A stretch of DNA of 63,062 nucleotides from the NCBI GenBank assembly GCA_028280505.1, contig JANQLO010000017.1, positions 1 to 63,062 on the forward strand, read 5' to 3'. This DNA is from Chromatiales bacterium. Its GTDB lineage: Bacteria; Pseudomonadota; Gammaproteobacteria; Chromatiales; Chromatiaceae. The notes under the pieces were generated by a model. The model was not told the DNA's origin, did not search any database, and saw only the letters and a program-made list of their open reading frames with translations. A program made the translations under genes and the position numbers. Every line of letters begins with the position of its first letter. Positions within the stretch are counted from its first letter, which is position 1. Below, piece after piece: positions 1 through 63,062 of this stretch.

Positions 1-1
1 G

Positions 2-2173
2 CTCGGCGGCATCGCAATCGCCATCGGCGCCATGGTCGATGCGGCCATCGTGATGATCGAGAATGCCCACAAACACCTCGAGCGCTATCGCAACGACTAC
101 GGCCATCCGCCGCAAGGCAAGGAACACTGGGCGGTTGTCACCCACGCCGCCGGCGAGGTCGGTCCGGCGTTGTTCTACTCGCTGTTGATCATCACACTGA
201 GCTTCCTACCGGTGTTCACGCTGGAGGCTCAAGAGGGCCGGCTGTTCTCGCCGCTGGCCTACACCAAGACTTACGCAATGGCTGCATCTGCCGGCCTTGC
301 AGTGACGCTGGTGCCGGTGCTGATGGGCTATTTCATCCGCGGCCGTATCCCAGCCGAAAACAAGAACCCGTTGAACATCTTTCTGATTTGGCTCTATCGA
401 CCGCTGCTACTGGCGGTGTTACGGCTACCCAAGTCGACGCTACTGGTGGCGCTGTTGGCGATGGCCAGCCTGGTGATCCCGATCAGCGGTATCAGCGGCT
501 TTCTGACACCGCTGAAGTGGCCCTTCCAACTGGTCGAATCGGCGACCGGTGAGCCGCAAGCAATGGTGGCGCGAATCGAACAGGCCAAAGAGGATCTCAC
601 CCGCAACTGGCGCACGACCTTCCGCGACACCCCCTGGCTGGCGCGTTTCGCCGACGGCCTGGGTTCGGAGTTCATGCCCGAGTTGGACGAGGGCGACCTG
701 ATGTATATGCCGACAACACTGCCGGGACTGTCGATCGGCAAGGCGCAGGAACTGCTTCAGCAGACCGACCGACTGATCGCCAAAGTCCCCGAGGTACGCC
801 AGGTGTTCGGCAAGATCGGCCGCGCCGATACCGCGACCGACCCGGCTCCGCTGACGATGATCGAGACCGTGATCCAGCTCAAACCGCGCGATCAATGGCG
901 ACCCGGCATGACGACGCAAAAGCTCATCGAGGAATTGGACGCGACAGTGCAATACCCCGGCGTGACCAATGCCTGGGTCATGCCGATCAAAACTCGCATC
1001 GACATGCTGGCGACCGGGATCAAAACGCCGGTCGGGATCAAGGTCGCCGGCGCCGATCTGGACGAGATCGAGCGCATCGGACGCGAGATCGAGAAGGTCG
1101 TGATGACAGTGCCCGGTACCGCATCGGCTTATTCCGAGCGGGTCGCCGGCGGACGCTATATCGATATCGAACCGGACCGGATCGCCGCCGCGCGTTACGG
1201 CCTGAACATCGACGATCTGAACCAGGTGATCGCAGCCGCGGTCGGGGGCATCAATATCACGCAAATGATCGAGGGCCTGGAACGCTACCCGGTCAATCTG
1301 CGCTTCCCGCGCGAGCGCCGCGACGACCTGGAAAAGCTACGGGCGTTGCCGCTGGTCACGCCGAGCGGCGCCCAGATCCCGCTGGCGCAGGTCGCCGATG
1401 TACGCATTGTCGATGGCCCGCCGATGCTCAAGAGCGAGAACGGGCGGCTCAACGGTTGGACCTTCGTCGATATCCGCGATGCCGATCTCGGCACCTATGT
1501 CGCGGCAGCCCAGCAGGCGGTACGCGAACAGGTCGAGCTACCGGCCGGCTATTCCATCACCTGGTCGGGTCAGTACGAGTACATGCTGCGGGCGCAAAAT
1601 CGCCTGAACCAGGTGATCCCGCTGACGCTGGTGATCATCTTCGTATTGCTTTACCTCACTTTCCGTCATGCCGGCCAGGCATTGCTGGTGATGGCCTCGC
1701 TACCCTTCGCGCTGGTCGGCGGTTTCTGGCTGATCTTCCTGCTCGACTTCAACCTCTCGGTCGCGGTCGGTGTCGGCTTCATCGCGCTCGCCGGCGTGGC
1801 CGCGGAATTCGGCGTGGTGATGCTGGTCTATCTCGACAACGCGCTCAGGGATCATGCCCGCCAGGGGCCGCTGACGCCGACGATCCTGCGCGCCGCGATC
1901 ATGGAGGGCGCCGTCATGCGGGTACGGCCCAAAGCGATGACCGTCGCGACTATCATCGCCGGCCTGATGCCGATCTTTCTGGGTACCGGCACAGGCTCCG
2001 AGGTTATGAGCCGTATCGCCGCGCCCATGATCGGTGGCATGATCACCGCGCCCCTGTTGTCGTTGTTTGTGATCCCTGTGATCTATCTGCTGTGGAAAGA
2101 ACGCGGCCTGACCGCGCCGGAAGGGGACGTCGACATCGACGAGAAACAGCAAGCACTTTCAACCAGTCGTTGA
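2..2173 (+). CDS. CusA/CzcA-family heavy-metal RND efflux pump (5' end outside window)
   Basis: Inner-membrane pump of a tripartite metal-efflux system that moves metal ions outward using the proton gradient. The frame is open from base 2, so the N-terminal part lies outside the window; about 723 residues are visible. The first residues carry [13 protein letters not shown], the fourth transmembrane segment of HME-RND pumps with its proton-relay Asp. Further on come the porter-domain signature [13 protein letters not shown], then [17 protein letters not shown] and MLKSENGR, and a second block of hydrophobic segments near the C-terminus. The closest type is CusA/SilA (monovalent Cu/Ag), but CzcA-like divalent specificity cannot be excluded. 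No chaperone or outer-membrane partner is visible because upstream genes are cut off. A DUF302 gene follows after 13 bases. Confidence 0.93.
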
Positions 2174-2186
2174 TTAAGGAGTAGAT

Positions 2187-2576
2187 ATGTACGGATTCCA
2201 CGCCCATCCCAAAGGCGGCTTCGAACAAACCATCGCAGCCGTCACCGAGGCTTTGAAGTCCGAGGGCTTCGGCGTACTCAGCGATATCGACGTCGCCGCG
2301 ACCTTCAAGGCCAAACTCGATATCGACCGGCGACCCTATCGTATCCTCGGGGCCTGCAACCCGGGGCTGGCCAATCAGGCCATCGGCGCGGATGCCGATA
2401 TCGGTCTGCTGCTACCGTGCAATGTCGTGGTCCGCGAGGAAGACGACGGCAGCGTCACAGTCGCCTTCATGGATCCGGTCGCGGTGCTCGATCTGGTACA
2501 GCAACCCGGCGTCAACGACTTGGCCAACGACGTGCGGAACCGCCTGCAACGCGTACGTGATCAAATCGATGGCTGA
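2187..2576 (+). CDS. DUF302 family protein
   Basis: A 129-residue protein with the DUF302 pattern: an N-terminal strand-helix (FEQTIAAVTEALKSEGFGVL), a central LGACNPGLANQAI segment and the IGLLLPCNVVVRE strand. DUF302 proteins are small alpha/beta proteins of unknown function. No signal peptide is visible, so it is probably cytoplasmic. A good Shine-Dalgarno AAGGAG lies a few bases before the ATG. The gene follows the efflux pump closely and overlaps the next gene, suggesting one transcript. A second DUF302 gene, damaged, lies near 16.7 kb. The family assignment is firm; the role is unknown. Confidence 0.85.
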   Translation: MYGFHAHPKGGFEQTIAAVTEALKSEGFGVLSDIDVAATFKAKLDIDRRPYRILGACNPGLANQAIGADADIGLLLPCNVVVREEDDGSVTVAFMDPVAVLDLVQQPGVNDLANDVRNRLQRVRDQIDG

Positions 2577-3144
2577 GACCGCTGTCGGGGACGGCTCCGT
2601 CGCCACCCCGAAAGATCTTCTCGATTTCTGGTTCGCGGCCGGGATGCAGAAACGCTGGTTTCGTGCCTCCCCGACATTGGACGACGAGATCCGGCAACGT
2701 TTCGAGACCAGCTGGCAGGCCGCGACGATGCACGAACTGGACCACTGGGCCGACGATCCCGAAGGTGCACTCGCGCTGGCTATCCTGCTCGACCAGTTTC
2801 CGCTGAACATGTTTCGCGGACAGGCCAAGGCCTTCGCCAGCGAAGCGCATGCCATCGAGATCACGCTAGCCGCCGTCGAAAGAGGTTTGGACAAGGCGAT
2901 CCCCCGCGATCGCGTGGCCTTTCTGTACATGCCCTTGATGCACAGTGAAAATCCGGCCCATCAGGCGCTATCGGTAGAGCTTTACGAGGCGGCCGGATTG
3001 AATGCAAATGCGCGCTTCGCCAGACATCATCGGGAACTGATTCGACGCTTTGGCCGCTTTCCGCATCGCAACGTCATACTCGGACGACAAAGCACATCGG
3101 CCGAACTCGACTATCTGGCATCGAAAGAGGCCTTCACCGGCTGA
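2569..3144 (+). CDS. DUF924 family protein
   Basis: A 191-residue all-helical protein of the DUF924 type: it begins PKDLLDFWFAAG, then W-F-R, and has the LAILLDQFPLNMFRG block typical of the family, which resembles a TPR-like helical fold. The function is not established. The start is taken at the ATG at 2569, which overlaps the DUF302 stop (ATGGCTGA). The frame is open further upstream, but that part lies wholly inside DUF302 and lacks family similarity. It is likely cytoplasmic and translationally coupled to the DUF302 gene. Confidence 0.85.
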   Translation: MAETAVGDGSVATPKDLLDFWFAAGMQKRWFRASPTLDDEIRQRFETSWQAATMHELDHWADDPEGALALAILLDQFPLNMFRGQAKAFASEAHAIEITLAAVERGLDKAIPRDRVAFLYMPLMHSENPAHQALSVELYEAAGLNANARFARHHRELIRRFGRFPHRNVILGRQSTSAELDYLASKEAFTG

Positions 3145-3157
3145 ATACCCGAACCCC

Positions 3158-3535
3158 ATGCCGGACACCAATACTCAAAATCGACACGGCCACATCGCAA
3201 TCGATTCGACGCACCCATGCCTGGCCGAGCAAGACGACGCAGAATTGAGACGCTGTCTGACGGATATGTTGAAAGCACTGCCGCCGGACACCTTGCCGCT
3301 GCAATCCTGCTGTACACAAGGTGGCATTGTCGACGAGACGGAACGAACGATCGGCCTGCTCGGCTATGAACGCATGGATTGGGGCGTCCGCGTTCGTGCC
3401 GACGTATTTTTCATCGAGATCGTCGGCGGCTGCAACTGCCACGATGAGCCCGTTCAGCACAACGCCTACTGCGTCATCGAGATCGACTTGAAACACCGAG
3501 ATGGCGGCATCGACATTAAGCTTGTAACAAACTAG
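3158..3535 (+). CDS. Hypothetical 125-residue protein with clustered cysteines
   Basis: Not recognised. The start is placed at the ATG at 3158, just after the DUF924 stop; the frame is open upstream but overlaps that gene. The protein has an acidic N-terminal half, a central LQSCCTQGG stretch and a C-terminal IVGGCNCHDEP segment between two predicted beta strands (VRADVFFIEIV and NAYCVIEIDLKH). The clustered Cys/His residues could bind a metal, which would fit the preceding efflux gene, but that is inference. Its last three bases overlap the convergent GGDEF-EAL gene. Confidence 0.6.
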   Translation: MPDTNTQNRHGHIAIDSTHPCLAEQDDAELRRCLTDMLKALPPDTLPLQSCCTQGGIVDETERTIGLLGYERMDWGVRVRADVFFIEIVGGCNCHDEPVQHNAYCVIEIDLKHRDGGIDIKLVTN

Positions 3536-5493
3536 TTTTGGCCGTTCGCGGACTGGCGGGCGGCAAGATAGGTCGCGCTGCTCAGGGCGAAGAACTTGTC
3601 CTTAGGTACCGGACGGCTGAACAAATAACCTTGCAGGTAGGCACAACGATGTGCCAGCAGCCAGTCACGCTGTTGCTCGGTCTCCACACCCTCGGCAACC
3701 ACGCCTTTGCCCAGCTCCCGGCCGAGATTGAGTATGGTATCGACCAAGGCGCAATCACGCTGATCGGCGGGAATGTCGTCGATGAAGGTCTTATCGATCT
3801 TGATAGTATCGACCGGCAGCCGTTTTAGGTAGGCAAGGGACGAAAACCCGGTGCCGAAGTCATCGAGTGCGATCTTGACACCGAGTGTCTTGAGCTCGTC
3901 GAGCAGACGCTCGGCGCGTTGCACATCCTGTAGCAGGGCGCTTTCCGTCATCTCCAAATCAAGTACGCAAGAAGGCAGATCGGTTTCTTTCAACAAATCG
4001 CCGACCTTGGCCGCGAAATCGTCTTGTTTGAGCTGATGTGCGGATACATTGACATGCATGCTCACCGAATAGTCGACTTCGGCCTGCCAGCGGGCGGCCG
4101 TCATCATGGCCTCGCGCAATACCCAATCACCGATCTGGTTGATCAAACCGCTCTGCTCCGCGACCTCGATGAAGCTCCCCGGCAACAAAGTACCGTGTTT
4201 TGGATGATGCCAACGTAGCAGCGCCTCGGTCGACGTAATCCGGCCTGTCGCGCTCTCGATGATCGGTTGATAGTAGACCTCGAACTCGTCTTTATCCAAA
4301 GCCGACCGCATTTCATCGCGCAAAGCCAACTGGTGGCTGACCTCTTCGGACATTGCATTATCGTAGAACGCAAAGTGATTCGGTCCGCGCGACTTTGCAG
4401 CATACATCGCCGTATCGGCATTCTTGAGCAGCGTATGCACATCCCTGCCATCGCCGGGATAGAGGGCGACGCCGCAACTCCAGGTCACATAAGTTTCGTA
4501 TTCGCCAATCGTGTAGTAACGACCGACACAGCCGAACAAGCGCTCGATGACCTGCCCGATACGTGCGGGATCGTTGTAATCCTCGATGACGACGACAAAC
4601 TCGTCGCCACCGATCCGCACGACGGTATCGCTCGACCGCAACACCTCGCGCATCGCCTCCGCCACCTGGGTCAACAGGTAATCTCCATACTCGTGACCGA
4701 AGCTGTCGTTAATGGACTTGAAACCATCGAGATCGATGAATGCCAGGGCCACTTTATGACGGTTACGCCTTGCACTTGCCAGCGTTTGTTCCAGGCGACT
4801 GTGTAAGTAGGCTCGATTGGGCAGGCCGGTCAAAACATCGTGCGTCGCCATGAATTCGGCCTGGTCACGCTGTGCTTTGAGTTCGGTATTGGCCTCGGCC
4901 AGACGGTTCATCATGACGACAAAAAACTTCGGCATCAGCACCAAGCCGAACATCAAACCGATGTAGGTCGCCGGCTGCTCCCATAGAAAGCCGCTGATGG
5001 CCATCGCACTGGTGAAACCCAGCAAGCCGAACAGAGTGGCGAACTGCATCGGGTACTGGCCGTAACGCAATCCGTTACCGATCATTACCCAAAGAAACAA
5101 TGGATAGAAAGCAATCCCGGCACCGGAGAAGTAGGCCGTCAGATAAGTCGCAACGGCCAGGTCGAGCAATATCACCAAGTATCGCCGCCAGGCATGTTGT
5201 TCCCGATGGCGGGATACGATCGACAAGTAAAAAATGCTCGCCAACAAATAGGCCAGCGACAACATAAACGGCTCGTCGCCATGCCCAAAGTAAAGTGCAC
5301 CGAAAAACACGATGCTGCCGAGCGCTGCAAGGATCACCCGCGTCAGTGCCTGGCCTTGTTCTTGCGTAAAGCCGCCGGGCGAGCGGAAGAACCATGATTG
5401 CCATGGTGACCGCGGGCGCACCTGGGGTGCCGACTCCGTACTCAACTGAGCGTCCGGTGACTGCGATTCGGTTTGTCTGACATTTCGCCCCAT
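3532..5493 (-). CDS. Membrane-bound diguanylate cyclase/phosphodiesterase (GGDEF-EAL)
   Basis: A cyclic-di-GMP turnover protein of 653 residues. Roughly residues 45-195 form several hydrophobic membrane segments with no recognised ligand domain, followed by a short helical linker. The GGDEF domain (about 215-375) has an intact GGDEF motif and an RxxD inhibitory-site motif (RSSD) five residues before it. The EAL domain (about 390-640) keeps EALLRW, DDFGTGFSSL, KIDKTFI and AEGVETE, so both halves look catalytically competent. It is transcribed alone and convergent with the upstream plus-strand genes. The sensed signal is unknown. Confidence 0.95.
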   Translation of the reverse strand: MGRNVRQTESQSPDAQLSTESAPQVRPRSPWQSWFFRSPGGFTQEQGQALTRVILAALGSIVFFGALYFGHGDEPFMLSLAYLLASIFYLSIVSRHREQHAWRRYLVILLDLAVATYLTAYFSGAGIAFYPLFLWVMIGNGLRYGQYPMQFATLFGLLGFTSAMAISGFLWEQPATYIGLMFGLVLMPKFFVVMMNRLAEANTELKAQRDQAEFMATHDVLTGLPNRAYLHSRLEQTLASARRNRHKVALAFIDLDGFKSINDSFGHEYGDYLLTQVAEAMREVLRSSDTVVRIGGDEFVVVIEDYNDPARIGQVIERLFGCVGRYYTIGEYETYVTWSCGVALYPGDGRDVHTLLKNADTAMYAAKSRGPNHFAFYDNAMSEEVSHQLALRDEMRSALDKDEFEVYYQPIIESATGRITSTEALLRWHHPKHGTLLPGSFIEVAEQSGLINQIGDWVLREAMMTAARWQAEVDYSVSMHVNVSAHQLKQDDFAAKVGDLLKETDLPSCVLDLEMTESALLQDVQRAERLLDELKTLGVKIALDDFGTGFSSLAYLKRLPVDTIKIDKTFIDDIPADQRDCALVDTILNLGRELGKGVVAEGVETEQQRDWLLAHRCAYLQGYLFSRPVPKDKFFALSSATYLAARQSANGQN

Positions 5494-5673
5494 TAAGCCA
5501 GAATCAAAACGGCCCTTCAGAATTCAGCGGCGGCGAGTGGCGGTTCTTGAAACAATGGCATTTTGAATAGAGGCGGTCGCCTCGAAGTTCGAAACAGGTA
5601 TCGACTGCCGTTTTGGACCATTTAGATTAATCCGGTCGAGGGCCGAGATGACTCACCGCTCAGGTAGAACGTA

Positions 5674-6495
5674 TCAACACTCGGCTTTGATCAACAAGCG
5701 TTTGGCACTACCGCTTTCTTTTTTGACCGGCTTTTCACGTTGGAGCGCCTTGACTTCGTCGCTACCTAATCCCAGTCCGAGGCCGAGTCCCAAGGGGTCG
5801 TCTTCGGGCGGTGGCGATGTCGCGGCCTTTTGACTGGCCTGCACTTCGGGTGAACCCAAGCCCAAACCCAGTCCCAGGCCCAACGGATCGGCCGCAGCCG
5901 GTGGCGCCGTTTTTGTTTGAGCGGATACGGGGTTCACCACCTTGGGGGTCAGCCCTGATGCAGCCACATAATCACCCTCGAAGTAACAGGCGACTGCTTG
6001 GTAGTGCGCACGCTGTACCGGGTCCATCTCCGCGACGCCGGCGCTCTCGGGATCCTTGAGGTAGGCGTGCCAATAGTTATACCCACCGAGTAGCGCGTAA
6101 GCGTCACGCTCGATCAAACGTAGCAACACCGCGGCCTGGGCGGCGTGTGCAGTACCGTTGGAATAGATCACGACTTTACGTTCCGGCGGCAATGTGGCCA
6201 ATGCGTCATCCGACATCAATGCGGCCAACGGGATGTGGCGCGCGCCGTCGATGTGTCCGGCATGAAACTCCGCACGTTCGCGGATATCGATCAGCTCGTA
6301 ATCGCGCTGATCCTTGATGATCCAATCGGCGAGTTCCGGCACCGTGACGTGATCCTGTTCAACGGCGATAGCCTGGGCCAACTCGGCGGCCACACCGACT
6401 CGATCCATCTCGGCCTGTTCGGTACAACCAACCAGCAAGCCGGCAAAGAGCAAACCGGCTGCTAACGGAACGGTCCGGTGCATTCGTCTAATCAT
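5674..6495 (-). CDS. Rhodanese-fold lipoprotein with Ser in place of the catalytic Cys and two Gly-Leu repeats
   Basis: A 273-residue exported protein. The N-terminus is a type II signal peptide with lipobox LLVGC near residue 24. A rhodanese domain follows (about 50-150: ELIDIRERAEFHAGHIDGA), but the active-site loop reads VVIYSNGTAH, so Ser stands where sulfurtransferases have Cys. The C-terminal third carries two copies of DPLGLGLGLGLGS followed by a charged segment, an unusual low-complexity repeat. It overlaps the PsrC-like gene upstream by 4 bases and is the last gene of the cluster. It may bind sulfur compounds or scaffold the enzyme rather than transfer sulfur; this is inference. Confidence 0.8.
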   Translation of the reverse strand: MIRRMHRTVPLAAGLLFAGLLVGCTEQAEMDRVGVAAELAQAIAVEQDHVTVPELADWIIKDQRDYELIDIRERAEFHAGHIDGARHIPLAALMSDDALATLPPERKVVIYSNGTAHAAQAAVLLRLIERDAYALLGGYNYWHAYLKDPESAGVAEMDPVQRAHYQAVACYFEGDYVAASGLTPKVVNPVSAQTKTAPPAAADPLGLGLGLGLGSPEVQASQKAATSPPPEDDPLGLGLGLGLGSDEVKALQREKPVKKESGSAKRLLIKAEC

Positions 6496-7487
6496 TGAGT
6501 CAACCTCATCAACAACGCCGGGTCGAACTGGACGGCGTACTCGCCCCAGGTACTCGCCTGACCGATTTCCACCATGAGATAACGCAGCATGAATCCACCA
6601 TAGACCACCAACAGCGCCGCAGCGAGCCCGAACAAACGATTACCACGCAATGCAACCAGCTCGAACGCCACAGGCAACAGTAGGCCGGGCACCACGAACC
6701 ACAGCCAGAACGGTACGGTGTACTCGCCGCCGAATACCAAGTCCAGCGCACCCAGATGCTGCGCCGCGCCGGTTGCCAGCGTGATCAAAAACAACGTGAT
6801 CATCGCAAGTTCGATGGTGATCAGACCCATATCCGATGTCTCGAAAAAGCGCCGCTCTTTTCCCACCGCACCGGCCAGCAGGGGCAGCACGGCGGCAGTC
6901 GACAAACCGGAAATCAAAAACAACGGCCCGAGCATGCCGGAATTCCAGAACGGCCGTGCACTGAGGGCACTTAGCAGCACGCCTGTGTAAATACCCAAGG
7001 CAACGGCCGACGGAATCACCAACCAAGCGATTAGACGCCGCCGATTCTCGCAAAGATCGAGAATTTGACTACCGCCCGGCAACCGTTCCAACCACCCCGC
7101 CAACATCGGGTAACCGGCACGCAAGGTCGATAAGACCTGCACGATCATCAGAGGGTAAATCAGCACCAACACCCAGGCACCCCATGACATCGGCGAGGCC
7201 GGCTGGAAACTGGTGTAGAAACGGAAGACATGAATCTTGTACTCGAGATCGAGAAACAATGTGGTCATACCGAGCGACAATACGACCGGCGCCCAAAGCG
7301 CAAAGCGATTGTGCGCAAAGGCCAGATCATCCTGTTTACGTGTGAGCACGGCCCAGGCGGCGAATAACATGATCCCCGCCGCCATGCCGCCCATAAACAA
7401 ATAGAAAGCGATCTCCCAGGTCCAGATACCGAGCGACGGATCGATCTTGTCGTTGAAACGGGCGGTAACCAAGACTTCCTCGATCAT
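6492..7487 (-). CDS. NrfD/PsrC-type membrane quinone-interacting subunit
   Basis: A 331-residue integral membrane protein with about eight or nine hydrophobic helices, beginning in GIWTWEIAFYLFMGGMAAG, typical of the short PsrC/NrfD family that exchanges electrons with the quinone pool. A later SARPFWNSGMLGPLFL segment also matches NrfD-type proteins. It lies directly downstream of the FeS and molybdopterin subunits and overlaps the rhodanese lipoprotein gene. Together they form a PsrABC-like enzyme in the order A-B-C. Whether it reduces or oxidises quinone depends on the unknown substrate. Confidence 0.9.
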   Translation of the reverse strand: MIEEVLVTARFNDKIDPSLGIWTWEIAFYLFMGGMAAGIMLFAAWAVLTRKQDDLAFAHNRFALWAPVVLSLGMTTLFLDLEYKIHVFRFYTSFQPASPMSWGAWVLVLIYPLMIVQVLSTLRAGYPMLAGWLERLPGGSQILDLCENRRRLIAWLVIPSAVALGIYTGVLLSALSARPFWNSGMLGPLFLISGLSTAAVLPLLAGAVGKERRFFETSDMGLITIELAMITLFLITLATGAAQHLGALDLVFGGEYTVPFWLWFVVPGLLLPVAFELVALRGNRLFGLAAALLVVYGGFMLRYLMVEIGQASTWGEYAVQFDPALLMRLTQ

Positions 7488-7527
7488 GGTTGCTTCCTCA
7501 CTGCATTGTTCTGCGCAGACCCGGTAT

Positions 7528-8070
7528 TCATATCAGGTAGTACACCTGCGGTTGATTACCCGTCTCCGGCATCAATACCTTGTAGCGACGCGCGCGCAAC
7601 AAACGGCTGACGATACTGTCGCGGTTATCGAGGATACCGAAATACATGCAATGGGTCGGGCAACTGGCGACACAGGCAGGATCGAGTCCCCGGTCGATCC
7701 GATGATGGCAAAAGGTGCACTTATCGACATAGCCTTCGGGGCGCATGAGCATGCGCGCGTCATAAGGGCAAGCGGCGATACAGGCCTTGCAACCGGTGCA
7801 CTTCGCAGCCGTAACCAACACGATGTTGGTGTCTTTCCAATGATGGCTGGCGCCGGTCGGACAACTGGTCACACAGGTCGCATGACGGCAGTGATTGCAC
7901 CGCTCCGAACGGAACTCGGTCTCCAGGTCCGGGTACTCGCCACGGGTCGCCTCGACCACCCAGTCGCGGTTCAGTCCCGCGGGCACTTTGTTTTCGTTCT
8001 TACACGCCACCACACAGTCACCGCAACCGATGCAACTGAGGGTGTCGATCACCATGGCATAGGTGGTCAT
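7528..8070 (-). CDS. PsrB-type electron-transfer subunit with four [4Fe-4S] sites
   Basis: A 180-residue ferredoxin-like protein without a signal peptide. Four cysteine clusters are visible: CIGCGDCVVAC, CNHCRHATCVTSC, CTGCKACIAAC and CTFCHH with a later CVASC. Proteins of this build (PsrB, PhsB, TtrB, DmsB) carry electrons between a molybdopterin catalytic subunit and an NrfD-type membrane subunit. Here it is placed between exactly those two genes, with one base separating it from the catalytic subunit. It is probably exported as a complex with that Tat substrate, since it has no signal of its own. Confidence 0.93.
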   Translation of the reverse strand: MTTYAMVIDTLSCIGCGDCVVACKNENKVPAGLNRDWVVEATRGEYPDLETEFRSERCNHCRHATCVTSCPTGASHHWKDTNIVLVTAAKCTGCKACIAACPYDARMLMRPEGYVDKCTFCHHRIDRGLDPACVASCPTHCMYFGILDNRDSIVSRLLRARRYKVLMPETGNQPQVYYLI

Positions 8071-8071
8071 G

Positions 8072-10261
8072 TCAGCTCACCTCACGCTTGACCAGGGTGA
8101 CGAAACTCGCGCGCATGCCGGTGCTGCCGGCAATCGGGTCGATCTTGACGTTATGCATCAATGCGGCATCGTCGGCACCGACGCCTTGCGTCAGGCGTTG
8201 GCGTTTGTCGGTGTGACCGAAACCGTGCACCATGAACACCGAATCGGGGCGGATGCGTTCTGTCACCCGCACACGGATTCGGTTACTGCGCCGACCCTCG
8301 GGGTTCTGCAGCTCGACATAATCGCCATTGGCAATGCGCAGCGTGGCCGCGGCAGTCGGGTGCACCCACACCGTGTTCTCCGGCATCAATTCGAACAACT
8401 GCGGGTTGTTGGTCGTACGCCCGAAGGTATGCGCCGGGGAACGACCGAAGTTCAGATGGTAGTACCCGGCCGGTGGCCGTTCCGGTGGTGTATAACGCGG
8501 CAGCGGATCCTGGCCGACATCGGCAAGGATGTTCGAATACAGTTCGATCTTGCCGCTCGGCGTATTGAACTGTACGGCTTCGTCAACACCGAAGTAAGGG
8601 GCTGTCTTACGCCCGAACGGTTTAACGCCGATCTGCTGCATCTCCGACAACGAGGAGCCGACCTGTTTGAGTTGCCAATCCAGTACTTCGCTATAGTCCT
8701 TGTAAGGAAAGTACTCGCCCAAACCCAGTCGCTCGGCGATACCCTTGGCCATCCACCAGGCAGGTTTACTCTCGTAGCCCGGTTCAAATGCCGGCATACG
8801 CAGCGCCAGCGTCGGGATGCGTTCCGCCTTGTTGCGGATATCGTCGTAACGTTCGAGATAGGTACATTCGGGCAATACGACATCGGCATAGCCCGTAATC
8901 TCGGCCGGCATGGTATCGATCACAACCATGAGCGCCAATGATTCGGCGGCGGCCTTGATTTGTTCGCCCATGCCCGGCACGGTCATCGGCAGATTGGTCG
9001 CATAGACGAACCAGCCCTTGATAAACGCGTCCGGGCCGATCGAGTGCTCGATCAGCTGGTTGCTGATACCACTGCTGACCAGCGGAAAGTCGCCCTGTAC
9101 GATGGCCCGCCAGTCGCGTTGCGGCTTGGGCGGCCTGGGTGCCGGGTAATGCGGTAACTCGACCTTTTCCTGCCGATAGAATCCCCCCGGCCGACCCCAG
9201 GAGCCGAGCAAGGCGTTCAAGATCGCGATGGCGCGGCAACGCTGCGTGTCGTTTCCGTACCAGGCGGTAAAGCGTCCCGGGTGCACCAGCGAGGCCGGCA
9301 TGGCCTGTGCCATGGTGCGTGCCGTTGCGCGAATGACGCCCGGTTCCAAACCGGTTTCCAGATAAGCCCATTCCGGATTGAAGGCTTGTACGTATGCAAC
9401 CAATTGCTCGAAGCCGCTGCAATAGCGCGCGACATAGTCATGGTCGTAAAGATCTTCGTTGATCAGTACGTTCATCCAGGCCAGTAGCAGAGCGATATCG
9501 GTGCCGGGCTTGATCGGTAGCCAGTAATCCGACTTCGAGGCCGCCACCGAAAAACGCGGGTCAACGGTGATCAGCGTCGCACCCTTGTCCAGTGCCTGAA
9601 CCCAGGTCTGTACCTGACTGTTGTGCAGGTTCTCGCCCAGGTGCGAACCGATCAGCACGATGCAGCGCGAGTTGGCCATGTCGGTGCGATCGGGGGAACC
9701 GACACCCTCACCATAGGTGAGGCCAAAGGCGGTTGCACGCGGGCCCCGACACTGCGCGAAGGAGGGGTGCGCATAAGCGTGCGACCCAAACGCTCGAAGC
9801 ATGTGGCGAAAGTGTTTACCGCCATCACCATGCGAGAGCAGCGCCAGCCGGTCCCTGCCGTGTTGCTCACCAATCGCATTCATGCGCTTGGCAATGAAGT
9901 CGAAAGCCTCATCCCAGCTCACCGGCATGAACTGTTGCTGGCCGCCTTTTTCGACACGCAGCAACGGCTGACGTAAGCGGTCCGGATCCAGGTAGGCACC
10001 GATGCCACCGGTACCACGGGTACACAGCCGGCCCTCACAATGCGGGTCGTCCGGATGGCCAACCACTTTCCAGGGTTTGCCATCCTCCTGATACAGCGTG
10101 CCGGCGCACTGCCAGAAGCACATATTGCAGACCGTCGGACTGGTGGTTACCTGGCCGGTGCCGGGCAACGGCTTGCTCGCACAACCACCGAGCAGCACCG
10201 GCATGGTGCCGCCGACGCCCAGCGCTGTCGAGATCTTGAGGAATTCGCGTCGATTCATCAC
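8072..10261 (-). CDS. Tat-exported molybdopterin oxidoreductase catalytic subunit (PsrA/PhsA-like)
   Basis: A 729-residue member of the DMSO-reductase superfamily. The N-terminus has a twin-arginine motif (NRREFLK) followed by a hydrophobic stretch ending LLGGC, which could also serve as a lipobox. Cysteines 45, 48, 52 and 80 give the C-x2-C-x3-C-x27-C pattern of the FS0 [4Fe-4S] cluster. Cys171 in HPSFAQCRGP is the likely molybdenum ligand, as in polysulfide/thiosulfate reductases. The rest follows the bis-MGD fold, ending with a C-terminal dinucleotide-binding domain. Family candidates are polysulfide, thiosulfate, tetrathionate, sulfur or selenite reductases. The neighbouring rhodaneses favour a sulfur or selenium substrate. 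No TorD-type chaperone gene is nearby. Confidence 0.9.
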   Translation of the reverse strand: MMNRREFLKISTALGVGGTMPVLLGGCASKPLPGTGQVTTSPTVCNMCFWQCAGTLYQEDGKPWKVVGHPDDPHCEGRLCTRGTGGIGAYLDPDRLRQPLLRVEKGGQQQFMPVSWDEAFDFIAKRMNAIGEQHGRDRLALLSHGDGGKHFRHMLRAFGSHAYAHPSFAQCRGPRATAFGLTYGEGVGSPDRTDMANSRCIVLIGSHLGENLHNSQVQTWVQALDKGATLITVDPRFSVAASKSDYWLPIKPGTDIALLLAWMNVLINEDLYDHDYVARYCSGFEQLVAYVQAFNPEWAYLETGLEPGVIRATARTMAQAMPASLVHPGRFTAWYGNDTQRCRAIAILNALLGSWGRPGGFYRQEKVELPHYPAPRPPKPQRDWRAIVQGDFPLVSSGISNQLIEHSIGPDAFIKGWFVYATNLPMTVPGMGEQIKAAAESLALMVVIDTMPAEITGYADVVLPECTYLERYDDIRNKAERIPTLALRMPAFEPGYESKPAWWMAKGIAERLGLGEYFPYKDYSEVLDWQLKQVGSSLSEMQQIGVKPFGRKTAPYFGVDEAVQFNTPSGKIELYSNILADVGQDPLPRYTPPERPPAGYYHLNFGRSPAHTFGRTTNNPQLFELMPENTVWVHPTAAATLRIANGDYVELQNPEGRRSNRIRVRVTERIRPDSVFMVHGFGHTDKRQRLTQGVGADDAALMHNVKIDPIAGSTGMRASFVTLVKREVS

Positions 10262-10273
10262 AACACCGGTCCT

Positions 10274-11563
10274 TCAGAGTTTGAAGCTACCGTCTTTGGC
10301 AATCACGATGGTTTCGTTGAGGAAACGGTTCTTGATGCCCTTTTGGCGCAAGGTCTCGTGCGCCATCTCGGCACGGATACCATTGGCACAATAGATCAAC
10401 ACTTCTTTGTCCTTCGGCAACCCGGCGATCATGTCCTCGAGCTTTTCCAGTGGGATATGGCGGGCACCGATAATGACGCCTTCCGCGGCTTCCTGATCAC
10501 TGCGAACGTCGACTAGCACGACACCTTCACCGGATTCTTGTAGCGCAACGAATTCCTCCGGGGCAATCGCGCCGGGCGCGAGTTTTTTCTGGAATACGAC
10601 CCGGGTCGCCGCCGGTCCGCCTGCACTGGGCAACGCGGCCGCCCGCCAACCATTGAACCCGCCTTTCAGCACCGTCACCTTGTTGTATCCCCAGCTCCGC
10701 AACTCCTTGTAAGCGAGCAGTGCAGCCGGTGCGGTATGACTGTCGGCGTACACGATCAACGGCGCCCGCATATCGGAAACACCGGGAAGTTGCGCGATCG
10801 TCTGCCGATCAATGAACTGTTGCGTCATCGCTTGCAGCTGGGCAGTGGGCAGCGCGACCGCACCTCGGATATGTGACTGATTGCTTTGCGCCACATCACG
10901 TACATCCAAGATCACATGCTGTGGGTTGAGGTTCTTCGCCAGCCACGCGGGCTCGGCGTGCACAGGCAGCTTGGCCTTCTTCCAACCCGGCAACCCGGCC
11001 TGAAACCCTTTGAGATTGGTATAACCGGCTTGTTGTGCCAACTTAACGGCAACACCGGTATACGGGCAGGTCGGACCACCGCAGTAGAACACCAACATCG
11101 TATTCTTGTCCGTCGGCAACTTACTCAGAAAATCTTCATCTTTCGGGAAAGCCGACTTGGCACCGGGGACATGTCCGCCACCAAAGCGCTTGCCGGGACG
11201 GGCATCGAATAGGTGGTAAGGCTGTCCACCTGTCATGATGCCGATCAATTGCTCGATACTGATCTCGACACCCGGCGGAAGACCGAACACGATCTTCTTG
11301 ATGCTGCTGGCCGGTTTACCGGGTTCACGCTGAACCTCGATCAAATCCGGTGGACCGAAATCCTTCAATCCGGACGCCCCGTCGTATTGGGTGTTTGGAT
11401 CGGTACGAACCACGACCTTGCTGACCGAATTGTCTTTGCCCTTGACATCGATCTGGATCGTACCCGCCTGCTTCGATACCACCGCGATCCGACCTTTGAC
11501 CGTCTCAGCATGGACGATGCCGATGCATGTGGCGATGAGAAAAACGAGTATGAGTCTTTGCAT
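10274..11563 (-). CDS. Periplasmic triple-rhodanese protein
   Basis: A 429-residue protein with a Sec signal peptide (cleavage near residue 20, IVHA). A small beta-rich domain follows (about 20-95), then three rhodanese domains. The first has an active-site loop with Cys (VFYCGGPTCPYT). The second has IVYADSHTAP, where Asp replaces the Cys. The third has the classical LIYCANGIRAEM. Two domains can therefore carry persulfide and the middle one probably cannot. It lies 12 bases upstream of the molybdopterin subunit. Rhodaneses are known to feed sulfur to sulfur reductase in Aquifex (SbdP), so a sulfur-delivery or sulfur-acceptor role for the enzyme is a reasonable inference. Confidence 0.88.
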   Translation of the reverse strand: MQRLILVFLIATCIGIVHAETVKGRIAVVSKQAGTIQIDVKGKDNSVSKVVVRTDPNTQYDGASGLKDFGPPDLIEVQREPGKPASSIKKIVFGLPPGVEISIEQLIGIMTGGQPYHLFDARPGKRFGGGHVPGAKSAFPKDEDFLSKLPTDKNTMLVFYCGGPTCPYTGVAVKLAQQAGYTNLKGFQAGLPGWKKAKLPVHAEPAWLAKNLNPQHVILDVRDVAQSNQSHIRGAVALPTAQLQAMTQQFIDRQTIAQLPGVSDMRAPLIVYADSHTAPAALLAYKELRSWGYNKVTVLKGGFNGWRAAALPSAGGPAATRVVFQKKLAPGAIAPEEFVALQESGEGVVLVDVRSDQEAAEGVIIGARHIPLEKLEDMIAGLPKDKEVLIYCANGIRAEMAHETLRQKGIKNRFLNETIVIAKDGSFKL

Positions 11564-11681
11564 TGTCGTCTCTCCTTATTTAGCGGTTATGCGGATACCC
11601 GACCATTCGGGTACCACCGTCCCAAACTCTTGTTCAATGCAACTTGGTGCCCGAACACCGATGTTCGACGCACGTTCCGAT

Positions 11682-12953
11682 TCAATCGGCGTTATGCCGT
11701 CGTTCGAATCCGTCCCAGTTGCATTGCTCACGTGCCTGTTGTCGGCGCAGGTACTCACAGTGAACCGGTAACGCGGCCTTGGCCAACAACGTGAACAACA
11801 AAAACCCGAGTGCCCATATGCCGATCGAGACCATGACCTCGATCAGGCTGGGTGTGTATTCATAAATCTCGCCGATTGGTGTGGGCACGAATGCCGGAAC
11901 GATCAGGCCCATGCCTTTTTCGATCCACACGCCGACGATAATCAGCACGAATGCGATGTTCATGTAGATGGGGTTATGGCGCAGCGGATGGATCATCAGG
12001 ATCACGACTGCGATGCAGAGCAACGCAATGGCGGTCCAGATCCATGGCGTCAATGCGGCATGGCCATCCAGTCCAAAGTAAAGATAACGCGCCGAGGCCG
12101 CATGTTCGCCTTCGTTGTAGAACTCGGTGAACAATTCGGCGAGCATGAAGAACAAGGTCACTTGCAATGCGATGGTCGCGACCAGGGCCAAATGATTGAT
12201 GACGCTCTGGCGAATCGGGTAATCGCTAATCGCACGGATGATCTGCAGGCCGATCGCCATCAATGCCGGTCCTGACGCGAACGCCGACGCGATAAAGCGC
12301 GGCGCCAGCAATGCATGATTCCAGAACGGCCGGCCCGAATTCGCCGAATACAAAAATGCGGTCACCGTGTGGATAGAGATGGCCCAGAAGATCGCCAGCA
12401 ACACCCACGGAAAGTAGCGGCGCTCGTTCGGCTCTTTGTTCTGGTAATGGTTGTAAACGATGTAGAACGAAATCCCGACATTCAGTAACAGATAACCGTT
12501 CAAGACGATCACGTCCCACGCCAACATGGACTGAGGAAAGTTGAACCGACCGATACCCGGTATCAGATGCCAAAAACGATCCGGCCGACCAAGATCGACA
12601 ACGACGAACAGGATCGCCATGGTCACGGCGGCGATCGCCATGGTATCGCCCATCAGAACCACGTCTTTGATATCACGGCGATGGAAGATATAGGCCGGTA
12701 CGACTAACATCACGGCCGCCGCGGCGACGCCGACCAGGAATGTGAAGTTCGCAATATAAAAACCCCACGACACCTGATTGGTCATATGGGTTACGACCAG
12801 ACCATCGCGCAATTGCAAATAATAGTGCCAGCCGCCGAGTAGAATCAGCGCGAACAGAAAACCGACCCAGACCCAATAGGCCGGCGGCCCACGGAACATA
12901 TGGCCGAGGCTCTGGAGCACGAACCGCAACAATGTCGGTTTGGACTCAGGCAT
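11682..12953 (-). CDS. DsrP/NrfD-type membrane subunit
   Basis: A 423-residue membrane protein with about ten hydrophobic helices. It belongs to the longer NrfD branch that includes DsrP, HmcC and ActC. Visible signatures are QVSWGFYIANFTFLVGVAAA at the second helix, VVVDLGRPDRFWHLIP and SGRPFWNHALLAPRF. The protein is expected to exchange electrons with quinones and pass them to the periplasmic FeS partner encoded just upstream (8-base overlap). A 118-base gap separates it from the triple-rhodanese gene. A secondary promoter there is possible, but none was identified. Confidence 0.9.
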   Translation of the reverse strand: MPESKPTLLRFVLQSLGHMFRGPPAYWVWVGFLFALILLGGWHYYLQLRDGLVVTHMTNQVSWGFYIANFTFLVGVAAAAVMLVVPAYIFHRRDIKDVVLMGDTMAIAAVTMAILFVVVDLGRPDRFWHLIPGIGRFNFPQSMLAWDVIVLNGYLLLNVGISFYIVYNHYQNKEPNERRYFPWVLLAIFWAISIHTVTAFLYSANSGRPFWNHALLAPRFIASAFASGPALMAIGLQIIRAISDYPIRQSVINHLALVATIALQVTLFFMLAELFTEFYNEGEHAASARYLYFGLDGHAALTPWIWTAIALLCIAVVILMIHPLRHNPIYMNIAFVLIIVGVWIEKGMGLIVPAFVPTPIGEIYEYTPSLIEVMVSIGIWALGFLLFTLLAKAALPVHCEYLRRQQAREQCNWDGFERRHNAD

Positions 12954-13884
12954 CGCGGTAGTACCAGAACTTGGGCTCGGTCCCCAGTTCTTCTTTCAAG
13001 CGGAACACCGCTTTGTGTTTCAGCACATAACGGATTTCGCTGTCGGGATCGAGCAGATTGCCGAACACGCGGGCACCGGTCGGGCAGGCTTCCTGGCAGG
13101 CCGGCTGGCGGCCGTTGCGGGTTCGTTGGACACAGAAGTGGCATTTCTCGACCACGCCGCGTGGACGCGGACGATTACTGAGATAATGGGTATCCGGATT
13201 GATGTCGTCCGGCGCCAAATCGGGCGTGGTCCAATTGAAATGGCGTGCCTGGTAAGGGCAGGCCGCCATGCAATAGCGACAGCCGATACACCAATTGTAA
13301 TCAACCACGACGATACCGTCCGGCTCGGTCCAGGTTGCCTCGACCGGACAGGCCTTTACGCAGGGCGGGTTGTCGCACTGCATGCATTGCATCGGCAGAT
13401 AATATTTGCCTTCAACCGGCACCGTGTCGTGATCGTAGTAGTGATCGCCGTGGCGCAGATCGAGACTGCCGTGATCCATTTCGACCACCCGAATGTACTG
13501 GGTGTCGGGCGCGAGATTGTTTTCCTCGACACAGGCATGGACGCAATCACGATACCCGCGGCACTTGGAGATATTGATGGCATAGCCGAACACCACGCCT
13601 TCCCGTGGCGGCGTGTTGCGGCAATCGATATCGACACCGTAGCGACGCTTGGCCTGGCGCTCGATACGTTCGAGTACCGCGTCGATCTCGTCCTTGTTCA
13701 TGCGCTGATAGTGTTGCTGGAAAAAATCGGCGAAGGCGTCCGACAAGGTACTGCCACCCCAAGCGCCGCCACTGGCGGCCACCGTCCCGGCCGCACCGGC
13801 GGCCGTGGCCAGGCCTTTGATGAACCGCCGGCGGGCGAGGTCGCTGACCTGCTCCGGTGATTTGTCCTTGTCAGGACGCTTCAT
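12946..13884 (-). CDS. Tat-exported DsrO/HmcB-like ferredoxin subunit
   Basis: A 312-residue protein with a Tat signal (LARRRFIKGLATAAG) about 18 residues from the start. Four iron-sulfur binding regions follow: CRGYRDCVHAC, CMQCDNPPCVKAC, CIGCRYCMAAC and CHFC with CQEAC. This is the architecture of DsrO and related periplasmic ferredoxins that connect NrfD-type membrane proteins to multiheme cytochromes. It overlaps the DsrP-like gene by 8 bases and the tetraheme cytochrome gene by 14. Neither dsrM, dsrK nor a sulfite reductase is in the window, so this is a DsrOP-like pair outside the dsr context. Confidence 0.9.
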   Translation of the reverse strand: MKRPDKDKSPEQVSDLARRRFIKGLATAAGAAGTVAASGGAWGGSTLSDAFADFFQQHYQRMNKDEIDAVLERIERQAKRRYGVDIDCRNTPPREGVVFGYAINISKCRGYRDCVHACVEENNLAPDTQYIRVVEMDHGSLDLRHGDHYYDHDTVPVEGKYYLPMQCMQCDNPPCVKACPVEATWTEPDGIVVVDYNWCIGCRYCMAACPYQARHFNWTTPDLAPDDINPDTHYLSNRPRPRGVVEKCHFCVQRTRNGRQPACQEACPTGARVFGNLLDPDSEIRYVLKHKAVFRLKEELGTEPKFWYYRDA

Positions 13885-14758
13885 CGTTCTTCACCGTCTG
13901 TTTGGCGGTCGGCACCGCTGTTGCCGGTTCCCCCATGCCTTTGTCTTGCCGGGCCTGAGCCTCGCGCTGCCAATCCGGTGTATGGCCCGGTCCGGCATGC
14001 CCACGCTGTGATTCGGGCACCCAATGCTCGGGGCGGGGCAGGCCGACCCGCATTTCCGGGCCGGACATCGGCTTGCGCGGATCGAACGCCGGGCGATGCT
14101 GGTAATGACACGCCGTGCAACTCAGTACTTGGCGCGTCCCCTGCCAATCACCGACCCGTTTACCATGCGCGCCATTTGCCCAGTCATAAGCCTGGCGCGA
14201 ATGACACTGACCGCAAACGATGTACGCATCGGCAAAATCCACCGCCTCACCTTCGAGTGTTTTGAGGCCGCTGCCGTTCTTGAGATCGTGACAGGTGAAA
14301 CACCAAAACCCACCTTTACCGTGCAAGCCATGTTCGAGCTCGAAGTTATCGTGCGGTGACTTGAGCTCGCGCGGCTCGGGATTGCTGACAACCCATTGAT
14401 GGCAGTTCGAGCAGGGGTGCATATCGCTATCACGCTGACTCGGGATCACCTCGAAAGAGGGCAAGCCGGCGAAAATCGGATAGGCCGGGCGGGGCGTGGA
14501 CGAAAAGTCCGGCACCGCGTTTTCCGCGCTACGTGCAAAATCGGCAGCGTCGACAGCGGGCGTTTTCGTCTCCGCCGGCGCCACCGATCCCGATTTGCCG
14601 GTGACCGGGGTATCGTCCATCGCTTCGAACGCGCCCCAGTCCCAGTCGCCACCATTATCCTGAGCGTAGACCCGGTTCCCCAGGGTGGCCAGCGCGAGGC
14701 TGACCACCAGGGTGACGAGCCAGACTGTATAGCCGATAGGCCGTTTGCCGCGCTTCAC
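13871..14758 (-). CDS. Periplasmic tetraheme c-type cytochrome
   Basis: A 295-residue exported cytochrome with an N-terminal signal or anchor helix (about residues 10-32) and a long Ala/Pro/Thr-rich linker to about residue 95. Four CxxCH heme sites follow: CSNCH (116-120), CFTCH (153-157), CGQCH (182-186) and CTACH (214-218). The C-terminal 75 residues are charged and hemeless. It is larger than triheme DsrJ and not recognisable as NrfB. It overlaps the FeS subunit gene and likely takes electrons from, or gives them to, the DsrO-like protein. The family is not identified. Confidence 0.85.
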   Translation of the reverse strand: MKRGKRPIGYTVWLVTLVVSLALATLGNRVYAQDNGGDWDWGAFEAMDDTPVTGKSGSVAPAETKTPAVDAADFARSAENAVPDFSSTPRPAYPIFAGLPSFEVIPSQRDSDMHPCSNCHQWVVSNPEPRELKSPHDNFELEHGLHGKGGFWCFTCHDLKNGSGLKTLEGEAVDFADAYIVCGQCHSRQAYDWANGAHGKRVGDWQGTRQVLSCTACHYQHRPAFDPRKPMSGPEMRVGLPRPEHWVPESQRGHAGPGHTPDWQREAQARQDKGMGEPATAVPTAKQTVKNDEAS

Positions 14759-14795
14759 GAGCCGCCCCCATCGAGTTGCTGAAATACCTCGACTG

Positions 14796-16061
14796 CTACA
14801 ACCGGATCTCGGCAGAGGCCGCGAGCTTCGGCTTGAGCAAATCGTCCGGGATCTTGCCTTTCAGCTTGCCTTTGATCGGCGGCAGCAGCAGATCATACAA
14901 AGCCTCGGCGCGAACGATACGGGTAGCCGACTCGATTGGAATCTCGTATTCGACGGTGCGTGTCTCGTTCGGCTTCAGCCGTGTATCACTAAGCACCTGG
15001 GTGGCCTTGGGCGGGATGGTGGGCTTGCCGTCCGCACCGCCGAGGGTGTACCAGAAGGCCGACTTGGGGTCGTCCTTGATCGGATGAACCTTATAGTTCT
15101 TCCACAGCTCTTTTCCATCCTTGTCATAGCTGGCGATACGGATAAAAAAGTTGCGGAAAGGCGCACCAGTCGGATAGGCGTGCGGTAAACGGTTGCGCAG
15201 CGTCAACGTTGCCTTGAGCATATCGCCTTCACGCCTGGTTTCCATGGTCATCGCGATGCCGCGGGTGATCATCTTGGCATCATGACCGCCGGCCATGGTG
15301 TGATCGGGGATGCTCACGGTCTCGCCCGGGACGACTTTACCGTCTTTCATCTTCGGCACCGTCACGATTGCCATATGGCAGGACTGACAATTGATGAAAC
15401 TCGCCGATGCTTCGTATTCGTCGCCCGTGCGGCACAAGGGGGTGCCATGGAAATTACTGCGCTTTTCATGGCAACCCATGCAGGCAGCGTTGCTTTTGAA
15501 CAACGCGGCCTTATTGCCTTCCATCGGGATGGGGTGATGAACCGGCGTAGGCCAAGTAGCACCTTCGGGCGTGCGCCCGGTGGTGTAGGTGATGCCCGAC
15601 GGACCATACAGCTTGGTCGTATCCATTTCGTAAGCATCGATACCATACGCCGGCTTGCCGTTCGGTTTAGTCGTGCCTTTGAACTTGCTGAAGGAATGAC
15701 AGGTGGTACAGCCCACGCCTGCCGCATAGGCCGGTTTGGCATCCAGTTTGGTCTTCTTCTCGAAGGCAGCGACGGGGGCGTGGCATTTGAGGCAGACCGG
15801 GTATTGACCCTTTTTGCTCTTCAGGCCTTCCTGCAGAGGATCGCCCATGACCTGGCGATAAAAGGCGCCGTGAATAGGATCTTTTAATGCCGAACTGTTG
15901 GCATGCATGGACCCTGCCCACTGGGTATAAATCTCTTCATGACACTGTTTGCAGGCCTTGGCTTCGACATGATGTACCGAAGCATCAACACTCATTGCGG
16001 GGGCAGCAAAAAACATCGCGGTGCCCAAGCTGGCCAACCAACGGGCGATACGCAAGTTCAT
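14796..16061 (-). CDS. Periplasmic pentaheme cytochrome c, c554-like
   Basis: The ATG at 16061 is chosen because GGAGG lies just upstream and it yields a clean signal peptide (MNLRIARWLASLG... cut near residue 24); the frame extends 23 codons further upstream. The mature protein has five CxxCH motifs: CKQCH (37), CLKCH (90), CTTCH (118), CMGCH (194) and CQSCH (225). The first part, with QWAGSMHA after the first heme, resembles cytochrome c554-family domains. The last 190 residues are hemeless and beta-rich. It is the first gene of the nine-gene cluster and therefore nearest the FNR-like promoter region. It probably links the cluster to a soluble electron donor, acceptor or substrate. Confidence 0.88.
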   Translation of the reverse strand: MNLRIARWLASLGTAMFFAAPAMSVDASVHHVEAKACKQCHEEIYTQWAGSMHANSSALKDPIHGAFYRQVMGDPLQEGLKSKKGQYPVCLKCHAPVAAFEKKTKLDAKPAYAAGVGCTTCHSFSKFKGTTKPNGKPAYGIDAYEMDTTKLYGPSGITYTTGRTPEGATWPTPVHHPIPMEGNKAALFKSNAACMGCHEKRSNFHGTPLCRTGDEYEASASFINCQSCHMAIVTVPKMKDGKVVPGETVSIPDHTMAGGHDAKMITRGIAMTMETRREGDMLKATLTLRNRLPHAYPTGAPFRNFFIRIASYDKDGKELWKNYKVHPIKDDPKSAFWYTLGGADGKPTIPPKATQVLSDTRLKPNETRTVEYEIPIESATRIVRAEALYDLLLPPIKGKLKGKIPDDLLKPKLAASAEIRL

Positions 16062-16179
16062 TTTTATCCTCCAAGATGGCAGTGGTTCGTTCCTGAATGG
16101 GTGTCGCGGTTTGAGGCGATAAAGCGACAATACTTTTTTCGTCCTTGGCTAAGGAAAGCAGACCGGGTGATATATACCA

Positions 16180-16193
16180 TTGATCCAAATTAA
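16180..16193 (-). promoter_or_regulatory. FNR/Anr-like box (proximal)
   Basis: On the minus strand the sequence reads TTAAT-TTGG-ATCAA, one mismatch from the FNR consensus TTGAT-N4-ATCAA. It lies about 120 bases before the start codon of the pentaheme cytochrome. Binding is inferred from sequence only. Confidence 0.4.
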
Positions 16194-16356
16194 GTTGGTT
16201 CAAGATAACTATTACCAATAGCCACCAAGCTTGCGAATACACGACACAGATCAATTCCATGTCACACTGAATTGCTCAGATATTGATATAAAACCGTAGG
16301 TTAGAGAAGATTTGCATAGACGGTTAGTAACATTATTAATTAATGAATCATTACAT

Positions 16357-16370
16357 TTGACATACATCAA
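16357..16370 (+). promoter_or_regulatory. FNR/Anr-like box (distal)
   Basis: TTGAC-ATAC-ATCAA, one mismatch from TTGAT-N4-ATCAA. TAATAAT-like -10 sequence lies on the minus strand about 28 bases away and TATTAA on the plus strand about 36 bases away, so it could serve either direction. Inferred from sequence only. Confidence 0.45.
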
Positions 16371-16667
16371 AACCCAAGGGACAGTTCCCGTGAACTTATT
16401 AAATGACCGGTCCCGTTTTTTGCCGCAGCCTTCTTAATTAACGCCCTAAATCCAGTCGCTTAATTCAAGCGCGAAACTCAACCAATATAGCTTCGTTTTA
16501 CACGGCACTTGCGGTCCGGACAGTCCGTTGCCAAGACAAAAGCGGCTTAGCCGAGCTTCCGTTATTTGCACACGGAGAAACACCAACCGTTTACTGTTCA
16601 ACTTCACGCCGAGCCTTGACCAATAAGTCCTCAGTCCGGCCTCAAACGCAATCGACAGGAAATCAAG

Positions 16668-17138
16668 ATGAAGCAGCTTTTTATGACGGCACTATGCGGC
16701 ACCGTCGCTTTGGGTACCCATGCCGACGAAAACGACACGTTACGAAAAGCCAGTCCACACTCCGTGATGACGACTGTCGAGCGTTTCGAAGCCGCTGTCC
16801 GCACAAAAGGTGAAGGTATTTCCTCGCATCGACCACGGCGCAGCGGCAAGGGAATTCCAGCAAACCATGCGGCCCGCGGTGGTCGTGGCATTTGGCAATC
16901 CGAAGTACGGCACACCTTTTATGGTCGAAAACCCCGAAGCCGGGATCGACTTTCCACCCAAGGCGATCGTCTACGAAGATGCCGAATTTGGCTCGCCTAC
17001 CACAGCGCGAGTTATCTCTACGAGGGTCTATTTCGTCGCCACGACCTCGACTATCCGGAATCCGATGTCGGCTTCTTTCGCAATGTTTTAGAGTCGCTTA
17101 TCGACCGCGCTATCGGGACCGAATCGATTATCCACTAA
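16668..17138 (+). pseudogene. DUF302 family gene with two compensating frameshifts
   Basis: The 156-codon frame starts with a signal peptide (MKQLFMTALCGTVALGTHA) and a DUF302 N-terminus (SVMTTVERFEAAVRTKG). From about 16810 the family sequence continues in the +1 frame: KVFPRIDHGAAAREFQQ, VVAFGNPKYGTPFM, IDFPPKAIVYEDA. Near 16985 it returns to the first frame: IWLAYHSASYLYEGLF through the stop at 17138. About 58 central codons are thus out of frame, with no stop introduced. AGGAAATCAAG precedes the ATG. It is either a decayed periplasmic DUF302 gene or two sequencing errors. It is divergent from the cytochrome cluster. Confidence 0.75.
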
Positions 17139-17173
17139 CAGCCTGCACCGCTAGGCATTACCGTGAATCGTAT

Positions 17174-17638
17174 CTACCGACCGCCGATGAAATCCTGCTG
17201 ACGCCAAGCCTCGTACGACAACACGGCAACGCTATTGGATAGATTGAGACTGCGCTGCCCGACCCGCATTGGCAGCCGGATCACTCGCTCGGGTGGCAGA
17301 CTGTCGAGCATCGCCTGCGGCAGACCACGCGTTTCGGGTCCGAAAACGAAGGCATCGCCATCAACATACGCAACCTGATCATGGCGTTGGCGCCCACGAG
17401 TCGATAAGGCAAACCAACGCGGCGGATTCACGATTTTCAGAAATGCGCTGAAATCAGCATGCTGCCGAAGTTCGGCATACTCGCGATAATCCAGTCCGGC
17501 GCGCCGCAGACGCTTGTCATCCAGATCAAATCCAAGCGGATGAATCAGATGCAGACTGCTGCCGGTGTTGGCGCACAGGCGTATGATATTGCCGGTGTTC
17601 GGCGGGATCTCCGGCTGATACAAAACGATATGAAACAC
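17174..17638 (-). CDS. trmL: tRNA (cytidine/uridine-34-2'-O)-methyltransferase TrmL
   Basis: A 154-residue SPOUT methyltransferase. It has the TrmL/YibK hallmarks: [20 protein letters not shown] at the N-terminus, FGPETRGLP for the SAM-binding loop and [11 protein letters not shown] in the trefoil knot. TrmL methylates the ribose of wobble nucleotide 34 in leucine tRNAs. The start appears to be GTG (17638). It is divergent from pyrD with only 19 bases between start codons, so the two 5' regions must overlap. Confidence 0.95.
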
Positions 17639-17657
17639 TGCGAGGAATCCAATCTAG

Positions 17658-18626
17658 ATGGCTGAATCCGACCCCCGCCTTGCCCTGGATTTTTGTGGCA
17701 TGCCGTTTGCGACACCCCTGGTCCTGCTGTCCGGCTGCGTGGGCTTCGGCGAGGAGTATACGCGTGTACAGGGATTCTCGAATCGTGATGCCGGCGCAGT
17801 ATGCTTGAAGGGCACGACCGGCAGCATGCGTCTGGGCAATGCCCCGCATCGCGTGTACGAAACGCCGGACGGTATGCTGAACGCCATCGGACTGCAGAAC
17901 CCCGGGGTCGACAAAGTGGTCGACGACATCCTGCCGACGCTGGATTTCGACGAGACCCGTTTCATCGCCAATGTCTCGGGCTCGACCATCGAGGAATACA
18001 TCGAGGTAACGCGGCGTTTCGACGACTCGCCGATCGATGCCATCGAAATCAATATTTCCTGCCCCAACGTCAAAGAAGGCGGCGTCGCCTTCGGCAATGA
18101 CCCGGACATGTCGGCGCGCGTTGTCGAGGCCTGTCGTAAAGTCACCGAAAAACCGCTGATTACCAAACTATCCCCCAATCAGACGGATATCGCCGAGAAC
18201 GCTCGGCGCTGTATCGATGCAGGTACCGACGCCTTTGCCGTAATCAATACCTTGATGGGTATGGCAATCGACATAGAAGCCAGGACACCGTACATCGGAA
18301 ACAACCAGGGCGGCCTGTCGGGGCCGGCGATCAAACCGATCGCGATACTCAAGGTGCATCAGGTGTATCAGGTAACCAAGGACCATGGCATCCCGATCAT
18401 CGGCCAGGGCGGGGTAACCACCGCAGAAGATGCGATCGAGTTCCTGCTCGCCGGTGCCGACGCAATCGGTGTCGGCACCGCACTGTTCTACGACCCCCTG
18501 ATTCTGCCCAAGATCAACCAAGGCATTGTCGACTATCTGGATCGCCACCGCCTCGAACACGTTGGCCAAATTACGGGTGCGCTGCAGCTCAATACGGCCC
18601 GACCGGGCCAGCAGTGCGGCTGCTGA
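17658..18626 (+). CDS. pyrD: Dihydroorotate dehydrogenase, class 1B catalytic subunit
   Basis: A 322-residue FMN-dependent enzyme that oxidises dihydroorotate to orotate in pyrimidine synthesis. The class 1 signature INISCPNVKEGG carries the catalytic Cys. The phosphate-binding part is GQGGVTTAEDAIEFLLAGAD. Class 1B enzymes normally work with the FAD/FeS subunit PyrK, which is not in this window. Most gammaproteobacteria instead use the membrane class 2 enzyme. GAGGAA precedes the ATG. The C-terminus ends unusually in QQCGC. PreA-type dihydropyrimidine dehydrogenase is less likely because the C-terminal ferredoxin domain is absent. Confidence 0.88.
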   Translation: MAESDPRLALDFCGMPFATPLVLLSGCVGFGEEYTRVQGFSNRDAGAVCLKGTTGSMRLGNAPHRVYETPDGMLNAIGLQNPGVDKVVDDILPTLDFDETRFIANVSGSTIEEYIEVTRRFDDSPIDAIEINISCPNVKEGGVAFGNDPDMSARVVEACRKVTEKPLITKLSPNQTDIAENARRCIDAGTDAFAVINTLMGMAIDIEARTPYIGNNQGGLSGPAIKPIAILKVHQVYQVTKDHGIPIIGQGGVTTAEDAIEFLLAGADAIGVGTALFYDPLILPKINQGIVDYLDRHRLEHVGQITGALQLNTARPGQQCGC

Positions 18627-18647
18627 CAGGGCATTCGGCACCCGGCA

Positions 18648-18678
18648 TTGACGCCAAACATTAGCAATAGGTTATACT
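18648..18678 (+). promoter_or_regulatory. Candidate sigma-70 promoter for the 74-residue gene
   Basis: TTGACG at 18648-18653 and TATACT at 18673-18678, separated by 19 bases, which is slightly longer than optimal. It lies in the gap before the small gene and after the pyrD stop. Confidence 0.4.
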
Positions 18679-18735
18679 CGGGCCACGCGTCCCACAGCGG
18701 ACGTAGAAGACTCTCAACCGAATCTGGAGAGAACC

Positions 18736-18960
18736 ATGAGTGATATCGAAGCCCTGAAGGCCGAGAAGGCCAGCCTGATCGCCGAAATGTTGGAGATGCA
18801 GAAGCAATTCATCGACATCGAGCACCAAGACGGCATTTCCGGTAAAGACTACTACTATTCGCAAGACGGACTGCTGAAAGACTATCGTGAGGTCTATATG
18901 CAGAAGGCCATGCGCGTGGTCGAACTGTCGCACCAGATCGTCGGCTCGTCGCCGCTCTGA
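18736..18960 (+). CDS. Small conserved-looking protein of unknown function
   Basis: A 74-residue protein that I do not recognise. The first 28 residues (EALKAEKASLIAEMLEMQKQ) suit an amphipathic helix or short coiled coil. A hydrophilic GISGKDYYYSQDGLLKDYR segment and another helix follow. There is no signal peptide or Cys. It is preceded by GGAGAG at good spacing and a candidate promoter, and followed by a strong intrinsic terminator, so it appears to be an independent single-gene transcript. Codon use resembles its neighbours. Confidence 0.8.
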   Translation: MSDIEALKAEKASLIAEMLEMQKQFIDIEHQDGISGKDYYYSQDGLLKDYREVYMQKAMRVVELSHQIVGSSPL

Positions 18961-18983
18961 GCGATTTGGCTTCTCGCCTGAAA

Positions 18984-19007
18984 GGCCCGCCTTCGGCGGG
19001 TTTTTTT
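18984..19007 (+). terminator. Intrinsic terminator after the 74-residue gene
   Basis: CCCGCC-TTC-GGCGGG stem-loop (18986-19000) followed by seven T. It lies 25 bases after the stop codon and ends the plus-strand transcript. Confidence 0.9.
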
Positions 19008-19156
19008 ATGTCTCGCAAGCAAACTGTACAATAACCCCCTGATCGGGCAAGACTTTTAAACGCTTAATACCTCAGCATGATTAATCGCCGAAATTAAAGA
19101 TCAAGCACGCGCCGCCGATGTCCAAGGGAACGGGAAGCCTGTAGTTCATTATCTCT

Positions 19157-20407
19157 ATGACAACAACTGCCGAACATCCAGCCACCGCCAAATTGCGTCA
19201 GCTCAGTACGCTACGCGAAATGCCGGCCCCCGAGCTTCAGCAGCTCAGCGAACAGCTCTATGTCGGCGAAGCCGAGAAAGGCACCATGCTGCTCGATTTT
19301 GGTGCGACGGACGACAGCACCCTGTATCTGCTCGAAGGCAGTTGCCAGCTGACCGCAGAGGATGGCAAGAAAAAAGTCATTGAACATACCGACACGTCGG
19401 CCCTAGCCCCGCTCGCGCGCCTGCGCCCCAGCCACTACCGCGTCGTTGCACTGGGCCCGGTGCGCTATCTGGTGATCGAGAACAGCCTGATTCAACACAC
19501 CCAAAGCACTTTCGAACGCTCATCGTCGTTAACGCTGGAGACCTATCAGGTTGAGGAAGAAATCGATGAAATCGTCGAAGACGAAAACCGGTTGACACTG
19601 CGAATCTACGAGGACCTGAACAGCGGCCATCTATTGTTGCCGAGCCTGCCGACCGTCGCGGTGCACATCGGCGAGGCCGTCAGCGACGACAACGCCGATG
19701 CCAAACAAGTCGCCGGATTGATCGAAACCGATCCGGCAATCGCCATAAAGATCGTAAAAGCCGCCAACAGCGCACGCTTTGGCGGTGTCGCGCAGGTCGC
19801 CACGGTTACCGAAGCGGTCGCCCGCCTTGGTATGCGTAACACACAAACTCTCGTCATCACCTTCGCGCTGCGCGAACTGTTCCGAACCAAGTCCAAACCA
19901 CTGGTGAAACGCATGTTGGATCTCTGGGAACACAGCAGACGCATTGCGGCAACCACACAGGTCCTGGCCGACAAAGTCGGCGGTTTCAATTCGCACGAGG
20001 CCCTGCTCGCGGGGCTGGTACACGACATCGGTGGCCTTGCCGTGGTCGCCTACGCGCGTGATTTTCCCGACATCGTCGACCATCCAGGTTCGCTCGAATC
20101 CAGCATCCGTGCATTACGCAGCCAGCTCAGTGGCATGATCTTGAGCAAATGGCAGCTACCGGCGGAATTGGTGACCGCGGCCAAAGAGGCGGAAAACTGG
20201 TATCGGGAACATGAAGGCGACCCCGACTACGGCGATCTGGTGATCGTCGCGCAGATTCACGACGGCATCGGCGGCGACCTCGACCCCGATAAAGTGCCCG
20301 CTTTGGGCCGTTTGGGCCTTTCACCGAGCGAGGTCGACCAAGGCTTATCGCTGCTCAACCAAGCCGACGACGAGATCGCTGCGGCTAAAGAACTGCTCAC
20401 CGACTGA
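19157..20407 (+). CDS. Cyclic-nucleotide-binding-like / HDOD domain signalling protein (copy 1)
   Basis: A 416-residue protein. Residues about 15-125 resemble a cyclic-nucleotide-binding beta barrel (TLYLLEGSCQLTAEDG, then PLARLRPSHYRVVALGPV). Residues about 155-360 form an HDOD domain: LLPSLPTVAVHIGEAV, DPAIAIKIVKAANSARFGG, AVARLGMRNTQTLVI and GLVHDIGGLAVVAYA, which keeps the HD pair. HDOD proteins are regulators linked to c-di-GMP or stress signalling and generally lack the full phosphodiesterase site. It is probably cytoplasmic. A paralog follows 99 bases downstream. Confidence 0.85.
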   Translation: MTTTAEHPATAKLRQLSTLREMPAPELQQLSEQLYVGEAEKGTMLLDFGATDDSTLYLLEGSCQLTAEDGKKKVIEHTDTSALAPLARLRPSHYRVVALGPVRYLVIENSLIQHTQSTFERSSSLTLETYQVEEEIDEIVEDENRLTLRIYEDLNSGHLLLPSLPTVAVHIGEAVSDDNADAKQVAGLIETDPAIAIKIVKAANSARFGGVAQVATVTEAVARLGMRNTQTLVITFALRELFRTKSKPLVKRMLDLWEHSRRIAATTQVLADKVGGFNSHEALLAGLVHDIGGLAVVAYARDFPDIVDHPGSLESSIRALRSQLSGMILSKWQLPAELVTAAKEAENWYREHEGDPDYGDLVIVAQIHDGIGGDLDPDKVPALGRLGLSPSEVDQGLSLLNQADDEIAAAKELLTD

Positions 20408-20506
20408 ACATCCGTCTCAAGCCGCATAGCCAAGGCCTGAACGGAACGCTAACATCGGTATTCCAACGATACGGCGCCGAACCGGGACGCCGACGGAATC
20501 AAAACA

Positions 20507-21769
20507 ATGCCGTTGTCCGACCAACCAAACACGATAACCAAGGCCCTGCGCCGAGTAAGCGGTCTTACCGACCTTGACGAAGGCCGGCTTCACGAACTTG
20601 CCGGGCAGTTGCGCCTGCAGCATGCGGCGCCAGGCAGCTGTCTGCTAGAGCTCGGCAGTGAGGACCCTCGGCTGTTGTTCTTGATAGACGGCGAACTCGA
20701 ACTGCTGGCCGCCGACGGCGCAGCACGCCAAGTCAGGCACACCGACCCTTCGTGCGACGGCCCGGTGTCACGTTTGCGGCCGTCTCATTATCAAATCACC
20801 ACGACCAGCCAGACCAGCTACCTCATGGTCGAGCCTGCGCTGCTCGACAACTTCATCGCCCAGATACCGGACCAGACGATGTTGGTCGAGGAAGCCTATC
20901 TGGTCGATGAGCCGAATGAACTGATCGATGCGAGCGCAACCCATCCGTTGATGTTCGATCTATTCGATGACATCAACCATGGACGCATCATCGTGCCATC
21001 CGACCCGGAGATCGCGATCAGGGTAGGGCACGCACTCAGCGATCTCGATACCGGCAATCGTCGCTTGGCCGATACCCTGTCGATCTGCCCGGCCTTGACT
21101 CTCAAGGCAATGCGCAGCTTGATGAACGATGATTCACGACCGCCGATTCGCAGCGCCTTTCAAATCATCGAACGTGTGGGACCGGAGCAAATTTACGGTC
21201 TGGCGGTTAATTGTGTATTGCGTGAATCATTGCGGACCGATTCGACACAGGTCCGCGACCGCATGCAGCAATGGTGGCGAAACACCATGCGGGTCGCGGC
21301 AATCGCCCGTATCCTGGCACGTAACGACAGTCCGCTCGATCCCGATTATGCCGCACTGATCGCGCTGTTTCATGCGATCGCCGAACCGGTCATGCTGGGC
21401 TATGCCGGCCCGCATGAGGATCTACGCGACCCCATGGCTCTGGACAATGTGCTTTATGACAATCGTGCCGAACTCGGACGCATACTACTGACCCTGTGGC
21501 ACATGCCGCGTGAGATCGTCGAGGCGGCAACTCACAGCAATCACTGGGAATACGACCATCCCGGCGCCGCCGACTACACCGACCTGATCCTGGCCGCACG
21601 CTGGCACGCGGCAATAGGCGAACCCGGCCGCCCAATGCCGAAGTTTCAGGATATTCCCGCGTTCAAACGGCTTAGCCTGGCTCCCGCCTCGCCGGAACTC
21701 GGCGTAGAAATCGTCGAGGCCGCCAACAATGCGATTCAATGCACCGAAGAGCTGTTGGAAAGCGCCTGA
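20507..21769 (+). CDS. Cyclic-nucleotide-binding-like / HDOD domain protein (divergent copy 2)
   Basis: A 420-residue paralog of the preceding gene with the same order of domains. The barrel half retains LLFLIDGELELLAADG and PVSRLRPSHYQITT. In the HDOD half the counterpart of LVHDIGG reads ALFHAIAEPVML, so the HD pair is lost. The rest (IIVPSDPEIAIRVGHAL, IYGLAVNCVLRESLR) is recognisable but drifted. It is probably a tandem duplicate that became a partner or sensor lacking metal binding. Likely co-transcribed with copy 1. Confidence 0.8.
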   Translation: MPLSDQPNTITKALRRVSGLTDLDEGRLHELAGQLRLQHAAPGSCLLELGSEDPRLLFLIDGELELLAADGAARQVRHTDPSCDGPVSRLRPSHYQITTTSQTSYLMVEPALLDNFIAQIPDQTMLVEEAYLVDEPNELIDASATHPLMFDLFDDINHGRIIVPSDPEIAIRVGHALSDLDTGNRRLADTLSICPALTLKAMRSLMNDDSRPPIRSAFQIIERVGPEQIYGLAVNCVLRESLRTDSTQVRDRMQQWWRNTMRVAAIARILARNDSPLDPDYAALIALFHAIAEPVMLGYAGPHEDLRDPMALDNVLYDNRAELGRILLTLWHMPREIVEAATHSNHWEYDHPGAADYTDLILAARWHAAIGEPGRPMPKFQDIPAFKRLSLAPASPELGVEIVEAANNAIQCTEELLESA

Positions 21770-21893
21770 CTGAACGTCAAGTGGGGAAGCATATTTTAAA
21801 TTAGGCGCCAATTTCGCGCTTCATGGGGATAACAGCGAGAAAATGCGCAATTTTTTAGCCATTATCCCTAATAAGTCATCGTGTGCGCGACAC

Positions 21894-22652
21894 TCAAGGC
21901 AGGCGATAGTTGGCCTGGGTCATCAAGTCAACACCGCATTGCAATTCACTAATCCAGCTGATGAATTCTTTGACGGCTCTGCCACTCATGGCACGCCCGT
22001 GCTGGGGTACGATCATATCGATAGCCATGCCGGAAGCCATCTGGGCCCAAAAACGACACACCTGGTTGCTGTTCATGTAGCGCTTGTGGAAAGCATCCAT
22101 GTAGGGCAGTACGTCGTCGAGCCGGGTAGCCATGACATCGAGCTCTTCAGGTGGGCAAAGATTGGCACCCATGTCACCTGAAAACAATATTCGGCTTTTC
22201 GGATCGTAGAATTGGAAGTTGCCTTCGGCATGCAGAAAATGCGCCGGCACGGCCTTTAACGCAATGCTGCCGAGTTCCAGATTCATCCCCTCGTCCGGAA
22301 TCGCGACGACACGGCCGGACAGCTTACCCGGCCGGGTGTAATGTGGAATGAAACGCTCCCACAATGCCGGTACCACCACTTTGCAGTTGGTGCCGACCAA
22401 CCATTTGTTCAAAGACGCGACAATATCGGGATCCTGATGCGAGGCCACGACATAGTCGAGAGCCTTGACGTTCATGTAATTGCTGATCTCCATGAACAGC
22501 GGGGTATAGGTGAGATCCCCACCCGGATCGATCAGTGCGGCGTGATCGTCGTCGAAAATCAGGAACTGATTCGCCTGTACCGCCCCACCCGAAACCAGGT
22601 CGCGGAATGCGACACAGACATGATTGCCTTTGTTATAGAGCTCTACAGCCAT
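21894..22652 (-). CDS. ODP-type diiron metallo-beta-lactamase-fold protein
   Basis: A 252-residue protein resembling the diiron module of flavodiiron proteins without the flavodoxin domain. Likely metal ligands are in ASHQDPDIVAS, VPAHFLHAEGNF, LFSGDMGAN and the C-terminal IVPQHGRAM. Stand-alone proteins of this kind (ODP) bind oxygen and act as redox or oxygen sensors in some chemotaxis systems. Single-domain enzyme activity is also possible. There is no signal peptide. It is monocistronic between the HDOD pair and an unknown gene. Confidence 0.8.
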   Translation of the reverse strand: MAVELYNKGNHVCVAFRDLVSGGAVQANQFLIFDDDHAALIDPGGDLTYTPLFMEISNYMNVKALDYVVASHQDPDIVASLNKWLVGTNCKVVVPALWERFIPHYTRPGKLSGRVVAIPDEGMNLELGSIALKAVPAHFLHAEGNFQFYDPKSRILFSGDMGANLCPPEELDVMATRLDDVLPYMDAFHKRYMNSNQVCRFWAQMASGMAIDMIVPQHGRAMSGRAVKEFISWISELQCGVDLMTQANYRLP

Positions 22653-22851
22653 AATACGTACTGCCTCTTTTCTTCATAGGACTCGCTACCATCTGCAAGT
22701 ATGATTTAGCTAGCGGCGCCAAAACAGTAAGATTTAAAGTTTAATGTCGGCTAATGTCGCAAAAGACCTGCCCAAGAACCCGAAACAGACTGATCGATAG
22801 GGATTGAGCGTATCCGTGTCAGCGAAACAGCACCTCACCTACAGGTCAGGT

Positions 22852-23250
22852 TCAAGACGGGCGGATGTGCTCGATATACTTGGGTACGTCGCGCATTTCC
22901 AGACGTACACCCCCGCCATCGATACGAATTTCGCCGCCTTGTACCCGCAATACACAATGCGCTCGACCCTGGCTGGTCAGCGGTACGGGCACCATGTCAC
23001 GGTAGGTGTAGATGTTTTCACCGACATCTCCGCCTTCGCAGTCCGCCGGCAGCGACGGTAATGGCGTCTCGTCATCGAGGTTCGCCGCATCGAATACCAG
23101 CGCACCCTCTTGATGCCAACGGGTACGCTCGACGGAACCGGTCATGATCTTAACCAAATAGGCCGGGGCAAACTCAACTCTGATTTCATCGCCCTCTTGA
23201 ATCACCGCAGCGATGCGTGAGCCGGGTAGCTCGATAGTGGTGCTATCCAT
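22852..23250 (-). CDS. Hypothetical 132-residue beta-rich protein
   Basis: Not recognised. The sequence alternates short predicted strands (IELPGSRIAAVI, EIRVEFAPAYLVKI, CVLRVQGGEIRIDGGGVRLE) with an acidic middle, which suggests a small beta sandwich or barrel. No signal peptide, metal motif or catalytic motif was seen. The ATG at 23250 starts a frame that reads cleanly to the end. It lies 118 bases upstream of the ntrC end and shares the minus strand with ntrC. Confidence 0.7.
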   Translation of the reverse strand: MDSTTIELPGSRIAAVIQEGDEIRVEFAPAYLVKIMTGSVERTRWHQEGALVFDAANLDDETPLPSLPADCEGGDVGENIYTYRDMVPVPLTSQGRAHCVLRVQGGEIRIDGGGVRLEMRDVPKYIEHIRPS

Positions 23251-23368
23251 GAAATGTTCTCGGCAGAAGGATTTGCCGAATTATACGTCGGGTACTGCAA
23301 ACGGCGACTGATGACGACCATCCGATGCCACGTCGGATACGCGGTTGATCAGCCACCCGAGTTCTGAA

Positions 23369-24787
23369 TCAACCGGCCTCTTTGTGTTCGTCTTCGAGCC
23401 CAAGCTCCTTGATCTTGCGTGTCAGGGTATTGCGTCCCCAACCGAGCAAGCGTGCAGCATCCTGTTTACGCCCGCCGGTGAACTCGAGCGCAGTCTCGAT
23501 CATGATGGTCTCGAATTCGGGCAATGCCTGGTCGAGCAGACCAACCTTGCCTGCAGCCAGGCTACCGCGAATCCAGGTTCGTAGAATCGAACGCCAATCA
23601 CCGTCGGCAGCCTGCGGATCCTGCTCGCGATGGAGTTCGGGCGGCAGATCCTCGCAGTGGATCTCTCTGCCTGAGGCCATAACGGTCAGCCAACGCGCCG
23701 TGTTTTCAAGTTGACGGACATTGCCACGCCATTCCAGCGATTTGAGCTCCGAAACAGTTTCCGGCAACAGCGTCTTGCTCTCGACCCCAAGCTCTTTTGC
23801 CGCACGCTGGAGAAAATGTTCCATTAACAACGGAATGTCTTCACGTCGCTCGCGCAGTGCCGGTAGATGGATACGGATAACGTTCAAACGGTGAAACAAA
23901 TCTTCGCGAAAACGTCCTTCGAGCACCAATTTTTCGAGATCTTGGTGGGTCGCGGCGATAATCCGTACATCGGCCGTAACCGCTTCGTGTCCGCCGACCC
24001 GATAAAACTCGCCGTCCGCCAGTACTCGTAGCAATCGGGTCTGAAGCTCAGCCGGCATGTCACCGATCTCATCAAGAAACAACGTGCCGTGATTGGCCTG
24101 TTCGAAGCGGCCGATACGGCGGGCCTGGGCCCCGGTAAAGGCGCCCTTTTCATGACCGAACAACTCGGATTCCAGTAAATCATGCGGAATGGCCGCCATA
24201 TTCAACGCAATGAAAGGTCCGTCGGCCCGGGGGCTGTGCTTGTGTAATGCATGCGCAACCAACTCTTTGCCCGTACCGGATTCGCCGTTGATCAGCACGG
24301 TGATGTTGGATCGGGCCAAACGTCCGATGGCGCGAAAGACCTCTTGCATCGCCGGCGCCGCACCGATGATTTCGGCAGCGGCGACCGTCTCATGTTCAGC
24401 GCTGGCGCGGGTCTCGCGGCGCAGCTTACAAGCCCTTTGCACCTGGTCAACCGCTTCGTCGATGTCGAAGGGTTTGGGTAAATATTCGAAGGCCCCGCTG
24501 TGATAGGCCGATACCGCACTGTCCAGATCCGAATGTGCGGTCATGATGATGACCGGCAGATCGGGATAGAGGTGTTTTATTTTTTCGAGTAACGCGAAAC
24601 CGTCCATTCCGGGCATGCGGACATCGGAGATGATCGCCTCGGGCTGACCACGCTCCAATGCCTCCATGACGCCGTTTGCATTGGAAAAACAGGTGACGCT
24701 CAGACCGGCCTTGGTCAGCGCCTTCTCCAAAACCCAACGAATGGAGCGGTCGTCATCGATGACCCAAACCTGGTTAACTTCAGTCAC
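23369..24787 (-). CDS. ntrC: Nitrogen regulator NtrC (sigma-54 activator)
   Basis: A response regulator of 472 residues if translation starts at the GTG at 24787, which has GGAGAG upstream; an ATG 14 codons earlier lacks a good ribosome site. The receiver domain has VIDDDRSIRWVLEK and the phosphorylation Asp in IISDVRMPGMDG. The AAA+ domain has GESGTGKELVA and the sigma-54 contact loop GAFTGA. The C-terminal helix-turn-helix is GGRKQDAARLLGWGRNTLTR. It overlaps the end of ntrB. Phosphorylated NtrC binds the enhancer-like sites found near glnA and upstream of ntrB in this window. Confidence 0.96.
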   Translation of the reverse strand: MTEVNQVWVIDDDRSIRWVLEKALTKAGLSVTCFSNANGVMEALERGQPEAIISDVRMPGMDGFALLEKIKHLYPDLPVIIMTAHSDLDSAVSAYHSGAFEYLPKPFDIDEAVDQVQRACKLRRETRASAEHETVAAAEIIGAAPAMQEVFRAIGRLARSNITVLINGESGTGKELVAHALHKHSPRADGPFIALNMAAIPHDLLESELFGHEKGAFTGAQARRIGRFEQANHGTLFLDEIGDMPAELQTRLLRVLADGEFYRVGGHEAVTADVRIIAATHQDLEKLVLEGRFREDLFHRLNVIRIHLPALRERREDIPLLMEHFLQRAAKELGVESKTLLPETVSELKSLEWRGNVRQLENTARWLTVMASGREIHCEDLPPELHREQDPQAADGDWRSILRTWIRGSLAAGKVGLLDQALPEFETIMIETALEFTGGRKQDAARLLGWGRNTLTRKIKELGLEDEHKEAG

Positions 24788-25880
24788 GGGGATGTCTCTC
24801 CTTGTCCCTCTCGGTGGCAAATTCTTCACTGAGTGGTAAAAGAATGGTAAATACGGTCTCGCCCTTGCGGCTGCTACATTCGATCAGGCCCTTGTGCTGA
24901 TTGATCAATGATTGGGCGATCGACAATCCGAGACCCATGCCGCCGGTACCGGCGGTGACCATCGGGAAAAACAGCGTATCGGCGATTTCCGACGGAATAC
25001 CGGGTCCATCATCGATGATCTCGATCTGTGCGGCCAGCCGGTAACGGTCGTTACCGATAGTGAACTGACGATGAATGCGTGTACGCAAGGTCACGGTGCC
25101 GGCCGAGTCGCCGAGTGCGCGTGTGGCATTGCGGACAATGTTCAACACGGCCTGGATCAATTGGTCGCTGTCGCCGATCAACTCCGGAATACTGGGGTCA
25201 TAATCGCGAACCAATACGATACGATCACCCGTTTCGGCTTGCACCAAAGTGCGAACACGTTCCAGCACATTATGGATATTGACGGGCGCATAACTCGGAC
25301 GTCGGTTCGGCCCGAGCATGCGATTGACCAGTTCCTGCAGTCTGTCGGCCTCTTGAATGATGACGTGGGTGTACTCTTTGAGTTCCTCGCTCTCGAGTTC
25401 GCTCTCGAGTAACTGCGCCGCACCGCGCAAACCGCCGAGCGGATTTTTGATTTCGTGGGCCAAGCCACGCACCACCTCACGGGTGAGAGCCTGTTGGGTG
25501 ATCAGGCGCTCTTCTCTGCTGATCCGCAGGTGGCGATCGATTTGCTGTAGCTCGACAATGGTAATGCGCTTGCCGTCTTCGTCGATAACCGGAATCACGG
25601 TGCAATCGACGGTGACCTCGGTACGGTCGGTTTCCAGCACCACACCGCGCTTGGTCAGTGGCGCACCGACCGCTGCGGCCTTGATAAGGTCTACGATGGT
25701 CTCTCCCTGGCAGGCGATCCAGTCGTTTGGCGATTCCCCGAGAACATGTTTGGCGCTGACAGCCAGCACCATTTCGGCCATCTGGTTCATGTAGCAGACG
25801 CGCAAATCCGCATCGAACACGACGATCGCCGAGGCCAAATTGTCCAATACGGTGCTGGTAAGCAACGGCAGCGGTTTCAT
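24780..25880 (-). CDS. ntrB: Nitrogen-sensing histidine kinase NtrB
   Basis: A cytoplasmic sensor kinase of about 366 residues. The ATG at 25880 (MKPLPLL) has AGGT just before it and is preferred over an ATG four codons upstream and a TTG eight codons upstream. A PAS domain comes first (LASAIVVFDADLRVCYMN). The phospho-acceptor box is GLAHEIKNPLGGL, and the ATP-binding region has IIDDGPGIP and GTGGMGLGLSIAQ. NtrB phosphorylates or, with PII, dephosphorylates NtrC. The gene ends inside the ntrC start. An NtrC-type box lies about 150 bases upstream of the chosen start. Confidence 0.95.
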   Translation of the reverse strand: MKPLPLLTSTVLDNLASAIVVFDADLRVCYMNQMAEMVLAVSAKHVLGESPNDWIACQGETIVDLIKAAAVGAPLTKRGVVLETDRTEVTVDCTVIPVIDEDGKRITIVELQQIDRHLRISREERLITQQALTREVVRGLAHEIKNPLGGLRGAAQLLESELESEELKEYTHVIIQEADRLQELVNRMLGPNRRPSYAPVNIHNVLERVRTLVQAETGDRIVLVRDYDPSIPELIGDSDQLIQAVLNIVRNATRALGDSAGTVTLRTRIHRQFTIGNDRYRLAAQIEIIDDGPGIPSEIADTLFFPMVTAGTGGMGLGLSIAQSLINQHKGLIECSSRKGETVFTILLPLSEEFATERDKERHPRD

Positions 25881-26032
25881 GGTGACCTGCATAACGTTGT
25901 ACAAAGCAAGGTTCGGGCCAGGCGAGATTTGACCGGATCACGAGGCTAACCAAGTTATCCGTCTCAAAATCAGGGGCTTAGCGCCAAATATCGTACCGAC
26001 CCAGGTGTCGGTTGGATGACAGTCGAGATTCG

Positions 26033-26049
26033 CGCACCATTCTAGTGCA
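26033..26049. promoter_or_regulatory. NtrC-binding-like box upstream of ntrBC
   Basis: CGCACCATTCTAGTGCA matches the NtrC consensus (TGCACC-N5-GGTGCA type) and differs at few positions from the two boxes near glnA. Its location in the ntrB upstream gap suggests autoregulation of ntrBC. Confidence 0.6.
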
Positions 26050-26139
26050 CATGCGCCGAGTTGGTTCGCAAGAGATTAGAGGCGGGCCTCTAAACGAGGC
26101 TGCACCAGGCTCACGCCGCGGAGCTATTGCTTAAATCGG

Positions 26140-27015
<876 letters not shown>

Positions 27016-27102
27016 ATCGCTAGCATAGTGCAGCCATCGGATACTGGCGACCATCGGATGATTTGTGCTGTGATCGATCTGGCACAAACGAAGATTAGAC
27101 AC

Positions 27103-27131
27103 AAAAAACCCCGCCGTTATCGGGCGGGGTT
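27103..27131 (-). terminator. Intrinsic terminator of glnA
   Basis: On the minus strand ACCCCGCC and GGCGGGGT form a GC-rich stem followed by a run of six T, about 25 bases after the glnA stop codon. Confidence 0.9.
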
Positions 27132-27155
27132 CATTACCGATACGAAACGCTTCGA

Positions 27156-28565
27156 TTATAGGCTGTAGTACAGATCGAACTCGACTGGATGAGTTGTCAT
27201 GCGCATCTGCGTAACCTCTTCCATCTTCAGATCGATATAGCCATCGATCAAGTCGTCGGTGAATACGCCACCTGCATTGAGGAAATCGCGATCCGCATTC
27301 AAGGCCTCGAGTGCCTGATCCAAGCTATAACATACTGTCGGAATCGCTTTGGCCTCTTCAGCCGGCAGGTCGTACAAATCCTTGTCGGCGGCATCCCCGG
27401 GATGGATCTTGTTTTGAATACCGTCGAGACCGGCCATCATCATGGCAGCAAAAGCCAGATAGGGGTTGGCGGTCGGGTCGGGGAAACGTACCTCGATCCG
27501 GCGTGCCTTCGGGCTGGAGACCCACGGAATACGAATCGATGCCGAACGGTTACGCGCGGAATAGGCCAACATGACCGGCGCTTCGAAACCGGGTACCAGA
27601 CGCTTATATGAGTTGGTCGATGCGTTGGTGAAGGCATTCAGTGCACGTGCGTGCTTAATGATACCGCCGATGTAGTAGAGTGCCGTTTCGGAAAGGCCGC
27701 CGTATTGATCACCGGCAAAAAGATTTTCGCCGTCTTTTGCCAAGGACTGGTGCACGTGCATGCCCGAACCGTTGTCTCCGACAATCGGCTTCGGCATGAA
27801 GGTCGCCGTCTTGCCGTAGGCATGGGCGACATTGTGAACACAGTATTTCAGAATTTGGTTCATGTCAGCGCGGCGCACCAGGGTATCGAACTTGGTACCG
27901 ATCTCACACTGGCCAGCCGTCGCAACTTCGTGGTGGTGCACCTCGACCGCGACACCCATTTCTTCCATGGCGTTACACATGGCACCACGCAGATCATGTA
28001 GCGAGTCGACGGGCGGCACCGGGAAATAGCCGCCCTTCACGCCGGGACGGTGGCCGATGTTGCCGTCTTCGTAAACCTTCTCGGAGTTCCACTCGGCTTC
28101 GTGCGAATCGATCTTGACCATCGCACCCGACATGTCGATGCTCCAACGAACGTCGTCGAGTACGAAAAATTCGGGCTCCGGACCGAAGAAGGCCGCATCG
28201 GCAATGCCGGTTGACTTCAGATAAGCCTCAGCGCGCTTGGCGACGGAACGCGGGTCACGCTCATAGCCTTCCATCGTCGAAGGTTCGAGGATGTCGCAAC
28301 GCAGGTTGACGGTAGCCTCGTCGGTGAAAGGATCGAGAATCGCGGTGTCGGCCTCCGGCATCAGGATCATGTCGGACTCGTTGATACCTTTCCAGCCGGC
28401 AATCGACGAACCATCGAACATCTTGCCTTCTTCAAACAGGTCCTCGTCGACGACGGATGCGGGCACAGTGACGTGCTGCTCTTTGCCACGGGTGTCGGTA
28501 AAACGGAAATCAACGTACTTGACGTCGTTTTCCTCGATCATTTTTAGGACTTTTTTTGCGCCCAT
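27156..28565 (-). CDS. glnA: Glutamine synthetase, type I
   Basis: A 469-residue cytoplasmic enzyme that makes glutamine from glutamate, ammonia and ATP. The N-terminal beta-grasp contains [20 protein letters not shown]. The substrate signature is [17 protein letters not shown], and the ATP signature [18 protein letters not shown] Tyr in [10 protein letters not shown] is the expected adenylylation site. Upstream lie a sigma-54 promoter of canonical GG-N10-GC spacing and two NtrC-like boxes, so nitrogen control by NtrBC is very likely. The gene is followed by its own terminator. Confidence 0.98.
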
Positions 28566-28677
28566 TCTCGATCTCTCCAGAAGTTAGCGGTGGGGGCTGC
28601 TGCCGGATTGGCAGCGGTTACATTAAGGTCGCCGGACGGACCTCTCCAGGTCCGGGATTCGGCGTGCCGAAGAACGA

Positions 28678-28692
28678 GCAGGAACCATGCCA
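28678..28692 (-). promoter_or_regulatory. Sigma-54 promoter of glnA
   Basis: On the minus strand TGGCATGGTTCCTGC has GG and GC elements separated by exactly 10 bases, as required at -24/-12. Transcription would start about 100 bases before the glnA start codon. The NtrC boxes lie 160-220 bases further upstream. Confidence 0.75.
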
Positions 28693-28853
28693 CCCATTAT
28701 TCACTCCGGTCAAGCAGATTGACAGGTTGCGACATGTTTCGATCGAAAATCGTTACTGGATTAAAATCAGGCATTTAGCACATTCAGCGCGCCAAAAGAG
28801 GGCGTTCGAGAATCACGCAAAGTGAGGCCAAATACGCGGCTTTGAACGCATAA

Positions 28854-28870
28854 AGCACCATTATAGTGCG
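28854..28870. promoter_or_regulatory. NtrC-binding-like box, glnA-proximal
   Basis: AGCACCATTATAGTGCG fits the NtrC consensus. It is the inverted copy of the box at 28885, with centres 31 bases apart, about three helical turns, as in known NtrC enhancers. Confidence 0.7.
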
Positions 28871-28884
28871 CTACCTATCAATGC

Positions 28885-28901
28885 CGCACTATAATGGTGC
28901 T
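28885..28901. promoter_or_regulatory. NtrC-binding-like box, distal; abuts the CDF stop codon
   Basis: CGCACTATAATGGTGCT is the exact reverse complement of the box at 28854. Its last base is the final base of the stop codon of the CDF gene transcribed toward glnA. The pair forms a perfect 17-base inverted repeat with a 14-base loop. Confidence 0.7.
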
Positions 28902-30073
28902 CATCGATATAGGATGCGTAACCGTCTGAACCACGAAATAGAGTCCGCTGCAGCAAACAGCCCGGCTTGCAGTGTCTCGGTGGTTTTTCTATCCACATAG
29001 CATTCAAGTGGCAGCATCAGTTCGGCGTCGATTTTGCCGCCCAAATAGTGCAACCGAATCTCACGGGGTGTAACGAAACCCTCGACCGATTGCCAGCGTT
29101 CGACCAAAGCCTTTTCTACTTCGGTACGCAACGGTAAGCCACTGCAACGCGGTGCATCTTCATCGTCTTCGGGATCGATATGCACCGTCACGTCGGTAAT
29201 GGAATCCACCTGCTGTTTTAGTCGGTCTTCCACCGCCTGGCTGATCATATGCCCTTCGGACACCGATAGGCGCGGGGCGACCTGCACATGGACGTCGGCA
29301 CTGGCCTCCGGACCATGACGCCGGGTGCGCAACATGTGTACCGAGCGCACACCGTCGATCGCCTCGATCAAGTGTTTGACCTCGGCCACCTGCTGTTCGT
29401 CCAATGCGGTATCGACCAGTTCCGACAAGGCCCCCCAACCCAGGTCCCAACCGATCTTCAGCACCATCAGCCCGACCACGATCGCAGCCAGAGCATCCAT
29501 ATAGCTAAAACCGAGTACGGCACCGCCCACGCCGATCAGCACAACGACCGACGAAAGCGCATCCGACCGATGATGCCAGGCATTGGCTCGCAACATATCC
29601 GAATTCAGACGACGGGCAACCATAATGGTGTACCAATACAGCGACTCTTTCGCCGCGATGCCGATAACCGCAACCACGAGCGCGATCTCTCCCGGGATCG
29701 GCCGATCGGTATCGAGCAAACGCTCTACACCATTCCAAATGATTCCCAGGGCAACCAATGACAACAGCAAGCCCAATCCTAGCGTCGCGGCCGTTTCGAA
29801 ACGGCCATGGCCATAAGGGTGGTCGGCATCCGGTGCTTGAGCGGCGTGACGGGCAGCAAACCATACCAACACGTCGGAAAAAAGATCCGACGCCGAATGA
29901 ATACCGTCGGCAACCAAAGCCGCAGAATTGGCGATCAGGCCGACGACGATCTGAACGATGGACAAGCAGAAATTGACCATGCCGCTGACGAGCGCAACCT
30001 TGCGCGTCTCGCGGCCACGCACCATACGCTGCACATGGAGTTCAGCCGCCGTATCACCGTGAGCCCGTATCAT
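28901..30073 (-). CDS. Cation diffusion facilitator metal exporter (FieF-like)
   Basis: A 390-residue membrane transporter with six predicted helices and a cytoplasmic C-terminal domain. Zinc/iron-type metal ligands appear in ADGIHSASDLFSD, DADHPYGHGRFE and WHHRSDALSS. The C-terminal ferredoxin-like domain (VHMLRTRRHGPEASADVHVQ) is present and is followed by an extra 90 residues beyond the usual 300-residue length. It would export divalent metal ions by proton exchange. Its start overlaps the tusA stop (ATGA), so the two are translationally coupled. Confidence 0.93.
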   Translation of the reverse strand: MIRAHGDTAAELHVQRMVRGRETRKVALVSGMVNFCLSIVQIVVGLIANSAALVADGIHSASDLFSDVLVWFAARHAAQAPDADHPYGHGRFETAATLGLGLLLSLVALGIIWNGVERLLDTDRPIPGEIALVVAVIGIAAKESLYWYTIMVARRLNSDMLRANAWHHRSDALSSVVVLIGVGGAVLGFSYMDALAAIVVGLMVLKIGWDLGWGALSELVDTALDEQQVAEVKHLIEAIDGVRSVHMLRTRRHGPEASADVHVQVAPRLSVSEGHMISQAVEDRLKQQVDSITDVTVHIDPEDDEDAPRCSGLPLRTEVEKALVERWQSVEGFVTPREIRLHYLGGKIDAELMLPLECYVDRKTTETLQAGLFAAADSISWFRRLRILYR

Positions 30074-30309
30074 CAGCCCGTCCCTACGCGAACGGTAATC
30101 AAATACTCGCCGTCGCGGGTCTCGGTCTCGACGACTTCATGGCCATTGATACGACACCAAGCGGGGATATCCTGTAACGCCCCGGGATCAGTGCAGATCG
30201 CCGTCAGCAGATCACCCGCATGTAACTGTTCCACGCGATCCTGTACCCGGATCACCGGCATGGGGCACAGTAGGCGCTGACAATCGATGGTTTCATAGCG
30301 TCCGTTCAT
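30073..30309 (-). CDS. tusA: TusA/SirA-family sulfur carrier protein
   Basis: A 78-residue cytoplasmic protein with the family signature LLCPMPVIRVQ, the Cys being the persulfide carrier. TusA proteins pass sulfur to tRNA thiolation and, in sulfur oxidisers, to the Dsr/Hdr pathways. The context here is unusual: it overlaps a metal exporter and lies 280 bases from a PP-loop protein on the same strand. The paralog's exact role (thiolation or energy metabolism) cannot be decided from the sequence. Confidence 0.92.
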   Translation of the reverse strand: MNGRYETIDCQRLLCPMPVIRVQDRVEQLHAGDLLTAICTDPGALQDIPAWCRINGHEVVETETRDGEYLITVRVGTG

Positions 30310-30589
30310 AGGCGCTGCATGATACGCGATCGGAACAAAAATTCGCGTTTGAAGTCACACCGGCCCAGCGGTTGTAGGGCATCGATTGACACCTCGCTCT
30401 CAGTCATTGGCGTCAAACCCCATGGCCCATGTCCAAAGAAGGCAGCCTATATAGCGCCGGTTTCGAAGCGACTTCGAGAGCCGCAATCAGCACAGGCGTT
30501 GTTCAGCGACGAGCGCCTCGTTGTCGGTAACACCGATCAATTGCCATCTCGTGAACCAGAACCACGACAAATCCGGCCCAGACACGCGA

Positions 30590-31633
30590 TCAAAGTAACC
30601 ATTCGGCAGGTATCTCGTCAGCATTCATGGGACGTACACGCAACGGGGTTTTGTTCCCGTCTCGGGTGCAGTATTCGAGCTCGACCTCATTTGCGTCGCG
30701 CCCCTGGCTATAACGACCGACAATCCGAGCAGCCAGTTCGACATCCTCGGCATCGACTTCGCCATCGAGCAAAGCGAACGGTCCACCATGACTAATCATG
30801 TTCAGGCTGGGATACTGCTTGCGATATCCGGAAAGAAAGTTGCCTTCACCCTGTTCACGGGACACGATCACCTTGAAGTGAGAGCGAGGCCGAATGTGAC
30901 GGCCGACTTTGAGCAACATGATGTCGTCGAGTTCGTAACGACGCTCTCCGCGCGACTGCCACAGATCCTGCAACTTGACCGAGTAATTGGCATCGGTAAG
31001 AAAACAGCACCCCCCTGCGGGTTGTGCATAATCTTCGAATCCGAACTCCGCCGCCAACGCCATCTGCGGTTTGCGGCTACGGCCCGAGAACCCATATAAA
31101 CGTCCGCGATCGATCCAACCTTCTCGCTCTGGCAAAGTCGGCGGCAGATTGTGTGCCGATAGCGGTCTCAGCAGACGGTCGCCAATCCCCGAGTCACGTT
31201 GAACCAAAGGCATGGTGTCCTTGCGTTGTGACTTCGGTCGCTGTCCGACAACCTCGCCGGTTATCACGAAATCGAAGCCATTGGCGTCAATCCATTCGGC
31301 TGCCTTGTGCAACATGAAGATTTTACAGTCCAGACAGGGATTGAGGTTCGCGCCATAGCCATAGCGCGGATTGAACACGATGTCTTTGTATTCATCGACG
31401 ATATCGACGATGTGCAATTTGATTCCCAGCTGCTCCGCCACCCATAGCGCATTGTTGCGTTTTGGCCGTGCCCGATCCCTTTTCCGGATCGCGTGAGTAT
31501 GTCCCTCCACGCAAAAACCCGTGAAGTAGTTGATTCCTTCGACATAGATACCTTGCTGCTGCACCACTTTGGTCGCCAACAAGGAGTCCAGGCCACCGGA
31601 GATAAGTGACAAGGCCTTGCGTGATTCGCCCAT
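30590..31633 (-). CDS. PP-loop ATPase related to ThiI/MnmA (putative sulfur-transfer protein)
   Basis: A 347-residue protein. The N-terminus has the adenylating PP-loop [16 protein letters not shown], as in tRNA thiolases. Two Cys pairs follow, [11 protein letters not shown] and [11 protein letters not shown], which could hold a persulfide or an FeS cluster. The C-terminal third (about 225-347) is not of the MnmA type. The substrate is unknown; tRNA thiolation with the nearby TusA as donor is a plausible inference. It is divergent from glyQ. The 280-base gap between it and tusA holds nothing convincing. Confidence 0.75.
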
Positions 31634-31743
31634 GGTCGTCGATCAATCGGAAAAAACGGGACATTATAAAGATAGACCCCGAACTGGGTTGTATAATTGA
31701 CAACCATTTCAACAACTGCGCACCCAAGGACTTTGTCTCGACG

Positions 31744-32673
31744 ATGAGCAACGCGGCGGATGTATCCACCTTTCAGGGGCTGATTTTCGCCCTGCAGCAA
31801 TACTGGGCCGAACAAGGCTGTGCCATTCTCCAACCCTATGATATGGAAATGGGTGCAGGCACCTTCCATACCGCAACCTTCCTACGTGCGGTCGGACCGG
31901 AACCTTGGAATGTCGCCTTCGTTCAACCCTCAAGACGTCCAACCGACGGACGCTACGGCGAGAATCCCAATCGACTGCAACACTACTATCAATTCCAAGT
32001 CGGTATGAAGCCATCGCCGAAACACATTCAGGAACTCTACCTGGGCTCGCTGGCAATGCTCGGCCTGGACCCCTTGGTGCATGACATTCGTTTCGTCGAG
32101 GACAATTGGGAATCCCCGACACTGGGCGCTTGGGGGCTTGGCTGGGAAGTTTGGCTCAACGGTATGGAGGTGACCCAGTTCACCTATTTCCAACAGGTCG
32201 GCGGTCTCGACTGTCGTCCGGTGACCGGTGAAATCACTTACGGCTTAGAGCGTATCGCGATGTATCTACAGGGAGTCGAATCGATCTTCGATTTGATTTG
32301 GACCTATGGCCCACAGGGTCCGGTGACCTATCGCGATGTCTTCCATCAGAACGAGGTGGAACAATCGGCCTACAACTTTGAACATGCCGATGTCGATTTC
32401 CTGTTCCAGCTGTTCGACCAGTGCGAGAAGGACTCAAATCGTTTAATCGAACTCGGTCTACCACTCCCGGCTTATGAACAAGTGCTGAAGGCCTCGCACG
32501 CCTTCAATCTGCTGGATGCCCGTCATGCCATTTCGGTCACCGAACGCCAACGCTATATCCTGCGGGTACGCAAATTGGCCCAGGCAGTCGCCCAAGCCTA
32601 TTACGATGCCCGCGAGGCTCTAGGCTTTCCGATGGTCGCCTCGGCCGACGACGTGGAGGTGGCACATGGTTGA
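31744..32673 (+). CDS. glyQ: Glycyl-tRNA synthetase alpha subunit
   Basis: A 309-residue class II synthetase subunit. The ATG at 31744 ([13 protein letters not shown]) is the expected family start; the frame runs 46 codons further upstream without family similarity. Signatures are [14 protein letters not shown], the motif-2-like [18 protein letters not shown] and [11 protein letters not shown]. It charges tRNA-Gly as an alpha2-beta2 complex with GlyS, whose gene overlaps by 8 bases. Confidence 0.98.
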
Positions 32674-34753
32674 TGCAACACCGAACCACACCAATCTATT
32701 GTTCGAGCTCGGCACCGAGGAGTTGCCGCCAAAGGCCCTGCGTAAACTCTCGGATGCGCTGGCCTCGGAATTCATCAAGGGTCTTGATGACGCCGAATTG
32801 GCATACGGCAAAGTAACCACTTACTGTGCCCCCCGGCGCCTGGCTGTATTGATCGAGAATGTTGCGACTACCCAACCCGATCGCGAGATCGAACGTCGAG
32901 GCCCCGCACTCAAAGCCGCATATGACGACGCCGGGTTGCCAACCAAGGCCGCGGAAGGCTTTGCCCGATCCTGCAATACGACGGTTGACCAACTCGAAAC
33001 CGTAGAAACGGATAAAGGTGCCTGGCTATGTTTCAAGTTGCATCAAGCCGGTAAACCGGCCAGCCAGTTATTACCGGGCATCGCGGAAAACGCTTTAAAC
33101 AAGCTGCCGATACCCAAGCGCATGCGCTGGGGTTCATCCGAAGCCCAATTCGTGCGACCCGTACACTGGCTGGTGTTCATGCACGGCGATCAAGTCATTT
33201 CCTGCACCCTGCTGGATGCCACTGCCGGCAACCAAACTTTTGGTCATCGCTTCCACCACCCACAGGCAATCACGCTGTATAACCCCGAAGACTATGGTGA
33301 GGTGATGGAGTCTTTGGGGAAAGTGATTGCTCACTTTGACAAACGAAGGCAAATCATTCGGGGCCAGGTCGAGGAGGCCGCAAAAGTCCTGGGCGCAGTT
33401 GCCGATCTGGATGACGAACTGCTCGACGAGGTCACGGCGCTGAACGAATGGCCAGTGCCCATCGTTGGCGAATTCGAAGAGCGCTTTCTCAGCGTGCCCC
33501 AAGAGGCACTGGTTGCCACAATGAAGGGCAATCAAAAGTATTTTCCGCTGTTCGATGAACAGGGCAGATTGCGCAACAATTTCGTAACCATTGCCAATAT
33601 CGACAGTCGTCAACCCGAGCTCATCCGTGAAGGAAACGAACGCGTAATCCGGCCACGTCTGGCCGATGCGATGTTTTTCTGGGAGCAGGACGGCAAAAAA
33701 CGTCTCGAAGATCATACCCAGGCGCTGCAGCGTGTCGTGTTTCAAAAAGACTTGGGCAGCATGGCCGACAAATCGGCACGGGTTGCCCATTTGGCCCGAC
33801 ACATCGCACAGCGGATCGGCGGTGACCCGGAGTTGGCTCAGCGCGCCGGGGAACTCAGTCGTTGCGATCTAATGACCGAAATGGTGTTCGAGTTCCCCGA
33901 GATGCAGGGGATTATGGGCCGCTATCAGGCTCAACGCGATGGCGAGGCCGATGAGCTGGCGCAGGCGATGGATGAATTTTACATGCCGCGATTCTCCGGC
34001 GATCGCTTGCCGAAAACCCCTACCGGGATTGCGATCTCACTCGCGGAAAAAATCGATTCCCTGGTCGGTATTTTCGGCATCGGTATGCGCCCGACGGGCG
34101 ATAAAGACCCTTTCGCCTTACGCAGAGCGGCACTTGGGGCGTTACGTATTCTTAGAGAACACGCGCTACCGTTGGATCTGCGAACACTTATCGATGAAGC
34201 ATTGTCTCTTCTCGGTGAGCGGGTACGAGAGAACGATACAGGCGAGGCGGTATACCACTTCATGCTCGATCGTTTGAAAGGGCTGTATACCGAGGGAGGC
34301 ACCACGCAGGATGTCTTCGAAGCCGTGGCAGCAGTCAAGCCGAGCTCGATTGCCGATTTCGAACACCGGGTTCGTGCGGTCGCCGACTTCCGCACACTAC
34401 CCGAAGCCGAAGCCCTGGCCGCCGCGAACAAACGAATCGGCAATATTCTCAAAAAGGCGAATGGGGACATCGCGACACAAATCGATCCTGATTTATTTGA
34501 ACTGACTGCGGAAAAAGATCTGTTTGATCAGATCACGCACGTCAACAAAACCATCGAACCTATGGCAGCCGATTCTAACTACGGGGCGATGCTGCAGACA
34601 CTGAGTCATCTGCGAACGGCGGTGGATCGTTTCTTCGACGATGTAATGGTCATGGCCGAGAAACCCCAGGTCAGGGCGAACCGCCTGGCGCTACTTAGCA
34701 ATCTGTCGCAGCAGTTCATGCGGGTCGCCGACGTTTCTCTGCTTCAAGAATGA
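32666..34753 (+). CDS. glyS: Glycyl-tRNA synthetase beta subunit
   Basis: A 695-residue tRNA-recognition subunit. It starts [18 protein letters not shown], contains [20 protein letters not shown] and the HD-like region [22 protein letters not shown], and ends with an anticodon-binding helical domain. The length is normal for the family. The start overlaps glyQ and the stop overlaps a 95-residue orphan frame by ATGA. Confidence 0.98.
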
Positions 34754-35037
34754 TCAGAACCTTGAATACGCGAAGCAGCGCCTGGACGGTTCAGAAGCAT
34801 GATGTTCGGCGTTACGGCGGCAGGGCTCCCACTTACCCGATGACGTTGACAACCGATGAACTTGGTGAAATCCCACTCTGCATATCCAAGGGAAAAAGCC
34901 ACCGTACCCAAGCGCGAAAGTTGGGCGATCTGGATTTCAAACGATCATTCCGGCTCGAAATGGATGAACTCACGCAGCACCTAACACGTGTGATCAATGG
35001 CCGCATCCGCGAGTTGGAGTACAGGGATGTCGACTGA
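34750..35037 (+). CDS. Hypothetical 95-residue protein between glyS and gmhB
   Basis: Not recognised. The ATG overlaps the glyS stop (ATGA), as expected for a coupled gene. The protein is basic and hydrophilic, with a Leu-rich helical C-terminus (LEMDELTQHLTRVINGRIRELEYRDV) given here in part: MDELTQHLTRVINGRI. There is no signal peptide and no known motif. It fills nearly the whole gap to gmhB. It could be a real small gene or a chance frame; the clean coupling gives moderate support. Confidence 0.45.
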   Translation: MIRTLNTRSSAWTVQKHDVRRYGGRAPTYPMTLTTDELGEIPLCISKGKSHRTQARKLGDLDFKRSFRLEMDELTQHLTRVINGRIRELEYRDVD

Positions 35038-35061
35038 CCCGAACCGAGTCAGGTTTTGGCA

Positions 35062-35622
35062 ATGATCGATTTACCCAAACTGGTAATCCTGGATCGCGAC
35101 GGTGTCATCAACGAAGACTCCGACGATTACATTAAGTCACCCCAGGAGTGGATTCCGCTAAACGGCAGCCTAGAAGCAATCGCCCGTCTCAACCATGCCG
35201 ACATCAAGGTCGCGGTCGCGACCAACCAGTCCGGCATCGGCAGAGGCCTATTCACGATCGACGATCTCAACCTCATGCACGCGAAATTTCAACGCTCACT
35301 CGCTCGGGTCGGCGGCCATATCGACGGGATATTTTTTTGCCCGCACAAACCGGAAGATCGATGCGATTGCCGCAAGCCGGCTCCCGGTTTGTTAATCGAG
35401 ATCGCACAACGTTTCAACATTGCCCTTAACCGAATACCCGTCATCGGTGACAGTAAGCGCGACGCAGATGCCGCGATTGCGGTAAATGCGCATCCGATCA
35501 TGGTCCGAACGGGCAAAGGCGAACGGACCTATCGGAATCATCCCGAACTTCACACACTACCCTGGTTCGATAATCTATCGACCGCGGTTGCACATCTTTT
35601 GGAGGATCAACGGGCACCATGA
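35062..35622 (+). CDS. gmhB: D-glycero-beta-D-manno-heptose-1,7-bisphosphate 7-phosphatase
   Basis: A 186-residue HAD phosphatase in the pathway to ADP-heptose for the lipopolysaccharide core. The ATG at 35062 is preferred over a TTG two codons earlier. The catalytic motif is VILDRDGVINEDS; ATNQSGIGRG follows. A zinc site of four Cys/His is at CPHKPEDRCDCRKP, and the last HAD motif is VIGDSKRDADAA. It overlaps plsC by ATGA, giving a glyQ-glyS-gmhB-plsC order common in gammaproteobacteria. Confidence 0.95.
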   Translation: MIDLPKLVILDRDGVINEDSDDYIKSPQEWIPLNGSLEAIARLNHADIKVAVATNQSGIGRGLFTIDDLNLMHAKFQRSLARVGGHIDGIFFCPHKPEDRCDCRKPAPGLLIEIAQRFNIALNRIPVIGDSKRDADAAIAVNAHPIMVRTGKGERTYRNHPELHTLPWFDNLSTAVAHLLEDQRAP

Positions 35623-36341
35623 TCCTGCTGCGTTCGCTGCTGTACTTCGCAGCAATGGTGCTTACCGGCTTGATCTATGGATCATTTATATCGGTAGTAG
35701 GGCCTTTTCGGTCCACAGCCTTCACCGATCGATGGTCGAGTCGTTGGGGACGACTCAATCTGAGTCTGCAAGCACATATTTGTGGTTTGCGATACCGGGT
35801 CGAAGGTCTGGATAATCTACCGGACGGTCCATTCATCGTCATGGCCAAGCATCAGTCGACCTGGGAAACCATAGGACTTCGCGGCATCCTGCCGTCGCAC
35901 CAATCTTGGGTATTAAAGGAAGAACTGACAAAAATTCCTATTTTCGGTACCGGATTACGCCTCGCGCATTCGATCCCCATTGATCGTTCAGCCGGAAGGC
36001 GGGCCGTGCTCAAAGTAGTCCAAGAAGGTATGAAACGCCTGGCAGAAGGGCGAATCGTGATTATCTTTCCCGAAGGAACACGTACCGCGCCGGGTCAACG
36101 TCGTAAGTACGGTCTCGGGGGTGCAATACTGGCCGAACGCAGCAGCGCAACAGTCATCCCTATCGCCCACAATGCCGGCGTTTTTTGGCGCCGACGGGGT
36201 GTGAAAAAGTATCCCGGAACCGTTGAGGTCATCATCGGCCCACCGATTGACAGTGATGACAAAAAAGCAGCCGACATCATCGCTGAAGTAGAAGATTGGA
36301 TCGAAGCGAAACAGCTAGAGATAGCTTCAGAAAGCCTTTAA
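35619..36341 (+). CDS. plsC: 1-acyl-sn-glycerol-3-phosphate acyltransferase
   Basis: A 240-residue membrane-associated enzyme that makes phosphatidic acid. One hydrophobic N-terminal segment (about 1-30) precedes the catalytic domain. The active-site block reads MAKHQSTWET, so the His is followed four residues later by Glu rather than the classical Asp (HX4D). The second motif IVIIFPEGTRTAPG is intact. It is the last gene of the glyQS-gmhB run and convergent with gyrB. Confidence 0.93.
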   Translation: MILLRSLLYFAAMVLTGLIYGSFISVVGPFRSTAFTDRWSSRWGRLNLSLQAHICGLRYRVEGLDNLPDGPFIVMAKHQSTWETIGLRGILPSHQSWVLKEELTKIPIFGTGLRLAHSIPIDRSAGRRAVLKVVQEGMKRLAEGRIVIIFPEGTRTAPGQRRKYGLGGAILAERSSATVIPIAHNAGVFWRRRGVKKYPGTVEVIIGPPIDSDDKKAADIIAEVEDWIEAKQLEIASESL

Positions 36342-36443
36342 AAGTAAGTGACTGCTTACTTACTAAATCATCTATAGCGTTCAAACTTGATCTGTATCAG
36401 GTAATTAACCGGGGAGAATATATTCCACAGACATGTGACAGCC

Positions 36444-36452
36444 TGTGGATAA
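36444..36452 (-). promoter_or_regulatory. Perfect DnaA box between plsC and gyrB
   Basis: TGTGGATAA, the reverse complement of TTATCCACA, in the 157-base gap after plsC and gyrB. A single box; it could influence replication or local transcription. Confidence 0.6.
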
Positions 36453-36498
36453 AGTAGTGGATGAAATCAAAAAGAACCCGATGACAACGCTGTAAAAA

Positions 36499-38934
<2,436 letters not shown>

Positions 38935-39001
38935 CTAGGCTTGGGGGAACAATCGAACAACGGTGTCCGATCTGGAGAAGATCGGGTGATTATAACATTC
39001 T

Positions 39002-40078
39002 TTAGTGGGGCACTAGGTTACCGTGTTCCACGTGGAACGTTCGAGAGTCGCTTTGAGGTTCGGGCAACGCGCTCTTTTCAATTTTACTTAAAAACACCTG
39101 TGCGTCGCGACACTCAAATTCGTATAGGAGTCGCGCCTTGTTCTCATTGTCTAGCTCAGCAGCAAGATCATCGATAATCAGCACCGGCGTACGACCTCCT
39201 TGTCGCGCAACCAGATCGAACAGCGCAAGGTTCAATGCAAGGACCAACAGTTTTTGTTGACCACGTGACAAGCGCTTTTCAGCAAGATCTTCATCAGCAA
39301 GAAGTTCGAGCTCGGCACGCTGTGGACCTACCGATGTAAATCCCATTTTTAGATCGGTTCCCTTTTTTTTGTCGAGCTGATCGGAGATTGCAGAACTTTG
39401 TTGCCAACCTTTACGGTAACGATGGTCGACAGAAAAACCACATGCCCATTTCTCTATCAAGTTTGAAACGTTTGGCATTAATGCCTGAATCAATCGTAGT
39501 CTGGCAGCCGTGATCTGCTCCGCACACACGGCAAACTCACGATCCCAAATCGCTACCATATCGACTGACTTTTCCCGTAGAGCAGCATTGCGTTGACGGA
39601 GGATTTTGTGAAACTGCGCCAATATCGCCAGATAACCCTGTTCCACGTGGAACACACCCATATCCAGGAAACGTCGTCGTACTTCCGGCCCAAAACCGAG
39701 AAACTGTTGTGGCTGAGACCCTATCCACTGAATCGGAAGCGTTTCGGCCATTTCAGATCTTCGTTGCACGGCCTCGCCATTCAGACGACAAACCAAATTC
39801 GACTTCTCCCGCCGAACACCTAAAATCGATGAAGTACCAGCACGAGGTTCGTCAATTCCAACGACGACTTGAGCATAATCGGCACCCTTGCGAATCATCG
39901 GGCCCGCATCCTTATGCCGGAAAGTTCGACCACGCCCTGCCAGATAAAGTGCCTCGAAGACAGACGTTTTACCTGCACCGTTATTGCCAACAATGAAATT
40001 GATTCCGGTACATGGCTGAAGCAACAAGTGGCGGATAACGCGTAAGTCAGAAACCTCCAGTTTGGTGATCTGAACCAT
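39002..40078 (-). CDS. recF: DNA replication and repair protein RecF
   Basis: A 358-residue SMC-like ATPase acting in gap repair. It starts ITKLEVSDLRVIRH, has the Walker A NFIVGNNGAGKTSVFEAL, the signature LSRGQQKLLVLALNLAL and Walker B VLIIDDLAAELD. Its coding sequence contains two exact parS-type palindromes, at residues about 142-147 (FHVEQ) and at the very C-terminus (FHVEH). A terminator-like hairpin separates it from dnaN. Confidence 0.97.
   Translation of the reverse strand: MVQITKLEVSDLRVIRHLLLQPCTGINFIVGNNGAGKTSVFEALYLAGRGRTFRHKDAGPMIRKGADYAQVVVGIDEPRAGTSSILGVRREKSNLVCRLNGEAVQRRSEMAETLPIQWIGSQPQQFLGFGPEVRRRFLDMGVFHVEQGYLAILAQFHKILRQRNAALREKSVDMVAIWDREFAVCAEQITAARLRLIQALMPNVSNLIEKWACGFSVDHRYRKGWQQSSAISDQLDKKKGTDLKMGFTSVGPQRAELELLADEDLAEKRLSRGQQKLLVLALNLALFDLVARQGGRTPVLIIDDLAAELDNENKARLLYEFECRDAQVFLSKIEKSALPEPQSDSRTFHVEHGNLVPH
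39024..39039. other. parS-like centromere site 1 (in recF)
   Basis: TGTTCCACGTGGAACG: 15 of 16 bases match the perfect palindrome TGTTCCACGTGGAACA, a variant of parS used by chromosomal ParB. It encodes FHVEH near the recF end. Confidence 0.85.
39639..39654. other. parS-like centromere site 2 (in recF)
   Basis: TGTTCCACGTGGAACA is a perfect 16-base palindrome matching the parS consensus. It lies about 3.4 kb from the dnaA-rpmH interval and within recF. Confidence 0.92.
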
Positions 40079-40105
40079 TAGCTATCCGACTTTAAATGAC
40101 ATATG

Positions 40106-40127
40106 AAAAAGGGGCCTAATGGCCCCC
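40106..40127 (-). terminator. Intrinsic terminator between dnaN and recF
   Basis: On the minus strand GGGGCC-ATTA-GGCCCC followed by five T, 29 bases after the dnaN stop. It would reduce transcription from dnaN into recF. Confidence 0.75.
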
Positions 40128-40155
40128 TCGGTATATGCTAAGTACATAGGATGCT

Positions 40156-41256
40156 TCACAACCGCATGGGCATAACAACATAGCGACATTCGGTCGAATC
40201 CTTAGGGGTGATCAAACTGCTTGAATTCGAATCTATTACGGCCATCTGAACTTGGTCGCCATCCAGCACACCGAGCACATCAAGCAAGTACCCGACGTTG
40301 AAGCCTATCGTCATTTCATCGCCCTGGTAGTCGACCTCAATCTCTTCCTCGGCCTCATCCTGTTCCGGGTTGTGGGCCTGAAGATGTAACAGACCCTTAC
40401 TCAACCTGAAACGGATGCCACGGTACTTTTCGTTCGACAAGATTGCTGTTCTTGCCAGTGCATGCTTCAACTCGTCTTTATCGCCCAGCAATAATGACGT
40501 TTCACCATTCGGCATTACGCGCTCGTAATCGGGAAAACGACCATCGATCAGCTTACTGGTAAAACTGCTATCACCGAGGTGAACTCGAAGATGACTATTG
40601 CTGATCTCGAACTGCGCTTCCTGATCCGATTCACCTAACAAACGGCCCAGCTCGACAACTGCTTTACGCGGTAATATCACCTGCAAATCGATGCTCGTTT
40701 CATCATCGAATGCAGCATCACACAATGCGAGTCGATGGCCATCCGTTGCGACCGCTCGAACCCGACCCGGCCTTAGTTCCAACAACAAACCGTTAAGATA
40801 GTAACGAACATCCTGTTGGGCCATTGCAAACTGTGTCTTGTCGATAAGTCGCTTCAAAACTCCAACCGGTAGTGAAAAGGTTTCGCTTGGGTTGCTTGGC
40901 TCGATACTTGGGTAGTCCTGCGCCGGCAACATCCCCAAGGTATAACGTCCTCGACCTGAACGCAGTACCGCTTTCTCGCCTTCTATCTCCAGAGTCAAGG
41001 CAGCACCGTCCGGTAAAGCTTTGCAGATATCCATGAGTTTACGTGCCGGCAATGTGAACTCATGTTCTCCTTTGCACTCGACCTGTGCCTGAGTACGCAA
41101 TTCGACTTCGAGATCCGTTGCCGTTAAGAGCAAGGCGTTGTTTTTCACTGCAATCAGCACATTGGCCAGAATCGGTAAGGTCTGTCGACGTTCGACGACT
41201 CCCACTACCTGTTGTAGTGGTTTCAAAAGATCGTCCCGATTTGCACTGATTTTCAT
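40156..41256 (-). CDS. dnaN: DNA polymerase III sliding clamp (beta subunit)
   Basis: A 366-residue clamp that forms a ring dimer around DNA. It starts MKISANRDDLLKPLQQVVGV and shows the three repeated clamp domains; VEVDYQGDEMTIGFNVGYLL and the C-terminal YVVMPMRL are typical. The length is normal. It is preceded by an AT-rich gap containing a DnaA box and followed by a hairpin terminator. Confidence 0.98.
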   Translation of the reverse strand: MKISANRDDLLKPLQQVVGVVERRQTLPILANVLIAVKNNALLLTATDLEVELRTQAQVECKGEHEFTLPARKLMDICKALPDGAALTLEIEGEKAVLRSGRGRYTLGMLPAQDYPSIEPSNPSETFSLPVGVLKRLIDKTQFAMAQQDVRYYLNGLLLELRPGRVRAVATDGHRLALCDAAFDDETSIDLQVILPRKAVVELGRLLGESDQEAQFEISNSHLRVHLGDSSFTSKLIDGRFPDYERVMPNGETSLLLGDKDELKHALARTAILSNEKYRGIRFRLSKGLLHLQAHNPEQDEAEEEIEVDYQGDEMTIGFNVGYLLDVLGVLDGDQVQMAVIDSNSSSLITPKDSTECRYVVMPMRL

Positions 41257-41488
41257 TCTGCTTGTTCTCCGCTATCTAAATAGCAAAAAATCTTTTATTT
41301 AAAACTTGTTATTATTATTAAGTACCGCTCAGATCTTGAGCAGTTTTAATTTTAACTTTAATTTCAATTATTTATAACGTTTTACATGGACCGAATAGCT
41401 GCGTTCAATGACTGGGTTGCCTGTAGAGCCTTTGTGGATAACTTAACGGTGTTTTACCGGTTCGTTTTTTCTCCCTCGGTATCGAACA
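41257..41488. other. AT-rich dnaA-dnaN interval with a DnaA box
   Basis: About 41270-41390 is strongly AT-rich (runs such as TTTTATTTAAAA and TTATTATTATTAAG), resembling an unwinding element or a promoter region. A perfect DnaA box (TGTGGATAA) is at 41433-41441. This may be a minor origin element or the DnaA-regulated dnaN promoter. Confidence 0.55.
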
Positions 41489-42844
41489 TCAATTGCTGAG
41501 GGTTCTCAACAGGTTGTTAAAATCCTCTGCGACGCGTTGGTCCGTCTCCTTTAACTCTGCGATCTTACGCGTTGCATAGAGCACCGTGGTGTGGTCCCGC
41601 CCGCCGAAAGCTTCTCCAATCTCGGGTAGGCTGTGGTTCGTCAGTTCCTTTGCGAGTGTCATCGCGATCTGTCGCGGTCGGGCAATGGTACGGCTGCGTT
41701 TTCCTGACAGCAGATCCGAGGTGCGGATTTTGTAATATTCCCCGACTGTACGCTGAATATTGTCGATTGTGACCTGTTTGTCCTGCGCCGCAATCATGTC
41801 GCGCAGTGCCTCTTTGGCGAATTCCATAGTAATGGGTCGCCCAGTGAATTGTGAATTGGCGATGATGCGCCGCAAGGCGCCTTCGAGTTCACGGATGTTT
41901 GAACGAACCCGTTTACCGATGAAAAACGCGACTTCGTTCGGTAGTTCGACGTCGAATAGTTGCTGTGTTTTGCTTTTAAGAATCGCTACTCGCGTTTCCA
42001 GATCCGGTGGTTCGACCGCAACCGTCAATCCCCAACCAAAACGCGATTTGAGTCGGTCCTCCAGACCGTCGACTTCCTTCGGAAATCGGTCACTGGTCAA
42101 AATGATTTGCTGCTGCGATTCGAACAAGGCGTTGAAGGTGTGGAAAAATTCTTCCTGTGAACGTTCTTTGCCGCCAAAAAACTGCACATCGTCGATCAAA
42201 AGTGCGTTGACCGAGCGCATTCTGCGTTTGAAATTGTCGATGGTGCCATGTTGTAGCGCTTTGACCATTTCGGCGACGAAGCCCTCGGAGTGCATGTACA
42301 ACACCTTGGCATCGGGGCGGTTCTCCAATATGCGATTGCCGACGGCATGCATCAAATGTGTTTTGCCCAGGCCGACACCGCCGTAGATAAACAGCGGGTT
42401 GAACACCGCACCGGGGTTGTCACCGATCTGCATACTTGCAGCGCGAGCCAATTGGTTCGATTTTCCCTCTACGAAACTGTCGAAGGTGAACTCGGGATTG
42501 GTATTGGATTTAAACGAGTCCCTTGGTTCCGCGGGCATAGCAGTCCTTTGCGGTGATCGCGTGTCCATGGTTTGCGGTTTTTCAGATGCTGCCGATCGCG
42601 GTGCACTTCCGATTTCCAAACTGATGCTCAGAGAATCGCCATTGCCCAAGTCGTCGATGTAGCTGCGCAATCGTTCCAGGTAATGCTTTTTGACCCAATC
42701 GAGAACAAAGGCATTTGGCGCCATGAGTCGTAGGCGCTCGGTTTCCTGCACACAGTGCAGCGGCCTGATCCAGGTATTGAATTGCTGATTGGATATCTCG
42801 TTGCCGAGCCGGTCGAGGCAGTGTTGCCAGACATCGATGTTCAT
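41489..42844 (-). CDS. dnaA: Chromosomal replication initiator DnaA
   Basis: Start at the ATG at 42844 ([20 protein letters not shown]), the conserved N-terminus; the frame extends 26 codons upstream. The product has 451 residues: domain I, a variable linker to about residue 120, the AAA+ domain with [20 protein letters not shown] and [13 protein letters not shown], and the DNA-binding domain with [13 protein letters not shown]. It binds the DnaA boxes reported in this window and melts the origin. Confidence 0.98.
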
Positions 42845-43347
42845 ATTCTTGTCAAAAATACTCAGCGTCTCACCTACCCGATAGCGGGAGGGTGATATCA
42901 AAACGAACAAATTTCGGTGCAATAACCTGAATGTGAGAGATCTGTCGGCGTTTGTTTTACCCGTCCTGCTTTAGATCCGAGACGCAATGCAATGCAATGC
43001 ATCAGGTTGTCCGTCACTGACAGTCCGGCTTCTTGTCGGAATGCTTTGTCACGATCGGCTCACACAGGCCAAGTGTAATCGCTCTAGAGCCAGTTATCCA
43101 CAGGGCATTTCAGTCTCATGACGATATAAAAATAGGTGCTTTGAAAAAGAGTGAACGCTCACTACTAAAAGCAATGAGAAGATGTCCCACTTGTCCGGGA
43201 CAAGTCTCGACAATCGGCTGATGGGATTGACGGGATCATGTCGATCTATTACATTTTCGCCCCCTTTGCAGAAGCGCCATCATTCATGGCCGGACGGCTG
43301 CATCCCGGGTTTTTAGTTAACGACTCATTCAATTCGGATACACGGTC
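42845..43347. other. Candidate oriC interval between dnaA and rpmH
   Basis: A 503-base gap at the point where transcription diverges. It has one perfect DnaA box TTATCCACA (43094-43102), an AT-rich stretch with GATATAAAAATAGG near 43124, a short triplication of GCAAT (42990-43004), a near-palindrome ACTTGTCC-G-GGACAAGT at 43189-43205 and the rpmH promoter. Only one exact DnaA box was found, fewer than a typical oriC cluster. No gene is apparent. Confidence 0.5.
43227..43255 (+). promoter_or_regulatory. Sigma-70 promoter of rpmH
   Basis: TTGACG at 43227-43232 and TACATT at 43250-43255 with the optimal 17-base spacer. The start point would be about 85 bases before rpmH. Confidence 0.6.
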
Positions 43348-43482
43348 ATGAAACGTACTTTTCAGCCAAGCCGCATCAAGCGCGTACGCACCCATGGATT
43401 TCGCGCACGCATGGCGACCCGCGGTGGTCGCAAGGTGCTCAATGCACGACGCGCTAAGGGGCGCGCCCGACTGATCCCCTGA
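43348..43482 (+). CDS. rpmH: Ribosomal protein bL34
   Basis: A 44-residue basic ribosomal protein, complete: [18 protein letters not shown], then [21 protein letters not shown] and LIP at the end. The sequence and length are almost invariant in proteobacteria. It marks the right side of the origin region and precedes rnpA. Confidence 0.98.
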
Positions 43483-43511
43483 TCAGGATTAACAACCGGT
43501 CTGGATCCGTT

Positions 43512-43862
43512 ATTCGCGATTGCCGATTTTCGAGGTCGGCACGCCTGCTGAGCGCTGCCGATTTCAAGCGTGTCTTTCGGCAGGCGCAGCGTTCGGCTGA
43601 CGCCTATTTCACGGTGCTCGCGGTTCCTACGACCCGTCGGTATGCACGGCTGGGTCTTGCGATATCCAAAAAGCAGGTACGACGTGCCGTCGATCGTAAT
43701 CGGCTTAAACGTCTCGTACGCGAGATCTTTCGTCGGCAACCTTTGTCACAGATCGATATCGTTGTGATGGCACGTAGTTCGGCAACCACCGTGGATAACA
43801 GCATGTTGATCGTATCATTACAGGCGCATTTTGAACGACTCTCAGCCAAGTTCGAGCGCTGA
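43512..43862 (+). CDS. rnpA: Ribonuclease P protein component, start codon uncertain
   Basis: The family sequence is clear: FSRSARLLSAADFKRVFRQA, then ARLGLAISKKQVRRAVDRNR and LKRLVREIFR. RnpA binds the RNase P RNA and helps tRNA 5' maturation. In this frame no ATG, GTG or TTG occurs between the upstream stop at 43455 and the GTG at 43614, which lies well inside the conserved region and would delete the N-terminus. ATT at 43512 gives 116 residues, the normal length, and is chosen provisionally; CTG at 43479 and ATT at 43488 are alternatives. No yidD frame follows. Confidence 0.85.
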   Translation: MRDCRFSRSARLLSAADFKRVFRQAQRSADAYFTVLAVPTTRRYARLGLAISKKQVRRAVDRNRLKRLVREIFRRQPLSQIDIVVMARSSATTVDNSMLIVSLQAHFERLSAKFER

Positions 43863-43962
43863 AATTCCAGATAACGGTTACGTGCCCCATGCGCGGGCCA
43901 TCCGGACGGGTTAAACTCCCGCCCTTCGTGCTGTCAACCAGACCGAGTTCGACGCAGTATCT

Positions 43963-45639
43963 ATGGATAACGTAAGACTTCTTCTGTTCATGGCCCTGGC
44001 GTTTCTGGGCATGCTGATCTATCAAGCATGGCAGGAGGACTATGGGCCGGCCCGGCAAACCATGGCCGATCAACCTTCACCTGCGGCTACGGAACCACAG
44101 CAGGTAGTCGGCGACACGCCGGTTGTTCCACAACAGGCCGACATCGACAATGCCATGCCGAATGTCGTCACGTCGACGGAATCAGGTGATTCAGGGAGTG
44201 CGCGGTCCAGTCTGGTCCAAGTCCGCACCGATATGTTCGACATGGTTATCGACACGCGTGGCGGCACTATCGTTGATACCCGGTTGATGCACTATCCGGT
44301 GGCGGTCGATCAACCGGATGTGAAGTATCGTTTACTCAGTCAGCGGCCGTCGGATTTCTTTATTGCCCAATCCGGTTTATTGGGAATTGGTGAAGACCAG
44401 TCGCGAGCGCCGACCCATCAAGAAGTCTTCACTGCATCGTCGAACGAATTCGTCATGGCCGATGATGAAGATACCCTGGTGGTTGATCTGGTCTGGCGTT
44501 CTGATGACGGGGTAAGCGTAACCAAGCGATATACCTTTACCCGTGGCACCCACGCGATTCGCCTTGAACATCTGGTGAACAATGCATCCGAAACGCCTTG
44601 GAGCGGGCGTGAGTATCGCCAGCTGCAACGGGGTGAACCGCTCGATTCCGGTAACTTCTTTATGTACACCTATACCGGTGGGGCCATTTACAGCCAAGAG
44701 GATAAATATCAAAAGTACGACCTTGACGATCTGGCTGAGGGTAAGCTCGACAGAGCCGTCATCGATGGTTGGTTGTCGATGATTCAGCATTACTTCCTCG
44801 CTGCTTACATCCCGCCGCGCGGCGAACAGCAACAGTTCTACGGTAAGCGTGTGAGCAACAATCGCTCGGTCATCGGTGCTTACACGTCTGCCAAGAGTAT
44901 TGCACCGGGTGAGCGTGCAGCCTTCGAAGGTACAGTCTTCGTAGGACCGAAGTTGCAGGAAGAACTCGAACAGATCGCCGAAGGTTTGTATCTAACCGTG
45001 GATTACGGTTGGCTCGTTTTCATCGCAAAACCCATGTATTGGGTGCTCGATCAGATACAGGGCGTAGTCCACAACTGGGGCTGGACCATCATTATCTTTA
45101 CGGTTTTGATAAAGCTTGTTTTCTACAAGCTATCCGAAACCAGTTACCGATCGATGGCCAATATGCGCAAATTGACACCGCGCATTCAGGCACTCAAAGA
45201 TCGCTATGGCGACGACAAGCAGCGCATGCAACAGGCGATGATGGAGATGTACAAGACCGAAAAGATCAATCCACTCGGTGGTTGTTTGCCGATGTTGGTG
45301 CAGATCCCGTTCTTCATCGCTTTGTATTGGGTATTGTTGGAAAGCGTGGAACTGCGCCAAGCGCCTTGGATTTTGTGGATCGACGATTTGTCGATTAAGG
45401 ACCCGTACTTCGTGTTGCCGTTGATCATGGGTGCGTCCATGTTCGTGCAACAAAAACTGAACCCACCACCGCCCGACCCGATGCAGGCCAAGATTCTTAT
45501 GGCATTGCCATTGGTGTTCACGGTGATGTTCGCTTTCTTCCCGTCCGGTCTGGTGTTGTACTGGGTAGTCAACAATCTGTTGTCCATCGCACAGCAGTGG
45601 GTAATCACCAAACGGATCGAGGAAGGCGCCAAGGCTTGA
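43963..45639 (+). CDS. yidC: Membrane protein insertase YidC
   Basis: A 558-residue Sec-associated insertase. It starts with a membrane helix (RLLLFMALAFLGMLIYQAW). A large periplasmic beta domain spans about 50-340. The conserved core (about 350-550) contains NWGWTIIIFTVLIKLVFYKL, the KINPLGGCLPMLVQIPFFIA block and a final YWVVNNLLSIAQQW. It inserts membrane proteins such as the ATP synthase c subunit encoded later in this window. The stop overlaps the likely mnmE start. Confidence 0.97.
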   Translation: MDNVRLLLFMALAFLGMLIYQAWQEDYGPARQTMADQPSPAATEPQQVVGDTPVVPQQADIDNAMPNVVTSTESGDSGSARSSLVQVRTDMFDMVIDTRGGTIVDTRLMHYPVAVDQPDVKYRLLSQRPSDFFIAQSGLLGIGEDQSRAPTHQEVFTASSNEFVMADDEDTLVVDLVWRSDDGVSVTKRYTFTRGTHAIRLEHLVNNASETPWSGREYRQLQRGEPLDSGNFFMYTYTGGAIYSQEDKYQKYDLDDLAEGKLDRAVIDGWLSMIQHYFLAAYIPPRGEQQQFYGKRVSNNRSVIGAYTSAKSIAPGERAAFEGTVFVGPKLQEELEQIAEGLYLTVDYGWLVFIAKPMYWVLDQIQGVVHNWGWTIIIFTVLIKLVFYKLSETSYRSMANMRKLTPRIQALKDRYGDDKQRMQQAMMEMYKTEKINPLGGCLPMLVQIPFFIALYWVLLESVELRQAPWILWIDDLSIKDPYFVLPLIMGASMFVQQKLNPPPPDPMQAKILMALPLVFTVMFAFFPSGLVLYWVVNNLLSIAQQWVITKRIEEGAKA

Positions 45640-47000
45640 CGAACCGCGTGGCGGATCCGTCGGCCGACACCATTGCTGCGATCGCCACGCCACCCGGTCG
45701 TGGCGGTGTTGGTATCGTGCGTGTATCGGGCTCCAAGGTGCCGTCTATTGTCGCCGCGGTCATCGGCCGTTTACCCAAGGTTCGCCATGCGACTTTCGTC
45801 GTTTTCACCGATGCCGACGGCCAGGCGATCGACGAGGGTATCGCAATCTATTTCAAGGCGCCGGCGTCCTTTACCGGCGAAGATATCCTCGAATTGCAGG
45901 GACATGGCGGTCCGGTCGTCATGGACTTATTGTTGCGCAGGGTATTGCAGTTGGGTGCGCGTTTGGCGGAGCCGGGGGAGTTCTCCCGCCGGGCCTATCT
46001 GAACGACAAGCTCGATTTGGCACAAGCTGAGGCGGTCGCTGACTTGATCGATAGCCATACTCGTGCCGCTGCACGTTCTGCGATGCGTTCATTGACCGGT
46101 GTTTTTTCCCAACAAGTGCAAGGGCTGGTTGCTGTAATTACCGAGCTGCGCATGTACGTCGAGGCCGCAATCGATTTTCCCGAGGAGGAGATTGATTTCC
46201 TCGCGGACCGACGCGTCGCCGAACAGCTCGAAGGACTGATCGATCAAACTCGTGCATTACTCGATCGGGCGGCGACCGGTCGACTACTGCGTGACGGTCT
46301 TACATTGGTTATCGCTGGATTGCCAAACGCGGGAAAATCCAGCCTGATGAATGCATTAACCGGTCAGGATAGTGCGATTGTGACCCATATCCCGGGTACG
46401 ACGCGTGACGTACTGCGTGAACAAGTCGAGATCGACGGTTTGCCTTTGCACCTGATCGATACCGCCGGGCTGCGCGATGCCGACGACGCCATAGAGCGTG
46501 AAGGGGTGCGGCGTGCGCGTGATGCCCTTGCCGCAGCCGACCATGCCTTATGGGTCTACGACGGTGATGGTGATCCGGATGTTGAGGGTCTGGAACAGGC
46601 CGGTTTGCCACCGGAACTGCCGTTGACTTTGGTGCGTAACAAGGTTGATCTCAATAACGAGCCACCCGGTCTCGGCAAACGTCGTGGTACGCCCGAGGTG
46701 CGATTATCGGCCAAAACGGGTGATGGCATGGCTGAGCTTCGTGCACATCTGAAATCTCTGGTTGCCTATGATGGTGCATCCGAAGGGGACTTTAGTGCGC
46801 GTCGTCGTCATCTCGATGCCATTCAACGTGCCCTGGGTGATCTGCGTAACGGGCAAAAGGCACTGCGTGAAGACCGTGCCGGCGAACTCCTGGCTGATGA
46901 TCTGCGTCAGGCACAGCTTGCATTGTCTGAAATTACCGGCGAATTCAATGCCGATGATCTGCTGGGCGAGATCTTTAGCCGTTTCTGTATCGGCAAATGA
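45636..47000 (+). CDS. mnmE: tRNA modification GTPase MnmE
   Basis: A 454-residue GTPase that, with MnmG, installs the cmnm5 modification on wobble uridine. The TTG at 45636 is preferred: AGGAAGG lies nine bases upstream and it overlaps the yidC stop; a GTG at 45648 is the alternative. The N-terminal folate-binding domain has [19 protein letters not shown]. The G domain has [14 protein letters not shown] and [10 protein letters not shown]. The C-terminal FCIGK Cys motif is intact. Confidence 0.96.
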
Positions 47001-47093
47001 GCCTGTTGGATGCGACCGGTTTTCCGACTTCGGAGTCGGTGGTCCAGGTGCACCACAGTATGTGGACAATGGCATCTTTTGGGTTACTTGGGT

Positions 47094-49079
47094 TCAGGCC
47101 GCATTCAACTTGAGTCGCGCAATCCGTTGACGTAGAGCACCGATCTGTCGAGGATCACTGTGCCGGCCGTAACGCAACTGTACGTAGAGACGACTGATTG
47201 CGGTCAGCTCACTCGCTTGTTCCGGGAAGATGTCGGCCGCGCGCTGACATAAATCATACGGTCCCTGCCATGCCGGTGCTTCCATACCGGCACGTCGAAG
47301 TTTGTGTCGAAACTTATGCCAAAGTCGCGGAAGCGGATCGCCGCGTTTCGGTGCGGGCAAGCGGCTGATCAGATAGACCAGTGCAATCGCAAGCGTGCAA
47401 CCGACAAGCAATGCGATTGCCACATCCGTGCCGCGTAAGTGTCCGATGCCAAAATCTTTCAGCAGATGTCTCTGCCGGTGAAAATCGAAGCCGATCACCC
47501 AACGATGCCAACCGAAATCGACGGCATCGGCCAGCCAGACCGCTTCGCGCCATAGGCTGCCAAACAAACCGCGGGCGTCGGCTCGGAAAACGATCTGATC
47601 GTGATCCTGCGATAGGGCGCTATCGATCGGTTGCTCAATACGTTCCGGTGCAACCGCGGCGGTGGGATCGACCCGCCACCAGCCGAGCTCCGGCAGCCAG
47701 ACTTCGGTCCAGGCATGAGCGTCCGACTGTCGTACCACCCAATGGTCGGCATGTGGGTTCTTATCGCCGCCTTGATACCCGATAACCACCCGCGATGGGA
47801 CACCGCCCAGGCGCATCAGTAATGCGAAGCTGCCTGCATAGTGTTCACAAAACCCCCGCCGGGTTTCGAACAAAAAAGTATCAATGGGATCGCCACCCAA
47901 CCGTCCGGGCGATAACGTATAGACAAAGGGTTCGCGATTGAAATAGTCCAGTGCTTTTTGAATCAGCTGCATTGGTTCAGCGGCATCGGTTTCTGCCAGC
48001 CAATCGTTGACCAACGCACGTACGCGGGGCGACACCTGTTCCGGTAATTGTAAAGCGTGCTGGCGATCGATTGTGCTGAGTTCGAGCTGAAGATAATCCG
48101 GATCCGAGCCGGCGATATAGCTGAACCGTCGGTGCACCCGTTTTGCGCCGACCAGTGCATGGTTGCTGTTGATATGGCTCGATGGCGGTGCCTGGGTTAC
48201 GGTATCCAGGCCGAACAGCCAGTATTCGCCGGTTGGCTCCAGAGTGATCTCATAGCTTATCGGTGCTGCACTGATTTCATCGGTACGTGATGAACGTACG
48301 GGTCTTTGACCGGGTTGCCAGCGTTGCCCGTCGGTGTGCCAAAGCACCGGTCCGCGCCAGTAGCGTTGTGCCGGTATCGGTACCTGATCGGTAAAACTGA
48401 CTCGAAATGCGATTGCGTTCGAGCGGCTGAGTTCACCGATGCTGCCCAGGTTCATTTCGCCGCTTATGCCAGTGATCGCACGTTCGGTATCGATACCCCA
48501 TAAAGGTGTATGTAAGCGCGGGAACAGTAGAAAAATTACGAGTGCAAGCGGCAATGCGGCGGACAGCATTATGCCGGCTGCGCCTAATTGAGATTTTACA
48601 TCCGTTTTAACCCGACTCAGGCCGAGCTGCAGTGCAATCAGTATCGTGATCCCGATCAACAAATACCCAGCCAACCATAACGACTGGTTGTATAGAAACT
48701 GGGTGAGTGCCAGGAAGAAACCAAGAAACAAAGTGATATGAACATCGCGTCTGCTGCGCAGCTCCAGCAATTTCAGTCCGAGCATGCTGCCCAAGAGCGC
48801 AGTGCCGGTCAGACGACCGTCATGCAGGCCGGTACTGGAGATCACCAGAACAACCGCACCGACAGTCAGCAATATCAGGACGCTTCGCCCAGGCAAACGG
48901 TTAGGTTGATCGAGTGCCAGCAGGCGCCAGAGTAATGTGATGGCGAACAATCCCATGACGGCCGGGTGCAGGTTGGCCAAATGTGGCGCCATCATCAATG
49001 CCAGTACGGCCAGGAGGATAATAAGGAGCCGGCGTGGAATCGGCATTGTAGCCAGTGCGTCAATCATCACCTTGTCCAT
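47094..49079 (-). CDS. TgpA-type membrane transglutaminase-like protein
   Basis: A 661-residue inner-membrane protein. The first 190 residues contain about six hydrophobic helices (DUF3488-like). The periplasmic transglutaminase domain has RRGFCEHYAGSFALLMRLGG, a DAHAWTEVWLPELGWWRVDP block giving the Cys-His-Asp triad, and a final membrane helix before a cytoplasmic DUF4129-like tail. It resembles TgpA of Pseudomonas. Its gene overlaps the DUF58 gene by 20 bases and forms a cassette with the DUF58 and MoxR genes. The substrate is unknown. Confidence 0.9.
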   Translation of the reverse strand: MDKVMIDALATMPIPRRLLIILLAVLALMMAPHLANLHPAVMGLFAITLLWRLLALDQPNRLPGRSVLILLTVGAVVLVISSTGLHDGRLTGTALLGSMLGLKLLELRSRRDVHITLFLGFFLALTQFLYNQSLWLAGYLLIGITILIALQLGLSRVKTDVKSQLGAAGIMLSAALPLALVIFLLFPRLHTPLWGIDTERAITGISGEMNLGSIGELSRSNAIAFRVSFTDQVPIPAQRYWRGPVLWHTDGQRWQPGQRPVRSSRTDEISAAPISYEITLEPTGEYWLFGLDTVTQAPPSSHINSNHALVGAKRVHRRFSYIAGSDPDYLQLELSTIDRQHALQLPEQVSPRVRALVNDWLAETDAAEPMQLIQKALDYFNREPFVYTLSPGRLGGDPIDTFLFETRRGFCEHYAGSFALLMRLGGVPSRVVIGYQGGDKNPHADHWVVRQSDAHAWTEVWLPELGWWRVDPTAAVAPERIEQPIDSALSQDHDQIVFRADARGLFGSLWREAVWLADAVDFGWHRWVIGFDFHRQRHLLKDFGIGHLRGTDVAIALLVGCTLAIALVYLISRLPAPKRGDPLPRLWHKFRHKLRRAGMEAPAWQGPYDLCQRAADIFPEQASELTAISRLYVQLRYGRHSDPRQIGALRQRIARLKLNAA

Positions 49080-49995
49080 ACAAGGCCAGATGGCGTAGGC
49101 ATTGATGTTGCTGTCGGGGTCCGCTTCCCGGGCCGATAGTCATGGTCGGGGTACGCAAACCATAGATCAATCCATCGTTTTCCGCGTCGACGATCGCGCG
49201 CGTTAGTGCCGACAGGCGTGTTTCGGTGTTTTCACCCGGCGCGTGATCCCAATCGATCCACAATGGCGCCTGCGCTTCGCCGCTGAACAAGCGAGTGTTG
49301 AGATCGCGTTCCCGTGCATAGCTTTTCCAATCGATGCGTGCCGGTTGATCGCCCGGCTGATAGGCACGTAATCCGGCGAAGTCTTCATTGCCGGTTCCGC
49401 GTTCGCCACCGACGGTATGTTCACCCGTGTCGCCGGGACGTGTCCAAGTCTTACCTGCTCGCGGATAGACCAGGATCGGTTTCTCACAAATGACATAGCA
49501 CCAAGCACGGAAAAGGCCCAAGGGGTAGCGTGTGCTTAATACTAGACGAGGCGGTTGATGCTGCCCGCGGTTAAGGCCGGCGAGCGGCAGTTGCATGTCC
49601 ACCGCGGTGTCGATGGGTATATCGACGATGCATGGCTCGCCTTTATCGAACATTAGCTGTACGGCCGGGCGTTCCCGTCCCTCGCCATTCAAGCGCACAA
49701 TGAACTTGACGGTATCGCCGGCAAACACCGGAGATGCGCCTTCGCAGCGCAATGTCAGTCCACGCAGATTACGCCAGGTTAGATAGATGGTATTGCCACC
49801 GAGCCCGGCGAGCAGAAAGGTCAGCAGATGCGCCGGGTTGTTGCCGTAGTTGACAGCGCCGAGCAACATCAGAAACAACAACGCGGCGAATACCAAACCG
49901 TAGCGGGTCGGCAATATATAGATTCGGCGGGCACCGATAGCGGCACGACCCTGTCGGTCGGCGCGTTCGATCCGGACCCAGTCGGCAAAAGCCAT
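49060..49995 (-). CDS. DUF58 domain protein
   Basis: A 311-residue protein with two N-terminal hydrophobic segments (GLVFAALLFLMLLGAVNYG region) and the DUF58 signature FAGLRAYQPGDQPARIDWKS in the second half, a von Willebrand A-related region. It is usually partnered by MoxR ATPases in chaperone-like complexes. It lies between the MoxR gene and the TgpA gene, 18 bases and -20 bases away. Confidence 0.93.
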   Translation of the reverse strand: MAFADWVRIERADRQGRAAIGARRIYILPTRYGLVFAALLFLMLLGAVNYGNNPAHLLTFLLAGLGGNTIYLTWRNLRGLTLRCEGASPVFAGDTVKFIVRLNGEGRERPAVQLMFDKGEPCIVDIPIDTAVDMQLPLAGLNRGQHQPPRLVLSTRYPLGLFRAWCYVICEKPILVYPRAGKTWTRPGDTGEHTVGGERGTGNEDFAGLRAYQPGDQPARIDWKSYARERDLNTRLFSGEAQAPLWIDWDHAPGENTETRLSALTRAIVDAENDGLIYGLRTPTMTIGPGSGPRQQHQCLRHLALYGQGDD

Positions 49996-50013
49996 GGCAG
50001 ATCGTGGCTCGGC

Positions 50014-50958
50014 TTAGGGAATGCCGACCGTTTCGATCAGCGTCCGCAGCGTATCGCCGTCGTCGCTATCGAGGGTATTCAATCGATGCCCGGCCACGGC
50101 AGGCAACACGGCCTGGATGTCTTCGGGCACAACCTGCGCTCTGCCTTCGATCATTGCCCAGGCGCGCGCGGCACGTAACAGTGCCAGTCCGGCACGCGGC
50201 GACAGACCGATTTCCCAATGTGGCGAGTTACGGGTTGCGTGCAGCAATGCCTGCACGTAGTCCAGTAGCGCCGGCGCAACATGGACATGATCGACGGCTG
50301 CCTGCCAATCGCACAGGGTTGTGGAATCGATCCGCGGTACGACTTGCTTCAGTAGTGTTCGGCGGTCCCCGCCGGCCAGCAGGTGACGCTCGGCTGCCGC
50401 GTCCGGGTAGCCGATGCTGATACGCATCAGAAAACGGTCGAGCTGTGATTCGGGTAGACCAAAGGTGCCGATCTGATGGCGGGGGTTCTGTGTCGCAATA
50501 ACAAAAAATGGTTCGGGTAACTCGCGGGTTTCACCATCGGCGGTCACCTGGCGTTCTTCCATCGCCTCGAGCAGCGCACTCTGGGTCTTGGGCGTTGCCC
50601 GATTGATTTCGTCGGCCAATATGAGCTGGGCGAATACCGGCCCCGGGTGAAAATGAAATCGGCCTTCCTCGCGGTCGTAAATTGACACGCCCAGGATGTC
50701 CGCGGGCAGCATGTCGGCGGTGAACTGGATGCGCTGGAAATCCAAACCGAGCAGGCGGGCCAGTACATGCGCTAGCGTTGTCTTGCCAACCCCGGGAACG
50801 TCTTCAATCAACAGATGACCGCCGGCCAATACACAAGTCAACGCCAGGCGTACCGCCTGTGGATTGCCGACCAGCAGGCGTCCTGCATCATCCAGCACCT
50901 GACCGAGCATCGTGTGATCGACGGGCGCGCCCCGGGTACTTGCTAAGGCATCTTGCAT
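50014..50958 (-). CDS. MoxR-family AAA+ ATPase
   Basis: A 314-residue cytoplasmic ATPase. Walker A is IEDVPGVGKTTLAHVLARL, Walker B LILADEINRATPKTQSALLE, and ATQNPRHQIGTFGLPESQLD follows with the sensor residues. MoxR proteins assist folding or metal insertion in partner complexes. It is the first gene of the MoxR-DUF58-TgpA cassette on the minus strand. Confidence 0.95.
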   Translation of the reverse strand: MQDALASTRGAPVDHTMLGQVLDDAGRLLVGNPQAVRLALTCVLAGGHLLIEDVPGVGKTTLAHVLARLLGLDFQRIQFTADMLPADILGVSIYDREEGRFHFHPGPVFAQLILADEINRATPKTQSALLEAMEERQVTADGETRELPEPFFVIATQNPRHQIGTFGLPESQLDRFLMRISIGYPDAAAERHLLAGGDRRTLLKQVVPRIDSTTLCDWQAAVDHVHVAPALLDYVQALLHATRNSPHWEIGLSPRAGLALLRAARAWAMIEGRAQVVPEDIQAVLPAVAGHRLNTLDSDDGDTLRTLIETVGIP

Positions 50959-51069
50959 ATTGCGTATGTCCGTTCACGGTCGGTGACTGGAGATTCATCG
51001 GCGCCCGTGCGGGTTTCTGCAGCCGCGCACCGCCGTCCTGTGACGCGGTTCGCCGCAGTCCCCGGACAC

Positions 51070-51594
51070 TCATTCGGCAAGCAGTGCGCGAATTTGTTCC
51101 TCGATACGCCGCGCGCGGGCGTCACCGGCGTGGGTTTCGCCCACGTGCAGATAACGAATAATGCCTTGTTTGTCGACCAGATAGAACGCCGGCCAGTAAC
51201 GATTGCCCAGCGCCTGCCAGTAAGCGAAGTCATTGTCCATCATCACCGGGTGCTGCAACCCGAATTCACGAATTTTGGCCCTGACACGCTCGGGATCGCG
51301 CTCGTGGTCGAATTCGGGGCTGTGGACACCGATCACCTGAAAGGCCTGATCAGCGAGGTCGGTTTCCAGCATCTTCAACCAAGGAAAGGAGCGATAGCAG
51401 TTCCAGCAATCGAAAGTCCAAACATCGATCAGCAAAACCTTGCCTTTCAACTCTTGGGTCGTCAGCGGCGAGCTGTTGAACCAATGTGCAGGGTCGCCAG
51501 TTGTGAATGCCGGGAGCGGTCGCTGCTCTAACGACTGCGCGCAACCGACGGCTGCAATCAGCAGCATGAACAAGAGCCAGCGTGTCCTGATCAT
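51070..51594 (-). CDS. TlpA-like thioredoxin-fold lipoprotein
   Basis: A 174-residue lipoprotein (lipobox AAVGC, cleavage at residue 18). The redox site reads WTFDCWNCYRSFPWL, a CxxC with Trp-Asn between the cysteines. GVHSPEFDHERDPERVR and the cis-Pro YWPAFYLVDKQGIIRY follow. Such proteins reduce or exchange disulfides at the envelope, for example in cytochrome c assembly. The gene is divergent from mnmG. Confidence 0.9.
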   Translation of the reverse strand: MIRTRWLLFMLLIAAVGCAQSLEQRPLPAFTTGDPAHWFNSSPLTTQELKGKVLLIDVWTFDCWNCYRSFPWLKMLETDLADQAFQVIGVHSPEFDHERDPERVRAKIREFGLQHPVMMDNDFAYWQALGNRYWPAFYLVDKQGIIRYLHVGETHAGDARARRIEEQIRALLAE

Positions 51595-51717
51595 TGTCCC
51601 ATCCTCTGTTATGACGCCTCCAACAAAGACCGTGTGGCCATGTGTGACATTTCGCCCTTACCGTATCTGTCGTGGCTGATCTAAAATGGATGGCTGAGTT
51701 TTCAGAGGTTTAGCCGA

Positions 51718-53592
51718 ATGTTTCATGCGCAAAGCTACGATGTGATCGTGGTGGGCGGAGGCCACGCCGGCAGCGAGGCGGCTTTGGCGTCTGCGCGCAT
51801 GGGTGCGCGCACCTTGCTGCTCACGCACAGTATCGAGACGCTGGGCTCGATGAGCTGCAATCCGGCGATTGGCGGTATCGGTAAGGGGCATCTGGTCAAG
51901 GAGGTCGATGCGCTCGGCGGCCTGATGGCGCGTGCGGCCGACCGCGGTGGCATTCAGTTTCGCAGGCTGAACTCGCGCAAAGGGCCGGCCGTACGGGCGA
52001 CCCGCGCCCAAGCCGACCGGGCCTTGTACAAAGCGGCGGTGCGTAACGCCTTGCAGGACGAGCCGAACCTGGACCTGTTCCAACAGGCGGTTGACGACCT
52101 CATTGTCGAGGGTGAGCGGGTAACCGGCGTGGTCACCCAGATGGGCCTGCACTTTCACGCCCGCGCTGTGGTGCTGACCGTCGGTACCTTTCTCGGTGGA
52201 CGCATCCATGTCGGCCTGGAGAATTATCCCGGGGGTCGGGCGGGTGATCCGCCGAGCAATGTGCTGGCGAGCCGCTTGCGTGAATTGCCGTTCAATGTCG
52301 AACGTCTCAAGACCGGTACACCGCCGCGTATCGACTGCCGCACTATTGATTTCGGCCAACTGGAAGTCCAGCCGGGCGACGATCCGGAACCCGTGTTTTC
52401 CTTCATGGGAAGCCGTGCCGATCATCCGCGTCAGGTGCCTTGCCACATCACTCGGACCAATGTCGAGACACATGAGATCATTCGCGGGGGTATGTCGCGC
52501 TCGCCAATGTATACCGGTGTCATCGAAGGCACAGGTCCACGTTATTGTCCGTCGATCGAGGACAAAGTGGTACGCTTTGCCGACAAGAGCTCGCACCAGA
52601 TCTTCATCGAGCCCGAGGGCCTGGACAGCCACGAGGTCTACCCTAACGGTATCTCGACCTCGCTACCGTTCGACGTGCAGTGGGCCATGGTGCGCTCGAT
52701 GCGGGGTTTCGAACAGGCCCGTATCACCCGGCCGGGTTATGCGATCGAATACGATTTCTTCGACCCGCGCGATCTGCAGGCTTCGCTCGAGACCAAGTTC
52801 ATCCGGGGCCTGTTCTTCGCCGGCCAAATCAACGGCACCACCGGTTATGAGGAGGCTGCGGCCCAGGGCCTGCTCGCTGGCCTGAATGCCGTGCGCCAGG
52901 TGCAGGAGCGCGAGCCCTGGTCGCCGCGTCGCGATCAGGCCTATCTTGGGGTTCTGGTCGACGATCTGGTCACCCGTGGCACCCAAGAACCTTATCGCAT
53001 GTTTACGTCGCGCGCCGAATATCGGCTGTTGTTGCGTGAAGACAATGCGGATCTACGCCTGACCGAACTCGGGCGCGAGCTCGGCCTGGTCGGTGACGAA
53101 CAATGGGCGGTGTTCGATGCCAAGCGCGAGGCGATCGAGCGTGAGCGCCAACGCTTGCATGATACTTGGGTACGGCCGTCACAGTTGGATGGCCAAACCG
53201 CGTGTGCCGCATTGGGTGATCCGCTGCGCAAAGAGGCTCGTGCGCTCGATTTGATTGCCCGGCCACAGGCCAGCTATGCCAGCGTTACGGCATTACCCGG
53301 TGTCGGGACCGCGGTCGATGACCCTGGGGTTTGCGAACAAATCGAAATCCAGGCCAAGTACGCGGGCTATATCGATCGGCAACGCGATGAGATCGAGCGT
53401 GCCCGCAACAACGAGGCTTTACGTTTGCCGCAGGGATTGGATTTCACCCAGGTAAAGGGATTGTCATCCGAAGTACGCGAAAAACTCTCCCGCCATCGAC
53501 CGGAGACCATCGGCCAAGCCGGACGCATCCCAGGCGTTACCCCGGCTGCAGTCTCACTGTTGCTGATCCATCTAAAGAAGAAATCGGCCTGA
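51718..53592 (+). CDS. mnmG: tRNA modification enzyme MnmG (GidA)
   Basis: A 624-residue FAD protein partnering MnmE in tRNA wobble uridine modification. The FAD motif [20 protein letters not shown] is N-terminal. [11 protein letters not shown], the [17 protein letters not shown] signature and the C-terminal helical domain with [20 protein letters not shown] are present. The length is normal. A minus-strand cassette separates it from mnmE, as in many gammaproteobacteria. Confidence 0.98.
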
Positions 53593-53652
53593 TTTATTTT
53601 TGTCGCTTTAACCCGCTATAGTCGATGCGCCGAATGCATGTGGAGACATGCT

Positions 53653-54567
53653 ATGAATGCTAAACAGGGGTCTTTTTGTTTTGAGCAATTGCACGTGGAT
53701 GTCGCGCGCAATACTACCGACGATTTCAATCCCTTTCATGATCCGAAACGTTGGCAGCTGATTCGCGACAATCCTTTCGGTTCCACTATCGTGCTGGGTT
53801 TTCAGACCGAATTTTTGGTTAGCGATCAGGTGGCGCACATGCGTCGAGACAGCGGCGATGATGTACGCATCACCGAGCACGGTTTACATTTCAGTAACTA
53901 CGAATTTCGTTTTGTCGGTGCCCTACTGCCGGGCGAGCGCTTCGATGTCGAGATTCGCAAGACGGTCGACAAGACGGCTGACGGTGGTGGCCTTTCCAAT
54001 CGGGTGATCGTACGCAAGGATGACGGACAAGCCGTATTGCTCGGTACCCAGAGCGAAACGGAGTCACCGCGTTTTCTCGCCGATACCGTGCCGGTGAATG
54101 TGCCGCCATTGGCATCTTTGCCCGATCGCCGGCGCATCGACGGTACACCCTATTTCCTCAAACGCAAGTTTCTCACCACCAGTAACGGTAAGAATTTCGT
54201 CCTGGCCGGTCTTGGGGTGCAACAGGATTATTTCGACGAACTCGACGAGTTCGTGTCGTTTCCACCGATGTTCACAGCGGCGCTGCTATCTTGCGGATTG
54301 CTCGAACAGGCCTGGCAGCAGGGTTATGATTTCCTGGCCGATCCGGTGGTTTACACCAGCCACCAAATCTCGGTCGATCGTCGCTTGCAGCAAAAGTTGC
54401 GTAGTAACGATCGACTGCATCTATTGATCGACGGGCCGTCGAACGAGTCCTCGAGTAGCGGGGGTTCGGCAGTCGATGCGATGCAGAACTATCGCGTGTT
54501 CGGATTGGTTGCCGACGAACAAGTCCTCTTTCGTGCCAAGGTGCAACTGGCGATGCTGCATGGTTGA
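53653..54567 (+). CDS. MaoC-like double hotdog protein
   Basis: A 304-residue protein, starting at the ATG at 53653 with GGAG seven bases upstream. The N-terminal half shows the hydratase-2-like pattern TDDFNPFHDP, followed by VLGFQTEFLVSDQV, and the second half has a similar strand pattern (YTSHQISVDRRLQQKLR), suggesting two hotdog folds. No other catalytic residues could be assigned with certainty. It may act on an acyl-CoA or acyl-carrier thioester, but its position after mnmG gives no clue. Confidence 0.65.
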   Translation: MNAKQGSFCFEQLHVDVARNTTDDFNPFHDPKRWQLIRDNPFGSTIVLGFQTEFLVSDQVAHMRRDSGDDVRITEHGLHFSNYEFRFVGALLPGERFDVEIRKTVDKTADGGGLSNRVIVRKDDGQAVLLGTQSETESPRFLADTVPVNVPPLASLPDRRRIDGTPYFLKRKFLTTSNGKNFVLAGLGVQQDYFDELDEFVSFPPMFTAALLSCGLLEQAWQQGYDFLADPVVYTSHQISVDRRLQQKLRSNDRLHLLIDGPSNESSSSGGSAVDAMQNYRVFGLVADEQVLFRAKVQLAMLHG

Positions 54568-54580
54568 GTATCGGCGCAGG

Positions 54581-55762
54581 TCAGGCGTCCTGGCGTGCGA
54601 CAGCGACGTTAGAAAACAGGGTCTCCCGGCCGCTCTGCGGTTGATTGGGAATCAATCTTGCCAACAAGAGTGAACCGAAGGCCATTGCCGCACCCAGCAG
54701 AAATACCGCGGCGTACCATTGAATCCAGATAAAACCGAAAATCACGGGGATCATCACGGCGGCGACATGGTTGATGGTAAACGAGACCCCGGCGGTCGAC
54801 GCGATATCATGCGGGTCGGCGATTTTCTTGAAGTAGCTTTCTATCGCGATCGCCATGGCGAACAACAAGTGATCGATGACGTAAAGCAAACCGGCCAGCC
54901 AAGCCTGATCGACAAAAGCATAGGCGATAAAGATAACGATTAGGCCGAGGTATTCGAAGGTCAATGCACGGCGTTCACCCCAATGTGCCACCAAACGCCC
55001 GATACGTGGTGCGGCCCAGGTGTTGATCACATGATTGGCTAGAAACAATAATGCGATATTGGATGCACTAAAGCCGAATTTTTCGACCATTAAAAAACCG
55101 GCGAATACGATGAAGATTTGGCGTCGCGCACCGCTCATCAGCGTCAGTGCGTAATACAGCCAATAACGCTGCCGAAACACCAAATGCTTGTGTTGCGGGA
55201 CGACATGTGAAAAGCGGGGAAAGGCACGCCATGCCCAAAAAGCGATCAGCATGGCGCCGCTGCCCGCGATCAAGAACAACCACTGATAGTCAATCTGCCA
55301 AACTTCCAGTCCGATCCAGATAGCGCCGAAAACCAGGATGGCGGCATAGGAACGTGCTGCGGACAGTCGACCCAGGGTAATCGCGGTCCGTTCTTGTTCG
55401 ACCCATTGTAAGGCGAGGGATTTTTGTAACGTAAAGAAATAATGGAAGCCGATCGACATCAGCACCGTGGTCGCATAGAAGGCGTACTCTTGCGGGAAAA
55501 AGCCGGTAAAAGCGACCCCGAGCCCCAGGACGGCAATCGAGAGCATGGCAAACGCCTGCTCGCGGATGAACAGCAACAGGAAGACCGTGGTAAAGGCAAG
55601 AAAGCCGGGTACTTCGCGCAGGCTCTGTAAGATGCCGATCTCGACACCGCCGAAGCCGGCTTGTTCGACCGCAAAGTTGTTGAGTAGGGTATGCCATGCG
55701 GCGAAGGCCAGTGATGCGGCAAAGCTCAGCAACCAAAGAAAGCGTTCGGGCGTGCTGGGCAT
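54581..55762 (-). CDS. MFS transporter
   Basis: A 393-residue membrane protein with about twelve helices, beginning RFLWLLSFAASLAFAAWHTL. The short conserved loop after the second helix and the long cytoplasmic loop in the middle suit a major facilitator. An MSGARRQIFIVFAGFLMV segment at the seventh helix is typical of a subgroup with unknown substrate. It is convergent with the MaoC-like gene and on the same strand as the GST gene. Confidence 0.85.
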   Translation of the reverse strand: MPSTPERFLWLLSFAASLAFAAWHTLLNNFAVEQAGFGGVEIGILQSLREVPGFLAFTTVFLLLFIREQAFAMLSIAVLGLGVAFTGFFPQEYAFYATTVLMSIGFHYFFTLQKSLALQWVEQERTAITLGRLSAARSYAAILVFGAIWIGLEVWQIDYQWLFLIAGSGAMLIAFWAWRAFPRFSHVVPQHKHLVFRQRYWLYYALTLMSGARRQIFIVFAGFLMVEKFGFSASNIALLFLANHVINTWAAPRIGRLVAHWGERRALTFEYLGLIVIFIAYAFVDQAWLAGLLYVIDHLLFAMAIAIESYFKKIADPHDIASTAGVSFTINHVAAVMIPVIFGFIWIQWYAAVFLLGAAMAFGSLLLARLIPNQPQSGRETLFSNVAVARQDA

Positions 55763-55773
55763 GGTCGAGGTCG

Positions 55774-56385
55774 TCAGGCCCGTTGTGCCTGTTTACGCGC
55801 AGGGCGAGTCAAACAGCGCTCAAGCCAGGCAGCCAAATGTGGATAGTCTTTAAGCGATACGCGTGCGGGTTTACACCAGACAAAAACCGATGCGACGTTT
55901 AGGTCGGCGACACAGAAGCGGTCGTCAACCAAGTATTCGCGTTCGGCCAAGGCTTGATCGAGTACCCGAAAGGGTTTGGTCAGGGCGTTGAGGTTGCGCT
56001 TTGCTTTGTCCGCGTCGCGCTTGGTCTCAGGTAACACGCGCCCGTGCATCAGTACGGTCAATAACGCATGCTCGACCTCGGTCATGACCCAGAACGACCA
56101 TTGCCAGGCGAGTGCCTCGCCCTCGACCGAGTCCGGCCACAAGCCGGTGTCGGCACCATAGCGTCGCGCCAGATAAAGATTGATCGCCATTGATTCCCAC
56201 AGTACCAAATTGCCGTCGACCAGGGTCGGCACCCGCCCGTTCGGATTGAGGGTGCGGTACTCCGTTTGCTTGAGCGCATCACCGTGAAAGTCGAGTGGAA
56301 CATGCTCGAACGGCAAATCGAGTTCCTTGAGCAGCCAAAGCGGGCGAAAAGCGCGTGATTGGGTAATACCGTAAAGTTTAATCAT
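55774..56385 (-). CDS. Glutathione S-transferase family protein
   Basis: A 203-residue protein with an N-terminal thioredoxin-like domain (IKLYGITQSRAFRPLWLLKE, then NPNGRVPTLVDGNLVLWESM) and a C-terminal helical domain with YLVDDRFCVADLNVASVF. The glutathione-binding Pro-Thr and Glu-Ser residues are present, so it is likely active in glutathione conjugation or reduction. It ends 11 bases before the MFS gene. Confidence 0.93.
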   Translation of the reverse strand: MIKLYGITQSRAFRPLWLLKELDLPFEHVPLDFHGDALKQTEYRTLNPNGRVPTLVDGNLVLWESMAINLYLARRYGADTGLWPDSVEGEALAWQWSFWVMTEVEHALLTVLMHGRVLPETKRDADKAKRNLNALTKPFRVLDQALAEREYLVDDRFCVADLNVASVFVWCKPARVSLKDYPHLAAWLERCLTRPARKQAQRA

Positions 56386-56450
56386 AACGGGGTACCTTGC
56401 GGGAACAGGAAATCATCATAGACTCACCTTGCCTTAGGTAGAATCCCGAT

Positions 56451-57104
56451 ATGACGACACGGATAGAGATCGACCCTGCCTGGCCACAGCAGCTTGAACA
56501 GGGGTTGTCGGCGATGATGGCCGAATTGAGCCAGGGACAGCGTGACGCCCTGCTGGGTTATCTTGCGCTGCTGGCGAAGTGGAACCGCAGCTATAACCTC
56601 ACTGCCGTGCGCGACAAGACGCTGATGGTGCGGCGTCAGCTCCTTGACAGTCTGTCGATTCTCCCCTGGGTTGATCGCGGTCCGGTGTTGGATGTCGGTA
56701 CCGGGCCCGGATTGCCGGGCTTGCCCTTGGCGATCGCGCGGCCCGATCTGATTTTTTCGCTGCTCGACAGCAACGGCAAGAAAACCCGTTTCGTGCAACA
56801 GGCGGTCGGTGAACTGGGCCTGACCAATGTCGAGGTGATCAAAGCGCGTGTCGAACAGCTCGATCGACCGGGATACTATGCATGCATTCTTTCGCGTGCC
56901 TTTTCCACCTTGCCCGAAATAATCGAGCGTACACGTTCCCTGCTGACTGACGATGGTCGTTGGTTGGCAATGAAAGGTGCCATGCCCGAGGGTGAACTGA
57001 ATGCCTTGTCGGCCCGTGTCGCCGGTGTTACCCACGAGGCTGCTGTGCTGGACGTACCCGGCGAGCAGGCGCAACGCCACCTGATTGTTTTACGTCCGGT
57101 CTGA
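56451..57104 (+). CDS. rsmG: 16S rRNA (guanine-527-N7)-methyltransferase RsmG
   Basis: A 217-residue Rossmann methyltransferase. It has KWNRSYNLTAVRD and the SAM-binding motif VLDVGTGPGLPGLPLAI. It modifies G527 of 16S rRNA, whose loss causes streptomycin tolerance. It normally sits just before parA; here a chemoreceptor gene separates them. Confidence 0.96.
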   Translation: MTTRIEIDPAWPQQLEQGLSAMMAELSQGQRDALLGYLALLAKWNRSYNLTAVRDKTLMVRRQLLDSLSILPWVDRGPVLDVGTGPGLPGLPLAIARPDLIFSLLDSNGKKTRFVQQAVGELGLTNVEVIKARVEQLDRPGYYACILSRAFSTLPEIIERTRSLLTDDGRWLAMKGAMPEGELNALSARVAGVTHEAAVLDVPGEQAQRHLIVLRPV

Positions 57105-57447
57105 TATGCGCCGAAGGCTATGAACAACAGAGTTCGCCACGTTGTTTACATCATGTCTTTGGATCGCTTCGTGATGGTATGCGGCGTACTGCCCCAACGG
57201 CGTGTTTTCCACGGCATCGAACGCGTGATGGGCATACGTCATCCCTAAATCCGAGTAAATTCGTCAAGAAATGAACTCGCAAAAGTCCCCGGTTGTTTCC
57301 TAAAGCCTTCGCCTTATTGGCCGATTAACCGGATGTCAAGAACCTAGCCGAGGTTGTCAAAATCCGGATTGGAATTCCGGAAAAAGGATCAAAAAGACGT
57401 ACGTGGGCGGTCTGTGTAATGCCCGCGATAGATGAAGGATGACAGCC
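57105..57447. promoter_or_regulatory. Upstream region of the chemoreceptor gene
   Basis: A 343-base gap. Apart from the sigma-28-like promoter (57301-57327) and the ribosome site before the MCP start, nothing was recognised: no hairpin terminator for rsmG and no convincing gene on either strand. Confidence 0.5.
57301..57327 (+). promoter_or_regulatory. Sigma-28 (FliA) type promoter of the chemoreceptor
   Basis: TAAAGCCT, an 11-base spacer, then GCCGATTA. The consensus is TAAAGTTT-N11-GCCGATAA. Spacing and both elements agree, with three or four mismatches in total. It would place the gene in the late flagellar regulon. Confidence 0.75.
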
Positions 57448-59103
57448 ATGCCCGCAATGCATGACCTACCGATCAGGGTTCGCTTGATCGTTTTGGCCGC
57501 ACTGACCTTACTCGTTGCAATCATCATTGGCCTGCTAAGCGTCAAAAGCCTGAGCAAAGCGAATCATGCTATGGAAGAAATGTATATCCAAGGAGTGGTC
57601 GAAAGCCAGTCGCTTTCGAAAATCATCACGTATCTCGATGAGAGCAGAACCCAGTTGCTGTTGAGTCTGCAACATGATCCCTCATCCGAGTTCGCATCGA
57701 TGCATGACCACCCGGTCAGCATGCATCTCAATATCTCGATCGAAAGCCTGAATAAGGTCGACGAGCTTTGGACGATGATTGAGGCCGCCGGTATAAATGC
57801 GAGTGAACAAAGGCTCGCCGATGCCTTTGTTCCGCTCAAGGAAGGTTTTCGGACGAAAGGCATCGTACCTGCGATCGACAAGATCAAAAACGGCGATTAC
57901 ATCGGCGCCAATTCGATCCTGCTGACGGTAATCAATCCGGCCTTCAAGTTGACGCGTCAAACGCTCGAAAAACTGTTGGTTTTGCATGAGGATGAAGCCG
58001 AAGTGACATTCGAGGCGATCACTCAGGACTATGAATACACCGTCACCACGATGATCGGGGCGTTGATCGTCGGCGCAATCTTCAGTGCGGTGTTGGCCTA
58101 TCTGATCATCAGCGGGATATCGCGCGGGGTCTGTGAAGTGGAAAAGGCCGCCGACGAGCTGGCCGAGGGCGATCTCGGTGCCCGTGTCGCCTATCACCAC
58201 AAAGACGAACTCGGCCATATCGCTACGGCCTTCAATCGCATGGCGGAGAAATTCAACGGCGTGATCAGAGAGCTGCAAGGTTGTGCCGGTCAGCTCGCCA
58301 GCGCAGCAGAAGAAACCTCGGTGGTTACCTCGCAAACTCGCGAGGGCATCATTCAGCAGAAATCTGAGACCGAACAGGTCGCAACCGCGATCAACGAGAT
58401 GAATGCGACCGTGCACGACGTGGCGCACAACGCGGTACATGCCGCCGAGGCCACGCGCGAGGCCGACCAATCGTCGGTCGAAGGCAAGGCGGTGGTCGAC
58501 AAGACGGTCGATGCGATCGGCGAGATTGCTACGGAGGTCGAACAGGCCTCGGAGGTGATCCACGAACTCGAACGCGAAAGCGAGAATATCGGTTCGGTTC
58601 TCGACGTGATCAAAAGTATCGCCGAGCAAACCAACCTGCTCGCCTTGAATGCCGCCATCGAAGCCGCTCGTGCCGGTGAACAGGGACGCGGTTTCGCCGT
58701 GGTTGCCGACGAGGTACGTACCCTGGCCGGCCGCACGCAGGCGTCTACGGCAGAAATCGAAGAGATGATCACCCGCTTGCAAACCGGGGCCAACAAGGCG
58801 GTCAACGTGATGGAGTCCAGCAAGAGCAAGACCAATGTTGGCGTCGAACAGGCGGCCGCGGCGGGGTCTGCGTTGGAGACCATCACCTCGGCGGTCGACC
58901 GGATCGCTGAGATGAACACCCAGATTGCGAGTGCGGCCGAGGAACAAAGCGCCGTCACCGAAGAGATCAACCGCAACGTGGCCAGCATCAGCCAGATTGC
59001 GGAACAGACGTCGACCGGTGCCGAGCAGACCGCCCATGCCAGCGAGGATTTGTCGCGCTTGGCCAGTCAGCTCAACGCAGTAGTCGTTCAATTCCGAGTC
59101 TAA
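57448..59103 (+). CDS. Methyl-accepting chemotaxis protein
   Basis: A 551-residue chemoreceptor; the ATG at 57448 has AAGGA eight bases upstream and is preferred over one three codons earlier. It has a first membrane helix (about 10-30), a periplasmic four-helix-type ligand domain (about 35-195), a second membrane helix (about 200-222), a HAMP domain and the signalling region, whose tip reads [20 protein letters not shown]. Methylation helices flank the tip. No pentapeptide CheR tether is present. It binds an unknown ligand. Confidence 0.97.
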
Positions 59104-59111
59104 GACCGACG

Positions 59112-59136
59112 GCACCCGGCCTTCCCGGCCGGGTGC
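59112..59136 (+). other. Strong hairpin after the chemoreceptor gene
   Basis: GCACCCGGCC and GGCCGGGTGC form a perfect 10-base stem with a 5-base loop, 8 bases after the stop. No T-run follows, so it is either an inefficient terminator or an mRNA stabiliser. Confidence 0.7.
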
Positions 59137-59278
59137 ACCGGAGCGGCGCAGCATGGCGCCGGTTTCCCGAAATTCTTCAACCTGTTGCCGAGAGGCTATC
59201 TTGTTGCGCGGGGCGTGGTTATCATTATTGATCCGGCATCGCCCGCCGGTCGAATTCACAACACCGGGCTAACCACCA

Positions 59279-60067
59279 ATGGGAAGAATTATCGCGGTCG
59301 CCAATCAAAAAGGCGGCGTCGGCAAGACCACCACGGCGGTGAACACCGCAGCGGCGCTCGCCGCGATGCGTCGTCGTGTTTTGTTGATCGATCTCGATCC
59401 GCAGGGCAATGCGACCACCGGCAGCGGGGTCGACAAGCATGCACTGGAACGCTCGACCCTCGATGCGCTGATGGGTGAAGTACCCGTCGCTGAATGTATC
59501 CAACGTGCCGCCGAAGCGGGTTATGACGTATTGCCGTCGAACGGCGATCTGACGGCCGCCGAGGTTCGTCTGCTCGAAGCGCCGTTACGCGAGAAACGCC
59601 TGGAGCTCGCGCTGCAACCGGTGAGCGACGATTACGATTACATGCTGATCGATTGTCCGCCGTCGCTCAACATGTTGACCCTAAACGCTTTGGTCGCGGC
59701 CGACAGCGTGCTGGTACCGTTGCAGACCGAATATTACGCTCTCGAGGGCCTCTCCGCGTTACTCGCGACCGTGCAGCAGATCAAGGACCATCGTAATCCG
59801 CGTCTGGAGATGGAAGGCATTGTGCGAACCATGCACGATCCGCGCAACAATCTCGACAACCAGGTCTCGGCACAGCTGATCCAGCATTTCGGCGACAAGG
59901 TGTTTCGCACCATGATTCCGCGCAATGTGCGGGTGGCCGAGGCGCCCAGCCATGGACTGCCGGTCATGCTGTATGATAAGACGTCGCGCGGTGCGATCAG
60001 TTACATGGCATTGGCCAGTGAGATGACCCGCCGCCATCTTCCGCAGAATACCAACGCACCTGCCTGA
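59279..60067 (+). CDS. parA: Chromosome partitioning ATPase ParA
   Basis: A 262-residue Walker-type ATPase. It starts MGRIIAVANQKGGVGKTTTA with the deviant Walker A; DLDPQGNATTGSG and MLIDCPPSLNMLTLNAL follow. It is the short chromosomal form without an N-terminal DNA-binding domain. It works with ParB, encoded 2 bases downstream, and with the parS sites found in recF. Confidence 0.97.
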   Translation: MGRIIAVANQKGGVGKTTTAVNTAAALAAMRRRVLLIDLDPQGNATTGSGVDKHALERSTLDALMGEVPVAECIQRAAEAGYDVLPSNGDLTAAEVRLLEAPLREKRLELALQPVSDDYDYMLIDCPPSLNMLTLNALVAADSVLVPLQTEYYALEGLSALLATVQQIKDHRNPRLEMEGIVRTMHDPRNNLDNQVSAQLIQHFGDKVFRTMIPRNVRVAEAPSHGLPVMLYDKTSRGAISYMALASEMTRRHLPQNTNAPA

Positions 60068-60069
60068 AC

Positions 60070-60951
60070 ATGGTTAAGAAAAGAGGCCTCGGCCGTGGAT
60101 TGGATGCGTTGCTGGGTGCATCGCAGAATACTGCCGAGGCACCGGCAACCGCACCTGGCGATGCTGCTACAGCGTCTGCCGTCAATACCCTTGCGGTCGA
60201 TCTGATTCAACGTGGTCGTTATCAACCGCGACGCAATTTCGACGAAGACAAATTGCGCGAGCTCGCCGATTCGATTGTCGCCCAGGGCATGGTGCAGCCG
60301 ATCGTGGTGCGCCCGGTCGGCGACAAGCAGTACGAAATCATCGCGGGCGAACGACGCTGGCGTGCGGCTCAGCTGGCTGGCCTGAGTGAGGTGCCGGTGG
60401 TGGTTCGCGATGCTGACGATCAGTCGGTCATGGCGATGGCGCTGATTGAGAATATCCAGCGTGACGACCTCAATCCACTCGAAGAGGCCACGGCCCTGCA
60501 CCGCCTGCTGAACGAGTTCGAACTCACTCACCAGCAGGTTGCCCAGGCGGTGGGTAAGTCGCGCACGACAGTGACCAACCTCATTCGTTTGCTGGAGCTG
60601 AACGGCGACGTCAAGCAAATGGTCGAGCGCGGCGAGCTGGAAATGGGCCATGCCCGCGCCCTGCTGGCCCTTGGGGGTACCGCCCAGACCGAGGCGGCTC
60701 ACCAGGTTGCGTCAAAAGGGCTGTCGGTACGCGAAACCGAGGCCTTGGTACGCCGTCTGAATCAGCCGAAAACGACGGTCGCCGATAAGACCGCTGACGA
60801 TGATCCCGACGTGCGCCGGTTGCTCTCCGATCTCACTGAGCGACTCGGTGCCAAAGTCGCCCTGCAGCAGGGAGCCGGCGGTAAAGGTCGGCTGGTGATC
60901 AGCTACAACACGCTGGAAGAGCTCGAAGGGATTCTCGACCATATCCGCTGA
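60070..60951 (+). CDS. parB: Chromosome partitioning protein ParB
   Basis: A 293-residue CTPase/DNA-binding protein. It has an N-terminal ParA-activating segment (KKRGLGRGLDALLG), the CTP-binding region with QPIVVRPVGD and GERRWRAAQLAGL, ALIENIQRDDLNPLEEA, a helix-turn-helix QQVAQAVGKSRTTVTNLIRL, and a C-terminal dimer domain. It loads at parS and spreads along DNA. Confidence 0.97.
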   Translation: MVKKRGLGRGLDALLGASQNTAEAPATAPGDAATASAVNTLAVDLIQRGRYQPRRNFDEDKLRELADSIVAQGMVQPIVVRPVGDKQYEIIAGERRWRAAQLAGLSEVPVVVRDADDQSVMAMALIENIQRDDLNPLEEATALHRLLNEFELTHQQVAQAVGKSRTTVTNLIRLLELNGDVKQMVERGELEMGHARALLALGGTAQTEAAHQVASKGLSVRETEALVRRLNQPKTTVADKTADDDPDVRRLLSDLTERLGAKVALQQGAGGKGRLVISYNTLEELEGILDHIR

Positions 60952-61021
60952 ACGGCGCGTTTCTGGCCGCGATATAGGATTTTCCTCTAATCACCCATTA
61001 GAAATCTTATCGGTTGATCGT

Positions 61022-61050
61022 TTGACCTTATTTAGCGAAATTCTTATACT
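61022..61050 (+). promoter_or_regulatory. Sigma-70 promoter of the atp operon
   Basis: TTGACC at 61022-61027 and TATACT at 61045-61050, with an optimal 17-base spacer, in the AT-rich gap between parB and atpI. The start point would lie about 30 bases before atpI. Confidence 0.75.
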
Positions 61051-61086
61051 TCGCGCGCTTCGTGTGGCTCGGATATCAGTGCCGGA

Positions 61087-61464
61087 ATGCAGCTAATGCA
61101 GAATTCTGATGCTCGTCGAGCCAAGCGAATATTGATTGCGCAAGCGGTAGCTACCCTGGTCGTTACGTTGATCGGGCTGATCTTCGGCCTGCGAGCGGGT
61201 TTGTTCGCACTCATCGGGGGTGCGACGGCGACCGTCGCCAATGCCCTTTTCGCGTATCTGGTGTTTGGCCGATACCAGGCCGGCCAGCCGGGAAGGTTGT
61301 TGGCGCAATTTTATGGCGGCGAGCTGATTAAGCTGGCGTTCGTCATCGCGGTGTTTGCCGCGGTGATCATCTGGCTCGATCCCTTGAGTCCGCTGGCATT
61401 GTTCGGCGGATTTTTATTTGTTCAGGTGATTCCGATGCTGTTGGCAAACCGCCTCGGCGCCTGA
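61087..61464 (+). CDS. atpI: ATP synthase accessory protein AtpI
   Basis: A 125-residue membrane protein with four hydrophobic helices (QAVATLVVTLIGLIFGL; LFALIGGATATVANALFAYL; then two more after FYGGELIKL). AtpI aids c-ring assembly and is the usual first gene of the atp operon. The ATG at 61087 is used; a second ATG three codons later is equally possible. Confidence 0.9.
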   Translation: MQLMQNSDARRAKRILIAQAVATLVVTLIGLIFGLRAGLFALIGGATATVANALFAYLVFGRYQAGQPGRLLAQFYGGELIKLAFVIAVFAAVIIWLDPLSPLALFGGFLFVQVIPMLLANRLGA

Positions 61465-61478
61465 TCGCAACGAGATGA

Positions 61479-62333
<855 letters not shown>

Positions 62334-62378
62334 TTTCGGTCTTTGTAACGCTTTTGAAACTTACCAACACGGGAGTAA

Positions 62379-62615
<237 letters not shown>

Positions 62616-62670
62616 CGACGTTCGGCCATAGGCCGTGTACCTCCCTCTCGATTCATAAAGAGGCAAACAG

Positions 62671-63062
62671 ATGAATATCAATCTCACTCTGTTCGGTCAG
62701 ATGTTGGCGTTCGCGGTATTCGTGTGGTTCACGATGAAGTTCGTGTGGCCACCGATCGTCAAGGCCATGGAAGAGCGCAAAACGCGCATCGCCGACGGTC
62801 TGGCCGCTGCTGAACGTGGTCAGCATGAACAGGAACTGGCCAAAAAGCATGCGAAAGACACCATGCTAGAAGCCAAACAGCAGGCTGCCGAGATCAAATC
62901 CGCTGCCGAAAAGCAGGCCGTGATGATCATTGAAGAAGCTCGCGACAAAGCCAAGGAAGAGGGTAATCGGCAATTGGCCGCCGCCCAGGCAGAGATCGAG
63001 CAGGAAACCAATAAGGCACGCGAGGTTTTGCGGGTCAAGGTCGCCGAACTGGCAGTCCTGGG
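62671..63062 (+). CDS. atpF: ATP synthase subunit b (3' end outside window)
   Basis: About 130 residues are visible. It starts [20 protein letters not shown] with the single membrane helix, continues [20 protein letters not shown] and then a long charged helix (stator stalk). AGAGG lies before the ATG. The gene runs off the right end of the window. Confidence 0.97.

Follow-up and report, generated by a model that had tools for sequence, protein, structure and literature searches.

The window analyzed here is a 63,062-nucleotide stretch from a Chromatiales bacterium (contig JANQLO010000017.1). Nine open reading frames occupy its minus strand from position 16061 down to 5674, in the transcription order cytA, cytB, fesO, nrfD1, rhd3, moA, fesB, nrfD2, and rhdL; the gaps between them are 37, −14, −8, 118, 12, 1, 40, and −4 nt. 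The first-pass annotation had placed nine genes on one strand with overlaps or short gaps, and the ORF coordinates agree with it exactly. Only the 118 nt between nrfD1 and rhd3 are roomy enough to house a separate promoter easily; a promoter and terminator scan was uninformative (one promoter-like site, against 6.1 in shuffled sequences). That the genes might stay together in several taxa, a point raised by the same annotation, was borne out: all nine recur in identical order in seven genomes (one spanning a contig break), and in an eighth genome both modules of the unit, a core and an add-on, lie divergently in one locus. Synteny is maintained across other genera and families, and dN/dS is 0.05–0.31 across 17 gene comparisons with loci L030 and L031 (rhdL with L031 only); on these grounds the nine-gene unit is real and beyond chance. 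A chance string of genes was rejected on synteny, dN/dS, and the co-occurrence reported below.

The core centers on moA (8072..10261; this and all following features are on the minus strand), which encodes a Tat-exported PsrA-type bis-MGD molybdoenzyme with Molybdopterin, Molydop_binding, and Fe4S4 domains. MoA aligns over its full length with Thermus PsrA (PDB 2vpw_A; 622.8 bits, 43.7% identity). Its predicted Mo ligand, Cys171 (codon 9749..9751), aligns with Thermus PsrA Cys173 and is Cys in 84/84 family members. The residues at Thermus C173, H145, and R332 are likewise identical in all 84; in two PSR-like proteins further removed, only C173 of the three is retained. We take H145 and R332 to be pocket residues. 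The partner subunits are fesB (7528..8070), a PsrB-type 4x[4Fe-4S] protein with 17 Cys (Fer4_11 and other domains), and nrfD2 (6492..7487), a PsrC-type NrfD membrane anchor (PF03916, 132 bits; PDB 2vpw_C, 24 bits). Both lie within 7.5 kb of moA in 69/69 loci with enough sequence among the best 80 of 117 relatives. The Tat motif, Mo-ligand Cys, pocket residues, and partner subunits together point to a PsrABC-type module, and polysulfide activity is predicted for it. In a separate locus (L264), rhdL overlaps the moA stop, and fesB and nrfD2 are not in between.

Assignment of MoA to the PhsA equivalog (NF012032) was rejected, the score of 462.5 bits falling below the curated cut-off of 694. Psr, Phs, and Sre enzymes are described as not distinguishable by sequence (PMC8359478; this and the other papers cited by PMC accession are represented by excerpts), and thiosulfate or another substrate is therefore possible for MoA. 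The placement of Thermus PsrA in the moA tree (37 chosen rows) is unsure because the outer branches are long. A rival reading of such a module would be an ordinary periplasmic Psr/Phs operon for anaerobic sulfur respiration, in which RhdL docks or scavenges, its terminal Cys is structural, and the DsrO/DsrP-like add-on is an unrelated neighbor that shares a promoter. In its favor, Thermus PSR is the closest solved relative, and PsrABC-type, rhodanese, and porin genes are found together in Deferribacterota sulfur reducers (PMC11896075). We judge this reading unlikely.

Two rhodanese-family proteins flank the core. The upstream gene, rhd3 (10274..11563), encodes an exported protein in which three rhodanese domains (three Pfam stretches) follow a beta domain at the N-terminus. 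Active-site Cys residues are aligned in domains 1 (CGGPTC) and 3 in 17/17 proteins and in domain 2 in 0/17, with one fragment row omitted. Its predicted model (m52be2c5c9174) is of moderate confidence (pLDDT 79). In locus L021, rhd3 is divided over two reading frames.

The last gene, rhdL (5674..6495), encodes a lipoprotein (lipobox LVGC) with one Pfam rhodanese stretch, a long disordered tail, and a C-terminal Cys. The predicted model (m361e5a436bd3) is confident for the core, residues ~40–177, and disordered in the tail; nearly all Foldseek hits among the matches listed are rhodanese-domain entries. Ser112 (codon 6160..6162) aligns in the column of the rhodanese catalytic Cys, and this column holds Cys in 0/18 gammaproteobacterial and 1/79 other RhdL homologues. 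We therefore rejected RhdL as an active rhodanese, the catalytic Cys being missing from 18/18 and 78/79 sequences, respectively. The final residue, Cys273 (codon 5677..5679), is the proposed sulfur-carrying Cys. The protein ends in Cys in 18/18 gammaproteobacterial and 72/79 other homologues, as compared to a background of 3/995 ORFs (≥150 aa, a length-based selection that may include non-genes). In 78/79 of the other homologues a Cys is among the last two residues, the exception being the 136-aa protein of L032, and in 43 of the 72 the terminal Cys is the sole Cys. The homologues from other phyla share only 15–25% identity with RhdL of the window. Terminal-Cys proteins were seen in Pseudomonadota, Bacteroidota, Marinimicrobia, Calditrichota, and Aminicenantes, and their endings use both TGC and TGT followed by any of the three stop codons. 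Two other rhodanese classes from the same loci show the opposite pattern, with a catalytic-loop Cys in 13/14 and 10/11 and a terminal Cys in only 3/14 and 0/11. The 34 rows of our alignment A1 (10 of the 18 gammaproteobacterial homologues and 24 others) were selected after the endings were known, so the invariance of C273 there owes something to the selection; the counts given above are free of it. Cys also occurs at the lipobox column in 13/18 and at column 170 in 16/18 gammaproteobacterial rows, making a pairing with the terminal Cys possible.

By alignment, then, RhdL is not a rhodanese enzyme and yet is nearly always Cys-terminated, a feature that is new. The first-pass annotation had the "rhodanese lipoprotein" supply sulfur as a rhodanese, which is not supported: its catalytic Cys is replaced in 18/18, and the invariant Cys is instead the C-terminal residue. 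A terminal Cys that is near-universal and often the sole Cys also argues against the ordinary Psr/Phs operon, in which it would be structural.

The add-on module precedes rhd3. It begins with cytA (14796..16061), an exported pentaheme cytochrome c (five CxxCH, Cytochrome_C554) of the small pentaheme family typified by Thermochromatium tepidum c552 and ExtKL; CytA scores 325 bits (E 6.7e-96) against T. tepidum c552 (PDB 5ze8). It is followed by cytB (13871..14758), a tetraheme cytochrome c with four CxxCH, and fesO (12946..13884), a Tat-exported DsrO-like protein of 4x[4Fe-4S] type (Tat motif ARRRFI, 16 Cys) that scores 191 bits against NCBIfam DsrO, slightly below the cut-off of 200. The module ends with nrfD1 (11682..12953), a DsrP-like NrfD membrane quinone subunit that scores 400 bits against the DsrP model NF045798, above the cut-off of 350. 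The DsrOP-type module of the first-pass annotation thus stands as to the DsrO- and DsrP-like families and not as to Dsr itself. Pfam and NCBIfam found no DsrM, DsrK, or DsrJ among the nine genes, the host genome has a separate dsr operon of its own (at L154, genes named by eye), and nrfD1 is distinct in locus and clade from the rDsr DsrP of that genome. Membership of the second module in the Dsr pathway was rejected on the first two of these observations.

The add-on resembles instead the dsrOhPh-tetrahaem locus, described in 2026 from cable bacteria, Desulfobulbales, and Gamma- and Betaproteobacteria, often rDsr sulfur oxidizers, with function unknown (PMC13047784). Likened by description, both place a tetraheme cytochrome next to DsrO- and DsrP-like proteins at a site distinct from dsrMKJOP; here, in contrast, the module is preceded by a pentaheme cytochrome and followed by a Psr-type core, a link absent from the excerpted account. 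Four-heme cytB homologues adjoin the module in free-standing loci as well (L267, L268, L271). In 5/16 dsrOhPh-tetrahaem organisms sulfur metabolism is reported absent (PMC13047784), and the add-on could by itself have a role outside sulfur metabolism. The four-gene loci TDIS_0606–0609 and DBT_2326–2329, for which nitrite or tetrathionate/polysulfide has been suggested (PMC4911364, PMC5276818), are similar by description, as each encodes a pair of multiheme cytochromes together with an FeS protein and an anchor of NrfD type; they differ in adjoining a nap operon, and the excerpts report no Psr-rhodanese core. One genome (G080) has fesO-nrfD1 and cytA, with moA not found at the threshold used. 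The nrfD1 tree is poorly resolved and its moA-linked rows do not form one clade, so the tree does not settle whether add-on and core joined once.

We compared the distribution of the two modules in a 369-genome sample of the class. With one module in 8 genomes and the other in 7, both occur together in 5, far more than chance predicts (p = 2e-8), also with the window's genome removed (p = 7e-7) or with G000 and G534 removed (p = 2e-5); these Fisher tests take genomes as independent, and G327 and G534 belong to the same family. The main count omits 7 of the 15 genomes with an nrfD1 match at E ≤1e-60, those at 37–46% identity; with all 15 included, p = 1e-6. This co-occurrence argues against the add-on being an unrelated neighbor of an ordinary Psr/Phs operon. 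That reading gains from the seven of 12 gammaproteobacterial loci (best 80 of 117 relatives) in which no add-on was seen, a count in which L024 is incomplete, L026 extends only 4 kb upstream, and L026 is taken as gammaproteobacterial by tree position under a record titled Halobacteria archaeon. The first-pass annotation's pairing of PsrABC-type and DsrOP-type modules in one unit is upheld by the match to Thermus PsrA, the DsrP model score, and conserved synteny. Its statement that no described system has both agrees with our literature search, conducted mostly on listings, which found none with both in one operon; the nearest described is the Deferribacterota arrangement cited above.

A five-gene core, comprising a rhodanese, the PsrA-type enzyme, the FeS and NrfD subunits, and the rhodanese-fold protein, is also found in Gammaproteobacteria without the add-on. 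In several other groups, Bacteroidota and Marinimicrobia among them, a pair of YeeE-type permease genes separates the NrfD gene from the rhodaneses. Among the best 80 of 117 relatives, a rhodanese gene is near moA in 8/8 gammaproteobacterial and 47/48 other loci, and a split YeeE pair is near moA in 48/48 of the latter; in L270 the pair is upstream of moA. Such a constant neighbor would fit a sulfur-import relay, in which the RhdL arm hands sulfane sulfur or thiosulfate to the permease, MoA trims chain length, and respiration is secondary. We consider this quite improbable, as a YeeE pair was found neither near the core in the eight gammaproteobacterial loci with enough sequence (same 80 relatives) nor beside the window's cluster.

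Quinone genes bear on the direction of the reaction, on which the first-pass annotation took no side. UbiA was found in 12/12 genomes, the window's included, and MenD above cut-off in 0/8 genomes with the linked unit, again including the window's. In the contrast of 0/8 versus 4/4 for MenD, four genomes are of one genus and G534, with possibly linked modules, is counted in the second group, so the p-value of this contrast is disregarded. A strict tie to ubiquinone is contradicted by G388 and G534, two genomes that carry moA and the add-on and possess MenD, and a single partial match to the MqnA family exceeds the cut-off in G000. Reduction of polysulfide by ubiquinol is steeply uphill, which, with UbiA present and MenD not above cut-off in the window's genome, argues against the ordinary Psr/Phs operon. 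A ubiquinone-coupled, oxidative (reverse-Psr) direction is favored, if not proven, because all eight linked-unit genomes have UbiA and lack MenD above cut-off.

We put the probability of the following explanation, taken as a whole, at about one half. The nine genes would form a periplasmic sulfane-sulfur redox system of two coupled membrane modules. MoA, FesB, and NrfD2 would move electrons between a sulfur chain and the quinone pool, and the chain would be not free polysulfide alone but a persulfide or polysulfide held on the C-terminal Cys of RhdL and presented to the Mo site. Anchored to the membrane, the rhodanese fold of RhdL would serve for docking, and its long, flexible tail would be the arm that Rhd3, through its live Cys in domains 1 and 3, may load or unload. 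An enzyme working on chains held on a swinging arm is suggested because RhdL has lost the enzyme Cys and yet nearly always ends in Cys. In the host, sulfide and carrier-bound sulfane would likely yield a longer chain, with electrons passing to ubiquinone. FesO-NrfD1 with CytB and CytA would be a quinone:cytochrome c oxidoreductase of dsrOhPh-tetrahaem type, tying the quinone pool of the core to periplasmic, perhaps outer-surface, hemes. The zero-valent sulfur of the first-pass annotation survives, given the rhodaneses here and the YeeE sulfur permease in other phyla; feeding by both proteins as rhodaneses is not supported, the catalytic Cys of RhdL being gone.

Relative to Thermus thermophilus PsrABC (PDB 2VPW), which has the same three subunit kinds and the same Mo-ligand Cys, H145, and R332, the unit adds a second NrfD module, the three-domain Rhd3, and a pseudo-rhodanese that bears an arm, in a host with UbiA and no MenD above cut-off. 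A precedent is CaMES, a bis-MGD enzyme for which resulfuration from a persulfide on a protein has been proposed (PMC9516567). The carrier SoxY, with a sulfur-binding Cys on a flexible arm (PMC11237559), is alike by proposal, the counterpart in RhdL being a Cys and predicted disorder only. Unlike SoxY, RhdL has a rhodanese fold (Pfam, Foldseek) and a membrane anchor, and Pfam gave no SoxY homology.

Psr-like molybdoenzymes are common in sulfur-cycle surveys, and their substrate and direction are unreadable from sequence. The conserved carrier-type Cys would give one large Psr-like clade a directly testable mechanism at a single residue. The linkage would also give DsrOhPh-tetrahaem, speculated to pass electrons from quinone to the conductive fibers of cable bacteria, a partner in sulfur redox chemistry that is conserved among free-living sulfur oxidizers, the first functional partner for that orphan complex. 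It is conceivable, if somewhat doubtful, that this amounts to a widespread unrecognized carrier-bound sulfur respiration, in which a Psr-type enzyme acts on chains covalently held by a pseudo-rhodanese C-terminal Cys in at least five phyla and, in some Gammaproteobacteria, connects to the network of periplasmic hemes by way of a dsrOhPh-tetrahaem/pentaheme complex.

The pentaheme cytochrome admits another account, namely extracellular electron transfer to chalcogens (selenite, tellurite, elemental S/Se) by a gammaproteobacterial counterpart of Geobacter ext, with CytA and a nearby ExtM-like cytochrome carrying electrons outward. CytA does belong to the c552/ExtKL family (PMC11976967), BLAST places 11-heme ExtM-like cytochromes close to the core in L025, L026, L027, L029, L075, L259, L261, L266, and L270 (those of L025, L259, and L261 also checked against NCBIfam), and an ExtI-like porin is found by BLAST in 7/40 other loci (best 80 of 117 relatives; L093 checked with NCBIfam). 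Loss of ExtI impairs selenite reduction in Geobacter, and extHIJKLMNOPQS shares a rhodanese and a pentaheme with the unit, and an ExtM-like and a porin gene with loci related to it (PMC5877670). The scanned Ext matches, however, all fall below curated cut-offs: ExtKL, ExtM, and ExtO did not jointly exceed theirs in one locus, CytA reaching 67.7 of 250 bits, and the ExtM-like protein of the host genome is on another contig and also below. The surroundings of the window's cluster showed neither an ExtM-like gene nor a porin, and ext as listed in the excerpt has no PSR enzyme and has a Rieske/cytochrome b module in place of NrfD (PMC5877670). We regard chalcogen transfer as improbable. Filament formation has been suggested for the small pentaheme family (PMC11976967). 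Its copies, unlike cytA with its DsrOhPh-type neighbors, often accompany an octaheme and a tetraheme gene, as in 5/8 paralogue loci (L231, L232, L235, L237, L238, but not L233, L234, or L236).

The nine genes occupy the place that the first-pass annotation had given them, 16061–5674 of the minus strand, and domain searches bear out the role of each. In transcription order they carry labels coined in this analysis: cytA, cytB, fesO, and nrfD1 (the add-on: pentaheme and tetraheme cytochromes, DsrO-like FeS protein, DsrP-like NrfD), followed by rhd3, moA, fesB, nrfD2, and rhdL (the core: triple rhodanese, PsrA-type molybdoenzyme, FeS protein, NrfD anchor, rhodanese-fold lipoprotein). Successive intergenic gaps measure 37, −14, −8, 118, 12, 1, 40, and −4 nt. 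A moA search of GTDB genomes returned 117 relatives, the best 80 of which are loci L021–L100. Whether the genes stay together in other genomes, a check proposed with the annotation, was answered by L021, L025, L027, L030, and L031, which all have the same nine-gene order (rhd3 is divided over two reading frames in L021). The order recurs in genome G481 with a contig break within moA (L261, L262), and with the window included it is complete in seven genomes. The four-gene add-on and the core share one locus in G327, where they are divergently transcribed; in G534 they lie on separate contigs, each ending within the core. The proteins are under purifying selection, with dN/dS values of 0.05–0.31 over 17 comparisons (rhdL compared with L031 only). 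From translations read by eye, gyrB, recF, dnaN, and dnaA were located at 36499–43000 in the window, near the cumulative GC skew minimum, and the operon therefore probably lies near the replication origin.

Co-occurrence of the two modules was counted across 369 genomes sampled from the class. At a threshold of E ≤ 1e-60, nrfD1 was found in 15/369 genomes; the main count used the eight with at least 55% identity (G241 partial) and left out seven at 37–46%. Seven class-sample genomes have moA at 61% identity or above, and five have both genes (Fisher p = 2e-8). The association gives p = 1e-6 when all 15 nrfD1 genomes are counted, p = 7e-7 without the window's genome (G000), and p = 2e-5 when G534 is also removed. 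Wherever cytA stands ahead of nrfD1, moA is present (4/4 readable genomes: G000, G327, G388, and G481), and wherever nrfD1 and cytB occur without cytA, moA is absent (3/3 readable genomes: G241, G291, and G455). Within a family sample of 194 genomes, moA was detected in 10 at E ≤ 1e-100 (seven of these at 64% identity or more) and nrfD1 in 23 at E ≤ 1e-30 (seven at 66% or more), with six genomes common to both. The exceptions are G032, which has a moA fragment at a contig end and no close nrfD1, and G080, which carries fesO-nrfD1 and cytA on different contigs and no moA at the threshold used. Two further arrangements were seen. A cytA orthologue of 68–69% identity lies at 6840–8108 of L229 (G141); the rest of the cluster is not on its contig, and moA was not found in G141 at the threshold used. 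In G327, a tandem pair of rhd3 genes sits between an ExtM-like gene and moA (L259, 7746–10507).

The add-on and core modules are each already known singly. In Deferribacterota, rhodanese and porin genes have been described close to Psr-type genes (PMC11896075). PMC10045233 cites psrA1B1CDE, a periplasmic Psr set of Sulfurimonas, and four-gene loci reported for Thermosulfurimonas and Dissulfuribacter combine an NrfD-type anchor and an FeS protein with a pair of multiheme cytochromes (PMC4911364, PMC5276818). The open-licence literature searched showed no sign of the two modules joined as nine genes, of their linkage statistics, or of RhdL's terminal-cysteine arm; within that literature, these appear to be new.

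MoA aligns with Thermus PsrA along its entire length (622.8 bits, 43.7% identity, 316/723). The residues corresponding to Thermus C173, the Mo ligand, and to the pocket residues H145 and R332 are kept in 84/84 family members; in two PSR-like proteins that are more distant, C173 is retained and the H145 and R332 positions differ. MoA scores well below the PhsA cut-off. Its substrate is one that we infer, because Psr, Phs, and Sre are stated to be inseparable by sequence (PMC8359478). By record labels, the moA family spans Pseudomonadota, Bacteroidota, Marinimicrobia, Calditrichota, KSB1, and Aminicenantes; cultured organisms with the core include Carboxylicivirga mesophila, Lutimonas, Maribacter luteus, and Wenzhouxiangella limi. 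Among the best 80 of the 117 moA loci, 69 have 1.8 kb or more of sequence downstream of moA, and all 69 have fesB and nrfD2 no more than 7.5 kb from it. Those of the same 80 that have 4.5 kb or more downstream show a rhodanese-fold gene near the core in 8/8 gammaproteobacterial and 47/48 other loci; a YeeE/YedE-type sulfur permease (PF04143) in split form occurs in 0/8 and 48/48, respectively. The split permease is also present in L270 (G397), outside that set. Sulfane-sulfur handling is a steady companion of the moA family. One locus labelled as a Halobacteria archaeon (L026) has the gammaproteobacterial form of the core, falls within that clade in the tree, and is probably a mis-binned contig.

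RhdL had been annotated as a rhodanese lipoprotein. The rhodanese fold stands, on the evidence of Pfam, the structural model, and Foldseek, where nearly all of the 50 matches listed are rhodanese-domain entries; the catalytic cysteine does not, its column holding Cys in 0/18 gammaproteobacterial and 1/79 other homologues. The model is confident for a core of residues ~40–177, and the tail (~180–273) is predicted to be disordered. That tail ends in Cys in 18/18 gammaproteobacterial homologues, encoded by 13 TGC and 5 TGT codons with three stop codons in use. Untruncated RhdL-class homologues from other phyla have a terminal Cys in 72/79 cases and a Cys within the last two positions in 78/79; most end in -GGC preceded by a Lys-rich stretch, and the terminal Cys is the protein's sole Cys in 43 of the 72. 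The background is 3/995 ORFs. Two other rhodanese classes found in these loci serve as internal controls and show the reverse: the catalytic Cys is present in 13/14 and 10/11, a terminal Cys in 3/14 and 0/11. In an alignment of 34 hand-picked RhdL rows, only D70, R72, and C273 are invariant. The tail of the window's RhdL (5674–6495) also contains two PLGLGLGLGLG repeats, and a GLGLG motif occurs in 12/18 gammaproteobacterial rows.

In G388, moA is followed by rhdL with a 4-nt overlap (L264, 6437–8601), the add-on being on another contig (L263). Because rhdL overlaps the moA stop here, with fesB and nrfD2 absent between them and not seen elsewhere on that contig, this arrangement hints at a partnership between MoA and RhdL. 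As a membrane-anchored body with a flexible, Cys-ended arm, RhdL is like SoxY, a swinging-arm protein (PMC11237559), in layout but unlike it in fold. A bis-MGD enzyme for which resulfuration by a protein-borne persulfide has been proposed (PMC9516567) is a chemical precedent. Searches of open-licence papers aimed at a previously described C-terminal-Cys rhodanese brought up no such protein. Rhd3 carries a CGGPTC motif in domain 1 and a Cys in domain 3 in 17/17 rows (one fragment row excluded) and an active-site Cys in domain 2 in 0/17; it can be a true sulfurtransferase.

For the add-on, nrfD1 scores above the DsrP cut-off (400 vs 350 bits) and fesO just short of that for DsrO (191 vs 200 bits). 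The window's genome has a separate dsr operon elsewhere (L154, genes named by eye from translations); the DsrP of that operon reaches just 72 bits. Given these scores and the separate operon, cytB-fesO-nrfD1 fits the 'dsrOhPh-tetrahaem' type, a likeness to the cable-bacteria locus that is drawn from its description. That locus was reported in 2026 from cable bacteria, Desulfobulbales, and Gamma- and Betaproteobacteria, with a speculated role in electron transfer from quinone to periplasm, and sulfur metabolism was absent from 5/16 genomes examined for it (PMC13047784). CytA belongs to the pentaheme cytochromes of c552/ExtKL type (PDB 5ZE8, 325 bits), a family linked to archaeal cytochrome filaments (PMC11976967), with relatives in 104/194 family-sample genomes. 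Octaheme and tetraheme genes adjoin its paralogue in five of eight loci read (L231, L232, L235, L237, and L238) and do not in three (L233, L234, and L236). The L232 tetraheme is NapC/TorC-like, and its octaheme has no strong match to curated octaheme families. The nrfD1 relatives of 43–46% identity that were inspected (L192–L195, L197, L198, and L157) come from another free-standing module, in which FeS and NrfD genes accompany one for a three-heme cytochrome. The C-terminal half of this cytochrome is similar to cytB in all six loci compared (every one except L157), and a small monoheme gene lies on the same strand in L192, L194, L198, and L157. Distant from the operon, the window's genome encodes another ExtM-like cytochrome with 12 hemes (206/800 bits; L155, 8270–10651, on G000:C9), and similar matches were also found in genomes without a close moA.

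Quinone genes bear on the direction of the reaction. UbiA is above cut-off in 12/12 moA genomes tested, MenD in 4/12 (G255, G388, G397, and G534), and the MqnA/D family in 1/12 (G000, a partial match). MenD is above cut-off in 0/8 genomes whose two modules are linked on contigs or interpreted as linked (G000, G001, G002, G004, G010, G169, G327, and G481). With ubiquinone at about +0.1 V and polysulfide/sulfide at about −0.26 V, oxidation runs downhill, and reduction would be a steep climb. The quinone genes, these potentials, and the rDsr operon together favour oxidative, reverse-Psr operation in the window's host. A reverse-running Psr has been suggested earlier for sulfur oxidisers (PMC8359478). 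In menaquinone organisms, the core may work in either direction.
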